64,000 nt of DNA from Geranomyces variabilis (lineage: Eukaryota > Chytridiomycota > Chytridiomycetes > Spizellomycetales > Powellomycetaceae), in contig JADGJP010000009.1 of the NCBI GenBank assembly GCA_027603065.1, positions 613,031 through 677,030 on the forward strand, in the 5' to 3' direction. Under the pieces are notes generated by a model. It did not search any database, was not told where the DNA came from, and worked only from the letters and a program-made list of their open reading frames with translations. A program made the position numbers and the translations under genes. Shown in pieces: positions 1 to 64,000 of the stretch. Position 1 is the first letter of the stretch. Each line of letters starts with the position of its first letter.

Positions 1-119
1 TCGCGACTGCCCGTGCGCGTTGTGAACAACGTGGTCCGCCGCTGCCAGCAGCCATATTAGCACGAGGCTGCGTCGCTCCCACCACCTGGCCCGCTCCACT
101 TGAGCCGGACACTCTCGCT

Positions 120-917
120 CTAGGTTTGCGCTGGTCTGGCAAGCATCACCATGTCGGATCCGAACTGCTCCCATCGTTCATCCACTAGTTTCGGAAGCAC
201 GGGCAATTTCTCGAAATCGTCCTTTGCATCTTGTTTCAAGCCGTCGCCAATAGCGTGCACCCCACGACCAATTAAGGTAGGAGCAATTGTGACCACCAGC
301 AGATCCACACGCACCTCGGGTGATGTCAATAATGCACCAATGACTGTTGCCCCGCCTTCAACCATCACACTCTGCACGCCTGAATTTTTCAAAGCCGCCA
401 GTGCGCTGGGGAAGTGCACACGGCCATGCGAGTCGCTTCGGACAGCCAGCACTACCGCGCCTGCGTTTTCCAGCGCACGTTTCCGCTCGCCGTCATAGCG
501 GCCCTCACATGTAATAACAATAACGCGTGAATCGCTTCCGTCCGCTCGTGGCCTAGGTGTTGTAAACACGCGTGCAGAGATGGGAGTCCGCAATGTTGAG
601 TCCAAGATAACTGGGCGAGGGCTTTGAGCCGGCTGGCCACCAGCGTCGGTGGCTACGAGGCGGGTGTTTAGTGAAGGGTTGTCGTTGATGAGAGTGTTTG
701 CGCCAACGAGGATTGCGTCGTGGGATGCGCGGAGAGCGTGCGTGAGTGTTGCCGAGTTCGGGCCGGAGAGAGGTAAAGGCTTGCGGTCTGGACGCGCGAC
801 AAAGCCGTCCAGCGACTGGGCGTATGTTAGCGTGACAAACGGCAAGCCGTCGGTGGCATTCTTGCGATGGAATGGGAGGTGAGGGGCGAGGAAGGCGTAC
901 GCCTGCTCAGGGGCCAT
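120..917 (-). CDS. RIB7: 2,5-diamino-6-ribosylamino-pyrimidinone 5'-phosphate reductase (Rib7-like)
   Basis: A single-exon 265-residue protein spanning one RibD C-terminal (DHFR-like) domain, which is the usual size of fungal Rib7. Seen in the sequence: the N-terminal strand with TLTYAQSLDGFVA, the LRASHDAILVGANTLINDNPSL block that forms the NADPH and substrate pocket, and the late VMVEGGATVIGALL glycine motif. In fungi this enzyme reduces the ribosylamino group of the pyrimidine intermediate with NADPH in riboflavin synthesis, before deamination. The ATG at 915-917 is the only sensible start and the stop is at 120-122. It is divergent from the SET/MYND gene starting near 966, so the two share a very short 5' region. 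Function follows from family membership; the cytosolic location is inferred. Confidence 0.9.
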   Translation of the reverse strand: MAPEQAYAFLAPHLPFHRKNATDGLPFVTLTYAQSLDGFVARPDRKPLPLSGPNSATLTHALRASHDAILVGANTLINDNPSLNTRLVATDAGGQPAQSPRPVILDSTLRTPISARVFTTPRPRADGSDSRVIVITCEGRYDGERKRALENAGAVVLAVRSDSHGRVHFPSALAALKNSGVQSVMVEGGATVIGALLTSPEVRVDLLVVTIAPTLIGRGVHAIGDGLKQDAKDDFEKLPVLPKLVDERWEQFGSDMVMLARPAQT

Positions 918-965
918 GAATTGCGAGCGGTTTTAAGATCTGGAAGCCAGGCGCGAGAGAACGGA

Positions 966-2917
966 ATGGGAGGACGGGCTCAACGAATCTACAGACAGAA
1001 AACACCAGGCGGCGCTCACGACGAGTCCGACTCGGATGCCGATAAGACCGAGGAGCAGCAAGTCCACGTCCACCAACATGTTCGGCGGCCACGGCCCGGT
1101 GGGTCGTCAAAGCATAGACCGCCAGCTGGAAAGCCCGTCTTTGACGACACCGCGGCCGCGTACTTCAGTTCGCTAGCCACCGCAACAAACTCCGACCAAG
1201 GCGTCTCGCCCGACCTTCAGCTTGAGAATGCCGCAGCAGAGCAAAACGCTGTTACGGCAGGTGTTCACGGAGCACAAGTTCCGTTGCTCGTCAAGGAGAC
1301 GGAAGAGCGAGGACGTGGGATTCACGCAGATAAGGCGATACCTGCTGGTAAACGGGACAAGCACGAGGGGTTCTATCACCCGATTCCAGTCTGAACGTTG
1401 AATGGTTGCAAAATCTAGGACGCGCTGTGCTGTCTGAAGTGCCGTACGCGGCTGTCGTTGATGATCTCCACTTATCGAGCCATTGCAGTGCATGCTTTGG
1501 CACAAATGCTCGTTTCCGATGTGGGAAATGTGTCGTGCTTCAATACTGTTCGCAGGTGGGCACTTTGCCGAATGTAAGAGCATTGTTCTTTTGTATACGA
1601 TCTAATTCCTCCTTATGTCGTTGTGCCAGACTTGTCAACGCCAAGATTGGACCATGCATAAAGCCGAATGTGCGGCTTTTCGCAAAGTTGCGCCACGAAA
1701 GCCTCCTACTGCCATACGCGTGCTGTGTCGGATTCTCTGGCAGAGGGCTTTGGATCCGCCATCGTATCATGCCGTGGAGAAGTTGCAGTCGCGTGAGTAT
1801 CGCGCCCCTTACTGAGTGGTAAGACTTCTGCTAAACTCATGCTGGATTTGTGGACAGATCGCTCGGAACAGACAGCTGAACGCCTGGAAATGTTTGCTCA
1901 GATGACCATGCTTATCCGATCTTTGGTCGGTGAAGATGTGTGCTTGGGCGCGGAGGCGATGGTGAAGCTTCTTTGCCAGGTAAGTGAAAAGACGTGCGGG
2001 GTCACGGCTGCTATGTACTCACCATGTCTGTTTCCGTTCAACAGTTTTCGTGCAACAGCATCTCAATCTCGGACGAAGAATTGGTAAACATAGGCGTTGG
2101 AATGTTTCCAACCCTCGCCCTTGTCAACCATTCCTGTTCTCCAAATACCGCAATCATTTTCAACGGAAGTAAAGGCACGCTTCGCACCATTAAGCCCGTC
2201 GTCGCTGGCGAGGAGGTTTTTCAAAGCTACACGGAAATCGCGGAACCGCGCCACGTCCGCCAATGCGAGCTGCAGCAAACCTATTTCTTCACCTGCGCCT
2301 GCCCTGCGTGCAGTGTTGGACAGCGGGCGGATCCACGGACAAGTTATATATGTCCTCGCGGATCACAGCTGTGCGTTGGCGTGACGGAACTCGTGGAAAG
2401 CGCCGTGTGCAGCCTGCACGGTCCGTTGACCGCGGACGAGCAGTCGCGGCTCGAGGCCGTGGTGACGGAGGCGCATGCCCACTACAACGATGCTATAAAG
2501 GCGCGAGATGCGGGAAAGGACATGCATCGCGCGCTGGAATTGGCATTGCGCTCTCGCGCGCTGCTTGTACCAATCACGAGAGCTGGCAACGCGGCGCGAT
2601 TGCGGACTGATCGTCTGCTTTTGGCTTTGTATCTTCAAGAGGGTGATTTCGCGGGCGCGTACCCAATTGCACGCGAAATGAAGGAGGCGTTTGATGTGTT
2701 GTATGAGGGCCAGCACCCTGCAAAAGCTGTTCAGGCGTATTTGGCGTATAAACTAGCCGAGTGGGCCGAGCCCGACAACCGGGCGCTGCTAGTACAGCTG
2801 GGAGAGGCGGCTGTTGCGGCAGTGAGGGGGAGTCATGGGGAGGCCAGTGCTATGTGGAAGGAGGCGATGGACAAGCTTCGCCCTTTGAAGGTGGGCGTGT
2901 CAGGAGCCTTTGCATGA
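966..2917 (+). CDS. SET and MYND domain protein (SMYD-type lysine methyltransferase candidate)
   Basis: Spliced model: 966-1347, 1419-1555, 1630-1792, 1858-1979, 2045-2917, giving 558 residues. A low-complexity N-terminus leads into the SET start (ERGRGIHADKAIPAG). The SET domain is interrupted, as in SMYD proteins, by a MYND zinc finger whose Cys pattern is split by the second intron (CSACFG, CGKC, YCSQ, then TCQRQDW and HKAEC). The SET core follows with ALVNHSCSPNT and GEEVFQSY, then post-SET cysteines (CACPAC) and a helical C-terminal region. SMYD enzymes methylate lysines of histones or cytosolic proteins; the substrate here is unknown. The N-terminus is uncertain because the frame stays open back to an ATG at 867, inside the divergent RIB7 gene. 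Confidence 0.82.
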
Positions 2918-2925
2918 TGTAGTTC

Positions 2926-3430
2926 TGTTAGCTTGTGACGCAGCAGCGCCTGCAAGAGTATGTAAAGCGAGTCGGTTGAGCTGCCCACGAACCGCTGCTG
3001 TCTCCTGCTCGCAAGCGACATGATCATGACCAGAGCGGCTGAGGCTACTCGCACATGGAGCACGAAGTGGCAGCCGGGCGTCGTATAAACTCTTTGCTAG
3101 CTGCTGGATTGGAATGCGGTGGCGATCTTTGTGGCTGTGGCTGACGCCATGTTTGCCGGTGCAGCAAAACGTCACCATCAATCGCGAAGCAAGCTTTGTG
3201 ATGTCTGCTGTGATGGTCGCGAGGCTGACGCCAAATGAGCGACGGCCGTCGGATCCGGTCAACGTAATAAGCCCGATGATAAGGTCAAAGAGTGGTGGTG
3301 AGCACTTATAGCGTTTGAAAAAGAAAATCGCGGCCGAATATCCATAGTCCGTGGTCGGGCTCATTGAATATCTGACGGGAGGGTCGACGCGATCCACCCC
3401 GATGAGACGAATCACGGGTGCCGGTATGTT
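2926..3430 (-). pseudogene. Left arm of an inverted repeat: decayed copy of an unrecognised gene
   Basis: Reading on the minus strand, fragments in two frames match fragments on the plus strand at 5118-5640, for example PPLFDLIIG, DGRRSFGVSLATI and, in another frame, HVRVASAALVMIM. The outermost part, about 3298-3430, is nearly identical to the reverse complement of 5118-5240, while the rest is clearly more diverged. The coding frame shifts within the copy, so it is most likely a gene relic. The family is not recognised. A hydrophobic stretch hints at a membrane protein. Confidence 0.55.
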
Positions 3431-3525
3431 GCGAGTTAGTAGAATGCGTATCTTATGGTATTATATATAAACATGGAGCGCTCTGCGCAAAGAAAAGACG
3501 CAGCACGCGCGCCAACGTTACTTTC

Positions 3526-4584
3526 TTACAGGTCCTTGCGGATACCGAAACCAGGACCCGTCGGAGGAGTGGTCAACGAGGTAAGGCCTGCTTTCGGCTC
3601 GCAGTTTTGGCGACCCGAAACCGGCCCGGGCTTTGGAGATCCTCCCTTCTTCAACTCGTCCAGAATCTTAATTGTTGCCTCGGACGTGAGGTCCTCCTAC
3701 AAGCGAAGCGCGTGTGAGCAACCATTCTTGCACCTGACCAGAAGTCTCAGCATGCGGCCACTTACAAAGTAGTCATCGTTGACTGCAAGCACGGGCGCGT
3801 TGACGCAGGCGCCGGCGCATTCCACCTCGACAAGCGTGAAATTCTTGTCCTTTGTTGTCTCACCAACCTTGATGCCAAGGTGCTTTTGGATAGTGTCCAG
3901 AATCTCGTCCGAGCCGCACAGCTGGCACGGCGTGGTCGTGCACACCTGCAAAAAGTACTTGCCGACGGGTTCCCGGTTGTACATGGTGTAGAAAGTGGCC
4001 ACCTCGTACACCCGCATCGGAGGCACGTCCAGCATTTTAGCAATGTAGTTCATTGTTGCGATGCTTGTCCAACCATTCTGCGCGGCGGGGGAAGGGGCGG
4101 ATAAATCAGCGAAACCATGTACCAGCAAAACGCGATGAAATGGCGGCCGCTGCAATTGTGGGGTAAAAGTCGGTGTGCTAACCTGTCGTTGCGCGAGATC
4201 CAGAAGAGGCAGAGTAGCGGCCTTTTTGTACTGCGGAGGGTATTTCTTCATGATCTCCCGAGCGCGGGCAAGGTTCTGCGACGTAAACTCGAACGGAACG
4301 GTTTGGTTGTTCTCTGGCGTGTCCCGGTGCTGCAATTGAAAACAAGCGAGGCTATGTAAGAAACCCACTTTTAAAGCCACCCTTTGGCATCTCTGACGGA
4401 TGTCATGGGTCCATTTCGCACGAAGGCTCAGGACGACAACGATGCTAAAACGAACCACAAACAGCTTGTCGGACGCGGCGAGGGCAGAAGACGAGAATGG
4501 GCGGCAAATTGCGGGCGCGGCAGCCGCAAGCGGCGGGACTGCGCGGCGGCAGGCGGCCATGCGTCTTGCGAGGATGGGAAGCAT
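3526..4584 (-). CDS. Mitochondrial NADH:ubiquinone oxidoreductase 24 kDa subunit (NUO-24/NDUFV2)
   Basis: Minus-strand exons 4584-4456, 4329-4183, 4077-3766 and 3696-3526 give 252 residues, normal for fungal 24 kDa subunits. The first ~40 residues are rich in Arg, Ala and Ser and lack acidic residues, as in a matrix targeting peptide. The core is highly conserved: [39 protein letters not shown], then the [2Fe-2S] ligands [10 protein letters not shown] and CAGACVNAP. The short C-terminal exon reads [18 protein letters not shown] and ends in [10 protein letters not shown], as in other fungi. The protein carries an iron-sulfur cluster in the NADH-oxidising arm of complex I. The start was chosen to give the targeting peptide; an in-frame ATG-like extension upstream is less likely. 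The gene lies between two inverted relic copies. Confidence 0.93.
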
Positions 4585-5117
4585 GTTCGTTGAGGCACTG
4601 GCGGGGGTAGAGTCGGGGTAAGCAGACCGTGCAGGGACTGTAAGCGGGGATTGGAAGAACAAGGCGAGCTCCAGTTACCCCACTGCGCCAGCAGTTACCA
4701 CGCCAACGCTAAGCGGATTGCGAACCCCACATCCCACTTCACAATGCCCCACACCCTCGCACCTTCCGCCCATAAGTGTGCTTGCAGCCACCTTCCCCTG
4801 GCGCAAGGCATTGGTCTGGGGGAATAGTGAGCTTGTGCAGCGTCGCTTGACACGGCGGTGGTCGTGCTTCCTTTCTTTATAAACCCACAGTTTGGGTATC
4901 GATGACTTGCACCACTCCGGCGCCAGTTTGGTTCACACGATCATGTTTACCACAGAAGAAACTTACAACTGGCGACCCAGTCGTCAATGACGACGGCGAG
5001 CTACTTTTTGGTATGTTTGCAAGAGATTCGACGACTTCGGCCATCTGGCAACGATCGATTAGCCGTTCAGTGGGCCGGGTCTGTGCCGCACTAGCGTGGC
5101 GATAGGCAATCGCAACA
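4585..5117. other. Intergenic region upstream of NUO-24
   Basis: The promoter side of the complex I gene is C-rich around 4720-4800. Small ORFs exist but none has recognisable composition or homology. No gene is supported here. Confidence 0.5.
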
Positions 5118-5640
5118 TACCGGCACCCACCCGTGATTCGTCTCATCGGGGTGGATCGCGTCGACCCTCCCGTCAGATATTCAATGAGCCCGACCACGGA
5201 CTATGGATATTCGGCCGCGATTTTTCTGTTTCAAACGCTATAAGTGCTCAGTGCAACGTCTTCCCGTGCATGCTGGCGATCGCTGCACCACCACTCTTTG
5301 ACATTATCATCGGGTGGGTTACGTCGACGACCGAGTGCGATGGCCGTCGCTCATATGGCGTCAACCTCGCGACCATCGCAGCAAGCATCGCAAACCGTTC
5401 CTCGCGATTAATAGTGACGTTTGCTGCACCGGCAAACACGATGTCAGCCACAGCCACAACGATCGCCAACATATTTGAATCCAGTAGCCAGCAAAGAGTC
5501 TATACGACGCCTGGCTGCAACATCGTGCCTCACGTGGGCATAGCCCTGGCCGCGCTCGTCATCATCATGCCGTTTGCGAGCGGGCGATAGCGGCGGTTTG
5601 TAGGTGACTCGACGGGATCGCTTTACCTGCTCATGCAAAC
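5118..5640 (+). pseudogene. Right arm of the inverted repeat: second decayed copy of the same gene
   Basis: This copy matches the minus strand of 2926-3430. The stretch 5118-5240 is almost identical to the reverse complement of 3298-3430. Plus-strand reading gives PPLFDIIIGWVT, CDGRRSYGVNLATI, SSQQRVYTTPGC and VGIALAALVIIM, then a stop just before RRFVGDSTGSLYLL, whose counterpart in the left copy reads through. A further open stretch, to about 5935, continues after the stop but is not recognised. The simplest reading is a duplicated, inverted and now broken gene. Confidence 0.55.
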
Positions 5641-6051
5641 GCTGCTGCCGGCACAAAAGCTTTTGCTGAATGCATCTGAATCCGAATGGCGGGATCCGGA
5701 GCTTGGCCGGCTGAAAGATCTTGCACGACAGGCTCCATGTGCAAAACGCGACCGACGAGGGCGTGCGGGTCAGGCGGATGGTGATGAGGAGCAAACGGGT
5801 GAAGGCAGTGAGGGTCAGATGGAGGTTGCGTCGGATGGGAACAGCGTGGCGGCAATAGGCACCGTGACGCGGCTGGAGGTGTCCAGGACATCGCCATTTG
5901 AAGCCTGTGTGAAAGTGCTTGGACGCGTATGTTGAGTTTTTACAGATGGCTTGAGGTTGCTGTATTGATTAAAATAGACCTCACACTCACTCGTATTTGC
6001 TATGTACACGGATCATCAGCAAGCCTGCGCGCTTACGCCCAGGACTAAAAA

Positions 6052-7203
6052 CTACATGGTGAGAGCAGTCTGCGCCATTTTCATCGCGCCCTCCTTGGTC
6101 TGGTTCCCGCCAATGAAACCCGATGCGTGGACAAACACACCGCCGGGGATGCCGGTAAGGTCCGACAACGCCTGGTCGCGGATGCCTCTCCACGGCTCTG
6201 GCAGCGGCTTTCTGCTCGTGAAGCTTTCGGGCGAAATGGAGACAGCCTGGATACGCCATTGCTTGGCCGTGTCGTCCTCATACAGCACGTACAACGGCCT
6301 CTCCGCCTCAGGAATTTTTTGCTCCTCCTCAAGAAGGTGGAGGTGCTCCTTCCACGGGCAAAAGCGCTCGAGCACCATAATGCGGCCCTGCGGGTCGTGA
6401 GCGTGGCGCGCCGCGAGGGCCGAGACAACCAGCTCGCGACCGGGAAGCCATGCCAGCGCAGTGTATCGAACGCGGTCTTGGAACTCGGCGCCAACCATCG
6501 CGACTGCCTTCAGAAAGCGCTCCTGGTAATCGACGTTGGTCTCGTTCCACCAAGGGTTGAGTTTGGACACGCGTCCGCTGGCGTTGGTCGAGTCGCGGTA
6601 GCGAGGTTTCAGCGAGGCATCGTACTGTGAAACGCCATTGTCGATACCATCAAAAGCGAGCACAAAGTCGTCGTAGATCTTTTGATACACGACCGGCAGA
6701 CGTGGGTCGGACGGTTGCCACTTGAGAAGCTCTGCGATCACGCGCTGACCAAAGTGTTTGTACACCAAGCCCGCGGACGAGAGGAGAATATCGTAGTTCT
6801 CGTTGAAGGTCTCCTTAAACCCGCGCTGGTGGTGATCAAAACGCAACTTTTCCGGCCGGTACTCGCCGCCAACATCGACGACGATATCACCCTGTGCAAT
6901 CAAGGCTGGATCGCGGGTGCGGACAATGGAGGCGTTGTGGTATTCGGGCAGCAGCTGCAGCATCGAGACGGCCAGCGACTCGTCGGCGTGGAAGCTGCCA
7001 CTGTGTGTGGTTATGACCTTGGTGGTTGTTGGTGCATGCGAGGAGATATGGGTGAGCAGACGGTTGGGCGACGAGAGCGACGCTGGGAATGAGCCGGCGC
7101 GCAAGGGTAGCCTTTGGCACTTGCGCACGCAGGACGGCGGCCGGAAGCAAGGGGAGGAGAACAACAAGGTCACCCGGCGGCATACCTTTTGGGAAGCGCT
7201 CAT
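6052..7203 (-). CDS. MYG1: MYG1-family exonuclease (DHH-like, mitochondrial/nuclear)
   Basis: A single-exon 383-residue protein when started at the ATG 7203-7201. The first ~50 residues are Arg/Ser rich and resemble a mitochondrial presequence. The UPF0160/MYG1 core then begins with THSGSFHADESLAVSML, followed by VRTRDPALIAQGDIVVDVGG and the metal-site motif RFDHHQRGF. Later family blocks include SSAGLVYKHFG, FVLAFDGIDNGV, LNPWWNE and, near the end, the PGGVFVHASGFIGG block. MYG1 proteins are metal-dependent 3'-5' RNA exonucleases linked to nuclear and mitochondrial RNA processing. The reading frame continues upstream of the chosen start without a better ATG. It is divergent from the COBW gene, with 145 bp between the starts. 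The TAG stop shows that TAG is a normal stop here. Confidence 0.92.
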   Translation of the reverse strand: MSASQKVCRRVTLLFSSPCFRPPSCVRKCQRLPLRAGSFPASLSSPNRLLTHISSHAPTTTKVITTHSGSFHADESLAVSMLQLLPEYHNASIVRTRDPALIAQGDIVVDVGGEYRPEKLRFDHHQRGFKETFNENYDILLSSAGLVYKHFGQRVIAELLKWQPSDPRLPVVYQKIYDDFVLAFDGIDNGVSQYDASLKPRYRDSTNASGRVSKLNPWWNETNVDYQERFLKAVAMVGAEFQDRVRYTALAWLPGRELVVSALAARHAHDPQGRIMVLERFCPWKEHLHLLEEEQKIPEAERPLYVLYEDDTAKQWRIQAVSISPESFTSRKPLPEPWRGIRDQALSDLTGIPGGVFVHASGFIGGNQTKEGAMKMAQTALTM

Positions 7204-7348
7204 TGCTGCTGTCTTGTCCGAGTCCGTGAATTTAAGGGAACGGACCAAGCGAAAAAGCAAGATCGCAAATGACCGGCTCCTATACTTTTGAACCAACAGT
7301 TTTTGTCAACCTACCAACACCCACATAGACACCCACATAGAGCTAACT
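7204..7348. promoter_or_regulatory. Shared divergent promoter of MYG1 and the COBW-domain gene
   Basis: Only 145 bp separate the two ATGs. The sequence includes a near-perfect repeat of cacccacata at about 7318-7338, directly 5' of the plus-strand gene. Promoter function is inferred from position; no specific factor site is claimed. Confidence 0.4.
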
Positions 7349-8565
7349 ATGGACGAATACGACGAAGAGCCACCGATTCTTGTCTCGGAAGAGCAACCCG
7401 CTGCCGCCGCAAACACCGCAGCTTCCGCATCACTCGACGACGACTGGCCGCCAGAAGTCAAAGTGCCCGTGACGATCGTTACAGGGCACTTGGGCAGTGG
7501 AAAGACAACATTAATCACACGGCTACTCAACGACGATACGCATGGAAAACGGATAGCGGTAATTTTAAACGAGTTTGGCGAAAGTTCGGGAATCGACAAG
7601 AGCTTGACGATGAACAAGGATGGCGAAATGGCCGAGGAGTGGCTCGAACTGGAAAATGGATGCCTTTGCTGTTCGATCAAGGACGCTGGTGTAAAAGCTG
7701 TGGAGAACTTGCTGAAAAAGAAAGGACGGTTCGACTATATCATGTTGGAGACCACCGGACTTGCGGATCCAGGGCCGATTGCGTCCATGTTTTGGCTGGA
7801 CGACGAGCTGCAGAGTGAGATTTACCTGGACGGAATAGTCACCGTAGTGGATGCCAAGTTTGGGATGGCACAGCTTAAGGAGCACTCGCAAGACGGCACT
7901 GTGAACGAAGCTGTTCGACAAATAGCGCTTGCCGACCGCATCATTTTCAACAAAATTGACATTGTCACCGATGAGGCTGCCAACGAGTTGGAGGCTGCAA
8001 TTAGGACCATCAATGGCGCCGCGCCGATAACCCGAACGACGCGGTCTCAGGTTCCGATAAACCAGCTACTTGACTTGCATTGCTTTGACAATGTGTTCCA
8101 AGATCCGTTTGCGCTTTCTCGAAAGCCGGCCGTAACAGGCGGCACCTCAAACCATATTGACGAGGCTGTCGGGACGATTGTGTTTTCGGCCCCTGGCGCT
8201 GTCGACCTCGCCAAGCTGGACACGTGGCTGCAGGGTCTGTTGTGGGAAGGCACGCTAGTCGGGCATGGTCGACTGCAGGATGTCGAGGTTTTGCGGCTTA
8301 AGGCACTCATCAACGTTGCGGGCGACGACCGCAAGCACGTTGTCCAAGCGGTACGCGAGCTGTACGACAAGCAGCAAGGGGCCCGATGGGAGCATAGCGA
8401 GGAGCGAATAAATAAAGTGGTCATCATCGGTATGTCACTCGCACACGAGCAAACCCTCATGTCATTAGGATGATGAAAAACTCATAGTCGAAATTTGTTT
8501 TGACAGGGAGACAAGTAAAGGGCATTGATTTTGAAGCATCCTTTCGACAGAACTGCGTAGTATAG
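7349..8565 (+). CDS. COBW/CobW-type GTPase (ZNG/G3E family metallochaperone)
   Basis: Exons 7349-8429 and 8507-8565 give 379 residues. The acidic N-terminus leads to a G3E GTPase domain: P-loop [20 protein letters not shown] switch region, the metal-binding CLCC motif in [11 protein letters not shown], Walker B-like [10 protein letters not shown], and the NKID base-recognition motif. A CobW C-terminal domain follows ([21 protein letters not shown]), with [16 protein letters not shown] running into a second small exon ending [12 protein letters not shown], the usual family C-terminus. Family members load zinc or other metals onto client proteins using GTP. The 77-nt intron removes an apparent early stop at about 8473. 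The gene is divergent from MYG1. Confidence 0.92.
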
Positions 8566-8703
8566 AGTATTGGTAATTACTTCCAATAAGAAAATTTCTG
8601 CGGGCCCTGACTGGTCATTGTCCCTTGCGCGAAAGTTTTTGGCTGATGTCATCATTTAAGGAGAGGGGCTGCGAAAGGGAAAGAAAAATGGTTGATAGCG
8701 GTT

Positions 8704-9900
8704 TCATTGGCATACTGTCTTGGCCAACACTTGCTCATGGACGAAGTGGTGCTGGATGTCGATGTGCTTGGTGCGCGCATGGTGGACCGAGTTTTGGGCA
8801 AGTGGGATGGCGCCAGTGTTGTCCTGGTAGATAACAGTCGGCTTGCTGGTGTCTTCGCCCAAGTCGCGGAGAATAGTATTGGGCGTCGGTCGACAATAGC
8901 GAAACGGTTGATTCGCGTTTGGAGCACCAAAAGACCGGACCGTTGTAAAGGAAAACAAACCCTGTTGTGGAAAGTCGGGTTGTCACATTGCCGCCCCAGT
9001 CTGCATCGGCGTTAGCATGCAACACCGGTTTGGCTTTTCCGCCTAGGACGATACCAACATCCTCGGTACCTCGAAGATACTTGAGAATGCGCTTGCCGGC
9101 ATTCGCGTGCGTGAATGGACGTGCGCGAAGCGTGAAACAGCGTTGTATGCGAATGCTATGTCGGGTCGTGTCGCAATGTTGAGGTGACCGATAGAGCCAA
9201 CGAGCATTTGGTACTCCTTCAAATCAGCCGGAACTAGGTCCGTCGGCTGAAACGTGGCGTTATTTGTATTCCCCTCCGACGAAGCTTGTGAAGGCTGTGG
9301 CGGAGTTCGTCGTCTTTGGGAAGGCCGACGAGTTTGATCGAGAGACCGGCCGGAATGGTGACCGGATGGGCGGTCTCCATGCCGAATCTGGTAATAATTT
9401 GCCGAATATACTTACGCTGCGTGAGCGTTATAGTACCTTCATCGTGATCGCGAGTGACTTTCATTTGAAGAAAGTAAGTCACTGGACCGTGATCAGTTAT
9501 TTTAAACTTACCCCGGAGTTCGTCCCTGAGGCGATCCAAATCGGCTTAATCTTTTCCGAATATGAGCATAACATCGACGTAAAGGGCGACGATGATCTCT
9601 CCGGTTCGTGTGTTTTTCTTACAAATACACGTATTGCCATCGAACTTGCGATATCCGAGTTCTAACGTGCGTTTGTGGACGTCTTTGTCAAAGTTTCGAG
9701 CCGCTTGCTTGAGCCCGTAGAGCGATTGTTGCAGCGGAACAACTGAGTTCGGCGGCGCATCCGGATTGGGGTCTTGCATATGAAACGTTCGACCGCCGAG
9801 TCGAGACGTAATGAATGCGGCAACAAAATTCGTATGATCAATCAACATTCCGTTGGTCGCAGCCCATGCGAATAGAATGCGAAGGGACGGATATTTAACG
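8704..9900 (-). mobile_element. Decayed Ty1/Copia retrotransposon fragment (RT and RNase H part)
   Basis: Minus-strand fragments in several frames read, in order, as a Copia pol C-terminus: AATNGMLIDHTNFVAAFI, QSLYGLKQAARNF, ALYVDVMLIF where YVDDM is expected, the HGPVTYFLQMKVTRD segment, KYIRQIITRFGME, then RNase H pieces ([28 protein letters not shown]) and a final stretch with [12 protein letters not shown]. Stops, frame changes and the lost second Asp of the catalytic pair show it is inactive. The 5' part of the element (gag, integrase) is missing. The border near 9900 is followed by AG-rich DNA. No LTRs were recognised. Confidence 0.8.
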
Positions 9901-10013
9901 GCGGGTGAGAATATAGATAGAGAGAGAAGAGAAGATTAAGGGTTAAGGAAAATAAGAGTTAGTAAAATACAACAGAAAACATTACTTTTCAAGTTTTCTC
10001 AGGCATAGACGGG
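9901..10013. other. Purine-rich spacer next to the Copia remnant
   Basis: An AG-rich low-complexity stretch (repeated gagaga and aagggttaagg-like blocks). No gene is seen. Confidence 0.4.
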
Positions 10014-10475
10014 GTATGGAGGCCCACAAGCTGGCTGGTAGCGCTCCGTGCGTGGGCACTCACGGCGCTTTCCGATGCACTTCAATGTGCCTTCATCTAT
10101 CACACCCGACTTCCCATTAATGCAGTCACTGAGAAAGTCGGCGCCATACCCCCTGCCATCCTTGAAGGATTGGCAATATCTACGCTTTTATCCAAATGTT
10201 GCGGCAATTTTGCCTGAACAACGCTTCCAAGCCTTCCACCCATGCTGGCGGCAGTATGGAGGCCCACAAGCTGGCTGGTAGCGCTCCGCATGTGGGACAT
10301 GCCCACAGCCCATGCAACAGGTGCGATGCTGAGACTCACGGCGCTTTCCGATGCACTTCAATGTGCCTTCATTCATCACACCCAACTTCCCATTAGTGCA
10401 ATCGCGGAGAGAGCCGGCGCCATACCGCAACAAGCAAGGGTGAAGGAGGTAGGGGCACGACTCGCACTGACACAC
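10014..10475 (-). repeat. Direct duplication encoding a Cys-rich module (two copies)
   Basis: The block at 10014-10145 is repeated at about 10254-10400. The second copy carries an extra ~40 bp insertion. On the minus strand both encode the same module: DC-x-NGK-x-GV, then EGTLKCIGKRRE, then ERYQPACGPPY. The plus-strand-left copy ends in a stop soon after; the other continues to KAWKRCSGK and ends later. Regular cysteines suggest a secreted or extracellular protein, but no known domain is recognised and neither copy is part of a convincing complete gene. A relic of a repeat-domain gene is likely. Confidence 0.5.
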
Positions 10476-10816
10476 TTACACTCGTCCGGAGGTGGTGGCC
10501 CTTTGCGCGCGCGGGGAGACATATTCCGAATTGTGCTGCTACGGAGGCTCTTGACAAAAGATTTGATGCGCACATTACAGCCGCGAAGCCGAGATGGGTC
10601 CCAACCAACAAGCCAAAGGGCTTTGCTTGTGGCAGTGGGATCCGGCTGGGGCGACACTGGCGGACATGGGTGTGAGGACCGTGAGCACCATTCAGATGCC
10701 TTAAGAACGAGGATCGCACCTTGGAAGCTAAGGTTGTGGAGCGCGCTTGACGGCTGATGCAGCGCCCTGACTGCGCTTCCTAGGGCTGCAAAGCGCTCAC
10801 GGTGGGTCTTCCATGT

Positions 10817-11677
10817 TCACGCCTTGGGAACTAAACTCTTTGTTATCACCGCTGGTGGATGCATACGCGTGGGGCCGGGACGCGGAATGCCAGCCGTCTT
10901 GCAACTAAACGAAAAAAAAAAAAAAAAAAAAAAAACATAAACCGCAAAACGAATAGAAAAACTTACCGTGCTGTTGGATAGCACGGAACGGGAACGGCAA
11001 GGTAGCGTGAGGACGGTAAGTTTGCATGCCCTATTTTTCGCGCTCGCAAAGGCGGTGGGCTTACCCTTCAAACCGCCCTCATAGATTTGTTCCGGGCTGT
11101 TGATCCTAGGTTTCTTCGGTGGCGATACTATGAGGTGTCGGATGAAGGCGTGAGGGTGCTGTTGCTGAAGATCCTGGGCTTGCTGTCGTTGTCGCATGAA
11201 TCGTTCCCGAGCGTCGAGTTCCACCGAATCCCATCGATGGTCGCCTCCTAGAAAAACAAACCGTCGTCCAACTTGATTAATACTCCATGTTAAAGCAAGC
11301 ATTTCCCATCGCTCGACATTACCTGAGATGATGTTAAGAACTCCCTGGGGGTTATCCAAGTGCATTTTGATGCGGTCGTGGTGCAGGAGAATGTCGGCTG
11401 CTTGAAGTCGATCCGTGGCCACGTATCGCATGGTGAACCTATCCATAAGACCTTGGGGTTTGAGTATACCGGTGCGTCTCCGGTATACCTTAATTTCTAC
11501 TTGTTGCTGAAGTTCTTTCGAGCGAGTCTTGAGGAAGTAGTTGGCGTCTTCCACCCACGCTGGACCACAATTCTCTACGTCGACTAGAAAGGTGGTGCTG
11601 ACCTGGAAGTGGGTGATGTTGGAGCGTTGCTTTTTCTCGAACTCGGTCTCGTTGAGGTGTGGGAAGTCGGAACGCAT
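10817..11677 (-). CDS. NYN/PIN-like domain protein, ends uncertain
   Basis: An open minus-strand frame whose well-formed part runs from MRSDFPHLNETEF (ATG 11677) through a compact domain. The domain has TTFLVDVENCGPAW, KVYRRRTG, ATDRLQAADILLHHDRIKMHL, GVLNIISGNVERWEMLALTW and VGRRFVFLGG. This order (first Asp/Asn strand, middle AADI helix, late ISG-acid strand) resembles NYN-type PIN nucleases. The expected late Asp is Asn (ISGN). A proline/basic tail follows. Beyond about 11060 the frame runs into a GTAAG site, a T/F-rich stretch from a poly-A tract, and probably non-coding DNA, so the 3' end may be spliced. Upstream frame to 11998 is open but low quality. Nuclease activity is doubtful. Confidence 0.45.
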   Translation of the reverse strand: MRSDFPHLNETEFEKKQRSNITHFQVSTTFLVDVENCGPAWVEDANYFLKTRSKELQQQVEIKVYRRRTGILKPQGLMDRFTMRYVATDRLQAADILLHHDRIKMHLDNPQGVLNIISGNVERWEMLALTWSINQVGRRFVFLGGDHRWDSVELDARERFMRQRQQAQDLQQQHPHAFIRHLIVSPPKKPRINSPEQIYEGGLKGKPTAFASAKNRACKLTVLTLPCRSRSVLSNSTVSFSIRFAVYVFFFFFFFSFSCKTAGIPRPGPTRMHPPAVITKSLVPKA

Positions 11678-11998
11678 GTCGCTGCAGCGGCAGCTGGATG
11701 CCCAGTAGGCGCCGGCTCCAACGCCCTTATGACTCCTCGTTGAACGCCGGACGCTGGAGAAGCTGCCCCATCGGTGTGGGCAAACGCGGGCGGCAACAAG
11801 TCGACAGCTCGACCATACCACCAACGTATGCGCGCGCACACGCCGCGACCGCATCGGCAGTTCAAATTGGACTTGGAGCGGACGACGCGCGTGTGCGAGC
11901 GCTGGCCCACACCACCACCACGAATTCGAGCATGTAGCCTCTGCTCGAGACATACAATTCGTGCGTTGGACGCGCTGTGCCGCTTCCGCGATGCGCAA

Positions 11999-12887
11999 TT
12001 GCAGCTGGGAGTAGCATCTTATATTGTTATCCAGAACCGGCTCAAGGTGGCGGTCGATGCGGTCGGCGAGCAGCCGCTACTGCGCGGTACGGGTGGGTCA
12101 GACTTGATCAGGTTCCTTCTCATGACGAGGGACGAAACAGAACAAGCACGCATCTTTGCTCCCGTCGATGATGCTGAAAAAAATCACTCGGCATAGCCGG
12201 TGTAGGGCAAAAAATGAAAGTGGATCAGAAAAGATATTGAGAGCAACAAACCACACGCACCACTCAACACAAAACTGCTGGTGCATCAAAGCTGCAGTCC
12301 ATGGACATGTGTAGGGGGCCATAACAGCCGGTACCATGTCAGGAGCTAAGTTGGCCAGTGCAAACAAAGATTGGGAACCGCCCCAGTCACCTACTCGTCC
12401 TCCCAGCCGAGCGGTGCCTCTGCGACAAGGAAGCCCCTCTCCTCCCCACCAATACAGATCACCCTTACTTGTTTGCCTCTCAGATTCTTGGTGATTTTCC
12501 GGAGCAGGAGTTCATAAAAATGAACGAGAGCAATGAGCCGGGGGACGCGCGTTGACTTAACAAACTCCCGCTGCCGAGAGGTCGCGTTTGGTGTCGCGTT
12601 TTGTGTTGGCCACCCCGTTCTAATCAAAAGAGCCATTTGCTCGGGCACAGCATTCGCCAGCGAGGCTCAGCGCAGCACATCAGTGCCATTTCTCTGGCGG
12701 GCAGCTGCCCAAAAATCCACCTTGTGTTTTTTATCGCTCGCGCGCCCGCAGGATGTCCATGCTAATTAAGGTTGTAAAAAAAAAAAACGAAGAAGAATAT
12801 AAGAGTATATGTGATGGCACGGTTTCTCTGCGGGGTGTGGCTCTTGTGCTGTATGTGCGTAAGGCCCCCAAAATGTCAAGCGCCTCA
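11999..12887. other. Region without a recognised gene
   Basis: ORFs on both strands reach 60-140 codons, including a plus-strand frame to 12196, but none shows a domain or a clear start context. An A-rich run lies near 12776-12787. Confidence 0.4.
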
Positions 12888-14276
12888 TCAATCTTGTTGT
12901 TTCGGCGGCGCGGTGCTATCTGAGCCAGGCTGCCGCCGTGTGTAGTACTCGTTTGGGATGATGGTCAATTGCCGGCCAATTGAGCCAAACATCACGGATG
13001 CAGAGTACATCATGCACGGAAACCAAGACCGCACGCCAAAAAAGTCGGCTTTTGTAAAGCTAAAGGGAACCCAACAAAAAAGGGGGACTGTTAGCCGATG
13101 CAATCTCTGCGCATCGGCGAGCAGATGCTCGCGTGTTATCATAACCCTCACCTGTACATCCCGCTTTGCACAAAGAACTGGGCGACCCACGTCCCGACGA
13201 CCGCCACAATGAGCGATACGGCAAAGCCGTGCAGCGTCCGGTCAAACATCAGCCATAACCAGACAGCAGAGAGACCCAGAACCAGCGAGACCTGCATGCT
13301 GCTCGTCCATGGCAGTTTCTATACACCAGGAAGGATTTTGGAGATTAGGAACAAATTGCTTTCTACACACAAAGGTAGCTCGCTACGTGACTTTTGGCCT
13401 TACCGATGTGGCATAATTTACTCCAATAAACCCACCGCAGCATCTGAATTGACAATGAGGAAAAGGGAAGCCAAAGGTCAATGTCAAGGCAAGAATGCTT
13501 ATGAAGAGGGAAAGAGAAAAGAAAGGAAAAAACTCTTGCTTCGCGGAGAGGGATGCCGAGCGAAGGCTTCGCCTTCGCTCCCAAAAAAAAAACCAAAGGT
13601 TTCGCTTTGCTCCGCAAAGAAGAGGAATGCTCCGCTTCGCTTCGCAACTCGCTTCGCTCCGCAGCCTCGCTCCGCAGCTTCGCTTCGCGTCATACCTTAG
13701 AACATTTGACCAGTCCCGCTTATACCTATGCGGCCTGCCAAACAAGCGATAGTCCAGCAGCGGATACAAGGTGCCGACCAGACACGCGCCAAAGCCACAG
13801 CACAGCGGCACCCACGAGGCCGTTTCAAACAGCTGCGAGACGTTTCGTGGGTATCGCGTTATGTCGTGTTCTTGCTGAAAGTGGTCGATGATGACGGAAA
13901 AGATAAAGCCGAGGGCGAACAGGGCGATGGCTTTGGGTGGGTAGTGGAGGAATGGAGAGGCTGTTGTGGATATGGTAGGCGGTGGTGAAGGTGGTGATTG
14001 TGGTGATTGTGGTGGTGGTGAAGGAGGAGGAGGAGGAGGAGAGCGTTGGTGCTGGGAATGCGGCGGCGGCGGCGGCAGCGGTTGTGACGGCTGCTGCGAG
14101 GGCGGCGGCTGCCGTGGTGGAGTCATTGGCGAAAAGAAGAGCGTGCTGGCGGGGAGAGAGTGGCGGTGGGAGTGGGAGTGGGAGTGTGTGTGGTGGTTGT
14201 GGTGGTTGTGGTGGTGGTGGTTGTGAAAGTTGTTATTGTCGTTGTTGTGATGGCGGGTCGTCAGAAGCGTTGACAT
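12888..14276 (-). CDS. Insulin-induced gene (INSIG) homologue, ER sterol-regulatory membrane protein
   Basis: Exons 14276-13696, 13443-13404, 13318-13152 and 13059-12888 give 319 residues. The N-terminal ~100 residues are Asn/His and then Pro/Ser rich and are not part of the family core. The core matches INSIG closely: ALFALGFIFSVIIDHFQQEH, SWVPLCCGFGACLVGTLYPLLD, PHRYKRDWSNVLR, then across a splice FIGVNYATSKL, WLWLMFDRTLHG, VGTWVAQFFVQSGMYSFT, and finally RSWFPCMMYSASVMFGSIGRQL. Six membrane segments are expected. INSIGs hold sterol sensors in the ER and promote HMG-CoA reductase turnover; yeasts have Nsg homologues. The first intron (252 nt) is filled with CTTCGC-type repeats. The start at the ATG 14276 is a choice, as only a TTG lies upstream. 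Confidence 0.88.
13444..13695 (-). repeat. Simple CTTCGC/GCGAAG-rich repeats inside INSIG intron 1
   Basis: The central part, about 13545-13690, is a mosaic of short units such as cttcgc, ctccgc and gcaaag in both orientations, able to form hairpins. The intron ends remain clean (GTATG donor at 13695, TTCAG acceptor at 13444). Confidence 0.7.
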
Positions 14277-14333
14277 GTTGTTGTCTGGACCGGCCAGAGA
14301 CGAGACATACAAGCGCAGGTGCGGTGCGGGGGA

Positions 14334-14335
14334 GC

Positions 14336-14366
<31 letters not shown>

Positions 14367-14368
14367 AC
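14334..14368 (+). repeat. (CAGA)n microsatellite
   Basis: About eight uninterrupted CAGA units lie just 5' of the INSIG start, in its presumed promoter or 5' UTR. Confidence 0.95.
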
Positions 14369-14699
14369 ACAGAGAGTACAGTATAATATGTCAAGAAAAT
14401 ATTTATACGCACGCAGCAGAAAGAACGAGGTACAAGCAAGCAAGCAAGGAACAAAGGCGAGGGACGGTTCTGACTGCGCGGGGAATCGGGCGGGGTTTAT
14501 TTTGTTTTGTACAGTACAGTACGGTATATACGGTATTTCCTTCCTCTTGCTTGTTTTTAATCGCGCGGGGGCAGGCATCGGCCGACTCACACGGCAATGC
14601 GCATGTCTGGCTGAGAAGGAGGAGGTCGCGCGATGGCCACTTTCTCACTTTCACATGCCAACTGTGTCACGCGGCTCATCGCTCGGCTTAGTCAGCTGA

Positions 14700-16076
14700 T
14701 CAGCTATTGTACTGCGCGCTGCTCTCCCGCGCTCCAAGCAACAACGACACGTCCCATCGCGCTTGCGGCTGTGTCTGTGACCAGGAGACAAAAGTACAGT
14801 CATTAGTATACATGGAGCAGACATCCACAACGCCCTTTCCCCCCTTCCATCACCCAAGTCGCGTTCGTTCCTTCGTACCTTGGACGCCTGCTTCTTTGCA
14901 TCCTTGCTTGGCAACTCTGTCATCTCTTGCAGCATGTTGCGCACCACAGTCGCCTGCCGCACTAGACGCTCAATCATCGTTGTCGACGCTAGACCTTGTG
15001 ACTCTTAAAAAAAAAAATCGCATGCAAAACCAAAATGTTGGCACGCGTGTTTTCTAACGCATCAGGATTCTCCCTCTCCCCCGCCTGCCTTGGGTGCTTA
15101 CCGAGAATCCTTCTGTTGAGCCGTGCGGCTAGATTCTCCCGCCGAGCGTCCGCTAGGTAGCTCGCGAGCGGCGACGCCGCAGGGTCGGGGTATGCAATCA
15201 GGCCGATCATATCGTTGAGCGTCGCCATGTGCTCTGCCGACGTATACTTTCCAAACAACTCTGCGGAGCGAGAGAGAAAAGAGAAATAAAGAAATAGAAA
15301 ACTCGTTAAAACGAATGCCAGAGCATCCTAAAAATTACGCTCGCATCGCATCGCTCCGCTCGCCTTTCGCTTTGCTTATATATAATACCTTGCTGCGCAA
15401 ACACCATTGCTCTGGGCGCACTGATTCTCACAAGCTCGACAAACATCTGACATCCACATTGGAATCGAATCTCTTCACCACCATCACTGCCACCATCCAA
15501 CGCGTCGCCGCCAAACACCGCCCTGCATTGCTCTACCGCGGCTGCCACGTCTCCAGCGCGCACAAGATCCAGCACTGCTTTCCGCGCATCTGTATCATTA
15601 TCTTCGTCATCATCATCATCGACTGTCTGCTGGCCCATCGTCATTCCACCAATATTGCAATTATGCTGAACATCATGCTCCTGCTTCTCCTCTTCCTCTT
15701 CTTCCTCCTCCTCCTCTTCTTCATCCTGCGGCGTCAGTAGTAGTGGATCTTGTGGAGGACGAGAAGGATGTGTAGGTGCTGGTGGTGGTGGTGGTGCATG
15801 CAGATGAGCGGCAGCAGCAAATGCGCGAGCAGTGAGCGGGAAACAGTTGTGGACGAGGTGGTCGTGGATGTAGCGGTGGATTGCGGGCGTGGGCACGGGT
15901 GCCGGCAGCAGGTTGTATATTTCTGCGAGTGGGTCTGCGGGTGCGGGTGCGGGTGCGGGTGTTGCTGCTGTTGCTGTTGCTCGCGCTGCGCGTGGTTGTG
16001 ATGATGGTTGTGGTAGAGATGGTCTGTGGGGAGTGGAGGCTGGCGAGTTCACAGCGGGAAGTACTGAGGCGACCAT
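14700..16076 (-). CDS. LisH-CTLH-CRA protein (GID/CTLH ubiquitin ligase subunit candidate)
   Basis: Exons 16076-15389, 15260-15102, 15003-14879 and 14774-14700 give 348 residues. The N-terminus is Pro/Ala rich. A LisH motif follows (AIHRYIHDHLVHNCFPLTARAF), then a proline and a long Glu/Asp linker, the CTLH helices (DARKAVLDLVRAGDVAAAVEQC, IRFQCGCQMFVELVR, MVFAQQ) and a CRA part with LIAYPDPAASPLASYL and ERLVRQATVVRNML. The last intron has a TACTAATGAC branch site. The CRA wording is closest to RanBPM/Gid1, but there is no SPRY domain, so Gid8-like is also possible. These proteins scaffold the GID/CTLH E3 ligase, known in yeast for degrading gluconeogenic enzymes. The start is the ATG at 16076; the frame is open further upstream. 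Confidence 0.8.
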
Positions 16077-17435
16077 AGTGTGCGATAGGCCAATGGCCGG
16101 CAAGCAGAAAGAATGAACAAACGAAACGCGCGCGACGCGAGGAGACGAACGCGACAAATGACAGCAACGGGACCCGGGACCCCGCCAGCGCGTTTGCCCC
16201 ACAAACGTCTTTCAACCCGGCCTGGATGAAACGAAACCTTGTTCGGTTATTTTATCGGTCTTCACTATACCCGGAGACGCAGCGCAGAGCTACCGCGGAT
16301 TTCGTAGACATCAGCTGGGCTACACGCCATTTATGGGAACGCATTTTATATTCCTTACAGAGCAAGGTCGACCGAACGAACTACCCGTCACTAGTTTGTC
16401 CCAGTCGCCTCTTCTGCCAGGATGGGGCATCCAATATTTACCTCCGCCATTGGCCCATGCGGGCGTCGTTAAGGTTTTCGGCGAACAGATGCAGCAATAG
16501 GCCCGCACAAAGCACATGCAGCTCACGCAATCAATGGCAGCTCGGGTTTTCAGTCTTTAAATTGTAAACCGTCCCGAAGTTTGATTACTGAATACGTCCT
16601 GAAGGGTATATGGCAGCGTTATCGTCTTTGAGCGCTTTCCGGGCTTGCGATCATCCGGCTCACAAGACGCCTTTGCCAGGAGGTCCAGGGGTAAGCCGCT
16701 CAAGGCGGCTTGCGATGAGACGGACCACCCGCCTTTGCCGTCATTCTAACGCACGCTTTTCCCGCTTACAATGTGCGGTCATCTCATATGACTAGGCCAG
16801 GACAGTTCGCCGCGGTGTGATGGGTCTAGTAAGAGGGTGACCTGTCCCCGCAGCACGGGCGAAGCCCATGTTTTCATATTGCCCGCGGTGGTGGCATTGA
16901 TAAAATAGCCGTGGCCTTACTGCCTAAGTTGATCAAAAAGTCAACGCCGTGCTTTCGCAACTCGCGCGGTACGCGCGTTCGCAACGGAGCAAAATAGTGC
17001 CCCAATCGTGAACCAGGAATTACTTCTCGTCCAGCACTTGACTTGGTGGTTTCTTTCTCGTGAAGCACAGCATTGGTCCGAATATGCTGTTGCATCCGAG
17101 CGTAGTCTTGCTACGCGCGTAGGGGTTCGTTGGTACAGGACACTCGCTGCAATTGCGCTCACTCGCGCAAGTAATTGCTCTGCTGGACACTCAGGCTCGG
17201 ACAAAGTGTGTTATGCAACATACCGCAGCTCGTTCGCGAGGGGTCGATCAACCTCAACCTGAAAAGTGCGAAGGTAGTGGGCACGAATGGGAATTGTGTG
17301 GTGGATGGGTAACTCGCTCGCTTAACGCGCGCGTCCGATTCAGACTGTCCCGCAACGTCCATCCCTCACGCCATCTCGCAGTCCACCACAACCATTTGAA
17401 ACCACACACAACCAAGCCCTCGCTCGCACTGCATT
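16077..17435. other. Intergenic region, no supported gene
   Basis: About 1.3 kb with scattered ORFs of 60-110 codons on both strands, for example around 16226-16567. None shows domain-like composition, and splice joining gave no recognisable protein. GC-rich palindromic bits (cgcgcggtacgcgcg) occur near 16962. Confidence 0.4.
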
Positions 17436-18873
17436 ATGGGCTTGTGCACAGCCGAGAAGCCGCGCGCCGGCAAGCGCGCTGCAGGAACAGCTGCCGTGGC
17501 CGCAGAGCCTGCAGCAATACTGCGCGCAAAGACCACCTCAATAAAGAAAGGCAGCACTGCTGGACAGAGCAGCGTTGGGTTCTCTCCTGAAAGTATGAAA
17601 CTCGAAAACCGCGTCGTGGGCCAAAATGCTTGGTTGTGCTAGAGCTGCAGCCCCATTGGCGCGTTTGGCTGAAACTTCCAGTGGGCGTTCTTTCTGACAG
17701 ATATCATCAAGCGTATGCAAGGGCTGAAAATCAAAACAGGGAGAACAACCGATCCTATGACGCTTGCGACACGGTTAAAAAGCATCGGTGCTTCAAACAA
17801 TGACATGTTTGAGTGGGACGACGCACTGGGTGACGACGACGATGATGAGCGATACGCGAGGACACCAGACGATGATGACACAGGTAAAGTGCCAAAGCTT
17901 CCTTCAGTTCGTGCAGCAAGGTGTTGTAGCAAAAATCTCTTGTTGACATGCTTCTTTATGTATTCTTGAAGCGCCGGACTATATGCTTGACGAAGAACAT
18001 TGCGGGCAGCGCGGAGCGTACTGGAAACGCAAGGCGCTGATAGCGCACCATCATTTGTGCACAAAAGTCTACGAAACTCCTCATATTCAGTTTTGGAGTG
18101 CGCGGATGTATCTATTCGATGCGCTCGGTAACCGATGGGCATTTCTTGGACCAGTCTTGGCACATTTCCCTCCTGCCGACCCGGGCAACCTCATTATCAC
18201 TCGCACCGTTGGCAAGCATGAGCAGTGTCTCAATTTGCGCATTCCCGAGTTTTTCGATTCAGATCGCTTTGTGCTGCACCGCAGTTCTCGAAACAGCATA
18301 GTATTTAGCACCATTCAGCACAACTTCGTCAAGGCGGTTGTCAGCGGAAAGGAACTAAGGTTTATGAGCGAGTTTTGCCAAGGATATGAAGGCCTTCAAC
18401 AGGTCAGCTGGTGTGAAGGCAAGATCGAATCTGTAAAGGATCATGAAGTCAAAACGGTTGCATTCCGATTCCGAGGTTTGTACGTTATTAACTATACGCA
18501 CTAGCAGCTGGTTGCTGACAAGTGTTTCCCCCGCGGCCCTGCAGAGACACCAAACCCTAATGCCACCGGCACTGCCTCGACACCATCCTCACCAGCCCGA
18601 GGGGCGGCACTTGAATCTCCTCGCGAAGCCTGTTCCCGCTTTCGCGAGGCGCTAGCGCACGGTGCCGCTGTAAATCGCCTTGAGTGCGCAGGGCGACGTC
18701 GAGCTAGCTTTGCTAACTCACCGATGGCTCGCGAGCCGGTCATCGCGACGCTTGCTGATAACGGTTTCGCGTGGTGCGCGTCATACTCAGACGCGGCCGT
18801 TAAGTGTGATTACTGTGGGGCGCTTGGAACCATCGAAACGTGCAAGCACATTCGCGGATGTGTGTTTTTGTGA
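17436..18873 (+). CDS. Unrecognised protein with a C-terminal BIR-like zinc motif
   Basis: Exons 17436-17592, 17701-17883, 17972-18475 and 18545-18873 give 390 residues. The N-terminus is basic and Ala rich, followed by an acidic DDDDDERYART stretch. The long third exon (YWKRKALIAHH, WAFLGPVLAHFPPADPGN, FSTIQHNFVKAVVSG) is not recognised. The last exon has a Pro/Ser linker, then RRASFA, ADNGFAWCASYSDAAVKC, DYCGAL and ETCKHIRGCVF. That order of Arg-Ser-Phe, Gly-Phe, Asp, CxxC, His, Cys resembles a BIR (IAP) zinc fold, but the spacing from the second Cys to the His is only about ten residues, shorter than canonical. The fourth intron boundary (18476-18544) was chosen because it keeps the frame and removes a TAG. 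Function is unknown; a chromosomal-passenger or apoptosis-related role is only a guess. Confidence 0.6.
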
Positions 18874-19229
18874 AAAGCGTTTGCTTCCGCTCGGGAGAGC
18901 GCACTCTGTTGAGGCGTCACAGGCGAACTATATATGTAAACATGTAAATTTTCAAGGAACGGGCTCTACGGTAAAATATAAGTTGCAAATGAGTTACTTG
19001 GCTGCTTTACGGCGCTTTTCATTGATATGTGCCGTTGGCATGAGTCATGACGAGTCACAAAGAGCCTAGGCGGAAATTCATGTAAAATAGGGGTCCTTAG
19101 TGCCGATCACATTATGACTTTTGTGACGCCGCGCTTCAAGACGCCTGCAAGTAGTTTCATTCTCAGGGTATCCGTAAGTTCCACTATTTGTAGGACTGTT
19201 CTCAGACTATCTACAACTCGAGGAGCTCA

Positions 19230-20911
19230 TTATACTCCCTCGCCAGAGTTTATACTTGGTCTATCCGGGCTGTTTCCGTCAGATGTCGAAACTATACCCG
19301 TAGCAGTCCGACACGCGCTTGTAGGGTTATCAAAACTTGATGTCGCGGCCTTTGGCTTATGCTTTAATAGTGGGTTCAGCCGGGTGGAGCTGCCGCCTAT
19401 GCCGTCCGCCAGCCGTGTGGCGAGTTTGAGCGCGCTGGTGTTTTTATCGTCGCGAAGCGCGCGAAGAGTCGAAAGAAACCGGAAGCCGACAACGTAACCG
19501 AAAAGAAGGATGGCTTCTCGAAAAGCCGTCATCTCCATCCGCAAATATGCGCCTACTACTCCGTCCATACCCGCTAGCACAATCGATATGAGCAACGCAG
19601 TGACGAGACAAACAAACATGGCGTACAGCTGTCTGTATGGTACGGTCACGCGCACATTTGCGGACATTTTATGACTTCCTTCCATGTCGCGGCGGAGCTT
19701 TACGAGGGTGTGTACCATCATCGACGATACGATGACGTCCAGAATGATGACGTAGAATTGTGCCAGGTTCGTTGCGGCCGCATAGTCGTAGTCCTGTTGT
19801 GACGGCCAGATACTCACCGTCAGCTTCTGGGCGCATCGTAGTTTTGTTCTACACAAAAGGACGGAAGCTGCACTTTACCCAATTTGCCCACCATATGCCT
19901 GTCAGCAGCACAGCCGAGAATGCACAACTGACAACCAGACCGAGACGCAACATCGGAATGAGCCACCGTGGCAAGCTGAGAACAAGTGCGAAAAGGTGAA
20001 AGCGGTCCAGAACAGAGAGGCCGTACAGAAGCGCTATTGACATGGAGAGGCAGAATGTATCGTCAGATAAACGCGGCTGCGCACGCATCCCAATGCATGA
20101 TTTTTGCGCTGGCTATGTTTACCTGCGCCCACGCGTATCCATGTGAAAAGCGTTACGCCGGTGCCGAACATTAAGCCCAGTTGAACAAACTTGGACGAAT
20201 CAGGGAGCAGCTTGGTGACATCTGCTTGTAGCAGCGCTACCGAGGCCACGCACCCGAGCGTGCCGGTGTTGAGCTGAGCCGGCGTTGTGTACTTACTCAT
20301 GAGTTCCGGCGTAGGTTGTGGCAAACGGGGATGTACAAGCCACTCCAAACCGTCTGCGTATATTGTGGCCTCTGTTGCACAAAGAATCAGCATTTTTCAA
20401 GAAAGCTGCCGTACGCAGGGCGAGAGACAACTAACTTACGGACGTAGTTGTAAATCTGTAGCCAGACGGGGCTAGCAAGGGCCTGACTCTGCGCAATTAA
20501 ACCGGCGCCAATCGCTTGCATTGCTGTGGCGTCACCGTCCAGCATTGCTTTATCTGAATCCGAGCTTGTAGCCGCATATACGGCCGGCAATGCCATGCTG
20601 AACGCCGCCAGGTTATCCTGAATATCCCACATCCGGTCCCGCACCTGCAGCGCAGGCTCGAAAATGACACCGCATTGTACTTTTAGGTCACCGGCGTTGA
20701 CCGTCATCTGCACGAGTACCGAGGAGTCGAGAAGATTGAAGATCGCGCAGCCGAGAATGAGAAGTTGAAGTCGCGGGACCGGTTTTCCTCCCTTTCGGCG
20801 CCGAAGCTGGTGGACTATCACACATTGCTGGATGAGCACTGCTGCTGTAGCGACAACGCACACGCAAGAGACTGCTATTGCGCCGAGAGTAATTGGCTCA
20901 TATTGTGCCAT
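19230..20911 (-). CDS. Orphan seven-transmembrane (GPCR-like) protein
   Basis: Exons 20911-20440, 20371-20123, 20033-19879 and 19793-19230 give 479 residues. Hydrophobic segments, in order: ITLGAIAVSCVCVVATAAVL, LQLLILGCAIFNLLDSSVLV, FVQLGLMFGTGVTLFTWIRV with the next exon, MLRLGLVVSCAFSAVLLTGI, FYVIILDVIVSSMMVHTLV, LYAMFVCLVTALLISIVLAG and AILLFGYVVGFRFL. A large loop of about 130 residues lies between segments 2 and 3 and a Ser/Asn-rich tail follows segment 7. A short extracellular N-terminus without a signal peptide fits a GPCR-like fold. No named class was recognised, so receptor function is an inference from topology. Alternative splice choices exist at the 20122/20034 intron. Confidence 0.65.
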
Positions 20912-21622
20912 GCTCTGATAGTTTCGTAAAAAGACTTTTGATTTGGTGATGCTTTTGCAAAAAGGCCGAGTGTCTGGGCTCTTTGCTATTTTTAGGCATG
21001 ACGCTTTTTCGCTTAGAAAATGAGCGTCAAAGGGAGCGACCAAGACGGTTGACAGGAAACAGAGAGTAATGGCACAAACAGAGGACCATACGAATGGAAA
21101 CAAAAACCTTCGAGTGACGACTGCTGTCCGCCGTGACGAATAATACAGGTTCCCTGGAAACGGCGCCCTTGTAACTTTAGACGGAACCTAATAGAGTCAT
21201 TATGACTCACAAAGTACCCCGCTATTTTGAATTAGCTACTCACAGGGTTTTCCCAGGCCGGCTTCATTATCATCATATCCGCACGACTCTTGTCTCCGTT
21301 TGTAAAGCATGTTGATGAGTGAGTGTTTATAGCCAGTGTTTATACGGGGGGGTTTCTAAACACGGCAGATAAGCATACAACATGGCCGCCGCCGCATGTT
21401 TGAAACGACGTGATAAAGGGGCAAGGGCCAAGCCACGTCCGCCGCTCAAAGGAATAATAATATCAGCATCGGCTCGCAACAACGCCAGCATAGGCTGGCA
21501 TCCCCCGCTAATCCCCCCCCCCCCCCAGTAATCCTCCGTGCTTTTCATCATCACCATAACCATCATCACCCATCTTCACCATCATCACATAATTTTCATC
21601 TTCACATAATTGCAGGTACTGC
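20912..21622. other. Intergenic region between the 7TM gene and chitin synthase
   Basis: Divergent upstream region. It contains a run of ten C residues near 21516 and CAT-repeat DNA (catcatcacc) at about 21545-21600 just before the chitin synthase start. A ttgcag immediately 5' of that start could be a 5' UTR splice acceptor. Confidence 0.45.
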
Positions 21623-24600
21623 ATGTCTCAACACCCCGCTCCTCCACCGCGCGCAGGCTCGCGCAGGCCGCCAAGCTGGGATGACGGCGGAATGTTATCG
21701 ATGTACAGCGACTTTCCCATTCCCAGCACTCCCGCCCCCGCTAGTACAGCTGCTGCTGCTCCCTCGCCTCTCCACCAAGGGCAAGGCCAAGCGCAAGGGC
21801 AGGAGGACTACCAATACGGCCGCCGTCCGCCGAGCCATGCTGCCGCAAGGTCTTACCAGCAACCGCAATATCCGCAACCAGCGGCCCTTCGCCCGCCTTC
21901 CTCCGTCAACACTGCCGCAACAAGTGCGTCTTCGTCGTCTCCACCGTTTTACACTTCAATCCTCGCACAACCGTCCGTGAGCTTTGATCAGACGCCTCCG
22001 CCCAAGTCAGAAAAACGCGGAGTCGCGTTTGCAACTGAAGCCGTCCGCGCCGCCAACAGGTTCAGGAGCCAACCCACTAATGGAGAGTATGACTCGGAAC
22101 TCTCGTACCTCGAACCGTCCCGCCCAGCGATGAACCCACGAACCAATACCCGCGATACGCTAATGTCTCTATCGGGCCCACCATCTCCGGGCGGCCTCCT
22201 GCCGCGACGAGGCACCGTCCGAACGCGCAAGACCATCAAGCTTCCTTCCAGCGGGAACTTCACCATCACTTCGCACTTGCCCGAATCGCTGCTCAACAAC
22301 GTCGCGTATTCCAAGGGCGAAGAGTTTGAGACGGTCAAGTACACCGCCGCCACCTGTGACCCTAACGACTTTGTCGCCGACGGATACACGCTAAGAGCTG
22401 CCTCTCGCGAGACGGAGATCGCCATTGTCGTCACGCTGTACAACGAGAGCATCGATGACCTCAACCGGACATTCTTTGGCTTGTTCCAAAACATCCAGCA
22501 CTTTTGCCAGAAGCGCAAGCGAGGATGGGATGTCGACGGATGGAAAAAAATTGTCATTTGCCTTGTCGCCGATGGCCGGCAGAAAGTTTCGCCTCAAGTC
22601 CTTACTGCGCTACAGACGATGGGCGCATACGTTCCAGGAGTGGAGCAAGCAAGGGTTGGCGAAAAGGACACTACCTGCCACATCTTCGAATCCACCTGTC
22701 AGCTGGTTCTCGACCCAGCTTTGCAGGTTTGGACGACAAACAACGGCATTCCGCCTGTGCAGGTCATCTTTGCCATGAAGGAAAAGAACCTCAAGAAGAT
22801 CAACTCGCACCGTTGGTTTTTTTCCGCCTTCTGCCCTCTCCTTTCGCCGAAAGTGTGCCTCCTCGTTGACGTTGGTACTCGGCCGGCGAAGGACAGCATT
22901 TGGAAACTTTGGCGGGCATTCGATCGCGACGAAAACTGCGCCGGCGCTTGCGGCGAAATTCGCGTCGACATGAATTGGAAGGGACTATTGAACCCTCTGG
23001 TCGCCTCCCAGAACTTTGAGTACAAGGTCTCTAATCAGCTTGAAAAAAGTCTTGAAAGTGTTTTCGGATACATAGGCGTGTTACCTGGCGCTTTCTCAGC
23101 CTACCGGTACAAAGCGCTTCTCGAATATGCGCCAGCCCGCGGGCCTCTCGCAAGCTACTACAAAGGAGAACAACGACCAGACACTACCGATTCGACAGAG
23201 ATTTTCACTGCAAACATGAATCTCGCCGAAGACCGCATCTTGGCCTTGGAGCTCGTTTTGAAGCCGCACTGCCGGTGGACACTTAAATACGTGGCCAAGA
23301 GTGCGGCAGACACGGACGTGCCAAACACCGTTCCGGAGTTTATCGCGCAGCGCAGACGATGGCTGAACGGATCATTTTTTGCCCAAGTAAGTGCGAAAAG
23401 TATCCCAGACCCTCAGCACCCAGAACACTAAACCTAGCCCTGCTCTTAGATATTTTCGCTTGTCAACATTCCGCGCGTTTGGCGGACGGAGCACTCGATT
23501 TTTCGGAAGGCCATGTTCATGCTTCAAGCGGTCTATTCACTTATCTCACTTATCTTTGCATGGATTGGCCCGTCGCAGTTTGCAGTCGTGAGTTCTCTGC
23601 TAGTGCTCGCGCGTGTCGCGGCGACACGGAGTGGGTCTCACACGTTTGCTCCCTTGTCCCATCTAGGTCTTTTTCTTCCTATTCTCCTCCGACCAACTCA
23701 TCAACATCGTACCAAAAGCCGTCTCCCTCCCGTTCTTCTTCCTGTTCCCCGCCGTTCTTTGCGTTCTCTTTGTCGCCAGTTTGGGAAACCGGCCGCAAGC
23801 ATCGAAGGGAATATATCAAGCTTCGATGGTTTTGTTCGGCTTGATCGGAATCGCCATGATGGCTCTCCTCGGCTACAAAATTTCGCAGCTTTTCACCGAC
23901 CACAAGGGTCTTGGCAGCGTCTTCGAGATTGGTAGCGGCATGTCTTATATTTTTTCCATTGGGGTACGCACGTTGTGGACGCAAACGGTAACTTGGTTGT
24001 TGGTGCAGTTTTACTGACATCTGTTACATTGCAGGTAACCCTCGGCGCATACGTTGTCGGCGCTTTCCTGCAGGGCGACGCGTGGCACCTCGTCAACGGG
24101 AGCCTGTTCATGTACATGGTCTGCTTGCCAAGTTACATCAACGTGCTACAAATCTACAGCTTTTGCAACCTCCACGACGTGACGTGGGGTACGAAAGGAG
24201 ACAATGGAGGCGCTGAGCTGCCTAAAGTGGCGCTAATCCACTCTGCAACTGGAACCCATGCCGATGTGCACGTTGCTGAACGAAAAGATCTGGAGGAGAC
24301 GTGGCGGCAGGGGATCTCCGAAATCAAGAGGATTCATGAGATGCCGCAGGTGAAGGTCGTGGATCGACGATTGGCGGTGGAGGATTCTTACAAAGCATTT
24401 CGAACAAATCTGCTTTTGGCTTGGCTTACGACGAATCGTAAGTTGCAACTGCTGGTTGCGTGCTCAGCCAGGCTGATGTTCTTAAAAATGCTGACATGTT
24501 CTCTCATTTTTTTCTTTCATTTACTTCCTTTAGTTGCGGTCTTTGCCGTCGTCACGCAGAGCTCGCCAAAGATTCTCAATATTTATGTGGTCGGTCTGCT

Positions 24601-24841
24601 ACTCCTCCAAGCGGGTCTCCTTGCCTTCCGATTGGTCGGCGTGCTTTTGTACAAGCTCTTCGGCTTTTGCTCGGCTATTTTCCACAATCGCGGCCCGGGC
24701 TACAAGCCGAACCGCAACTCGGTCCGCCCGCCGGCAAACGTCCCTCCATCCCACATCACCGGCAACAAGTACAACGGTTTCGTAGTCATCAAGGACGACG
24801 AAACTCAAGGAGGTCTGGCTAACGTGTTTATGTCCGCTTGA
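21623..24841 (+). CDS. Chitin synthase, division 1 (class I-III type)
   Basis: Exons 21623-23386, 23450-23587, 23667-23963, 24035-24437 and 24534-24841 give 969 residues, normal for the division. The first ~280 residues are Pro/Ser/Gln rich, a typical variable cytosolic region. The conserved N-terminal block (LLNNVAY, FTAATCDPNDF-like) precedes the catalytic GT2 domain: ETEIAIVVTLYNE, WKKIVICLVADGRQK, VCLLVDVGT, the NFEYK block, GVLPGAFSAYR, NLAEDRIL (catalytic Asp) and QRRRWLNGSFF. Several C-terminal membrane segments follow (SLISLIFAWIG, AVLCVLFVASLG, IAMMALLGY, VGAFLQGDAW, ILNIYVVGLLLLQAGLLAF). It polymerises UDP-GlcNAc into chitin at the plasma membrane. The subclass was not resolved. Minor: the last exon ends GGLANVFMSA. 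Confidence 0.95.
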
Positions 24842-25236
24842 AGCGGCTGCCGAGGGAGTCTCCGCGTATTTTTCCTCTTTCGTACATACATTCCATTATA
24901 CATAGCACCATATTGGACATAATATTATTCATTTTCATCTTCACCTACCGAGAGATACATGTCTCTTAGGCCATCTGTCTCCGCCGCCGATCCAGCTCTA
25001 AGTTTAATGCCATTCAATTCTCAGCAGCCCACCATGCGAGGTCGGCTACACGAGCGTCCCCGTTGCTGCCATATCGCTGACATGTGGTATGCAGCACTTT
25101 CGGTAGAGCCGTCAGCTTCGCGGACGGGTGCCGTGACGCATGGTGAGTCACGTGCTGTTGTTCCTTCTGACGTATTTACTGCTACTTTTCAATCAATCCG
25201 AGCTAAACGTATAATATCAGGAGGCAAATCATGATC
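24842..25236. other. 3' region of chitin synthase, no gene seen
   Basis: An AT-rich stretch at 24880-24950 fits a 3' UTR. A 91-codon ORF at 24959-25234 lacks domain features. Confidence 0.4.
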
Positions 25237-25659
25237 CTAAGGGGTAACTTGCTCCTTCAGGTTAAAAAATTGAGTCGCTTCTCCAGGCTGCGGGTTGCGG
25301 TGAGCGATGCCCATCAGCGCGACAACTCTAGAATTACGCCCGGCAGGCGCGGCGTGGATGGTAGGCAGCAGACCCATCTCCCTCAATTCTGACACGCAGC
25401 GTGCAAGGAATAAATAGCGCTCCGGTCTGAGTACGTGCAACAGATAAATGGCGCTGTACACGGGTTCTAAGTTTGTGTCAGGAAACTCCTGGACGTTCTA
25501 AACGAGGCTGTCTTGCATGACCTCGCTACGGCCGGCGGGCACGGGTGTGATCTTGTCATTAGAGAATTCTTGAGCGCATCTGGCCTGGATATATTGCATG
25601 GCCACGTTGGACAAGGGCGCGGCATCGGCCGGCATGGTAACAGTGAGGGCAAAGACCAT
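25237..25659 (-). pseudogene. Small ORF interrupted by one in-frame TAG
   Basis: From ATG 25659 the frame reads 53 codons (MVFALTVTMPADAAPL to VMQDSLV), meets TAG at 25500-25498, then stays open for 86 more codons (NVQEFPDTNLEPVYSAIYLL to FNLKEQVTP) before a normal stop. Composition looks coding on both sides and in the same frame. No splice pair was found that removes the TAG. The protein is not recognised. A recent pseudogene, a sequencing error or stop readthrough are all possible. Confidence 0.45.
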
Positions 25660-25978
25660 TTGTTTTTACTGGTTGTTGTGCAATGATAACGAGCGGGAAG
25701 AAGACGATCGAACAATAATAACTAAGGGGTGAGCGGCTGCAAATAGGATGAGATCAGAGAGACAGGGGACTGCGGATACGATGGTAAGATGGCGAGATGA
25801 AGAGACCGAGGCGCGCGCGCCGCCTATCAGGTTCGGCGACCACAGCACCTTCACTTCCCCGCTTTTCCAACTTCTCACAAAACAATTACAAGTGTTGCTA
25901 TTAATACGTGGCATAAATACTAGGTGTGCAAACTACATAACTATGCGAATTGGAAATGGATTGGAGTGGACCCCCAGG

Positions 25979-27745
25979 CTACGGTAATGAGCATGGTGCA
26001 GAAACGTCAATGACCATATTATCGCCATAAACAATAACGCCATCATGCCGTCGTGAGAGCGGCGGCTGCACGGTATTGCCAAACACGGCAGCCCATTCCA
26101 TGCACCGCTTGTTGTTGAGACCCTCGTTTTTCCACTGCTGGAAATGGACCTGAGGCACCTCGATCAGAGCGGGAGCATCGGGACGCGGCTGGATGGCGGG
26201 AGAGACGCGGACGTCCAGGGCGGGCGTGGACGAAGCGGCGAGAGCGGCTAGGTATGGCGCTGGTACCGGTGACGGGTCGAAAAACAGCAGCTGGACATCG
26301 TCCTTGCGGGACGACAGCGCGAGCGCGGCTTGGTCGCGGACGGCGCGGACAGCGTCGTGAGCTGGGTGACCCCAGTCGAGACGCAAACAGACCGTGTCCT
26401 GGGCAGGATAGTGCAGCCCGCAGTCCTCTTTGCCGACATCGACAGGTACCGAGATGGCCAGATGCGGCCTGCCGGTATATGGCCGCGGCGTGGGCGGGTA
26501 TTGAGCGGTGGGATCGAATGGGTTGAGCCACGCGCGAGCGGCAAGTGGTGCAAAAAGGCCGAGGCAGTCTGCACGTTCTTTAAGCGTGCATGCGAGGATT
26601 GTGTTGCCGAGGATGATATAGGATGGCGCCCAATCGATGAACTGGTGGCCCCATGATGCGAGCTGGATAGGCAGGATCGCAGTGTGGATGCCCAGCGGCG
26701 CCTGCAGCACGGCTTGCGCGTAGCATCCTTCGTCCAAAGCCTTCCAGTGGTCAATGCGGTATTCGGCGACGAGATTTGGCAGGTTGCGGAGAACCGAGCA
26801 TCGGCGCCACAGACGGTTGACAACAAAGGCGCGGTCGGGATCCTGTTGCATGTGAGCGGTAAACTGACCGTGGGTGTAGTGGCGGTGCATGTCGCCCGCA
26901 GACAGCGAAACAACGTCCGGGATCCACGGCAGCGGCGAGCCGGGTGCCGGAAGGGACAAAAAGTGAGCGAGGTCTCCGTACACTGTGTCGACGTCTGTCC
27001 AAGCCCAAGCGGAGCAGTGGTCGGGCCCTACATAGTCTTCAAAGAGCGAACCGTACGCGCCGCGGAGCTGGACCATGACGCTGGCGCCGTGAGGCTCCAG
27101 GAGGCTGTACAGCTCGGCGCACTGGTCTTCAGAAGGCTGTGACAATTGTTCGGCGGCTGCGACTGCGGCCCAGGCGGCACGGTCATCAAAATGATCATCA
27201 GCAGGAGGATTCGGATGGGCGCGGTAGGCGGCGCAGAGGCGATCGGTTGCGAAACCAGGCCAGCCGGTAGAGTTGTATTTGGAATTAATCGATGCGATAT
27301 CCACGTAGCGAAAGTTGGGTGCCCCGGCCAGCGCTGGCGGAAGCCGGTACGGCAGTGCGGCCGTGTTGTGAACAAAGAGGTGCAGAGAAACCCAAGGAGC
27401 GTTGCGCGCGAGCGACTCGAGAAAGAGGTCAGAGTAGGTTGGCATGCTAGCGCCGTCCCAGGTAGCAACCAAGCAGAGCGGAGTTTTGGCGGGCGCTGCT
27501 GCTGCTTGTCGCCGAATATCCTCGGCAGAGCCTGGCGGCACGAGGAGGGAGCGAATTCGGTTGGTTGGCACGACATCGGCGGGTGAAACAAGTTTGTGGA
27601 GAGGTTTAAGCCATGGCGGCAGGCGGCGGAGGGGAAAAGCGTGTTGGAGTAGAGCAAGGGCGAGCAGCAGAAGGATGGCGGTCAGCACACAGGCAGAGCG
27701 GCGTGCTCTGAGAGGACCGGCCGCAAGGAAGAAGCGTCCTCGCAT
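25979..27745 (-). CDS. Type II membrane glycosyltransferase-like protein (DxD motif)
   Basis: A single-exon 588-residue protein. A basic N-terminus and one signal anchor (TAILLLLALALLQHAF) suggest a Golgi type II membrane protein. The luminal part has TPLCLVATWDGASMP, a WPGFATDRLC segment, MVQLRGAYGSLFEDYV, and the acidic metal-binding motif in WAWTDVDTVYGDL, as in families with a DxD site that binds nucleotide sugar. YTHGQFTAHMQ and LWRRC follow. The family looks like the fungal DUF6625-type proteins; the sugar and acceptor are unknown. A paralogue with the same order of motifs lies head-to-head at 28166-30039. This copy has no intron, while the other has one inside the domain. The ATG at 27745 gives the anchor directly. 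Confidence 0.75.
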   Translation of the reverse strand: MRGRFFLAAGPLRARRSACVLTAILLLLALALLQHAFPLRRLPPWLKPLHKLVSPADVVPTNRIRSLLVPPGSAEDIRRQAAAAPAKTPLCLVATWDGASMPTYSDLFLESLARNAPWVSLHLFVHNTAALPYRLPPALAGAPNFRYVDIASINSKYNSTGWPGFATDRLCAAYRAHPNPPADDHFDDRAAWAAVAAAEQLSQPSEDQCAELYSLLEPHGASVMVQLRGAYGSLFEDYVGPDHCSAWAWTDVDTVYGDLAHFLSLPAPGSPLPWIPDVVSLSAGDMHRHYTHGQFTAHMQQDPDRAFVVNRLWRRCSVLRNLPNLVAEYRIDHWKALDEGCYAQAVLQAPLGIHTAILPIQLASWGHQFIDWAPSYIILGNTILACTLKERADCLGLFAPLAARAWLNPFDPTAQYPPTPRPYTGRPHLAISVPVDVGKEDCGLHYPAQDTVCLRLDWGHPAHDAVRAVRDQAALALSSRKDDVQLLFFDPSPVPAPYLAALAASSTPALDVRVSPAIQPRPDAPALIEVPQVHFQQWKNEGLNNKRCMEWAAVFGNTVQPPLSRRHDGVIVYGDNMVIDVSAPCSLP

Positions 27746-28165
27746 TAGTGTGTGGGCGGTCGAGCAGCTTGCTTTCTCTGTCGCGCGCGCTGTCTGAAAA
27801 AGATAGTCGTTCCCTAATGGCTTTGTGCCTTCCTGCGCTGCTTGAGTGCGTGCGTGGGTGGCTCCTCGCGCTATCTAAAGTGAAGAGACGATGTTGTTGA
27901 ACTGTCGGAGAAAGAGACGAGGAAGTTCAGAGCAAATGTCGGGACTTGCAAAACTCCAGAAAAAAAAAGAAGGAAAACCAAAAGCGGCCGCTGACACTCC
28001 GCTCACTCCCTCTCCGCCTGCTTCCTTCCTTGTTCTTCTCCAGCAGCAACGGCAGACAATCCGACAAGAAAACCACCCCTTCACAACCAGCAGTAGTAAC
28101 ATTGTATTCATTGACATAGGGCGTCCGTCAGGCTACAGTCAAACTACTTCAATCCCCGCAGTCAA
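27746..28165. promoter_or_regulatory. 420 bp divergent region between the two glycosyltransferase paralogues
   Basis: A shared upstream region. An A-rich run lies near 27960. Bidirectional promoter use is inferred from geometry only. Confidence 0.35.
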
Positions 28166-30039
28166 ATGGGCCTCAGGTCGCGCGCTGCGGCAGTGCTAGG
28201 CCGTCGCAACACTCGCCGTCGCCGCTGCCAGGTACTTTCTCTCGGCCTGCTGGTGGTACTCGCTGCTGCTGCCGCTCTTCTGCATTCGCCCGGCGCCCAT
28301 CACCCGCGTCACCACACCTGGCGTCTTTGGGACAAGAAAGATAGCACTGGCAAGCAGAGGCTACCCGGTGTGTCGGGAGGGCAAAGTGCTGCACGTAACA
28401 CACTCGAACACTTTTCGCCAGCACGGCCGCCAACGCCGGTCTGCCTCGTCGTTGCCTGGCAGCAGGGCGACCAGCTGCCAGCCTATGTACGCACCTCCCT
28501 CGACACCTTTGGCGCCGCAACCAGCACGGCAGCCCCAAAGTCGTCGTCTTCCTCCTCCTCCTCTTCGCCATTTGCCGAACTCTACTTGTTTCTGCCACCG
28601 TCCATGGGAGTCCGCTCCATGGAAGACCTTTATGACGGGCGCCGCAACTGGCCCTCAAACGTGCACGCCGTTGATATCGGCGAAGTGGACCCTGCCTGGC
28701 GCCAGCACGGCTGGCTCGGCTTTCTCTCTGACAACCTGTGCCGCCTGTACGCCCACGGAAGTCACCGCCACAGCAAATACCGGCCATCTGCATTGACTTC
28801 CTGGATGTTCCCGTGGTCGTTTTGCAGCAAGCTTCGCAATGCTGTACACAAAAGCCTTGTTAAAAACCGCAATCCCTTGGGTAAGCAGAACAGAGACAGG
28901 AATGGAGAGCGAGCGGAGCTCCTCTATTAGTTGCATGGAAAATCTCGCCGCTCCTGCTTGCTAACTTTTCCTTCCCTCTTCTTTTCCTCCTTTTTCAATG
29001 CTTGTTATTAGTCCAACTGCGACCAGTGTATGGCGACCTGTTTGCGCCATGGATAAACTCCGAGCGCTGCTCGACCTGGGCGTGGGCCGACTTGGACACG
29101 TTATGGGGCGACCTGCCGGGACTGTTAAACGCGCGGCTGCTGCTTTCCGACAGCGACGTCTTCACTATCTCGTTTGGCGACGAGAACCGCGTGTATACGC
29201 GCGGTCAGTTTACCGCGTTCAATCATGCACTGACGCCAGCTGTTGACACGGCGTGGCGCCGGTGCGAAGACTTGGAATCTATTGAGAAAGCTACTGAGTT
29301 TTTCGACAGGGAAGGCTGGGCTGCTCTCGACGAGGGCTGCGCGGCGAACGCTGTCATATCGTCGGGGTTGCGATTCACCGTCATACCGATTCAAGAGCCT
29401 GACGGCGCCACTCTGATGCGATTTGACCGCGGCGTGCTGATGGCATGTCGCGTCGCCGATCGCAAACGTCAAGGAGCAGTCGCCCGCGCCGCCTGCCGTG
29501 TCGCCATGCGTGACCGCACCAACGCGCTGCTAGCCGCCGCGAGTCCTGGCCACAAACGCGTATCGCCGTTTGCTGCAAAAGCGACTGAGACGCAAGCGCT
29601 GCAACTGCAGCAGCCGCCAGATTGGGAGTCGTCCTGCGCGGGTTGGCTGCCCTCGAGCGAGACGTGGTGTGTCAAGCAAGGCCGGTTGTGGGACCGCGAA
29701 GCGTGGTGGGCCCAGCGCGTGAATTCGGTCCCGCCAGTTGGGGACAGTAATTCGAGAGAGTCTGTCAGCCAGCGGCATGCGTATCCGGCAGCAATGGACC
29801 CTCGCAAAACGGTCGTGTTTCCCACAGGCCAAGCCAGCTTGGAAATTGAAGTATACGAAGTCGCTGTCTTCCACATGCAAGGTTGGAAACGACACCTGAT
29901 CCCGACGCACCAGTCGGACGACCTGGACGCTCGCGACCTGGTCGCTGGGAGCGCCGTTGTTGAGGTTTATGAGGAAGGAGAGGGTGAGCCCGCCGAGGGC
30001 GAAGAGCGAGGCGTCGTTCTCCGCGTTGTGCGGGTCTGA
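28166..30039 (+). CDS. Type II membrane glycosyltransferase-like protein, paralogue of the 26-27.7 kb gene
   Basis: Exons 28166-28880 and 29012-30039 give 580 residues. It has a basic N-terminus, a signal anchor (LSLGLLVVLAAAAALL), a Ser-rich insert, then the same blocks as its neighbour: TPVCLVVAWQQGDQLP, WLGFLSDNLCRLY, VQLRPVYGDLF, the acidic motif in WAWADLDTLWGDL, YTRGQFTAFN and AWRRCEDLE. The intron lies exactly before VQLRPVYG, a position uninterrupted in the paralogue. The C-terminal third is diverged, and an acidic EEGEGEPAEGEE tail ends the protein. Its role is probably protein or cell-wall glycosylation in the secretory pathway, inferred from topology and motif only. Confidence 0.72.
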
Positions 30040-31613
30040 TGTTGGTCCCGACCGCGTTTTTGCATTTGCTTTGCGTAAGTGGTTGGAATGGCGTATGAGC
30101 ATTACCTAGTAGCTGTTAGCGTACTGTAGAAACACACCACTGTAACTTTTACAGTAAGGAGCACATGCCCGTAGACAAATGACAACCTTGATCGCGCGTT
30201 CGACACAAGGCGCGGGAATTGGGACCGTCAAGAAGGGAAACTAAAAAAACCTTTTGGGAGGATGGCTAAGCTAGAACGGGCATGGGCAGGCCTTGGCTTG
30301 GCTTGGCCACCGACTGGCAAAAGCAATTAACGTGCGGCGCGCAATGGACGGGCGTCCTCCCGTGCACGGAAGCCTGGACTGAGAGGGACAAGGGGCAGGG
30401 GGGCAGGGCTCCACACAGCCAAGCCACGGGTCAGGTGGCTGGCTATGACCCCAGCCGGCCCATACTGCATCTAGGACCGGCCAGATATACTGTAGCAGTG
30501 CAACCGGCTCGCACAGCTGCGCAGCGCGGCGCAGTAATGGTACCGGTACCCCCCACATTACAATTGTGCTGTTGGGCGGAAACTGCGAAGGTATCAGTTT
30601 TGACGGTAACCCAACGCAGACACTCGTCAGCACAATTGGATACCTGAAGACGCCATGGACGTTTCGAATCCTTGAGGGCATAGGGAATTTGCACGGTAGC
30701 GGAGTAAGATATGATCAGTTTTTTATTACAGAAAATGACGGCGATCCAACAGCGTTCCAGTTCAGAGGCTATCGGAAACGAGGAGACTCACTGACTCACC
30801 CATATCTCTCCCAATACGGTCGCGTCGAATGAGGAATAAGAGGAAGACGGGGCTCCGGCAGTCAGGGCGTCCTAATTGCTGTATTGACTCAGAACCGCAC
30901 GTTCCTGACTGGAAGAAAGGTGCGTCATAGGATCATCATTTGAAAGGAGCAGTATCACTAGGATGAAAAGGAACGTTATTTCTGATAGGAGCTTAAGGGA
31001 AGGACGCAGTTTAAGCCTACCCGTTGATGTCTCGGTTCCTGCAGCTTCGATGAGAAGGGAAGACCACCTGTACTAGTCGACCTGCATGGACGGTTGTCAT
31101 GTTAACGCGAGGGCACCTTAATGAATGAAAGCTCTGGCGCCCCAATTGTAATTATAGCGCCACATCCGTAATTAAGCGACGCATTGGAGCTCGTGAAGAT
31201 ATGAGAAGTCGCTGCACCTCTGTAATTCGAATGACCAAATATCAATGAGACTCTTAGATTTGTGGCTCTCAGTTGCGCGAGATCTATGAGCGTCTGGAAG
31301 CCGCTCGATCCGACCCGGGCTAAGCGATCGAGGAGATCATGCGCGGCACCGTACGCTGAGGGCTGGCTAGCGATGACCACCGCCTCACCGGTGACCGGTA
31401 CCAGTGCGGACCTGGAATGCCAAGGGTGTATCAAATACACTTGGCGCATATAGTTAAAAAATCAAAAAGTGAATGCGTATAGTTGAAAAACCAAAAGCCC
31501 AGACGCGTCTATAGCCAAGTGAGCTCGGTGCCAAATGCACACTAAACACTGCAACTAACGAACATGACTACGTCTGAATAATAGAAGAACTCCAACCAAG
31601 AGCTGCTTTGTAC
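30040..31613. other. Gene-poor region with a possible LTR-like scrap
   Basis: About 1.5 kb without a supported gene. A block near 30461-30492 (catactgcatctaggaccgg, then ccagatatactg) resembles one near 35376-35407 (catactagatctaggaccgc, then ctagatatatcc) and may be a dispersed repeat end. The short palindrome ggtaccggtacc occurs at about 30539. A 13-mer-like repeat (agttgaaaaa, caaaaag) lies near 31455-31490. An 88-codon ORF at 30566-30832 has no recognisable content. Confidence 0.4.
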
Positions 31614-32923
31614 TTATTCAACCATTTCGAGGTCGTCCGCATGAATGATGGTGTCGGTGCTGGCCACTTGCTTCAGCATTCCACGCCAAATCTTTTGGCT
31701 CGCGACGGTCGACATATCCATGCTGCTCCAGTCGCCCTCCCCGACATCGGACGTCTCGTCACCCGCTCCCACCGGATCCGTGGCACCGACCTCAGGGTAC
31801 TTGGGCTTGGCAGACCCCTCCCCTTCGGCGCGAAAATTTCTGCGCACGCACTCCTCAAAATGAAAGCGGAAAAGCGCCGGGTCTGGGAACTGGTCCTGGT
31901 AATACGTCTCTGCTCCAGGGAACACGCCCCGAGCAGGAATCCGGATTGGGCCATCCGTAAGATCTGACGGAGGCATTGTAAAGTTAAACGTGCGCAACTA
32001 ACACAAGAAACTCATCGCCTTTTAGTGAGCTTTTCATGATGACCCGAAGAAAGCATAAAATCCGAGCAATACCTGATTCGCCTCTGTGATTATGCCCCAC
32101 TTGTAGGCGTCAAATCCACTGTGCAACACCTGCGTGAGAGTCAAAGCGTTGCGCACGTCGTAACCAGCGGTATAATCGGTTGCTCCCGTCTTACGCGCAA
32201 CGGTTGGCGTCAGAGAACGCAGTGAGGCTGGCCGCGCATTGAACTTGCAGTGGCTTAAGTCAGTAACCAGACACTGATGCCAACCGTGTCATCGGAAGGA
32301 ACACCACTTACCCAATCATTGGCAATCGCCGGGGGAATGATGTGCGAGCACTGCAGAGAGCTCGGAAACGGATTTCCCGTGACAATGCAACCGCCATCGC
32401 GGATCATTGTCAACTGCTTGAGAAGCGGCTGAAAGGTTGCGCGGTCGTTTTTCAGGTCCCGGGGTTCTGGTACGAGAAAAGAAGAAAAAAGGGACACAGA
32501 AATCTAGACCCTTGACGCCTTCACAGTTGCCAACGGGCCCAGCAGTATAATTGCAGGATTACCGTGCTTTCGTTTTAGACAGGGCGAACCGACCGGGGTA
32601 CTCTGGCCGCTGGCGGACGGCGTGGTGGTGGCGCTGGAAGGGATAACGCCACGACTACGCTCACCCAGTTCGGCGGAGGACAGTTTAATATAAAAGTCGC
32701 AATGCTGGTTGGGCATTGGGTCCGCCGGCGAGAATGGCGCGTGCGTGTGGCGGTCAAACAACTGGGCAGCGGCGGCGGTTCGGTCCGTCGGCAAGGCGGC
32801 GACTTGTGGAAAGACGATGACGACCCATTCGCGCAGCTGGTGAGCGGTTGGCGGGCGGGCGACTTGCCAAGCGCCGATGCGGACGTCGGGTGCCTCGGCC
32901 AGGAAGAGCGAGTAGTAGGGCAT
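31614..32923 (-). CDS. HNH endonuclease-type (HNH_2) domain protein
   Basis: Exons 32923-32563, 32466-32312, 32243-32073 and 31997-31614 give 356 residues (408 if the in-frame ATG at 33079 is used). The N-terminus (MPYYSLFLAEAPDVRIGAW) and a variable region precede the domain: RDGGCIVTGNPFPSSLQCSHIIPP, with conserved Cys, Gly and His-Ile-Ile-Pro, then across splices YDVRNALTLTQVLHSGFDAYKWGII. This is the common fungal HNH_2 arrangement. The C-terminal part is acidic and ends DDLEMVE. HNH proteins are often nucleases, but most fungal members of this type have no tested function. The GTAATC donor at 32562 was chosen to keep phase with the conserved exon. Confidence 0.75.
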
Positions 32924-33307
32924 GTGGCTTAAGGGTTGACCTATGGGAATAAAAGGCGGAATCGAGCCGAACGACAGCAAACGTAGCAAATGCAGCAGCA
33001 AAGGACGCAAGAACAAGCAATGTAGGGTAGCAGTGGGAACTTCAAAGATGGTGCGGGGCGCACACTGCACATTTGACATGCGCCCAAAATAGCGGTTCTA
33101 CTCGTGGCGATGTTTCACTCCCTTTTCTTTCCGCATTCCTCCTGCAAGGGCTCCCTCGACGCCTTGACCTCAACATCTTAACCTCGTCAACTCAAAACAG
33201 AGGGACAAAGAGACTACACAGCCACGAGGTCGGTAGGAAAGGTCTCCTTCACCCTACTTCCGTATCTTCTTCCCATTGGAGGACGTGGTGTACACACAAA
33301 AACCGCA

Positions 33308-33690
33308 TGGATGACGAATGGGGGCCGTGGTGGAATACATACAAAAACCGCATGGAGACGCCTCAGGAGCGTTTGGAAAGGCTCGGGTTGGTCAAGGATG
33401 GGTACTCAATGGGTCAAGTGCGGTTCAAGGATCAAGATTTGTTTTTTTGAGCAACTGACAATGAGAACAACAGCGCAACCTATACCAGCTGCTCTAGCCC
33501 TCCACGGTCTCCTTCACGGCAACGAGAGAGTACACCTCCTTGTGCACCTGCGCATACACCGCAGTATCTTCCGTCGCCGCCCACTGAGATAGGACGTCTC
33601 ATGCCTGATGTCGATCAAGAAGACTTAGCGCGTGGAGTGAAAAGCTTTGCAAGGAAACTGAGCCAGACTGCCCCACAAACAGACGATTAG
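33308..33690 (+). CDS. Small unrecognised protein, paralogue of the 34.6-35.3 kb gene (model uncertain)
   Basis: The first part reads MDDEWGPWWNTYKNRMETPQ and stops near 33450. A following open stretch in another frame reads ATDNENNSAT and then TPQYLPSPP, RLMPDV and LARGVKS before a stop near 33690. The second part clearly matches the gene at 34579-35316, sharing QRE-x-TPP, YLPSPP, RLMPDV and ARGVKS. A splice of about 37 nt would be needed to join the halves, so a frameshift is equally likely. No known domain. Confidence 0.35.
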
Positions 33691-33909
33691 CAAAGCAGTA
33701 CGGTCGGCGCGGGGATCCTTCTCATTAGCGGCAGCCCGTACCTCCGCCAAAGACGGAGCAAGGTAGAGGCGTCGGCATATCTGAAAACAGTATGTTGTAG
33801 GTCCCTGGGCAGACGCGGAGGAGAAGGCCAGACACGCGCGGCTACCGGTACTCTTGTCTTCCCAGCGCCTTTCCCCATTGAGCAGAATAGCCGTTTTCTG
33901 ATTCCCCGA

Positions 33910-34582
33910 ATGACCCAGTCTCCACATCCCACGCACCCAGGCCTACTGGACCTCCCTCGCGAGGTCCTCTGGAAAATCCGCCGGCCAGGGGTTCTCCGCT
34001 GACGCGCCTTACTCACATTTTTAGACAATAGGCCGCCTCCGCTGCACTTGCAGAGCCCTTCGCGCCGCCCTCCCGACTTCTGTGATTGTTAGCACTGCGA
34101 CCCGCTGCTTGAACTTTCTCCCTACTAACAATGAGCAAATGGAAAGGTTGGAGGCGGAAATCAGGAGGCGGTGTCGCTTGCGGACCGGGCTCAGCGCGCC
34201 AAAGGAGGACGAGCATTCGGATGAGGAGGAAGAGGACGAGGAAGAGCTGGACGACGAACAGCAGAATGAAAGGGAGGAGGATGATGAGAATACTGATGAT
34301 GATGAGGCTGTGCGCCGCCGCCCGCTGCACTACGCCTGTTGTCGTCACCCTGCAGAGCGTGCGTTTGGGTCACGCTCAATTGAGTTGGCACTGTATCTCT
34401 GGGACTACGCCAAGCTGACTTGCCAGACCACTGAGCCTGGAGTGACTCCAATGCTTGTTGAGACCAAGATTGGGAAAATTTTGCGGGAAGCCGCTGCAGC
34501 TGGGATGCTTACGCTGTGTCAGAAATGCGTGGAGTTTGTTTCTGTCATAGTCACCCCGGGCGTTAAGTGTGGAGGGGGATGA
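33910..34582 (+). CDS. F-box-like protein with an acidic middle region (model uncertain)
   Basis: Exon 33910-33990 reads MTQSPHPTHPGLLDLPREVLWKI, an F-box-like beginning. Exon 34025-34582 continues TIGRLRCTCRALRAALP, like the second half of an F-box, then a long Asp/Glu/Gln tract, RRRPLHYACC and KCVEFVSVIVTP. The intron would be only 34 nt. F-box proteins recruit substrates to SCF ubiquitin ligases. The last base of the stop overlaps the region of the next ATG (34579). The reading is plausible but the F-box is short, so confidence is low. Confidence 0.4.
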
Positions 34583-35316
34583 CTTTGACGAAGTCACCCC
34601 CTTCTAAGGTAACACAAGAAGTCCCTTGCCCCGCGCCTGCTCCAAGTTTTCCCCGCCGACATCTCGACATCTTGACAGCATGCAAGACAACAACACAGTC
34701 AATGAGCTTGCCGAGGAGCTCAGGTTTAGGTCAAAGATTGGACGACGTATTCACTAACCGTACCCTTGTGACAGAATCTCATGCGCTTGAGCCCGTGGCC
34801 GAGCCTGAACCAACCATTTTGGCGCCTCTGCCTCCTACTGTAGAACTCGACCATCTTGAAACGGGCAGACATGTTTTTGATGACGGTTGCGCAGCTGTAC
34901 TTGCGCCTACTCAGCAACGGGAGGGCACGCCTCCGCAATCATTTCTTGATCAACCTTGGTACCTTCCGTCGCCGCCCAGTAATGTTGAGCGACTTATGCC
35001 TGATGTGAATCTTCCTGCTCGTGGAGTGAAGAGTGTTATCCGCTTCAAATGGTGAGCCAACTTGTGGAGTTTCCTTATACATACATTGAATCTTATAAGA
35101 AACGCTTTTTATTGCAGTTACACGCTGCAGACATTCAATATGACTCCACTAAACCATCAAGAATTTCATCCCTTGCGAGCGTTCTTCAGTGTCCCGTACA
35201 AGCTGCGGCGGGGAAATAATCGTCCTCGCAATGAACAGACAATTGCAAAAGGACGAGAGCGCGTATGTGGCTTCTGTAATAGAATGCGGGCCGTTCTATT
35301 AACGCTGAGGTTGTAA
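34579..35316 (+). CDS. Small unrecognised protein, paralogue of the 33.3-33.7 kb locus
   Basis: Exons 34579-35051 and 35118-35316 (GTGAGC donor, TTGCAG acceptor) give about 223 residues. It is Pro and acidic rich at first, then QREGTPP, PWYLPSPP, ERLMPDV and PARGVKSVIRFKC, followed by an exon with CYTLQTFNMTPLNHQEFHPLR and basic KLRRGNNRPRNEQ. A short proline-directed motif (YLPSPP) conserved in both copies could be a docking or phosphorylation site, but this is speculative. The start could also be the ATG near 34702. Confidence 0.45.
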
Positions 35317-35552
35317 TATAGAAATTACGTTGGAGTTGAACCAAGTAACTCTACGAGAGATAAGAAAAGCCCCCGCTGTGCATACTAGATCTAGGACCGC
35401 CTAGATATATCCCTCGGCGCACGTGATTTACACGTCATATGGTGGGCGGGTGTAGTTAACGTGGCTGCTGCCAATTCTACTACAGACAACTTGACTCGGA
35501 TTTGACAATTCAACTCATTATTGATAATTCTTGATTGGCCGGCCTTTCACCA
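35317..35552. other. Possible solo-LTR-like sequence
   Basis: No gene. It contains the block ctaggaccgcctagatatat, shared in part with 30461-30492, directly upstream of a Ty3/gypsy scrap, so it may be an element end. Confidence 0.35.
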
Positions 35553-35770
35553 TATTTACTAACCATAAGAGCCTTGTGTATCTTCAAACTCAACCCATCT
35601 TCAGCAAACGCCAAGCCAGTTGAGTTGAGACTTTACAAAAATGCAATATGACTATTGCCTACCTTGCGGGGCAATGGAACATGGTCGCCAACGTCCTCTC
35701 ACAAAATCTGACCTACGCACCAAAGTGCATGGAGCGTAACCGGCATTCCGTTATTTTTGCCCTTGACCAG
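35553..35770 (+). mobile_element. Ty3/gypsy RNase H fragment
   Basis: Two frames read as a gypsy RNase H: FTNHKSLVYLQTQPIFSKRQA, then after a stop and frame change MTIAYLAGQWNMVANVLSQN and YAPKC. The usual motifs are a DHKSL-type strand and a late ADxLSR motif; here they read NHKSL and ANVLSQ. It is broken and short. Confidence 0.7.
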
Positions 35771-37735
35771 CAATTACCCTCACCAATCCCAATGAGGATA
35801 TTGTTGAGGATTAATGGGAGCGGGAGCCACGCCCTGCGTGGCGACTGCGCATAGGCTAGATTTTGGCGTACACTATTCAGCCATCTCCGGTCCTCCGCTG
35901 CGGCATCCATAGGCCGTAGCCCGAACCAACTCCTTTCAATAAGATAACACATCCCATATACACCGTACCCGGCGACAACGTCGCCGAAAGAGTACTTACT
36001 GAACAGCCAACACAAAGCGCCCTCTACCACCTACCGCATACTGTCTCCGGACACTTCCTCACAACAGGTTATGAGCCCTGGAGGTGGTGAACGGGCGTCC
36101 GCCCGCAAGCTGTCAGAATGGTTTCGCCGCAAAAACGGCAAACTTGTATCTAATCTTTGATCCGAAAGAGAAAGTATCCTCACGTCTACACGGACATCAT
36201 GATCGTGCCAGGTCACAAGTCTCAGCCTCTTTTAAACGCTGAATCCAAATTCTCTTACGAGCAGAAGGTTAAATCCCTGACCGTTCATTGTGTGACGAGG
36301 TTTGTTTAAACAGACGGTATCTTGCAGTCTTTCGTTTTATTCTGAATCATTTCCACTCGACATTGGTTCCTTCTGACCGAATTCACTCATATCAGCGCCT
36401 CGAAAGCTTGTTAAATTCGATAACAGCCGCCGCCTTTTTCGCTTTGTCTATCCGTCAGATGACTCACCTGGGCGCGAAAAGCACGTTGCCGCCGACACAC
36501 CGCATCGCCCACCCAGCTGCAACGTCGAACTCTTCAGAGTGTACCTTCGCCGGCAAGACACCGCAGATCCGCGTCGCCCCCTTTACCCAACTGCGATTCT
36601 TCCTCGTCACAATTTGTCTTGTTCCGCCGCTGTGCTTGTACATAGCGAATTCGAACTGCACCATGGGGCAGCTGTCGTACGCCTTGAACGAAGGAAGCCG
36701 TTCTTTGTCGATTGCGCCCGCTGCAGGCGCTGCACCTTGCTCGGACCGGGCACAGCCTGTTCAGTACACCTCGAGCCACGCGTGCACCATGGTAGAACTA
36801 GACTAGAGTAAGGAATGTGTGGCGGGTTGCGTCCGTTTGCAATTGGTCGCTAAAAACTGGTCTAGCACCCACTACCGACTCCAGACGTCAGCACCGATAG
36901 TCTTATCAACGCTTGTCATCGACCTTGGAGACGGGTTCGAGGTCTGGCCATCAGCGGGCAGCTATTACCAGATTTTGGCAGTCTACACCGGCCGACTTTC
37001 AACTTCGAGAGTGTTTTGCCCCACAAGCTCAACGCTAACGCCGACGTGGAGGTCAGCACTGAGGACGCCGACGTAATCATTCTTTTACCCAAAGATTTAC
37101 TCAAGTCGTTCAAGATTAATTGCGTATGTGAGCGCCCAGTCGGGACTTGTAAACGGGCCGAAACTAAGCTCAGCTTGCCCTAGCGCCGGGTAATACCGTA
37201 AACCGAGTGGTCAAACACACCTCCTCCTTAGCGATCTCCGGCTGCTACCCGAACAGCTCCTCCTCTGAACTCTGCTGACACGGGAATGGGGACCGTTACT
37301 GCCGCTGGCGCGCCTGCTTGGTAAACCGTTTGAAAAGTCGGAACCCACAGCCGCCGCGCAGTGCACTCTCTTCCTTTCAAATTTTGGGGGGGTCTCCGAC
37401 TTTTGTCCTCTGGCTGTAGGCCAATCCTTTTTAAGGCGCTTATGGGTGCCGTGGGGCGTTCTCGTCCTCGCACAACATCGGGGCGAACGCTTGCCAGCGA
37501 AAACTTGCATATCTTTCCATTAAATTCGCAACCATAGCCCTTTTATCACCCTCCCGGCCACCTGTTAGAAAAATATATTTAGTCCAGTTCTCCGGACGGG
37601 TTCGCCTTCGGCGCCTCATTCAAAACAAACGCCTAATGAAAAAATGTGCGCGCCGAAAGAATCTGAGTGTGTCCGGGGTGTCCGCTGAAGATAGATCCCT
37701 AAACGTATATATTCACACAATACAGGTCATATACT
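35771..37735. other. Gene-poor accessory region
   Basis: Roughly 2 kb with overlapping ORFs of 60-170 codons on both strands (for example 36288-36806 and the antisense 36464-36779), none with recognisable domains or clean starts. It probably holds degraded mobile DNA adjoining the gypsy scrap. Confidence 0.4.
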
Positions 37736-37739
37736 TTCT

Positions 37740-38706
37740 GCGGCTAGCGAGTGAGACGGCAAACATTCGCGAGTCAACAACCACGGTACCACCGAGATGT
37801 TGCTTCAGCTGTGGCCCGGAAGGCAAGGGCGAAAGAGAGACAGCATCCAACGTACCACGGAGGCGCTGCTCTGGGCAGATAGCAGCCGAAGTACCACCCA
37901 CCTGCTCCCGCGAAATAGGACGCGAGATAGCATCAAACGTACCACGTAGGCGCTGCTCTCGGTAGGCGAAAGCGAGGCAGTGGCCAACGTGCCGCGTAGC
38001 GCTGCTCCAAGGCGAAGTCGGCAAGGCGAGACAGCCACCAAAGTAGCACTAAGATGCTGCTCCATGTGTTGGCAAGACAGCAGCCAACGTACCACGTAGG
38101 CGCTGCTGAAGGCGAGACAGCAACCGAAGTACTATCAAGGGGCTGCTCGAACGAGCGCCGAATGTCGAAATCGAGACAAGAACCAAGGTACGACGCAGGT
38201 GCTGCTCGAAGCGTGTGCGGAGTGGAAGGCAAGACAGCAGCCCAAGTACCACCAAGGCGTGCACGCTTGCGGATTTCGAAAGGTGAGACAGCAACCGAGG
38301 TACCACCCAGGTGCTGCTCGAAGCGTGTGCGGAGTGGAAGGCAAGACGGCAGCCGAGGTACCATCAGGGCGTGCACGCTCGCGGATTTCGAAAGTGAGAC
38401 AGCAACCAAGGTACCACCCAGGTGCTGCTCGACGATGCCAGAAACACATGCCAGCTACCGAGATACCACCACGATAGCGAGTCAGCAGACAAAGTACCAC
38501 CCTGCTGCTCTTCTGGCGATACTCTGAGACGCGGGAAGACGGGAATGGTCGCTGAAGTCACCGGTACGACTGAAGCCGAAACCACCAGTCATAGAGACAA
38601 GGTCCCAAAGATTTTTAGCGTGAGCGATGCGGGCGATCAGAAGAATGGACAGGAGCCGACTACCGAGGTACCACCACGATAGCGAGTCAGCAGACAAAGT
38701 ACCACC
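37740..38706. repeat. Degenerate minisatellite of about fifteen units
   Basis: A motif of roughly 38-65 bp recurs, centred on gaggtaccaccnaggtgctgc and usually preceded by agacagcaacc. Copies are seen near 37786, 37851, 37889, 37938, 38089, 38140, 38188, 38247, 38310, 38368, 38421, 38462, 38501, 38678 and 38700. All reading frames through it are low complexity, for example RQQPRYHPGAAR on plus and WYLGCCL on minus. An almost exact ~45-bp copy pair (ctaccgag to aagtaccacc) lies at about 38456-38501 and 38661-38706, bracketing 160 bp of non-repeat DNA. Confidence 0.85.
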
Positions 38707-39314
38707 ATGGAGATGATGTCCCGCCGAGATCTTGTTTATAATCTCGCAGCAAGACTGCTGACATCGGATGGGATAGGCGCCAGCGTATTCTGCAACTTGA
38801 GCTCAAACGCGTAAGTAGCTGAAGTGCATGTTTGAAGTGATATTGCGATGAAAGGGATGGAGCAACTCATCAGGCACTGGCGACCTTCCAGCTCGCCAAC
38901 CAGGGAATCAATTCCGCGTATCGGCTGTCGTTGTCCAGTGTCCAGGATGTTGGATGGGATGGGCGGACGGATGGATGGACGAGATCCGGAATCATTGCGG
39001 GCACGCGCACAACGATGCCCATCATACTCCTTTTTTTCCTTCACATCTGTGCATCCTATCTTTCCGGTACTTTCTCTTCACTTAACAACGACACGAAGCT
39101 CTCTTGTTGCGACGACCCTGAGTGCGGGTTCTTCCTTGGCCTGCCTCAAACGTTTGTGCACGTCTCCGAGGACCAGTTCGTCGTGAAGTTGCCTGCCCTT
39201 GCCGGGATGGCCCATGTCATCAAGAAGAACGGCTTCTCCTATACCCACGTACATTTCAATGACAAAGCCAGCGCGGCTCGCTTTGCCCAGACGTATCTGA
39301 CTGGGCACCAATAG
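38707..39314 (+). CDS. Unrecognised small protein (spliced, model incomplete)
   Basis: Exon 1 (38707-38810) starts in a strong context (accaccATGG) and reads MEMMSRRDLVYNLAARLL to NLSSNA before a GTAAGT donor. The downstream exon choice is unclear. One frame from a CAG near 38875 continues in low-complexity sequence; another open frame ends at 39314 with CCDDPECGFFLGLPQTFV, EDQFVVKLPALAGMAHVIKKNGFSYTHVHFNDKA and YLTGHQ. Hydrophobic MPIILLFFLHICASYLSG just upstream may be intron or a signal-like segment. No family is recognised. The start codon lies at the edge of the minisatellite. Confidence 0.4.
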
Positions 39315-39399
39315 CTGACCCTTCTTGACGGAAGCCCGGTAAACGTAAAGGCCGGGCTGGACCGCAACCGACAGCCTGTTAAATACACGGTACTTGATA

Positions 39400-39955
39400 T
39401 TGCTTTATGTTGTCCGCGTTCCCGTCGTTTCTGGCCCTTATTGCTTTTGTTGAAGGACCCAAACCCGAACCCGGCGCATGCTCCGGCGCAAGACCCTCGT
39501 CTCCCCGCCCCTCCGGCTCGGCAACCTGTGGTCAACCCCCCACAGTCGCCGCAGCAGCGCGGCGTGCCCCCTCGAGGGGAGTGTACCCTGGTGTCCAGCC
39601 ACCATGCGCGCGTGATTAAGAAAGAGTAAGATTGATGTGTTTTCCGTTTTTCCGTCTTGACATTTCCATACTGACTTTAAGTCTAGTGGACAGTTCGTCC
39701 TCCGCGTCCAGGTTCCAACGCTCAAGCTGGCAACTGTCCTTGCCAAGGGACCCGCGACGGACATTGAGATCCGGGCTGAACTACAGGAGGACGAGGAGGC
39801 CGTCCTTGCCTCCAATGAGGCCCGACTCGCTGGACCTTCGGGTCACCTTCCCCGCGCCTGTCGAGGACGACATCGACATGGCCTTCAAGGGATGCCTGCT
39901 GACCGTGTCGTTTGCGAAGCAGGTCCAGCGGAAGCGAATGCGTATCACGCTCAAG
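39400..39955 (+). CDS. Hsp20/alpha-crystallin-like protein, frame-disrupted
   Basis: A Pro-rich stretch (PNPNPAHAPAQDPRLPAPP) ends HHARVIKK, then a GTAAGA donor near 39627 and an acceptor near 39686 give KKDGQFVLRVQVPTLKLATVL and DIEIRAELQEDEEAV, like the first half of an alpha-crystallin domain. The second half, LDLRVTFPAPVEDDIDMAFKGCLLTVSFAKQ, follows in a different frame, so a one- or two-base shift lies near 39800-39830. A GTGGGT donor at about 39956 may lead to another exon. Small heat-shock proteins are ATP-independent chaperones. The start was not resolved. It could be a pseudogene or a sequence error. Confidence 0.4.
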
Positions 39956-40789
39956 GTGGGTCAAAACAAAAAAAGAAAACGCGCGATACGCATTCTCTTT
40001 CGCTGGGCCTGCTTCGGGAATCGGGGGTTGAGGGATATACTTACTGCCGTTTTTCTCAATTACCGGTAAGCAGCAGTAGTTCGTGCTAGCCCGCCCTTCT
40101 TTTCTTTTTTGCATTTTTTTTTTTTGTTTCACAAACATGCGGCCCCTACATATCATCTTCTTTATACGCCGATCAATTTCGAACTCTTGCGCACATCTGA
40201 TACAATTAGGCGCACGCCCATCCAATCCACAGTCTCCGCCAAAGTGGGGCGATGTTCCGCACACTCTGGCCCGCTCAGCGCTGTCCAAGGCACTCGACGG
40301 AAGGCGAGTGGAAGGCAAGCGGCAGACGGGTGACGGGTAGGCTCCGAAAGCTGCAGCGGGAGCTCTGTTAACAGCTACATAGCACGCTTGAGGGAGATAC
40401 TTGGGGGCTAGGCCGACCCGGGGGGGGGGGGATAGTAGTCACTTAAAATAGGTAAAGCTTGAAACAAGAATGAGTCACCTATGACTAAGCTGCAGACACC
40501 GGGTTTCTGCTTTCGCTCGAAAGTGGGGAACACGGTCGTACCCGAAGTGGAAAAAATAGAAGCGCCACTAATCGTGACCATCCCAGAGTCTTCGACCTGG
40601 ACTGGGCCTGGACTCCGGGACTGTTGGTTGCCAGTGCAGTGGAATTGGGCGTGACGTCGCTTGGGCTGTCAGATTCGGGAGACTCCTCTGTCTCCCGCAA
40701 ATCTAGGAAACTCGCATAAAGACCGGCTGTATGTGTGCGGAGTTCTCTTCATATCAAGACCTTTTAAAATCTCCAGCGGACGATCAACA
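39956..40789. other. Region without a supported gene
   Basis: It has a T-rich tract near 40113-40127 and a run of G at about 40420-40430. No supported gene or domain. The 3' part is the promoter of the receptor gene. Confidence 0.45.
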
Positions 40790-43700
40790 ATGCGAAATCT
40801 CTTTCTTGTTGTCCTCCTCATCAGCCATGCGATTAACGCTTCAGCCGACACTCCGTTCCAGCAAGATCCCGTCACCGCTCGCACTTTCAAAGATGTCCCA
40901 GATCTGAGGATCTCAGTGGTCGGGCACGGAAACGCGGGCACCAACCCTGCAGGTAGAGAGTCATCCGCATAGTCGCGCAAAAAAAGCCGGTCCTCACGTA
41001 CAGCACTCACTCTAATTCCTTCCAGCATTCTGGCCGACGTTGTGGCGTGGTATTGGGTGAGTGTGGCTGATTGATTGTATATTGTTTTGCGTGATATATC
41101 GAGCGAAATTTAACATTCAAATCTTGCTCGCAGGGCCGCCGCGAGGTGCGTAAATGCCCTGACGCCGGTATGATGCTGCCATCGCCTGTGGTAACAACTA
41201 ATTGCAATTCGCTACTTTCGCCCCCATATCAGTCTTCTCGGCGTGACCATCTGGGCACCTCTATACCAAAGTGCTTCGCCCAGTGGAACGGGTTATAATA
41301 TACAGCTGTGAGCTCTTCCATCGCCTGCTTGTGAGCCCACCAGAGCGGAGTGTGTGACTTCTTGAACATCTTGCAGATGGGCCGACACCGTTGCCAACCA
41401 CAGTGACGCTCTCGTCACAACATTTAACGATGTTGTCTCGCAGAAATCTCCTTTGCTTCAAGATCTTGCGGCTGCGCCAAACATGCCCTTGATGGTGTAC
41501 AATTCTGGGCTCAACTACAGTTCAGTCTTGAAGCCAGTCACATATGTAGGGTGGGCTGACTGGCAGGCAGGCTTTCTTGTGGGACAAGAACTTGCCAACC
41601 GCGGGGTTCAGCGTATCGTTTGCGTCTTCCGAGTGCTTGGCCGCGCCGACTTTCAAGATCGCTGTGCCGGCGCTGTCACAGCAATGAATTTGAAGTACGG
41701 TCGAAACGACATCTGGACCAACGAGACGACAAACCCGCTAAATTATGTGATGGGAACGACGGACAACATTCCGCTTGAAAATCTTGTGGCGGGCTTCCAA
41801 ACTTATCTTGCGGCAAACGTCCAAATTGATGGTGTGCTTGCGACTCAACAGCAGGTGGTCGACGCCTGCTACGGTGCTTCGCAGAATATCGCCACCAACG
41901 ACCCATCCAGGTCCCCTGTCGCAATTGGCGTTGTGGATTACAGCTCTAGTGTGATAGGAAAGGTCGCTGTGGCAGCCCACCAGCAAACTTGGTTGCAAGG
42001 TGAGCATTTGAGAACCCAAAGATCAGAAGCTGCCGTAAGATTTTACGAAATGCTGTCCTTTCGCTCTAGGTTTCGTCCCATCCATTTACATGTATCTCAA
42101 GCTACTTGTCAACGAAACCGTAACTAACCCGATTGTCGCTACTGGACCGCTGCTCATTACCAGCTCGACGACGGCTGCAGGCAACGCCGCGGTGGCCCTT
42201 GAAGCACAGAGTTCCGTGAGCTCCGCACCCGGCTCCATTGCCTATCTGAGTCACTTTCTTGGTCTCGCAATTTCGGACCAGCTGTACAGAGGTGTCTCTC
42301 AAGCGGCTGCAAAATGGGGGTTTTCGCTGCCATCGGCTTGGGTTCAGAAATCCACAGCATATACACTGCCGATTTTTCAGGGACTTGTGGACACGATCCT
42401 TTTTGGGTGTCCAGCATCTTGCCCGGTGGGAATTGTAACCACGGATCCGGGAGACGACTATCTCAACTACCTATCTACGCGAGCCGCGGCGTACAACGTA
42501 CGCGTTACGGTCATTGGCACCCGGAGCGCTTCTTACTCTCCAAGCCGTGCCGGCACACTCTACGTCGGAAGCAGTGACTATGATATCGGCGTTTCGGCGG
42601 CAAATGCCATGCTGGCCAAGGGGGTCAGAAAGCCCATGTGCTTTACCATCGACCAGCTGACTACGGCAACCACTATCTCCAGATGCCAGGGACTGGTGGA
42701 CACTTTTACTGCGGCTGGAGTCGCCGGCGTCAGTTTATCGACTTCTGCCGCCTGGGTCGATGCTTACAACACACCGACTGCCAAGCTGATCATAAAGCCT
42801 TTTTTGGCTTCGTCCCCGCCGGATGGGTTCCTGTGCACCAACGAAGTGATCTGTGAGGCTCTCGTGCTTAGCCTGAGTGACGCAAAATTGACACCTAAAG
42901 CCGTAATCAGTGTGGGAATGTCGCCTGCGAATGCTGTCGCCATGGGCCAGGGACTGCTCACCCATTACGTTGATGTTGCTCCCTACGCATCAGTATGTGC
43001 GGCATGCGGAAAACCTTTTCAAAGTTTGCGTCGCTAAGCGCGCTCACCTGCTGCACTTTAGGGCTTTCTGGCAGTCACAAACCTGGGCATGGCCGTGAGC
43101 CTGAAAGCTCAACTGCTCGGCAACAGTCTTACCGTCGGAGGCGAAATGAGAGACTGGTAAGGAAAAACGGAGGCAAAGCTCTTTCGCGAAGAAGCTGACG
43201 CGTTTGATGCATTGCAGGGTGTGTCCCCCGGGTTATCAGATCAACTCGGCCTCGAGCGCAACCTTGTACAAGACTCTCGCAAGTGGCGCGACGGGCTACG
43301 GCTCCATTTGTCTTCCGTGTGCACCAGGCACGTACACTGAGAGTGCCAACCAGCTGCAGTGCGCCACCTGCCCATTCGGGACGTTTTCCACTCAGATTGC
43401 GACAAAGCAATGCGCAACGTGCTCGCACACTAACGGAGCAGATCAAGATGTTTGCCAGGTGTACTTTTTGTCCCTGGAAGTGCTCCCAAGTGAAGGAATC
43501 AAAGGGGCCCTTTTTGCTCTCGCGGCTGTCGGAATCCTGGTTCAGGGCGGCATTGGAGCCGGGCTCCTGTTTTTGAGGCGATTCGCAGTTATCCGAGGCG
43601 CCGCGCCGGTGATGTCCATCTTTATTACCCTCGGGGGCCTTGTGGCCGCGCTCTCTGTCATTGTACTCCAGTCAGGGCTTTCCAAGGCGGTTTGCGTTAC

Positions 43701-45111
43701 TCACTATTGGCTGCTCGCGACGGGGTTTTCACTGATTGTCACGTAGGTTTCGCGAGCCGTTTCCGTTTCTGTTTTCTCTGGCAATATGCTGATTTAGTAC
43801 CCGCGCTTCCCTTGCAGCCCTGTGATCGTCAAGAACTACCGCATGTACACTATATTCTTCAATCCAAAGTTACGTGGCAATATTCTCGGAATATCGACAA
43901 TGTTGTCGTGGCTTGCGGTGGTCACTGGAGGGGAATGGGTAGGAACATTCCCGCCGTTATGCGATACATTATCTTGAAAGTGACTGGGCCCTATTTCCAG
44001 TTCCTGCTAGCTCTATGGACAGGACTAGATGCGCCGACAAAACAGAAGTTTTCAGACTCGACCGGCACCTACTCGCTTTGCTCGTCCAAAAGCTCGTCAA
44101 TGCAAACGGGATTTTCCGCCGCACTTCTGCTATACAATGCCATTCTCTTGATTTCCGCACTCCTCGTTGCGAATTTGACCAAGGCGATCAAGGATAAGAG
44201 TTTCTCCGAGTCACTCTATGTCGCCTTGTAAGTTCGAATGGCCTTTGCGCACGGGCGCGCAGCGCTTTGAATTTTTGCTGACTGTACTGCCATGTGAAAG
44301 CTCCATGGCCGGAATCGCCATTTGCGCAATTATTGCTGTTGCTGCCGGTTTTATGCCAAACATCGATCTTCCGGTTCGTTGGGTTATTGTGAACCTCGCG
44401 ATCATTTTGGGGTCCGTTATTGTGCCTGCCATCTTGTTTGGGAGCCGCATCTCGCTCGCCTTCCGAGAGAAAGTTACTGAAGATCAAGCCACGACTGGGG
44501 ACGGGGAGGTCGTCAAAAAGCCACTGTTTTCCTCGAAGGCAAGAACTGCTACCGGATGATCTAAGGCCATCGGTCGCTAACATGCTTGTTTGGTCTCGAC
44601 AGGGCAAGGGAGCGTCTGCGCATATTGGAGTCGATGCTGCCATCCTGGAAGGCTCTGTGGTTACGAGATGGGTGGGAGTGACAGCGTCGCTGCTGCTTCC
44701 AAGCCCCTTTCCGTCATGCGTGGTCCTTCACATTTCGCGAGACGCGGTCGGTGGACTCAAGTCAGCGCTAAGAAACGTTTGACGCGAACTAATATGACAA
44801 AATGCCTACAGGAGCATCAGGAAAAGGGGGATTTTTATATCATATCCGCGATCAAAGAGAACTGCTATCAGATCGACACCAAGACCGAGTCTGAGTATCT
44901 GGTCCTTGTTAGTGGAAAGGCGTCAAAGACCCGGTTGATATTGCAATTTTCTGACCAGGCTCAAATAATTGCATGGAAGGATCTGATTATGCGCGCCATT
45001 GGGAAATCAGGAACCGGCGCCACTTCACATTCATCCGCTGAAGGGTCAAACACGAATGCAGTTGCGGCTATCAAGAAGAGTGCGTTGGAAACCGAGGAAG
45101 AGGAAGTGTAG
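40790..45111 (+). CDS. Class C-like GPCR with two tandem periplasmic-binding domains
   Basis: Exons: 40790-40952, 41026-41056, 41134-41145, 41233-41307, 41377-41999, 42070-42992, 43062-43156, 43218-43742, 43818-43938, 44001-44227, 44301-about 44540, then a tail exon ending 45111. Signal peptide MRNLFLVVLLISHAINASA. First PBP-1 domain (LRISVVGHG, GVTIWAPLY, YVGWADWQAGFLVGQEL, DGVLATQQQVVDACY, GVVDYSSS); second PBP-1 domain (SHFLGLAISDQLYRGV, VGIVTTDPGDDYL, VGSSDYDIGVSAANAML, DGFLCTNEVICEA). A Cys-rich stalk follows (CPPGYQ, CLPCAPGTY, CATCPFGTF, CATCS), then seven membrane segments including HYWLLATGFSLIVT and KNYRMYTIFFNPK, hallmarks of class C receptors. The tail (ARRGRWTQVS, GDFYIISAIKENCYQI, LILQFSDQAQIIAWKDLI) looks PH-like. 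It is probably a surface receptor for small solutes such as sugars. The final splice (about 44540-44610) is unresolved. Confidence 0.8.
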
Positions 45112-45348
45112 TTGGAAGTGTTAATGTGGAATCTTCGTGCGGCGAGAGCTGGTTCTGTGTGTGTTTCTTGAGAGTTCTTGTCAAAAATGTGCCACATGTT
45201 TTCAAGTCCAGAGCTCTTGCGAACCTGCCGCGGCTGTCAGGAACTCACCCTCAGGCTGCCACGGTGACTCACCGCCCGGGGCCGAAAGATAGAAAAAAAA
45301 AGAACCTTGACATGCCAAGAACTTGCAACGGCAGCCACCACCGCCACC
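45112..45348. other. Intergenic region between receptor and ankyrin gene
   Basis: It holds the receptor 3' flank and the ankyrin gene promoter; a run of A ends near 45302. No gene. Confidence 0.5.
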
Positions 45349-47405
45349 ATGGGCGGCACTTCCCCGCTCTCCACCGCAGCGACGATTGACCGGCTGTCCG
45401 CCGTACCCGTGCGCAACGTCCTGCGCTACGTTAGCTGCAGCAAAGACTACGATGCCATCACCGGAGCCTTTCGAAACTTTCACGCTGTCGGCAGAACCCC
45501 CGCCGCCGTCCTCCAGTTTCATCTTAACAATCTCCGTCGCTCGATCCGAGACTATCCCGGCAAATCCGGAGAAGAGATGTGGGACAGTTTTTTCCCCCAG
45601 GAGCTGCAGCAAATGTGGAGGGCGCTCCGTCTCAGGAACGAACTCGGTCCGGCACGAGCCCCGCCTAGTGTCCCCCGTGACCCGTTTGATGGTGTGTATG
45701 GCACGTTGGAAGCTATGATGACCAGGGATGGCGATGGCAAAGGCGTTCCCACCGTAGCCGACTATCCAGAGTGGTCGGACGTTCTTGCGTACAAGCTGCC
45801 TGCTGGCGGGGCACTGGTGTACCGCTCGCCAGAGTTTTGCTTGCAAGTTTTGGAGCTCGCACGCCTTCTGCACGGCGACGAGTGCCGCTCGGCATTGGCC
45901 AACCGGGACAGTGCCACCCGAATGTGTCCAATTTCACATAGGTTCCATAACGCAAGGATATGGCCCGCGGGGTATACTCTCCTTCTCCGTTATGCAATGG
46001 TAGCCCTCGACATGGTCGGCGCCAACGCGACCCACCTGCTGCCCTACATCTACTGCTCGCCGCCGCTGTTAGAAGCTTATGTACTCAACGGCAGTGACAT
46101 TTTTGAGCAGGAAGAAGTCCTCAAAGTTCTCGGAATTGCGGACGAAAACCACCGCACGCTGCTTTCGATCGCGATCCTAAAAGCGCAACCACGGGTTGTT
46201 AAGGCCCTTTTGGAGTACCGCAAAGTCGACGTCACTGCGCACCACAACCAGGCCCTCGCTGCGGCATGCTCCATGGGCCACATGGAGCTAGCTAAAGCCT
46301 TAGTGGCTTTCGGGGCAGATTTGAATGATGTTGGCGGCGGCGGGCATGGTTATGCACTTCCCATCAACTTTGCCGCTGCCATGCGGGACGCTACACTCCT
46401 GGATGATTTCCTTGCTCTTGGTGCGGAGCCCAATATATCTGGCCGCGAGGGCGAGGCCCTTTTTCTCGCTGTTGGGGCAGTTGTCCGAACGGACCTGCAG
46501 GGCTTTCACGACTTCTTGCGACATGCTGGCCCAGATGGCGCACCGCCGCTGCCCATCGCTTACCAGCTCATGAGAAGAGGGTTTGTCCTCGGCCCTCTCC
46601 GCGACGCCACGTTTTTGCTTGCAGCGTATTCGGACAATTCCAAGATCATGCTAGAGCTGTTCAAACATAAGCCGATGCGGGGGGACCAGGATGCAATCGA
46701 CACGGCGCTATGCATTGCCTCGCTGACGCTCAACCTTGAGACAATCCGCTTCCTTGCGACTCTCGGTGCTGATATGAACTGCCGCAAAGCTATAGGTGGC
46801 GGCCACGCGCGGTCGCCGCTTGGCTGGGCCATGCGCGCGTCCGGATTACCGGACCGCCGCGACATGGCGAGGCTGCTGACTAGCATTGACCTGCTTACGC
46901 GGCTCGGCGCTGACGCGAACGATGCCGCGATTCTGGACGAATTTCTGGTAGCCCCTCTTACACAGCCAGGTGACACGCAGCCAGCAGAGTTTGTCGAGGC
47001 GACTCGCGCACGGTTCTTGCTTCTCGCCAGGGGTGGCAGTGACTTTCGTCAGTACGTCAGCGGGTATCTGCCTCCATTCCCGACCGACTGCTTCCGCAAG
47101 TTTTATCAATCTGATGACGTTGCCGATGACGATGGCGCTGTGACGTCTGTGCATTCAATGCACCGCTCACGGAGCGCTTGTTGACAGCCGAGGAAAAGGC
47201 ATACGATTGCGCGGAGTTTGAGGATGAGGATTACCCGTGGGGAACCCTGTTTCGCGCGCTGCTCGTGCGCGGGATGGATCCGTACACGTGGCCCGAGAAG
47301 CATTACTTTGAGCATTTGAAGGAATGGGGCCCAAGTACTATTAAAGTGTTTAAGGAGAAGCGGTGGAAGCAGCGGCATAACAGGAACAAAAACCACAAGA
47401 TATGA
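45349..47405 (+). CDS. Ankyrin-repeat protein, C-terminus in a shifted frame
   Basis: The ATG 45349 sits in a strong context (ccgccaccATGG). The first frame runs 611 codons to a stop at 47184. The N-terminal region (VRNVLRYVSCSKDYDAI) may be a divergent F-box. Degenerate ankyrin units follow, for example TLLSIAILKAQPRVVKALLE, ALAAACSMGHMELAKALVAFGADLN, INFAAAMRDATLLDDFLALGAEPN, ALCIASLTLNLETIRFLATLGADMN and PLGWAMRASGLPD. A further coding-looking stretch (LTAEEKAYDCAEF, EDEDYPWGTLFRALLVRGMDPYTWPEKHYF) lies in another frame to 47405, also ankyrin-like, so the true end probably needs a splice or frameshift near 47130-47170. Such proteins mediate protein contacts; the partner is unknown. Confidence 0.65.
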
Positions 47406-48475
47406 TGATTGCTGAACAAACGAAAAACATCATTAATCTATTATGAGCGACCTGCGGGAAATGTCACACACTCTAAAGATAAGCTTGTGGCCTACATTTG
47501 CTGCCTCGTGCTAACCCTTTGCTTTTTACTTGATGCGCCGAACGCAAGTTCATTTCGCATAGGCGCTGAGTTGCAATATATGGTCAGGATTTGCGATGTA
47601 CCATATGAGTATTGACGCGGCGGTAAACTATTTGTATGTGTTTGTATAGATTTTTTTAATAGATTTTTTGTTTTCTCGTATAAAAAGGCTGTCGAGCGAA
47701 CTCTTATATATACCCCCGGGCGGCCGGCACCAGTGAAGCAGCCCGCGGGCTTTGACAAAGAACGCTTCTCCCTTCCTTTCTGCGATGGCATCCCTTCTTC
47801 GCTCGGCATCGCCGCTGCCGTCGTCGCTGTCGCATTGTCCGTCTGCCTCTTCCTCGGTCTCCTCCTCCCCGCTGCTCGCCCTGTGCTAATATGACATCCT
47901 GAGTAAGCTCAGCATCGTGCCGCTCGAGCCTTTGGACCTCGCCCGCCTTGCAAGCAGCTCCACAACTTGCTGTTCGCCACACACTCAGACTCAGCACACT
48001 CAGGCTCCCAGGCCGCAGCCAGCTTCCTTCCGCAGTAAGTGATCTCGCGCCTCCCCGCAAACCGTGCCAGTCTCGCGCATTTCGTGTCGGTTCTCCCTTC
48101 GCTAAGCTCACTGACCCAGTTCTGACCAACGTTTTTCTAAACTACTGTCTGAAGCTCCCGCGCGCCATTTTCGCCCACGATGCGACGCTACGCCTGCTTC
48201 TGGCGCGAGAATACGCTCTTGTCGCCTCACTCCGCCTTCCGCCGTCGACGCCAATCCCTCCCGCCCATAGGGATGCTCTTTTGATAAACGCCCGCTGTGC
48301 CCTTTAGGAAGGTCTGGAGGGCGTAGCTGCCTTGGTTTGGAGCGATGACGCGCTGTGCACCCGCTTAAGGGGCTCATGCCATCCGGAGCCTGCCCGCCTT
48401 ACAGTCGAGCATCCGACAGCTGGCAAACAGCCAGATTGACGATTCATTTCGAGAGAGCTCTCAGCGGCGTCTCGT
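47406..48475. other. Region without a supported gene
   Basis: ORFs of 100-140 codons occur on both strands at 47700-48310, but they overlap each other and show no domain. A T-rich stretch lies near 47640-47690. Confidence 0.4.
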
Positions 48476-48727
48476 TCAGGGAAGCCACATTTCTGACAAT
48501 CCGATGGCTTCAACAGCGAGGTAGCCGACCAGCCGGGCCCGGCTGGGTTGTGTGGTGACGGCGCGAAGCAGTGCTAACAGTTGCTGCCCTGACCGGAGCG
48601 TGATGTAACGGTACAGGAGCGGCAGTGCGGCATGCCTCCAATCGACACAGGTCCATGAGAGCTCACGCGAGAAATCGTGCACAAGGTGGACATTGGGCTC
48701 GGGCCTGGAGACGTCGTCAAGGAACAC
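48476..48727 (-). pseudogene. F-box-like fragment
   Basis: The minus strand reads SRELSWTCVDWRHAALPLLYRYITLRSGQQLLALLRAV, matching the second half of a fungal F-box and the start of the following helices. No ATG or first F-box half was found upstream (a stop lies near 48752) and the frame ends at 48476. It is a fragment, or an exon of a gene that could not be assembled. Confidence 0.4.
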
Positions 48728-48954
48728 GGAAGTGCGCGAAGGGGGAGATGGCGGTCAGGATGTCAGCATGCTAAGAGAGCTTCGCAAAACGCGTGCAACC
48801 CGTGACGCGCCATTTGGGCGACGTTTTTGCGCCAGGTACTAGTAACGAACGGTCTTCGCATGTTCCAAGCTTCGATTCTACCAGCACGTGCACAGTTGAG
48901 CCAGCGGAAATTTGGACGCCGGAGGCCAACCTCAGTAAAATAGGAACAAGCGAA

Positions 48955-50648
48955 ATGGCCGCGGGCGCGCTGAGCTCTTGCCTTAAGGGCTTCCGCATTT
49001 CATCACTGTCACGATTCCAAAAGGACTTCGTCTTCTTCCCTCAATCTGTCGCGGCTTGGCTGCGTAAAATCGGTGAACGGTTGTGGGTGAGCTTCTGGTT
49101 CGTGCCCATTGCCACCATCACCCTTTTCGCAGCCCTCGCTTTCTTGATGGTTCAAGTAGACAAGTGGGCAAACGTTAGCTTCCAGCGAGGCAGGTTTTGG
49201 TTCATTTTCGAGAATAGCATCAATGCTTGCCGCGACGCGTTGAACACTATTTCCAAGGGATTCCTGAGCATCTCTGGCGTCACATTTTCCATCCTCTTGG
49301 TGGCATTTACAATGGTAAATATCTCAGATGGTCAACTCAGGCTGTTACCATCTATCTCCGTCCCTCTCTCTGACGCCGGAACGATCACTAATCGACTAGT
49401 ATCACAACCACAGGCTGCGAATCGCTATACTCCACGGCTTATCGCAACATTCGCTGAAGACAAAATGACCCAAGCCACTCTAGGCACCTTTCTAGGCATC
49501 TTCCTTTACGGGCTCATTGTTCAACGCTCTATCGTCTCCTATGACGAAGGCGAGCGCTTCTTACCCCACCTTAGCATTCTCCTCGCCTACGGATTGACAA
49601 TGGGCGGGCTTTTCTTGTACGTCCTGTTTATTCACCACGTCGCAGTTCACCTGCACATCAACGGCATTGCCGCCAGACTGGCCGCGCAGACAACTGCTTC
49701 CATGATCAACTTGTTTCCGACCCACCTGGGGCAGCCCATCGAGACCTCCGAAGAGGAGCAGGCTGATGAGGGTTGGATCAGGGAACTTACGAAAAGCGAG
49801 AGCGGCGCTGATAACCCCGGGGCGTCCTGGCTTCCGGTCAGGGCCGGAAACTCGGGCTACATCACCAGTATCGACGACGCGGCACTACTAAAGTGGACCG
49901 ATGTGGCCGATATCTTAAACCGTATGGAACATGCCGTCGGCACCTTTGTCGTCACCAATGAACCGCTGGGATATTACCGCCTTCACAATCGCTGGTCTTC
50001 GTCGTCACTACCCGGTCCCACCGCGACGAGAGCAGCGTTCACTCCCTGACCCCGCGGTACATCTTGCGCACTTACACCATCTCCCACGCGCGCAACGTCC
50101 GCCAAGATCCCGAATTCGGCCTGCAACAGCTTGTCGACATCGCGCTACAGGCTCTGTCTTCATCTCTCCACGACATCAGCACCGTACGCGTCTGTATCGA
50201 CTGGCTGTATAACACCGTGCGTATCGCTGCCGATCGCAAAGCGCCCCCGCGCGTGCGATGCTGCAAGGCGGAGAAGTACGACGGACAGAGCAGGGCGGAC
50301 AAAGCACGCATTATCGCTGTCGGACCGACCTTTGAATCCATGCTCCACACTGCCTTCGTGGATCTACGCCAGCACTCGGTGGCACAGGTCGCGGTCCTCC
50401 GCTTCCAATTCGAGGCGTTTCAGAAACTCGCTAGCGACGTGCGCAATGTCCGGCGGCTCCAGATCTTGGAGGATTTCGTCCGGCTGTATGAACCGCTCAC
50501 GGAAGCTAGCATCGACGCCAAACATGACCGGGAGCAGATTAAGCAAGCTTATCAGCATTTGCTGGAAGCCATCGACCGCCATAGGGTGCACTTACTTCAG
50601 GAGGAACCGAGGGATGAGACATTCACCCACGTTACGCTTCCTATGTAA
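48955..50648 (+). CDS. Bacterial-type DUF2254 membrane protein, one frameshift
   Basis: It is intronless. The first frame (ATG 48955 to stop 50049) has four membrane segments: SFWFVPIATITLFAALAFL, ISGVTFSILLVAFTMV, LGTFLGIFLYGLIVQRSI and HLSILLAYGLTMGGLFLYV with FIHHVAV, then ARLAAQTTASMINLFP, SGYITSIDDAALLKW and EHAVGTFVVTNEPL. The family's C-terminal block (RNVRQDPEFGLQQLVDIAL, QALSSSLHDISTVRVCIDWL) follows in another frame from about 50050 to 50648. Together these match the DUF2254 family, which is mainly bacterial and of unknown function. The break lies between about 49985 and 50049. No GT-AG pair of usual size repairs it, so a real frameshift (pseudogene) or a sequence error is likely. 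Horizontal transfer is inferred from family distribution and the lack of introns. Confidence 0.72.
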
Positions 50649-51006
50649 TGATTTCCACACAACATCCATCAATGCAAAATTACACAGCGTGAAGAAAGTA
50701 ACTAAGTAACTTGATTAAGTTGACCACCGACACTATTTTGATCTCACCAAATAGCATTAACAGGTTTACGGCCTCAAACAGGCAAGCGGGATCACGCCTT
50801 TGGTCCGCTTTGAGAGATCTTTTTACCGTGGGCCCGGGCATTCACCGTCAGCTTCGTACATTCCCGAGAAAAGTATCGTCGCACCGCCAACCTGCAAATG
50901 GACTAACCCTTGTTGAGAATGCGAGACGCTTGTTTCAGCCGCAAAAACTTGGGAATGGTGCGGCGCTATCTGGGTTGGGGCGACTTCATCCCTTGACCGG
51001 TCCTCA

Positions 51007-51369
51007 ATGGCAACCTCCCTACACACTGCCGAGAGCTTGCATGACAATAGAATCGTTTGCGGGGCTGACCCAAGCGCTACAAAACTTTCGCTAGCACCAG
51101 CGCAGACCACTCGTCGGACCACCTGGTCATTCATTGAATGGTTCGCCAGCCGTCTCCTCCTGCTCACCGTCTTATCGCTGACTGCGTTCGCCTACCACGC
51201 CAGAGACCTGACCGCGGTCCTATACCTAACATGGACCATCGGTGTCACCGCTGCTGTGGTCGCCGTCGTGCACAGCTGGCCATACTTTTGGTCTCTGGCC
51301 TTGATCCTGGGGAACCTGGCCATGTGCGTTCACAGGCGAACAGAATTGTCGCTTCAGCAGAAAATGTGA
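51007..51369 (+). CDS. Possible small membrane protein
   Basis: A 120-codon ORF starting at an ATG. It has two or three hydrophobic segments (FASRLLLLTVLSLTAFAY, AVLYLTWTIGVTAAVVAVV, FWSLALILGNLAMCV) with charged ends. No family is recognised and the flanks are unremarkable. It could be a real small gene or a chance ORF. Confidence 0.3.
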   Translation: MATSLHTAESLHDNRIVCGADPSATKLSLAPAQTTRRTTWSFIEWFASRLLLLTVLSLTAFAYHARDLTAVLYLTWTIGVTAAVVAVVHSWPYFWSLALILGNLAMCVHRRTELSLQQKM

Positions 51370-51529
51370 CTGGCGGTGCTCTTCTTTTCATCTTGGTGCA
51401 GGGCCATGTCCGGAAAATTGCGCGTAGGCCTTTACAGGAGCACGTGACTCGTCGAGACAATAGGTTGAAGCAATTTATTGCCTGCCCTCCAACGTCAGCC
51501 GTCCCATAACTCGCCCTCGCGTGATATTG

Positions 51530-52745
51530 TCAGACTGTCATTTCCCGCGTCAATGCTTGAATGTCTTTCTGCAGACGAGACTCTATATACCGGAGGTAGC
51601 ATGCCGTGCGCGAGCCCCCGTGTCCATACGCAAGCCTGGCGACTGCTATCCAGCCAAGTAGCAGGCGTCTGATTCGGAGGAGTTCCGGATTCAGGATGTC
51701 CAGAAGTGCAGGCACAGACGGAAACTGTGCGGCCAGGTCCAGCCAAGGTTGGGGTTGTCCCAAATTAGAGTTGATTCGGCGCTGGGCAAAGATGCCCGAT
51801 GCGTGGGGAGATGGATCACCGGAAAGCACAGCTATCCAGAATGAGATGTGCCCTGACGTCAAAGGGATTGAGGACGGTTTGTTAGACTTATCAGGCTCCG
51901 GTCCATCCTTGACCACAGACGCGCTTGCTGCCAGTTGAGTAACAAGCTTGCCCATGGCGTCGAGCGCATAAGCATTCCATCCATGCTGGAAATTACTGAT
52001 GTCGTGCCACTCATTGACGCCCATATCAAATGCGGCAGCGGTCTCTGGATTTGATGTGGCCACGACCAGTTGAGACATATCGTCAAACGCTTGATCATAG
52101 TTGTATTCTTCGTCGTGCGTCAGGCAAAACATGTAGCGGTGGCCATCTGCAGGGCTGGTGAAGCACACGCCTTCGAAAGACGGGGGGTAAAATGCCATTG
52201 AATCGAGGAGTGCCTGGCACTGTGAGCGTTTATGGTGCGAGACGCCAGCCCATCGTTTTGCGCGTGTGTCCTGCACCACAGCACTGGCAGCGGTGAGGCT
52301 GATTGTTTGCTTGATGACGGCGAGAGCGTCGTGCAAGTGGGCGAGACGGGATGAAGGAGTCATTGGAAGCGCAGCTACAGTGGAGTATAAGCTGCTGCTA
52401 CTACAAAGTAGCGGGAGCAAACGCAGGCGTGCATGCAGGTGGCAAAAGTCCAGATACTCGCGCGGGGCGTGGGCAGCGACCACGGCGCGATGTAAGGGTG
52501 AGGTGGCGGCAAGACGGTTCAGATATTTGAAGCCAAAGGGCTCGGCGTGCGTATGGTGGTCGACATCGCCATAACCGATTACAAAGTCATTCTCCTACCA
52601 GTCGGCGTAGTTTGGTGGGAGGGAGCGCCCGGGTTTGAGCCATCTGAATCGGAGAAGGCGCGCGAGGATGAGGCGCTGAACGACAGCCGGAAATTCAGCA
52701 CCGAGAGCGGGGACATGCTGAACACGAGCGAGATGGGACGACCCG
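51530..52745 (-). CDS. Unrecognised protein, N-terminal part interrupted or spliced
   Basis: The 318-codon minus frame from about 52483 to the stop at 51530 reads as a soluble helical protein (SRLAHLHDALAVIKQTISL, GVCFTSPADGHRYMFCLTHDEEYNYDQAF, NEWHDISNFQHGWNAYALDAMGKL). The frame continues upstream through DFVIGYGDVDHHTHAEPFGFKYLNRLAA, then meets TAG at about 52597-52595, then continues again (FPAVVQRLILARLLRFRWL), resembling an F-box-like start. Either a splice removes the TAG (a GTAGGA donor overlaps it) or the gene is broken. The only clean ATG in the long part is 52363. Family unknown. Confidence 0.4.
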
Positions 52746-54266
52746 CTCGCTCTTCTCATCCTCGAGGCCTTGCTCCTCACAGACGACTCACCAGACATCC
52801 AGTGCTCCTGCCTGTCCTCCCTCAAGCTGGTGTCGCGCCGATGGCACACTCTCGTCAACACTGTCCTCCACAGCTATGCCGCCCGCACTGTCACGCTTCC
52901 AATGACTTTAGACATCGCCGAGGTCGCAAAAGCTTACGGTCGCCGCCCAATTCGCAAGCTCACTCTGCAGTATACCCGTCACGACCCGCCTCACACCCTG
53001 CCAAAATCAGTGGCGGAGTGGGAGAACATTTTGCGACACTTCCCACTCATCGTTGAGCTGGACTTCGAGTCACAGTCGATTTTGGAGACGACAGAGGATG
53101 GTGACATTGTTTTGGATGTCGCAAGCCGTTGTTGCCCAAAGCTATTGCAGCTTTGCTTGGCAAGCGCGAGCCATGAAAAGCCCCCCTTTATCACCGATTC
53201 GCTCAAGCGGTGGAAGAACACCAACGGGAAGGAAGGACTCGTTCATTTCTCGGTAAACAGAGATCTTCAGCCTTCAGCAATCATGGCAATAGTCGACCAC
53301 TGTCCACACTTTTTGGACTACAGCGGCCTGATGGATGGCGGGGGGTTCGATTGGGACGAATTCATTGACGTTCAGCAACACTTGGCGTTTACGCCTGAGG
53401 AGCTGGAACGCCTGCTTATTGCCGTAGCCCCATCACTCAAGTCCTTCAACCTAGCGCAATGGCTCGACATTGATGCACGTCTTTTTGAGGCATTTCAAGG
53501 CAAGACTTTTTCAAAGCTGAAGTGGTTGCTTGTGGGAAATGCGCACGCCGACTATCGTAGCTTCGATTTTGAACCAGAAGACTTGAGATGTCTTCCCAAT
53601 GCATTTCCCAATCTGGAACATTTGCAGGTCGCGGTCGAGACAGCTGATCAATGTGCGTGCTTGGCTTGTGAATATACATGATTGAGGCTGTTGCTGCAAA
53701 CTGACGCTTCTGTTGTCTCAGGTCAGTACTATGTCGACGAGTTATTTGAACCGCCTTTCGCTGAGACCCTGGCCCGCTGCTGCCCAAAGCTTCGACGTCT
53801 CCAGCTTACCAACTTGACCACGAGGGGCGGCTGCGACCTCTGCTTTGATGATGACGACTTTGCGCATTTTGGCAAAATGCGTGAGCTTGAAGACATCGAA
53901 TTAGCGCCTGTCGTTGACTGCTCAACAGAGGCCATATTCACGCTGAGCCAAAGACCTCCAGGATTTCAAGTGAAGCGCAGACTAATAATCAGCCGGAAAT
54001 GGACGGACTACGAAATGCCCGCAAAACTCGCTCCACGTGTCCTTGTTCTACTGGCCAACACTCCCGCAGCCGACCTCAAAAGCCGTTATTTCCACATGAA
54101 GCTTGACTTTAGCGAAGAAGCAGCCGATAAACTACACGAGGCCATGGCTCGCTTGCGAAGTGCTCACGCGACTAAGGACATGGATCCGGAGAGGATCTCG
54201 GATTATGATCCGCCCGTCGTCGACGATTTTGTCCTGTATGCCTGGCACGATGATAGACAAGTCTAG
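52727..54266 (+). CDS. F-box/LRR-like protein
   Basis: Coding frame from about 52740 (PLALLILEALLLTDDS, LSSLKLVSRRWHTLVNTVL, an F-box) to 53652, then exon 53722-54266. The repeat region resembles degenerate LRRs: VLDVASRCCPKLLQLCLA, LVHFSVNRDLQPSAIMAIVDHCP, LFEAFQGKTFSKLKWLLVG, LPNAFPNLEHLQV, then ETLARCCPKLRRLQLTNL and MRELEDIELAPV. F-box proteins of this type recruit substrates to SCF ubiquitin ligases. The 5' end is not resolved: no in-frame ATG precedes the F-box and a stop lies near 52715, so an upstream exon is likely. A decayed paralogue at 58694-59880 supports the model, including the same intron position. Confidence 0.65.
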
Positions 54267-55339
54267 CGTGCTAGCTTTGATGTTCGCGAGTATCGTGATC
54301 CTTACTGCTTGTTTAATGACTAAGGTTGCGTTCGATGGAGTTTTGGAGGGAGGGTCCCCGCGCGGTGCCACCATGGCGGGAGGTTCCGAGGTGCCCGATG
54401 TGTGTGGTTTTGGTAGATTTGGGCCGGTTAGATAGTATGCTGGCTGCGATTTAGAAACAGAGTATTTTTCGTCTGTGGTAATAAAGAGCTCTGTTTGTAC
54501 AAGCGTTTTGCCAGATTCGTTCGATTGTCATCGAACCGTGCGGTGCGTCAACGGACAAAGTGCAGTATACCGAAAAATATCGCCCCCCTCGATACCTTGA
54601 GAAATCGATTCCAGATGCCAAGTCAGCGGGTATCGCTCTCGGTCTTATGACGATTTTCTCATCCAGCGAGCTCTGCAGCGCAGCGCGGGCCCTGAAGAAC
54701 TAATTTTTTCACAATCCCGAGGGTTTGATTGGCGATCTACTTGTGCCGCGGTTTTCGGATTTTGTCGTTAGATAACGATCCGGCGATAAGGGGTGTTGCG
54801 AAGTACCTTGCGTCTTATCGAAATGGGGAAACAGAGACAACAATGGCTAATGGTCTGCCAACATGATAACCAATTGGTCTACATCATCCGAACCTTGCTG
54901 GATTTTGAAAGTAGGTGCGAAACGGCCTTTTGAAGGCGACCGATCGGCGAGCTCTCCCGCGCGGGCAAGATATCACGATAGCGAAGCGCATGGATTGCGG
55001 TATTAACCTATCAGAACTTATCAGAGAGCTAGCTTGTTTTTCTACTTCTAATCTATGTTTACAGTCTAAAAAACAAACGTCATCGCCCGCCAAACACTTT
55101 TGCGCGCTCACGCTCACGGGTACGCCAAGTTTCAAGTCGACTGCTCGTTCCCAGTCCGCAGCATGAGCTTGTCCCCTGCGTGTTAAATATCAGCCTCGTG
55201 GACGGCACGTCGTGTCCCGCATATTTCCGCCCAAACGTCTTGTACACGTGCTTGCCCGTATAGTCGATGATCTGCTTCAACCCGTCAGGCTTGACTTCAA
55301 TCGTCGGCGTTCCAAAGTTCTTGAGATCAGCAGCCGTGA
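54267..55339. other. Region without a supported gene
   Basis: About 1 kb of intergenic DNA with ORFs under 110 codons only. No repeat or domain recognised. Confidence 0.45.
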
Positions 55340-56370
55340 ATCGCCATGTAGAGCTGGCATTTGCGGTTCTGAAACAACCAGCGTTGAGGCTGGGCGATGC
55401 TTTTTGACCGGGTTACAAAGGATTTTGTGTTTTGAAATCTAAAGCGAGTGTACATGCTCCCAATGGCGTCCCCCCGCTGACATCACCCACCTAAACGAAT
55501 GCCACGGCCGTGTGAAGCAGGCCTTTGCGGTTCTGGAATGATCAGCGTTTAGGCTGTACGATGTTTTTTGATTGAGTTACAAAGGATTTTGTGTTAAGGT
55601 ACTACGTGCATGTGCTCGCAATGGCGTCCCCCCACTGACTTCGCCCCCTAAGCGAGTGCTATCGCCATGTAGAGCGGCATTTGCGGTTCTGAAACAGCCA
55701 TCGTTGAGGCTGTCCGATGGTTTATGGCTGAGTGACAAAGGATTTTGTGGTCTGAAGTGAAAACCGCATGCGGGCAAACACAAAATCCTGTATAACTCGG
55801 TCAAAAAACATCGTACAGCTTCAACCCCAGCTATTTTAGAACCGCCTCATCGAGCTCTATATGGGGGTCGCATGCCTTTAGCAGGCCAATGTCAGGGGGG
55901 GGGGGGGGGACGCCATTTCGAGCATGTGCGTGCGGTTCTACCTTAACACAATATCCTTTGTAGCTCGGTCCAAACATCATACAGCTTCAACCCCAGTTGT
56001 TTTAGAACGGCCTCATCGAGCTCTATATGGGGTAGCATGCGTGTAGGGGACCGATGTCAGCGGGGGGGGGGGGGCGAGGGTGCCATTTCGAGCATGAGTG
56101 CACGGATTACCGTAAAACGCAGAAATCGTCGTAACTCAGTCAGAAACATTGTAACGTTTCAACGCTGGCTGTTTCAGAACCGCAAAAGTGAGCTCTACGA
56201 GGTCGCGGCGGGCTTTTTGGAATGCGACGTCAGTGGGGGGCGGCATTTCGAGCAGGTGTGCGCCTTAAACACAAAATCCCTCATAACTCAGCCAAGAAAA
56301 TTGTACAGCTTCAAGGCTGGGCATTTCAGAATCGCAAGAGCCGGCTCTACATGGGGTAGCATGCGTTTAG
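55340..56370. repeat. Head-to-head tandem array of ~150-170 bp repeats (3 + 4 units)
   Basis: Three units in one orientation begin with ttgcggttctg at 55361, 55525 and 55681. After an axis near 55770, about four units follow in the opposite orientation (reverse-complement core tagaaccgc or tcagaatcgc near 55841, 56008, 56180 and 56330). Each unit also has a caaaggattttgtg block, a gtacagcttcaa/ttgaggctg block and a polyG/C run that reaches 12-14 G. Units are diverged by substitutions and small indels. No ORF is conserved across units. Confidence 0.9.
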
Positions 56371-56464
56371 AGGTGCATGATGTGTGTGTGTGTGTCGAGC
56401 AAGAAAGAGATAGAGAGCAGGGGGCAGCGGCCTGGGGACTTTTCTTTTATTTCGATAGCGATTA

Positions 56465-56818
56465 ATGGAGAAGCTATTGTACAGCTCTTATAATGACGGC
56501 ACCCGGTCGGATTCCGACTTTTCATGGGTGTTTTGTCGGAGCATTGGGGGTCGGGTGCCAGGTGGAATCCTGTTTGTGATTCCGGCCGGAACCACATCAT
56601 TTGGAATCCTGCAGGACGCGACCCGTTTTTCTGATGACTTGACCAACAGGCAGACGTGCCCACCTTCATCTTGCAACGCGCTGTCCTCATCATCGGGTGA
56701 TAGTGTTCCAGATGGCCAGTCCACGTTGGATACTCCTGAGTCTGCCACAGGCGCTCTGGACTTTATAGGATCTTCTGGGATATGGTTCAGTGAAATTGTG
56801 GCGCAACCTTTTTCCTAA
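56465..56818 (+). CDS. Possible small protein, not recognised
   Basis: A 117-codon ORF from an ATG (MEKLLYSSYNDGTRSDSDFS) rich in Ser, Gly and Thr, with GGILFVIPAGTTSFGILQ. No domain, and it follows the repeat array. It may be chance. Confidence 0.25.
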   Translation: MEKLLYSSYNDGTRSDSDFSWVFCRSIGGRVPGGILFVIPAGTTSFGILQDATRFSDDLTNRQTCPPSSCNALSSSSGDSVPDGQSTLDTPESATGALDFIGSSGIWFSEIVAQPFS

Positions 56819-57017
56819 CCCTATTAGCACATGCCGACAATCGTCGAGTGTTACGCGCACTTAATAAAGTTTAACACGAAGCCAAACGTCCTGACATCGG
56901 TGCATGCAAGTCTCCCAATACGAATGCGCAAGGTCTACAGGGAAGGACATGAAGATCATAACGATGAACCGGACGACGAGGTACAAAATCACCTGAATCT
57001 GAATAAAAGTTGCGTTT

Positions 57018-58294
57018 CTAATTATCATTGTCTGTTCCCATTTTTCCCAGCTCCGATCCAACGGCCAGATCCCTCAGGAACAGCCACCTCGACGTCTCCT
57101 TCCAGCCTTTCTCTTTCCATGTGTTGGCAGGCAACGGCCAAAAGTTGACGATTCCGAGCAGCGTCTCGTCGTGGGCAATCACAACCAAAACGCTCTCGTC
57201 CGCGTCGAACTTTTGAAGGTGGGTGACGGCGAGTTCGGCAGCCTTGATGTCGCGGCCGGGAGCGTTCGCAATGTTGTAGAAGGGACGCGTGGACGAGTTG
57301 TGCGGATGAATCTCGGATGTGATGAAGGAGCCCGGGCAGATGCCTGGCTGCGAGTGGATCGGGGAGATGGAGGAGAATGGTGATGGTATGATGCTGAAAG
57401 GCAGAGGGAGACTTTCCGCGGGACGGAGCTGGCCACCGTGATGGCACGTGTCGGCACCCATAAGTATGAACGACGGTGGGGAGGCACTCGTGCGAGCAAG
57501 GCCGCAAATGTGACCGATGGCGTGCTGTCAGAGGGAAGTGTGAGATGGTCAAGTGATTCTTTCGAGCAGGAATTGATGATCTCCCTTAGCAAACGTACTC
57601 CAGGGGCATCCAAGAGGTAGAAGCTGCCGTCTCCAAAAAAATCAAGGGCTCGCATGCCGTTTATGACCAACTCGTCGTTGAATGCCACCGCGCGAACGGT
57701 TCGGCAGGCGTGGTCGGTTTCGCATATCGGAGAGTTCGGAGTAGCTGGGAATCCTGGAAACTGCGCCGCTAACAAGCCCGGACCCACAACCAATTCGGTT
57801 TCCGAGGGAAAAGTGGATGGATCTCCTGCATACGTGCAGATGAGTAAGTATCAGTCAATTCCCATCACAATTATCACATCGTCTATACCAGTATGGTCAA
57901 AATGGGAGTGGCTCCAAATGATACCGTTTACGGTTTTGTGGGTGTCTGAACAGAGTGTTTATCAAATGGAGCATTGGTTGCCGAAAGAAAAGGCCAGTCT
58001 ACCTCCCAAGATGTCCGCGACTCCCTTTTCGACCTTGATTTCGGCCCCAATACCCTTCAGTCGCGATACCACCGCTGGCGGAAGGTTTTCGAAATCAGAT
58101 CGAACGCCGAGATCAAATAAGTACTTTTTTCCGAGGCGCTCGTTCTCGATCAGGAACGAGTAGGCCGGGCATGTAAGCCACTCGTGGCCGGGAATAGGGG
58201 GTTGAACAAACACCGCAGTTGGGATTTTGATGCGACTTGTGCTATCGATGATGAACACCCGGACGGTGTTCGCTGACCTTGGGATGTTGCTCAT
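57018..58294 (-). CDS. Metallo-beta-lactamase-fold hydrolase
   Basis: Exons 58294-58003, 57945-57889, 57825-57599 and 57524-57018 give 360 residues. Seen motifs: FLIENERLGKKYLFDLG, then in a 57-nt exon IIWSHSHFDHTG (the HxHxDH metal site), ELVVGPGLL, LDAPGHAIGHICGLAR (third His) and FILMGADTCHHGGQ (Asp/His). The C-terminal part, LVVIAHDETLLGIVNFWP, resembles fungal lactonase-like members. These enzymes hydrolyse esters, lactones or thioesters with a dinuclear zinc site; the substrate is unknown. All four introns-exon joins keep frame and the introns are 57-74 nt. The last His ligand (IAHDETL) is also visible. Likely cytosolic. Confidence 0.85.
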
Positions 58295-58355
58295 GGTTCG
58301 GACTTTCAGTTTTGCGTAAGAACTGGGTGATGATGAGGGGAACGAAGGTCCTTGC

Positions 58356-58435
58356 GGGTTGCTCGTCAGTCACCGGGACTGTGTTCCGAATTGGAGGGTT
58401 GCTCGTCAGTCACCGGGACTGTGTTCCGAATTGGA
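58356..58435 (+). repeat. Perfect 40-bp tandem duplication
   Basis: The 40-bp unit starting gggttgctcgtcagtcaccg occurs twice without a mismatch (58356-58395 and 58396-58435), just upstream of the metallo-beta-lactamase-fold gene. Confidence 0.95.
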
Positions 58436-58693
58436 ATGATCTTCCCATATATATCTGGCGCTGGTTGCCGTGCCGTACCCACCACCGACTACTGAGTCCC
58501 TCGTTGATTCTCGTTGCGGCCTCCGATTTTATGATCTAAGACCAGGGCTCCCGCAAAGACGAAGCTACTGCGGATATGAAGATCAACGTCTCGACACCCT
58601 TTCTGCGCTACTAGCAGTACTGCCGCCGTCACGGTCGTCGCGACCTTGTCACCCGTGAGCGTTGACAGTGACCAAGTCATAGAGTTAGTGGCC

Positions 58694-59880
58694 ATGGCTA
58701 CCGCAGCGGGTGCTTGCTTGGTGAAGAGCGCAACCGAATTCCACAGCCAGTCGCCGCACCACCCAATGACGACCGGCTTTTGCGCCCTCGACGACCCGCT
58801 CGCTCTTCTCATTTTCGAGGCCTTTGCTGACTCGTCGCCCGAGAATTAGCGCCTCTTGCGCTCGCTCAAAGTAGTCTCGCGATGTTAGTGCTCTCTTGTC
58901 GAGGCGACCTTCCAGAGCTTTGCTGCCCGCACCATCAAACTTTAAGTCCAGACACCACAAGGTCGCCCAGACCTACAGCAACCGCGCAATTCGCAAGCTG
59001 ATTGTCTGGCGCCCTCTGACTTTCTCCTTCCCCAATCCGTTTCTGAGTAGGAGGACATCCTGCGAGCGTTTTCAAGCATCTGCGAGCTCGAGTTTGGGAC
59101 CGTTTTGGAAACAGAGCACGATGGCGACACTGTTTTGGACGCTGCGAGCCGCTGCTGCCCGAAGCTGTGGCGGCTCTCCTTGAACGCCATGTCTTACCAG
59201 TATGGGAAATTCACCACCGAAGCGCTCAGAACTGCGCTAAAGCGGTGGAGGCGCACAAATGGCCTGGGAGGCCTCGTGCACTTTTCGGCAGGCGATGACG
59301 TTCAGTCGTCAGCAATCAGGGCCATAGTGGAGGAGTGTCTGAACGTTTTGAGCTACGGCGAGCTGATTTATGGCGCCAAAGACGAGTATAATGAATTTGT
59401 CAACGCTGAGCGACACTCCACCTTTAAGGTGGAAGAGTTTGACAACCTGCTGAAAGCCGTTGGCCCATATTTGGAGGTTTTCAACCTTGCGCAATGGCCT
59501 GACGTTGACCAACGCCTCTTCGATGCATTCGAGGGCAAAACTTTCCTCAACGTCAAGTGGTTCCGTCTTGGATACGATGAGTGCCATACATATCGTAGCT
59601 TTGATATTACTCCTGAAGGCATAAGCTGTCTCCTCAAAGCGTTCCCCAACCTGGAGCATTTGGAGGTTATGGTCGGTCTTAGCACAACATGTGAGAGCGC
59701 GTATTGCAAACGTTTGGGATGGACGTTTTTGAGAGCTGCCTGGCTCTTTCTTCAGACAGGCCGAGCTGCCTGACACTTTCTTCAAACAGGCCACTACGAC
59801 GTTGAAGATCTTTTCGAAGCACCATTTGCTGAGACGCTGGCTCACCTGCTGCCCAAACTTAACCCAATCTGGAAGCAAAG
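58694..59880 (+). pseudogene. Decayed paralogue of the 52.7-54.3 kb F-box/LRR-like gene
   Basis: It starts MATAAGACLVKSATEF and has PLALLIFEAFADSSPE, then several stops in the region matching the F-box and N-terminal repeats (RSLKVVSR, FQSFAARTIKL). An open stretch at 59105-59700 matches the paralogue well (VLDAASRCCPKLWRL, LVHFSAGDDVQSSAIRAIVE, LFDAFEGKTFLNVKW, LLKAFPNLEHLEV). A donor (GTGAGA) and an acceptor before the CHYDVEDLFEAPFAETL-type segment are at the same place as in the intact gene, and the remnant ends soon after. A 30-bp duplication at 59733-59792 repeats the acceptor region. Confidence 0.85.
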
Positions 59881-60590
59881 CTTGTAGCCAAATACTGGAA
59901 AAGCTGCAATTGGGTGGGTTCACCAGATAGAAAGTCAACTGACCCAGCAACCGGAGCAAAAGCAGTCGCTGTGGCGATGGGAGGAAATGGAACGAGTGCG
60001 ATGGAAGTCGAGGTGCTGGGAGTAGCATTTGCTGGAGGCGGCGATGGTCGTGGCGGTGGCCGCGGCGACGCAGGTGATGATGTAGCGGGTTCGGGGGTGC
60101 GCTGACAAGTTTTGTCAATACCTAGTCGCTCTCTATGTCGACGACCTTCCTGCTCGACTGAGGCTTTCTGGGGCGTGCTAAGGACTTCCAGAATCACAAA
60201 GCGCCAGGCGCAAATGAACATACCACCACACCCAGGTTCCGACCCTGGAACCACGTCCGATGACAAAGATGTTGGTTTCTGTGCCTTGTCCTTCGTTGCG
60301 CTCTCTGACAGCAACATGGTTAGTACAGAAAACTTAATGGAAAGTCAAGAAGCAAATATACCTCTGGCACGCGTTTTCCTGAGTTCTTGCTTGAGCTTCT
60401 TTCTAACGTTGCCCCCTCCGTTCCATCGTGTTTCGAGATCTCCGACGCCGCGGACATCATATTCAAAAGGGGTTTTGGGCACTCGCTCGGGCTTGCGGCC
60501 TCTCGTGCCATTTGGTGACGGATAGGTTTCCTTGTGTTTCAGTCTCTTCTTGCCTTTCGTTGTTGAGCTAGCCGCTTGGACTTCATCCAT
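59859..60590 (-). CDS. Unrecognised basic, proline-rich protein (3' end uncertain)
   Basis: Exon 1 (60590-60362) reads MDEVQAASSTTKGKKRLKHK, then TPFEYDVRGVGDLETRW and a basic KKLKQELRKTRAR end. A 57-nt intron with a TACTAAC branch site joins exon 2 (from 60304), SATKDKAQKPTSL, MFICAWRFVILEVL, then a Pro/Thr-rich region. The frame runs to 59859, but its last part lies antisense to the F-box pseudogene, so another splice is likely before that. Positively charged N-terminus suggests a nuclear or nucleic-acid-binding protein, but this is only a hint. Confidence 0.4.
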
Positions 60591-61545
60591 TGCGGACGAG
60601 TCATACTATTAGAGCGGTAGTCAGCATATTGTGATTCATGGAGCTCGACGGTTTGAGAGGAAGAGAAATGCCGACGCGCGCGGTCGTCGCGCCCCTCGTC
60701 TTGTTGAGACCGGCTGTCAGTCTTGACGTTTGAGCGAGAAATCGCGGCACAACCAGTACGTCGAAGCCCAGTGTCAACGTAAGCGCGTACTGACAACTGA
60801 TCAAGTGCGCGGAGGATCGACAGTCCTGTACGCGCTGGGCAACGTCGTATTCCTGTCTCTTTGGCCGGGGACGCCTTGTGCCGGATGCACTCGACGGCGC
60901 GCGTAGTCAATCAAAGGACATGGAGCGTTTAGGAGCTGCTATACTGTAAAGAATGACCGCGGGCAAGCTAGCTGTGTACATTGTGCGCACAGGCGTTCAG
61001 GTCACGGAGCGCGCGCCCGAAAGTTCGCGACAGGCATTGACGTCGTTCACTCGACCCGAACAACGTTCAAAACTATCCGGACTTGACCAGCATAGTGAGC
61101 GACTACTGTAGCAATCCAGAAATAAATGGGGACTTGCAACACCGGAGGGCTGAGTCCCCACGACTGTTTCTCAAGGAAGCACCGGAGTTGAGGACATCCT
61201 GCTCAGCGTATTCGTGGGAAATGTCACAAGGTTTGTCAGAGGCGCCGTCGCTGGAGCTTTTTGTCGATCAAGTTCCTCAGCCTTGAGGCACACACATTAT
61301 TAAGCGTTTATAAGCTCGCCCGGCCCTGATGCCCTGTAGCACGGAAGTCCGGCAGGCAACGGGGATTTAGTGGCATCGCTGCAGTCGCAAAATCAGTTAT
61401 AGAATGATCGGGTGAGGTCATGAAGTTCACTAGAACTTGATCTTCCTAAAGAACATATTCAAAGTAAGCACAGCAAAACCTTGCTACAGGTCCCGCGCAT
61501 TTCTTTTTTACATTGAGTCCTTTTATTTTAGCACACACAAACGCT
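60591..61545. other. Region without a supported gene, SDR promoter side
   Basis: ORFs of 60-120 codons occur on the minus strand (60539-60910) without recognisable domains. A T-rich acceptor-like site just before 61546 (ttttattttag) may belong to a 5' UTR intron of the SDR gene. Confidence 0.4.
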
Positions 61546-62487
61546 ATGGTGTCCGGACCTCCCTTCAAATCGTGCGTGCTGATCACCGGCGGTGCTTCAG
61601 GTCTCGGCTACGAGGTTGCAGTGCAAATCGCAACCTTGCACCCCGGAAAGCTAGTTGTAATTGCAAACCGAAGCGCCCCAGCGCTGCCTCTGCCAATTAA
61701 CATCCATTACGAAATACTTGATCTTGGTTCCATGCGCGACGTACGTCGCTTCGCCGACCATTTCAGTGCAAAGTATCCTCCGCTCGAAGCCTTGGTCCTG
61801 AACGCCGGCATACAGGTCACGAGCGGCATCACTTACACGGAGGACCACATCGAATCGACGTTTGGCGTCAACCACGTCGGGCACGCGCTGCTAGTGGCTC
61901 TCCTGGAAACGCACATGGCAAACGAGGGGAGAATTGTCATCACCGCAAGCGGTATGCACGATCCCGCGCAGAAGGTTCCAGGGCCTTCAGCAAAGTACAC
62001 GTCTGCTGCTCAGCTTGCGAAGCCGGCCGGCGAGCTCGACTCCCGCTCAAACCACACGATTGGCGCGCAACGGTACGCGACATCCAAGCTTTGCAATGTG
62101 CTTTACTTATATGCGCTTGACCGCCATCTGCGACGGGCTGGTTGTGGGAAGAACGTGACGGTTACCGCGATTGATCCGGGTTTTATGCCAGGGACGGGTC
62201 TCGCGCGGGATGCAGGAGCTTTTGGGAAATTCGTATTCGTCAAGATCCTCCCACGCCTGGTCCCGTTACTGCGCGTAATGTTCCACCCCAACACGCATCC
62301 GATCAAGGACTCTGCCGCCGCGCTGGTTCGTCTAGTTGTTGGCAAAGACGTTGCTGGCCTCAGCGGAAAGTATTTTGAAGGAATGAGGGAAATTCCGAGC
62401 AGCAATGCCAGTTACGATGTTGGAGCGCAAGACGACTTGTGGGAATGGACGAAGGCCTTTACTGCCGGGCACGAGACTGGGATATAG
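61546..62487 (+). CDS. Short-chain dehydrogenase/reductase (SDR)
   Basis: A single-exon 313-residue protein from ATG 61546. It has the classical SDR fold: VLITGGASGLGYEVA (TGxxxGxG cofactor motif), the LVLNAGIQV motif, a GVNHVGHALLV helix, IVITASGMHD and the catalytic pair in RYATSKLCNVLY (YxxxK), then AIDPGFMPGTG. The long loop after the strand with Ser (AQKVPGPSAKY) and the C-terminal part (SGKYFEGMREIPSS) resemble retinol dehydrogenase/protochlorophyllide-like SDRs. It reduces or oxidises a small carbonyl or alcohol with NAD(P)H; the substrate is unknown. The region just before the ATG contains a possible 3' splice site. Confidence 0.88.
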   Translation: MVSGPPFKSCVLITGGASGLGYEVAVQIATLHPGKLVVIANRSAPALPLPINIHYEILDLGSMRDVRRFADHFSAKYPPLEALVLNAGIQVTSGITYTEDHIESTFGVNHVGHALLVALLETHMANEGRIVITASGMHDPAQKVPGPSAKYTSAAQLAKPAGELDSRSNHTIGAQRYATSKLCNVLYLYALDRHLRRAGCGKNVTVTAIDPGFMPGTGLARDAGAFGKFVFVKILPRLVPLLRVMFHPNTHPIKDSAAALVRLVVGKDVAGLSGKYFEGMREIPSSNASYDVGAQDDLWEWTKAFTAGHETGI

Positions 62488-62917
62488 CTGCGCACAGGAA
62501 ACGTTCAAGTAGCTTTTGTCATACATTGAGAAGCGCACTCTGAAACGGTGATCCCGGAGTTATTAGAAATAAAGTACTGGTGCTGTACCGTTAACCGCTC
62601 CGCGATGGGACCTGGCATATAAGAAACAGACTGTAGCGGTCCCAAATCAGCATTATTTCAGACGTATGGCATTAACAGAGGAGCAACAAGATCCTTTTGC
62701 GATGGGCTATTCTGTCGTCTCTGATATGTTCTAAATGTAATACCAGTAGAGGTGTGATCGGCCTCAAAGTCTGGATCCCATGCATCCATTCGCATGGCTA
62801 AACTTCCTCGAAGATTACTGGGCGCGGGTTCAGGTCGGCTGAGCAAATAAAATTGAGCGCTTCTCCGACACCATATCTTTTCTACCCCCCACATCTTTTC
62901 AAGTCTCGTTGCTGTTC
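62488..62917. other. Intergenic region between convergent SDR and sensor genes
   Basis: It holds the 3' flanks of both genes. No gene seen. Confidence 0.45.
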
Positions 62918-63640
62918 TTAAACAAACTCCCTAGTGGCGCGCTTATTGGATGCGGGCGTCAAATTGTTGTTCGCAGTCCCCGACCCGCTTTTACTTTGTG
63001 AGCTCGCTCCGTGTTTGCCCCCGGCTTGCAGGTCCCTATTTTGCTTGATACCCCCTGCGAATGCTTTAACCATGGTCGAGAATGTGCCTTGGACGTTGCG
63101 GATCTATTTTGTCATGAAAATATGAGGGCCACAATATGAAACTATTGAGAGAGAGGCTGTCGCGCAGCACTTGCTTACCTCTGTAATGGCGCTCTTTTGC
63201 TCTAAGATATCCCCTTTGTGCAGACTGGTGAAATCAAGGCTAGTCAAGAGCCCCATTGCATGTGCGAGATGGCGTAAGGGCGTCACGATGAGCGCAAACA
63301 GCAGGGCCATGAGCACGCCAATACCGATGCTGAGGCCGACGGCCAAACCAAGCGATTTCTTTTGTGCGGAGTCAATACGGGCAAATATCTGACGGAGGTA
63401 AAGGGAGAGGAGCAGCAGCTTAGGTTCTCGAGTGATCAGCGTGCAGGCAAGTAAGAACTTTGCGGTGATTACAGATGCGCGCGGCACAGCGAGGACGACA
63501 ACGAGCTGCTCCGAATCATAGTTTGAAAGCTGTACACGGTCCACAAGAAAAATCTTAGGTAATGAAACGAGGGAAAGGGAAATAAAAATAGAGTAGCGGT
63601 CAGAACTTTCAATAAAGAAAAGGACCCTTCCTTCTGTAGG
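62918..63640 (-). CDS. Membrane sensor protein fragment, 5' end missing
   Basis: Exons: about 63640-63473, 63388-63179 and 63103-62918. The extracellular end (LVDRVQLSNYDSEQLVVVLAVPRAS) is like the end of a Cache-type sensor domain. A membrane segment follows (LGLAVGLSIGIGVLMALLFALIV), then a HAMP-like linker (PLRHLAHAMGLLTSLDF, SLHKGDILEQKSAITE) and IRNVQGTFSTMVKAFAGGIKQN, a segment often placed before signalling domains in chytrid proteins. The protein ends shortly after with a Ser/Asn tail, so no cyclase or kinase domain is present here. No start is found: upstream lie about 30 bp and then telomere-like repeats. Family placement is from memory of chytrid sensor proteins. Confidence 0.55.
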
Positions 63641-63673
63641 AACCTTACCCACGACGCCCCCTCCACTTGTGCT

Positions 63674-63692
63674 TTAAAGGGTTAGGGTTAGG
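63674..63692 (+). repeat. Short TTAGGG telomere-like repeat
   Basis: Reads aagggttagggttaggctt: two exact TTAGGG-type units plus partial ones. It is too short to be a chromosome end, but fits an interstitial or degraded telomere. Confidence 0.7.
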
Positions 63693-63779
63693 CTTTCAGA
63701 TTCTATTAAAATATGTAGTGGTGGTACATATGGGCGAGTAGGCGAGCTATATCAGGGGATCTGGAATGGGTGCTATAGA

Positions 63780-64000
63780 GACTAGGGAGGGGGTGGAGGA
63801 GGTGGTGGGTGGTCGCGTAATGGGGGGGTCCACGCGGTTGACAGGGTTGCGCTGGCGGCAGGGGTCGCGCGGGCGGCGGTGGTCGCGCAGGCGGCGGAGG
63901 TCGCGACAGCGGCGGGGGTCGCGATGGCGGCCAGGGTCCTGTAGGTCGCGGGGGTCGTGCGGGTTGTGGGGGTCGTGCAGTGCGCGTGGGGAGAGCGCCT
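63780..64000 (+). repeat. G-rich minisatellite at the window edge
   Basis: Imperfect 9-18 bp units built on ggtcgcgcgggcggcg and ggggtcgtgc recur to the end of the window. Strong G bias on the plus strand, no ORF. Typical of subtelomeric low-complexity DNA. Confidence 0.75.

Follow-up and report, generated by a model that had tools for sequence, protein, structure and literature searches.

In the window (the whole stretch of 64,000 nucleotides that was analysed), we have identified a gene for a class C receptor whose ectodomain consists of two tandem periplasmic-binding (PBP) domains of a common bacterial subfamily, the first of which keeps the sugar pocket of its bacterial relatives while the pocket of the second is mostly changed. 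We give about an even chance to the reading that this is a fungal class C GPCR in which the single flytrap has been replaced by tandem CUT2-type domains (here, ribose/rhizopine/inositol-like solute-binding domains), with a sensing trap lying above a non-binding relay trap. Work on the relay from flytrap closure to the 7TM core of class C receptors has mostly concerned animal receptors that carry a single trap on each chain. Two traps in series, one competent to bind and the other altered, would be a natural test of the trap as a pure transmitter, and the receptor is a candidate fungal sensor of a sugar or cyclitol. In PMC3251606 and PMC5168858, the passages that deal with fungal class C receptors give no experimentally assigned ligand.

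Gene model and domain order

The spliced model lies on the + strand and shows the arrangement PBP - PBP - Cys-rich stalk - 7TM - tail, as had been proposed from the sequence-only reading and at the coordinates given there (Table 1). Its 12 introns are 61-87 nt each, with 11 GT donors, one GC donor and AG acceptors in 12/12, and the exon joins are in frame throughout. A CTRAY branch-point-like motif is found in 7/12 intron 3′ regions, compared with 9.3% of random 42-mers from the window; the motif of intron 12 is not independent because it had already been seen when the junction was chosen.

Exon 6 lies within a stop-free run of 332 codons; first-order Markov resampling of the region, repeated 500 times, reached at most 325 in the forward frames. 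Since the junction between domains 1 and 2 lies inside this exon, both PBP domains belong to one gene. Two separate genes, an outcome that was to overturn the original claim, were thus rejected by a single open frame spanning both domains. That two genes or an assembly join were otherwise misread as one is very improbable; two weak splice donors are found close to the 3′ end, yet the PBP-PBP junction falls within the open run and all joins are in frame, and the doubt touches the tail only.

Table 1. Features of the receptor gene, in positions of the window
Feature	Position	Strand	Description
Whole gene	40790..45111	+	13 exons, 1158 aa, spliced model without internal stop
Exons 1-5	40790-40952, 41026-41056, 41134-41145, 41233-41307, 41377-41999	+	third exon a 12-nt microexon
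Exons 6-9	42070-42992, 43062-43156, 43218-43742, 43818-43938	+	
Exons 10-13	44001-44227, 44301-44538, 44603-44746, 44812-45111	+	
Predicted signal peptide	40790..40846	+	residues 1-19, MRNLFLVVLLISHAINASA, read from translation
PBP domain 1	40898..42200	+	residues ~37-345; NF052284 1e-20; 4ru1 8.4e-10
Exon 6	42070..42992	+	single open frame holding the domain 1 end and almost the whole of domain 2
PBP domain 2	42231..43145	+	residues ~356-637; Peripla_BP_4, NF052284, AF2 model
Cys-rich stalk	43222..43455	+	cysteines 643-720
Class C 7TM core	43492..44442	+	residues 733-979
K821 of KNYRMYTIF	43831..43833	+	aligns with TM3 lock Lys K574 (3.50) of GABA-B2
E926	44208..44210	+	aligns with D688 (6.35) of GABA-B2, acidic lock partner
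Cytoplasmic tail	44458..45108	+	residues 985-1158; PH-like by reading only

Two domains of solute-binding type and their pockets

The Pfam family Peripla_BP_4 matched the whole protein in two stretches (1e-15), and in the NCBIfam search both domains matched one bacterial sugar/cyclitol-binding subfamily, NF052284 (1e-20 and 1.2e-12). For domain 1 this match covers profile positions 2-278 of 289 and scores 74 bits where the equivalog cut-off is 420, which makes it a relative of NF052284 proteins and not their equivalent. Domain 1 also matches 4ru1, a CUT2 solute-binding protein, from end to end (8.4e-10); searched alone against Pfam, it gave no match. Domain 2 reaches 47.6 bits against the same NF052284 cut-off of 420 (profile 56-253), and on its own it matches Peripla_BP_4 (1.9e-11, 44.5 bits, cut-off 35.1). 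Its AF2 model has a PBP fold (pLDDT 79.5), and Foldseek with this model returned 4ru1 as the top match (1.5e-9) and 533 PDB matches at E<=0.001. The second complete PBP-1 domain that had been claimed is therefore upheld by sequence matches and by the structure model alike, and the alternative of a non-PBP second region was rejected by the Peripla_BP_4, NF052284 and Foldseek matches. An ANF-type animal flytrap was rejected as well, with no ANF match in Pfam under search filters that lose most matches above E 0.1. Domain 2 appears to be a member of the solute-binding family by descent, which does not imply sugar-type binding.

Compared directly by BLASTP, the two domains match at only 7e-4, and their origin by internal duplication is plausible judging from the sequences. 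In a tree of the two with 29 bacterial rows, their end branches measure 6.5 and 10 changes per column. When both were kept together, the likelihood was 3.28 above that of the free tree (p-AU 0.671), and the tree neither establishes a joint clade nor speaks against one.

Ten published ribose contacts (PMC3676853, PMC2630998) were used as pocket reference, eight of which fall in columns conserved among 28 bacterial relatives. Domain 1 keeps 7/8 of these columns versus 38/104 other conserved columns (Fisher p 0.007), whereas domain 2 keeps 1/8 versus 34/104 (Fisher p 0.43). The residues kept in domain 1 are F56, W57, N136, S137, R189, D281 and Q296, and T51 occupies a position where 27/28 bacterial relatives carry D. 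Without the N13 column domain 1 keeps 7/7 contacts; adding N13 counts against it and gives the 7/8. In domain 2 the pocket reads I369, S370, G451, T452, G584 and V604, with R506 kept. When four columns within the search patterns that gathered the relatives are removed, domain 1 keeps 4/4 and domain 2 keeps 1/4. Over all conserved columns, 45/112 are matched in domain 1 and 35/112 in domain 2, which is somewhat more divergent.

The bacterial relatives were drawn from the best 80 of at least 578 loci, of which 65 were taken and 15 left out (two of genus Brucella and 13 Pelagibacteraceae rows). A 78% identity filter reduced the 65 rows to 23, the alignment that supplied the 104 other conserved columns, and five plasmid proteins brought the pocket count to 28 rows. 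Eight plasmid loci had been retrieved; L001 (closely related to L007), L002 (divergent) and L006 (truncated) were not used in the count, and as L002 is without several pocket motifs, its omission favours the conservation claim. Moreover, motifs that contain pocket residues helped to select these bacterial relatives. The contrast between the two pockets comes from one receptor sequence and so gives no sign of selection keeping it. The 1/8 of domain 2 would represent an absence of retention and not proof of loss under selection, with a p of 0.43 against its own average.

The sugar or similar ligand suggested beforehand fits domain 1, where binding of a sugar still looks feasible; domain 2 no longer looks capable of it. 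The further suggestion that the receptor integrates two solutes is weakened, since with one of eight pocket residues kept in domain 2 it is unsupported. A receptor in which both traps bind, domain 2 another solute, and which integrates both is in our view unlikely. Domain 2 has not decayed as a fold, as it retains the RC motif (R506, C507) and has N559 in the column of the N190 contact, and it may hold a pocket for a different ligand; yet the seven pocket residues that are gone include the aromatic pair, the Asn, the Asp and the hinge Gln. Domain 2 could also merely lift the sensing domain off the membrane or cell wall with no part in signalling, to which its changed pocket and greater divergence would lend themselves. 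We regard this as quite improbable, because the fold and the family Cys pair (C492, C507) are kept and domain 2 adjoins the stalk, so that a closure signal must go through or round it. As only domain 1 looks sugar-binding, domain 2 probably passes the signal on.

Stalk, membrane core and tail

The predicted Cys-rich stalk is present between domain 2 and the 7TM core. It matches Ephrin_rec_like at 1.1e-4 (22.4 bits, just under the 23.1-bit Pfam cut-off), and the search for the NCD3G nine-cysteine domain in the stalk gave 0.076 and 13.3 bits, below the Pfam cut-off of 38.9, which places the receptor outside the mGlu/CaSR/T1R subgroup. The assignment of the membrane part with its KNYRMYTIF motif to class C holds, with a 7tm_3 match of 5.4e-27 (95.5 bits, cut-off 33.5, profile 5-249 of 251) and GABA-B2 chains as its nearest match in PDB (1.2e-9). 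The cell-surface receptor is distantly related to the GABA and glutamate receptors of animals. The Venus-flytrap ectodomain of class C is present here as two PBP-1 domains of a non-ANF family. K821 and E926 align with the GABA-B2 lock residues K574 and D688 (PMC8222003) at one constant offset, with Glu here for Asp.

If a sensing trap does lie above a relay trap, the ligand on which domain 1 closes would be a small polyol, either a monosaccharide or a cyclitol, and domain 2, seemingly unable to bind that polyol and placed between domain 1 and the stalk, would pack onto domain 1 or onto a partner receptor. From domain 2 the closure would travel by way of the Cys-rich stalk into the 7TM core, where the K821-E926 lock would open and a G protein be activated. 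In zoospores such a receptor may serve nutrient or host sensing.

The PH-like character that had been read into the tail is unsupported, as searches of the tail against Pfam and NCBIfam returned no family match and the best PDB sequence match (E 1.1) was an unrelated protein. The donor survey showed that the tail requires splicing of a GC-AG intron (44539-44602) and use of a weak donor at 44747; if the GC-AG intron is unused, a stop at 44559 yields a protein without the tail. A single-sequence AF2 model of exon 13 alone, the exon 12 half being absent, is of low confidence (mean pLDDT 59.6). In it, strands at 29-33 and 39-46 and a helix at 49-62 stand where a PH domain would be expected to end, and a helix at 2-17 misfits one.

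Relation to known receptors

The contrast originally drawn with animal receptors is fair, but the apter comparison is with zoosporic fungi, for which class C receptors with PBP ectodomains of bacterial type are already described in the passages of PMC3251606 and PMC5168858. As presented there, the receptors of Allomyces, Spizellomyces and Batrachochytrium (PMC3251606) and of gut fungi (PMC5168858) likewise combine a class C 7TM with bacterial-type ectodomains and are without NCD3G; they differ in that their ectodomains are ANF, BMP, SBP_bac_1, OpuAC, LysR_substrate, PBP_like_2 or type II SBP. Our receptor may therefore be an ordinary member of a group whose genes shuffle PBP modules freely, the tandem being one combination with no special mechanism, and we give this a real chance, though a less than even one. 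The great diversity of zoosporic fungal ectodomains in those passages of PMC3251606, and the ~100 class C receptors of gut fungi in PMC5168858, many of them bearing a type II SBP or pectin-lyase fold, agree with it. On the other hand, the main-text passages of both papers name neither two PBP-1 domains per receptor nor Peripla_BP_4, and mention no tandem PBP-1 of the rhizopine/CUT2 kind. Such an ordinary membership is compatible with a real gene and is not exclusive of the other readings.

Returning to a sensing trap above a relay trap, there is a likeness to GABA-B (GB1/GB2), in the closest solved 7TM (GB2, 1.2e-9) and the aligned lock residues. Only one of the GABA-B traps is a binding trap. 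There the two traps lie on two chains, without the Cys-rich NCD3G (PMC12716839), while the fungal receptor has both in one chain, of CUT2-type and not ANF-type, and a Cys-rich stalk. It is tempting, although rather doubtful, to see a single-chain counterpart of the GABA-B ectodomain, in which binding and non-binding traps, divided in animals between two obligate partner subunits, stand in tandem after duplication of a bacterial-type cyclitol/sugar-binding domain; an allosteric relay between unlike traps would then be an independent invention of fungi.

Dictyostelid Grl receptors (PMC10445921) share the class C 7TM and a bacterial-type PBP ectodomain, but theirs is of the BMP family, and neither "tandem" nor "two BMP" occurs in the main text of that paper. 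Trypanosome receptor-type adenylate cyclases (PMC6027212) are eukaryotic receptors that also have two extracellular Venus-flytrap domains; they have a single membrane span and a cyclase and are not GPCRs. The rhizopine/inositol-type CUT2 proteins (NF052284; 4ru1) are of the same subfamily as both PBP domains, their pocket being kept in domain 1, and differ as free periplasmic parts of ABC importers.

Viral contigs searched with the whole spliced protein yielded no relatives, and within the window the best tblastn match outside the gene had an E of 0.60, giving no paralogue. Scans of the window for tRNAs and, at gathering thresholds, for Rfam families gave no match. The Pfam scan of neighbours covered 20 of the 67 open frames of at least 170 aa. 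The window also contains a chitin synthase gene, which points to a fungus as its source.

Gene model and the joining of two solute-binding domains

Built by hand, the model of the putative class C receptor gene comprises 13 exons that encode 1158 residues with no internal stops. Its 12 introns are short (61-87 nt) and all end in AG; 11 start with GT and one with GC. A branch-point-like CTRAY motif lies near the 3′ end of 7 of the 12, versus 9.3% of random 42-mers from the window, a count that includes intron 12, whose junction was picked with its motif already in view. A microexon of 12 nt restores the helix spacing between FW and LGV (conserved pattern FW...G...AA..LGV) in domain 1, the first of the two PBP-1 (Venus-flytrap) domains of the ectodomain. 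Exon 6 encodes the last part of domain 1 and almost all of the second, domain 2, with no stop between them, and lies inside a stop-free run of 332 codons, the longest in 500 Markov resamplings being 325. Because this exon carries parts of both domains, separate genes for them are unsupported by the sequence, and the claim of the sequence-only reading that both PBP regions belong to one gene appears to be borne out at this level.

Family, fold and pocket of the two domains

For domain 1 (residues ~37-345), the CUT2 solute-binding protein 4ru1 is an end-to-end match (E 8.4e-10) and the rhizopine-binding family NF052284 matches at 1e-20; searched alone against Pfam, the domain gave no match. Domain 2 (residues ~356-637) matches Peripla_BP_4 (1.9e-11) and NF052284 (1.2e-12), with E 0.16 only in a sequence search of the PDB. 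The whole ectodomain matches NF052284 in two stretches (2.6e-33); since the scores fall far under the equivalog cut-off of this family, both domains are to be regarded as relatives rather than equivalents. Among plasmid records, 189 matched domain 1, more than half of them from Rhizobium, with ~27% identity for the best among the matches listed and sugar-binding proteins as the name of the annotated ones; 14 matched domain 2, at E 3e-3 or weaker.

The sequence-only reading had also taken domain 2 for a PBP, and modelling agrees with this. An AlphaFold2 model of residues 354-609, aligned with 23 bacterial relatives and excluding the final 28 residues (exon 7), reached a mean pLDDT of 79.5 and a pTM of 0.69, and Foldseek returned 533 PDB matches at E<=0.001. 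The model has a PBP fold, toward which the bacterial PBP alignment may have biased it. The best E-value was that of 4ru1 (1.5e-9), with a TM-score of only 0.53 at 6.2 A, perhaps reflecting a different opening angle; the top query TM-score among the 50 matches listed, of the 533, was 0.72, to arabinose-binding protein 6sw4_B.

Ribose contacts of the E. coli ribose-binding protein are N13, F15, F16, D89, R90, R141, N190, D215 and Q235 (PMC3676853); another list adds F164 (PMC2630998). These ten were mapped through E. coli RbsB onto 28 bacterial relatives, among which eight contact columns are conserved, the three MAFFT modes used concurring on the eight. Domain 1 retains seven (F56, W57, N136, S137, R189, D281, Q296), the exception being T51 in place of Asp, and domain 2 retains one (R506). 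Of the 104 other columns conserved across an alignment of 23 rows, 38 are kept in domain 1 and 34 in domain 2; pocket retention thus exceeds the domain's own average in domain 1 (Fisher p 0.007) and shows no difference from it in domain 2 (1/8 vs 34/104, p 0.43). The search motifs used to gather the relatives overlap four of the eight pocket columns; at the four outside them domain 1 keeps all and domain 2 one. The ectodomain may accordingly be read as asymmetric, with a trap that senses placed above one that is altered, and this asymmetry between the pockets is unusual and testable.

Stalk, 7TM core, tail and a proposed mechanism

The Cys-rich stalk is nearest to Ephrin_rec_like, slightly below the cut-off of that Pfam profile. 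Glutamate-type receptors of choanoflagellates, and related receptors of that type, are reported to carry Ephrin-receptor-like domains (PMC12716839). An assignment of the stalk to NCD3G was rejected by the Pfam search. The 7TM core covers nearly the entire 7tm_3 profile, and its PDB matches place GABA-B2 (1.2e-9) ahead of mGlu2 (3.7e-6). Residues K821 and E926 align, at a single constant offset, with K574 and D688, which form the lock in GB2 (PMC8222003), and the core looks able to signal. The PH-like label of the cytoplasmic tail came from reading the sequence alone; searches with the tail found neither a family nor a meaningful PDB match, and a single-sequence structure model of exon 13 was of low confidence, the other half of the putative domain (exon 12) lying outside it. 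The two upstream junctions on which the tail depends use a GC donor (AAG/GCAAGA) and a weak GT donor (GCG/GTCGGT).

By computation, domain 1 has kept its pocket and domain 2 its fold. Most likely, domain 1 would close on a monosaccharide or cyclitol, a ligand class suggested by its subfamily, and domain 2 would relay this closure through the stalk; we infer the relay, together with dimerization and G-protein coupling. A Sinorhizobium CUT2 protein binds myo-inositol (PMC3454389), which makes cyclitols natural ligands within the CUT2 group.

Known receptors and the surroundings of the gene

Krishnan et al. 2012 (PMC3251606) reported 96 receptors of the glutamate family in fungi, their ectodomains being ANF, BMP, SBP_bac_1, OpuAC, LysR_substrate and PBP_like_2, and a study of gut fungi added ~100 more, of which many carry type II SBP or pectin-lyase folds (PMC5168858). 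Two flytraps each occur in trypanosome cyclases (PMC6027212). Literature searches covered paired Venus flytraps, tandem or not, the class C receptors of chytrids and of choanoflagellates, and Peripla_BP_4 combined with 7tm_3; among the matches listed, mainly open-journal literature without supplements, no description of a tandem PBP pair in a GPCR was recognised. As fungal class C receptors with PBP ectodomains are known, the tandem arrangement is, within this scope, a new variation.

Receptor gene and neighbouring features in the window
Feature	Position	Strand	Remark
RibD C-terminal domain	123-932	-	neighbour
Thioredoxin-like 2Fe-2S protein	3700-4674	-	neighbour
MYG1 exonuclease	6055-7305	-	neighbour
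CobW-type GTPase	7292-8470	+	neighbour
INSIG	13386-14390	-	neighbour
Chitin synthase	21593-23428	+	neighbour
Open frame	25982-27874	-	weak, sub-threshold DUF6625 match
Open frame	28885-30036	+	weak, sub-threshold DUF6625 match
Inverted repeat, 36 nt	39915-39950 / 39981-40016		89% complementary, 30-nt loop
Receptor gene	40790-45111	+	13 exons
Microexon	41134-41145		12 nt
Exon 6	42070-42992		
Long open frame	45268-47181	+	ankyrin repeats
DUF2254 membrane protein	48775-50046	+	1.9e-47

The presence of a chitin synthase among the neighbours is indicative of a fungal source. The inverted repeat lies upstream of the receptor gene and the ankyrin-repeat frame directly downstream. The two frames with DUF6625 matches diverge, and the DUF2254 membrane protein is encoded here on a fungal contig.
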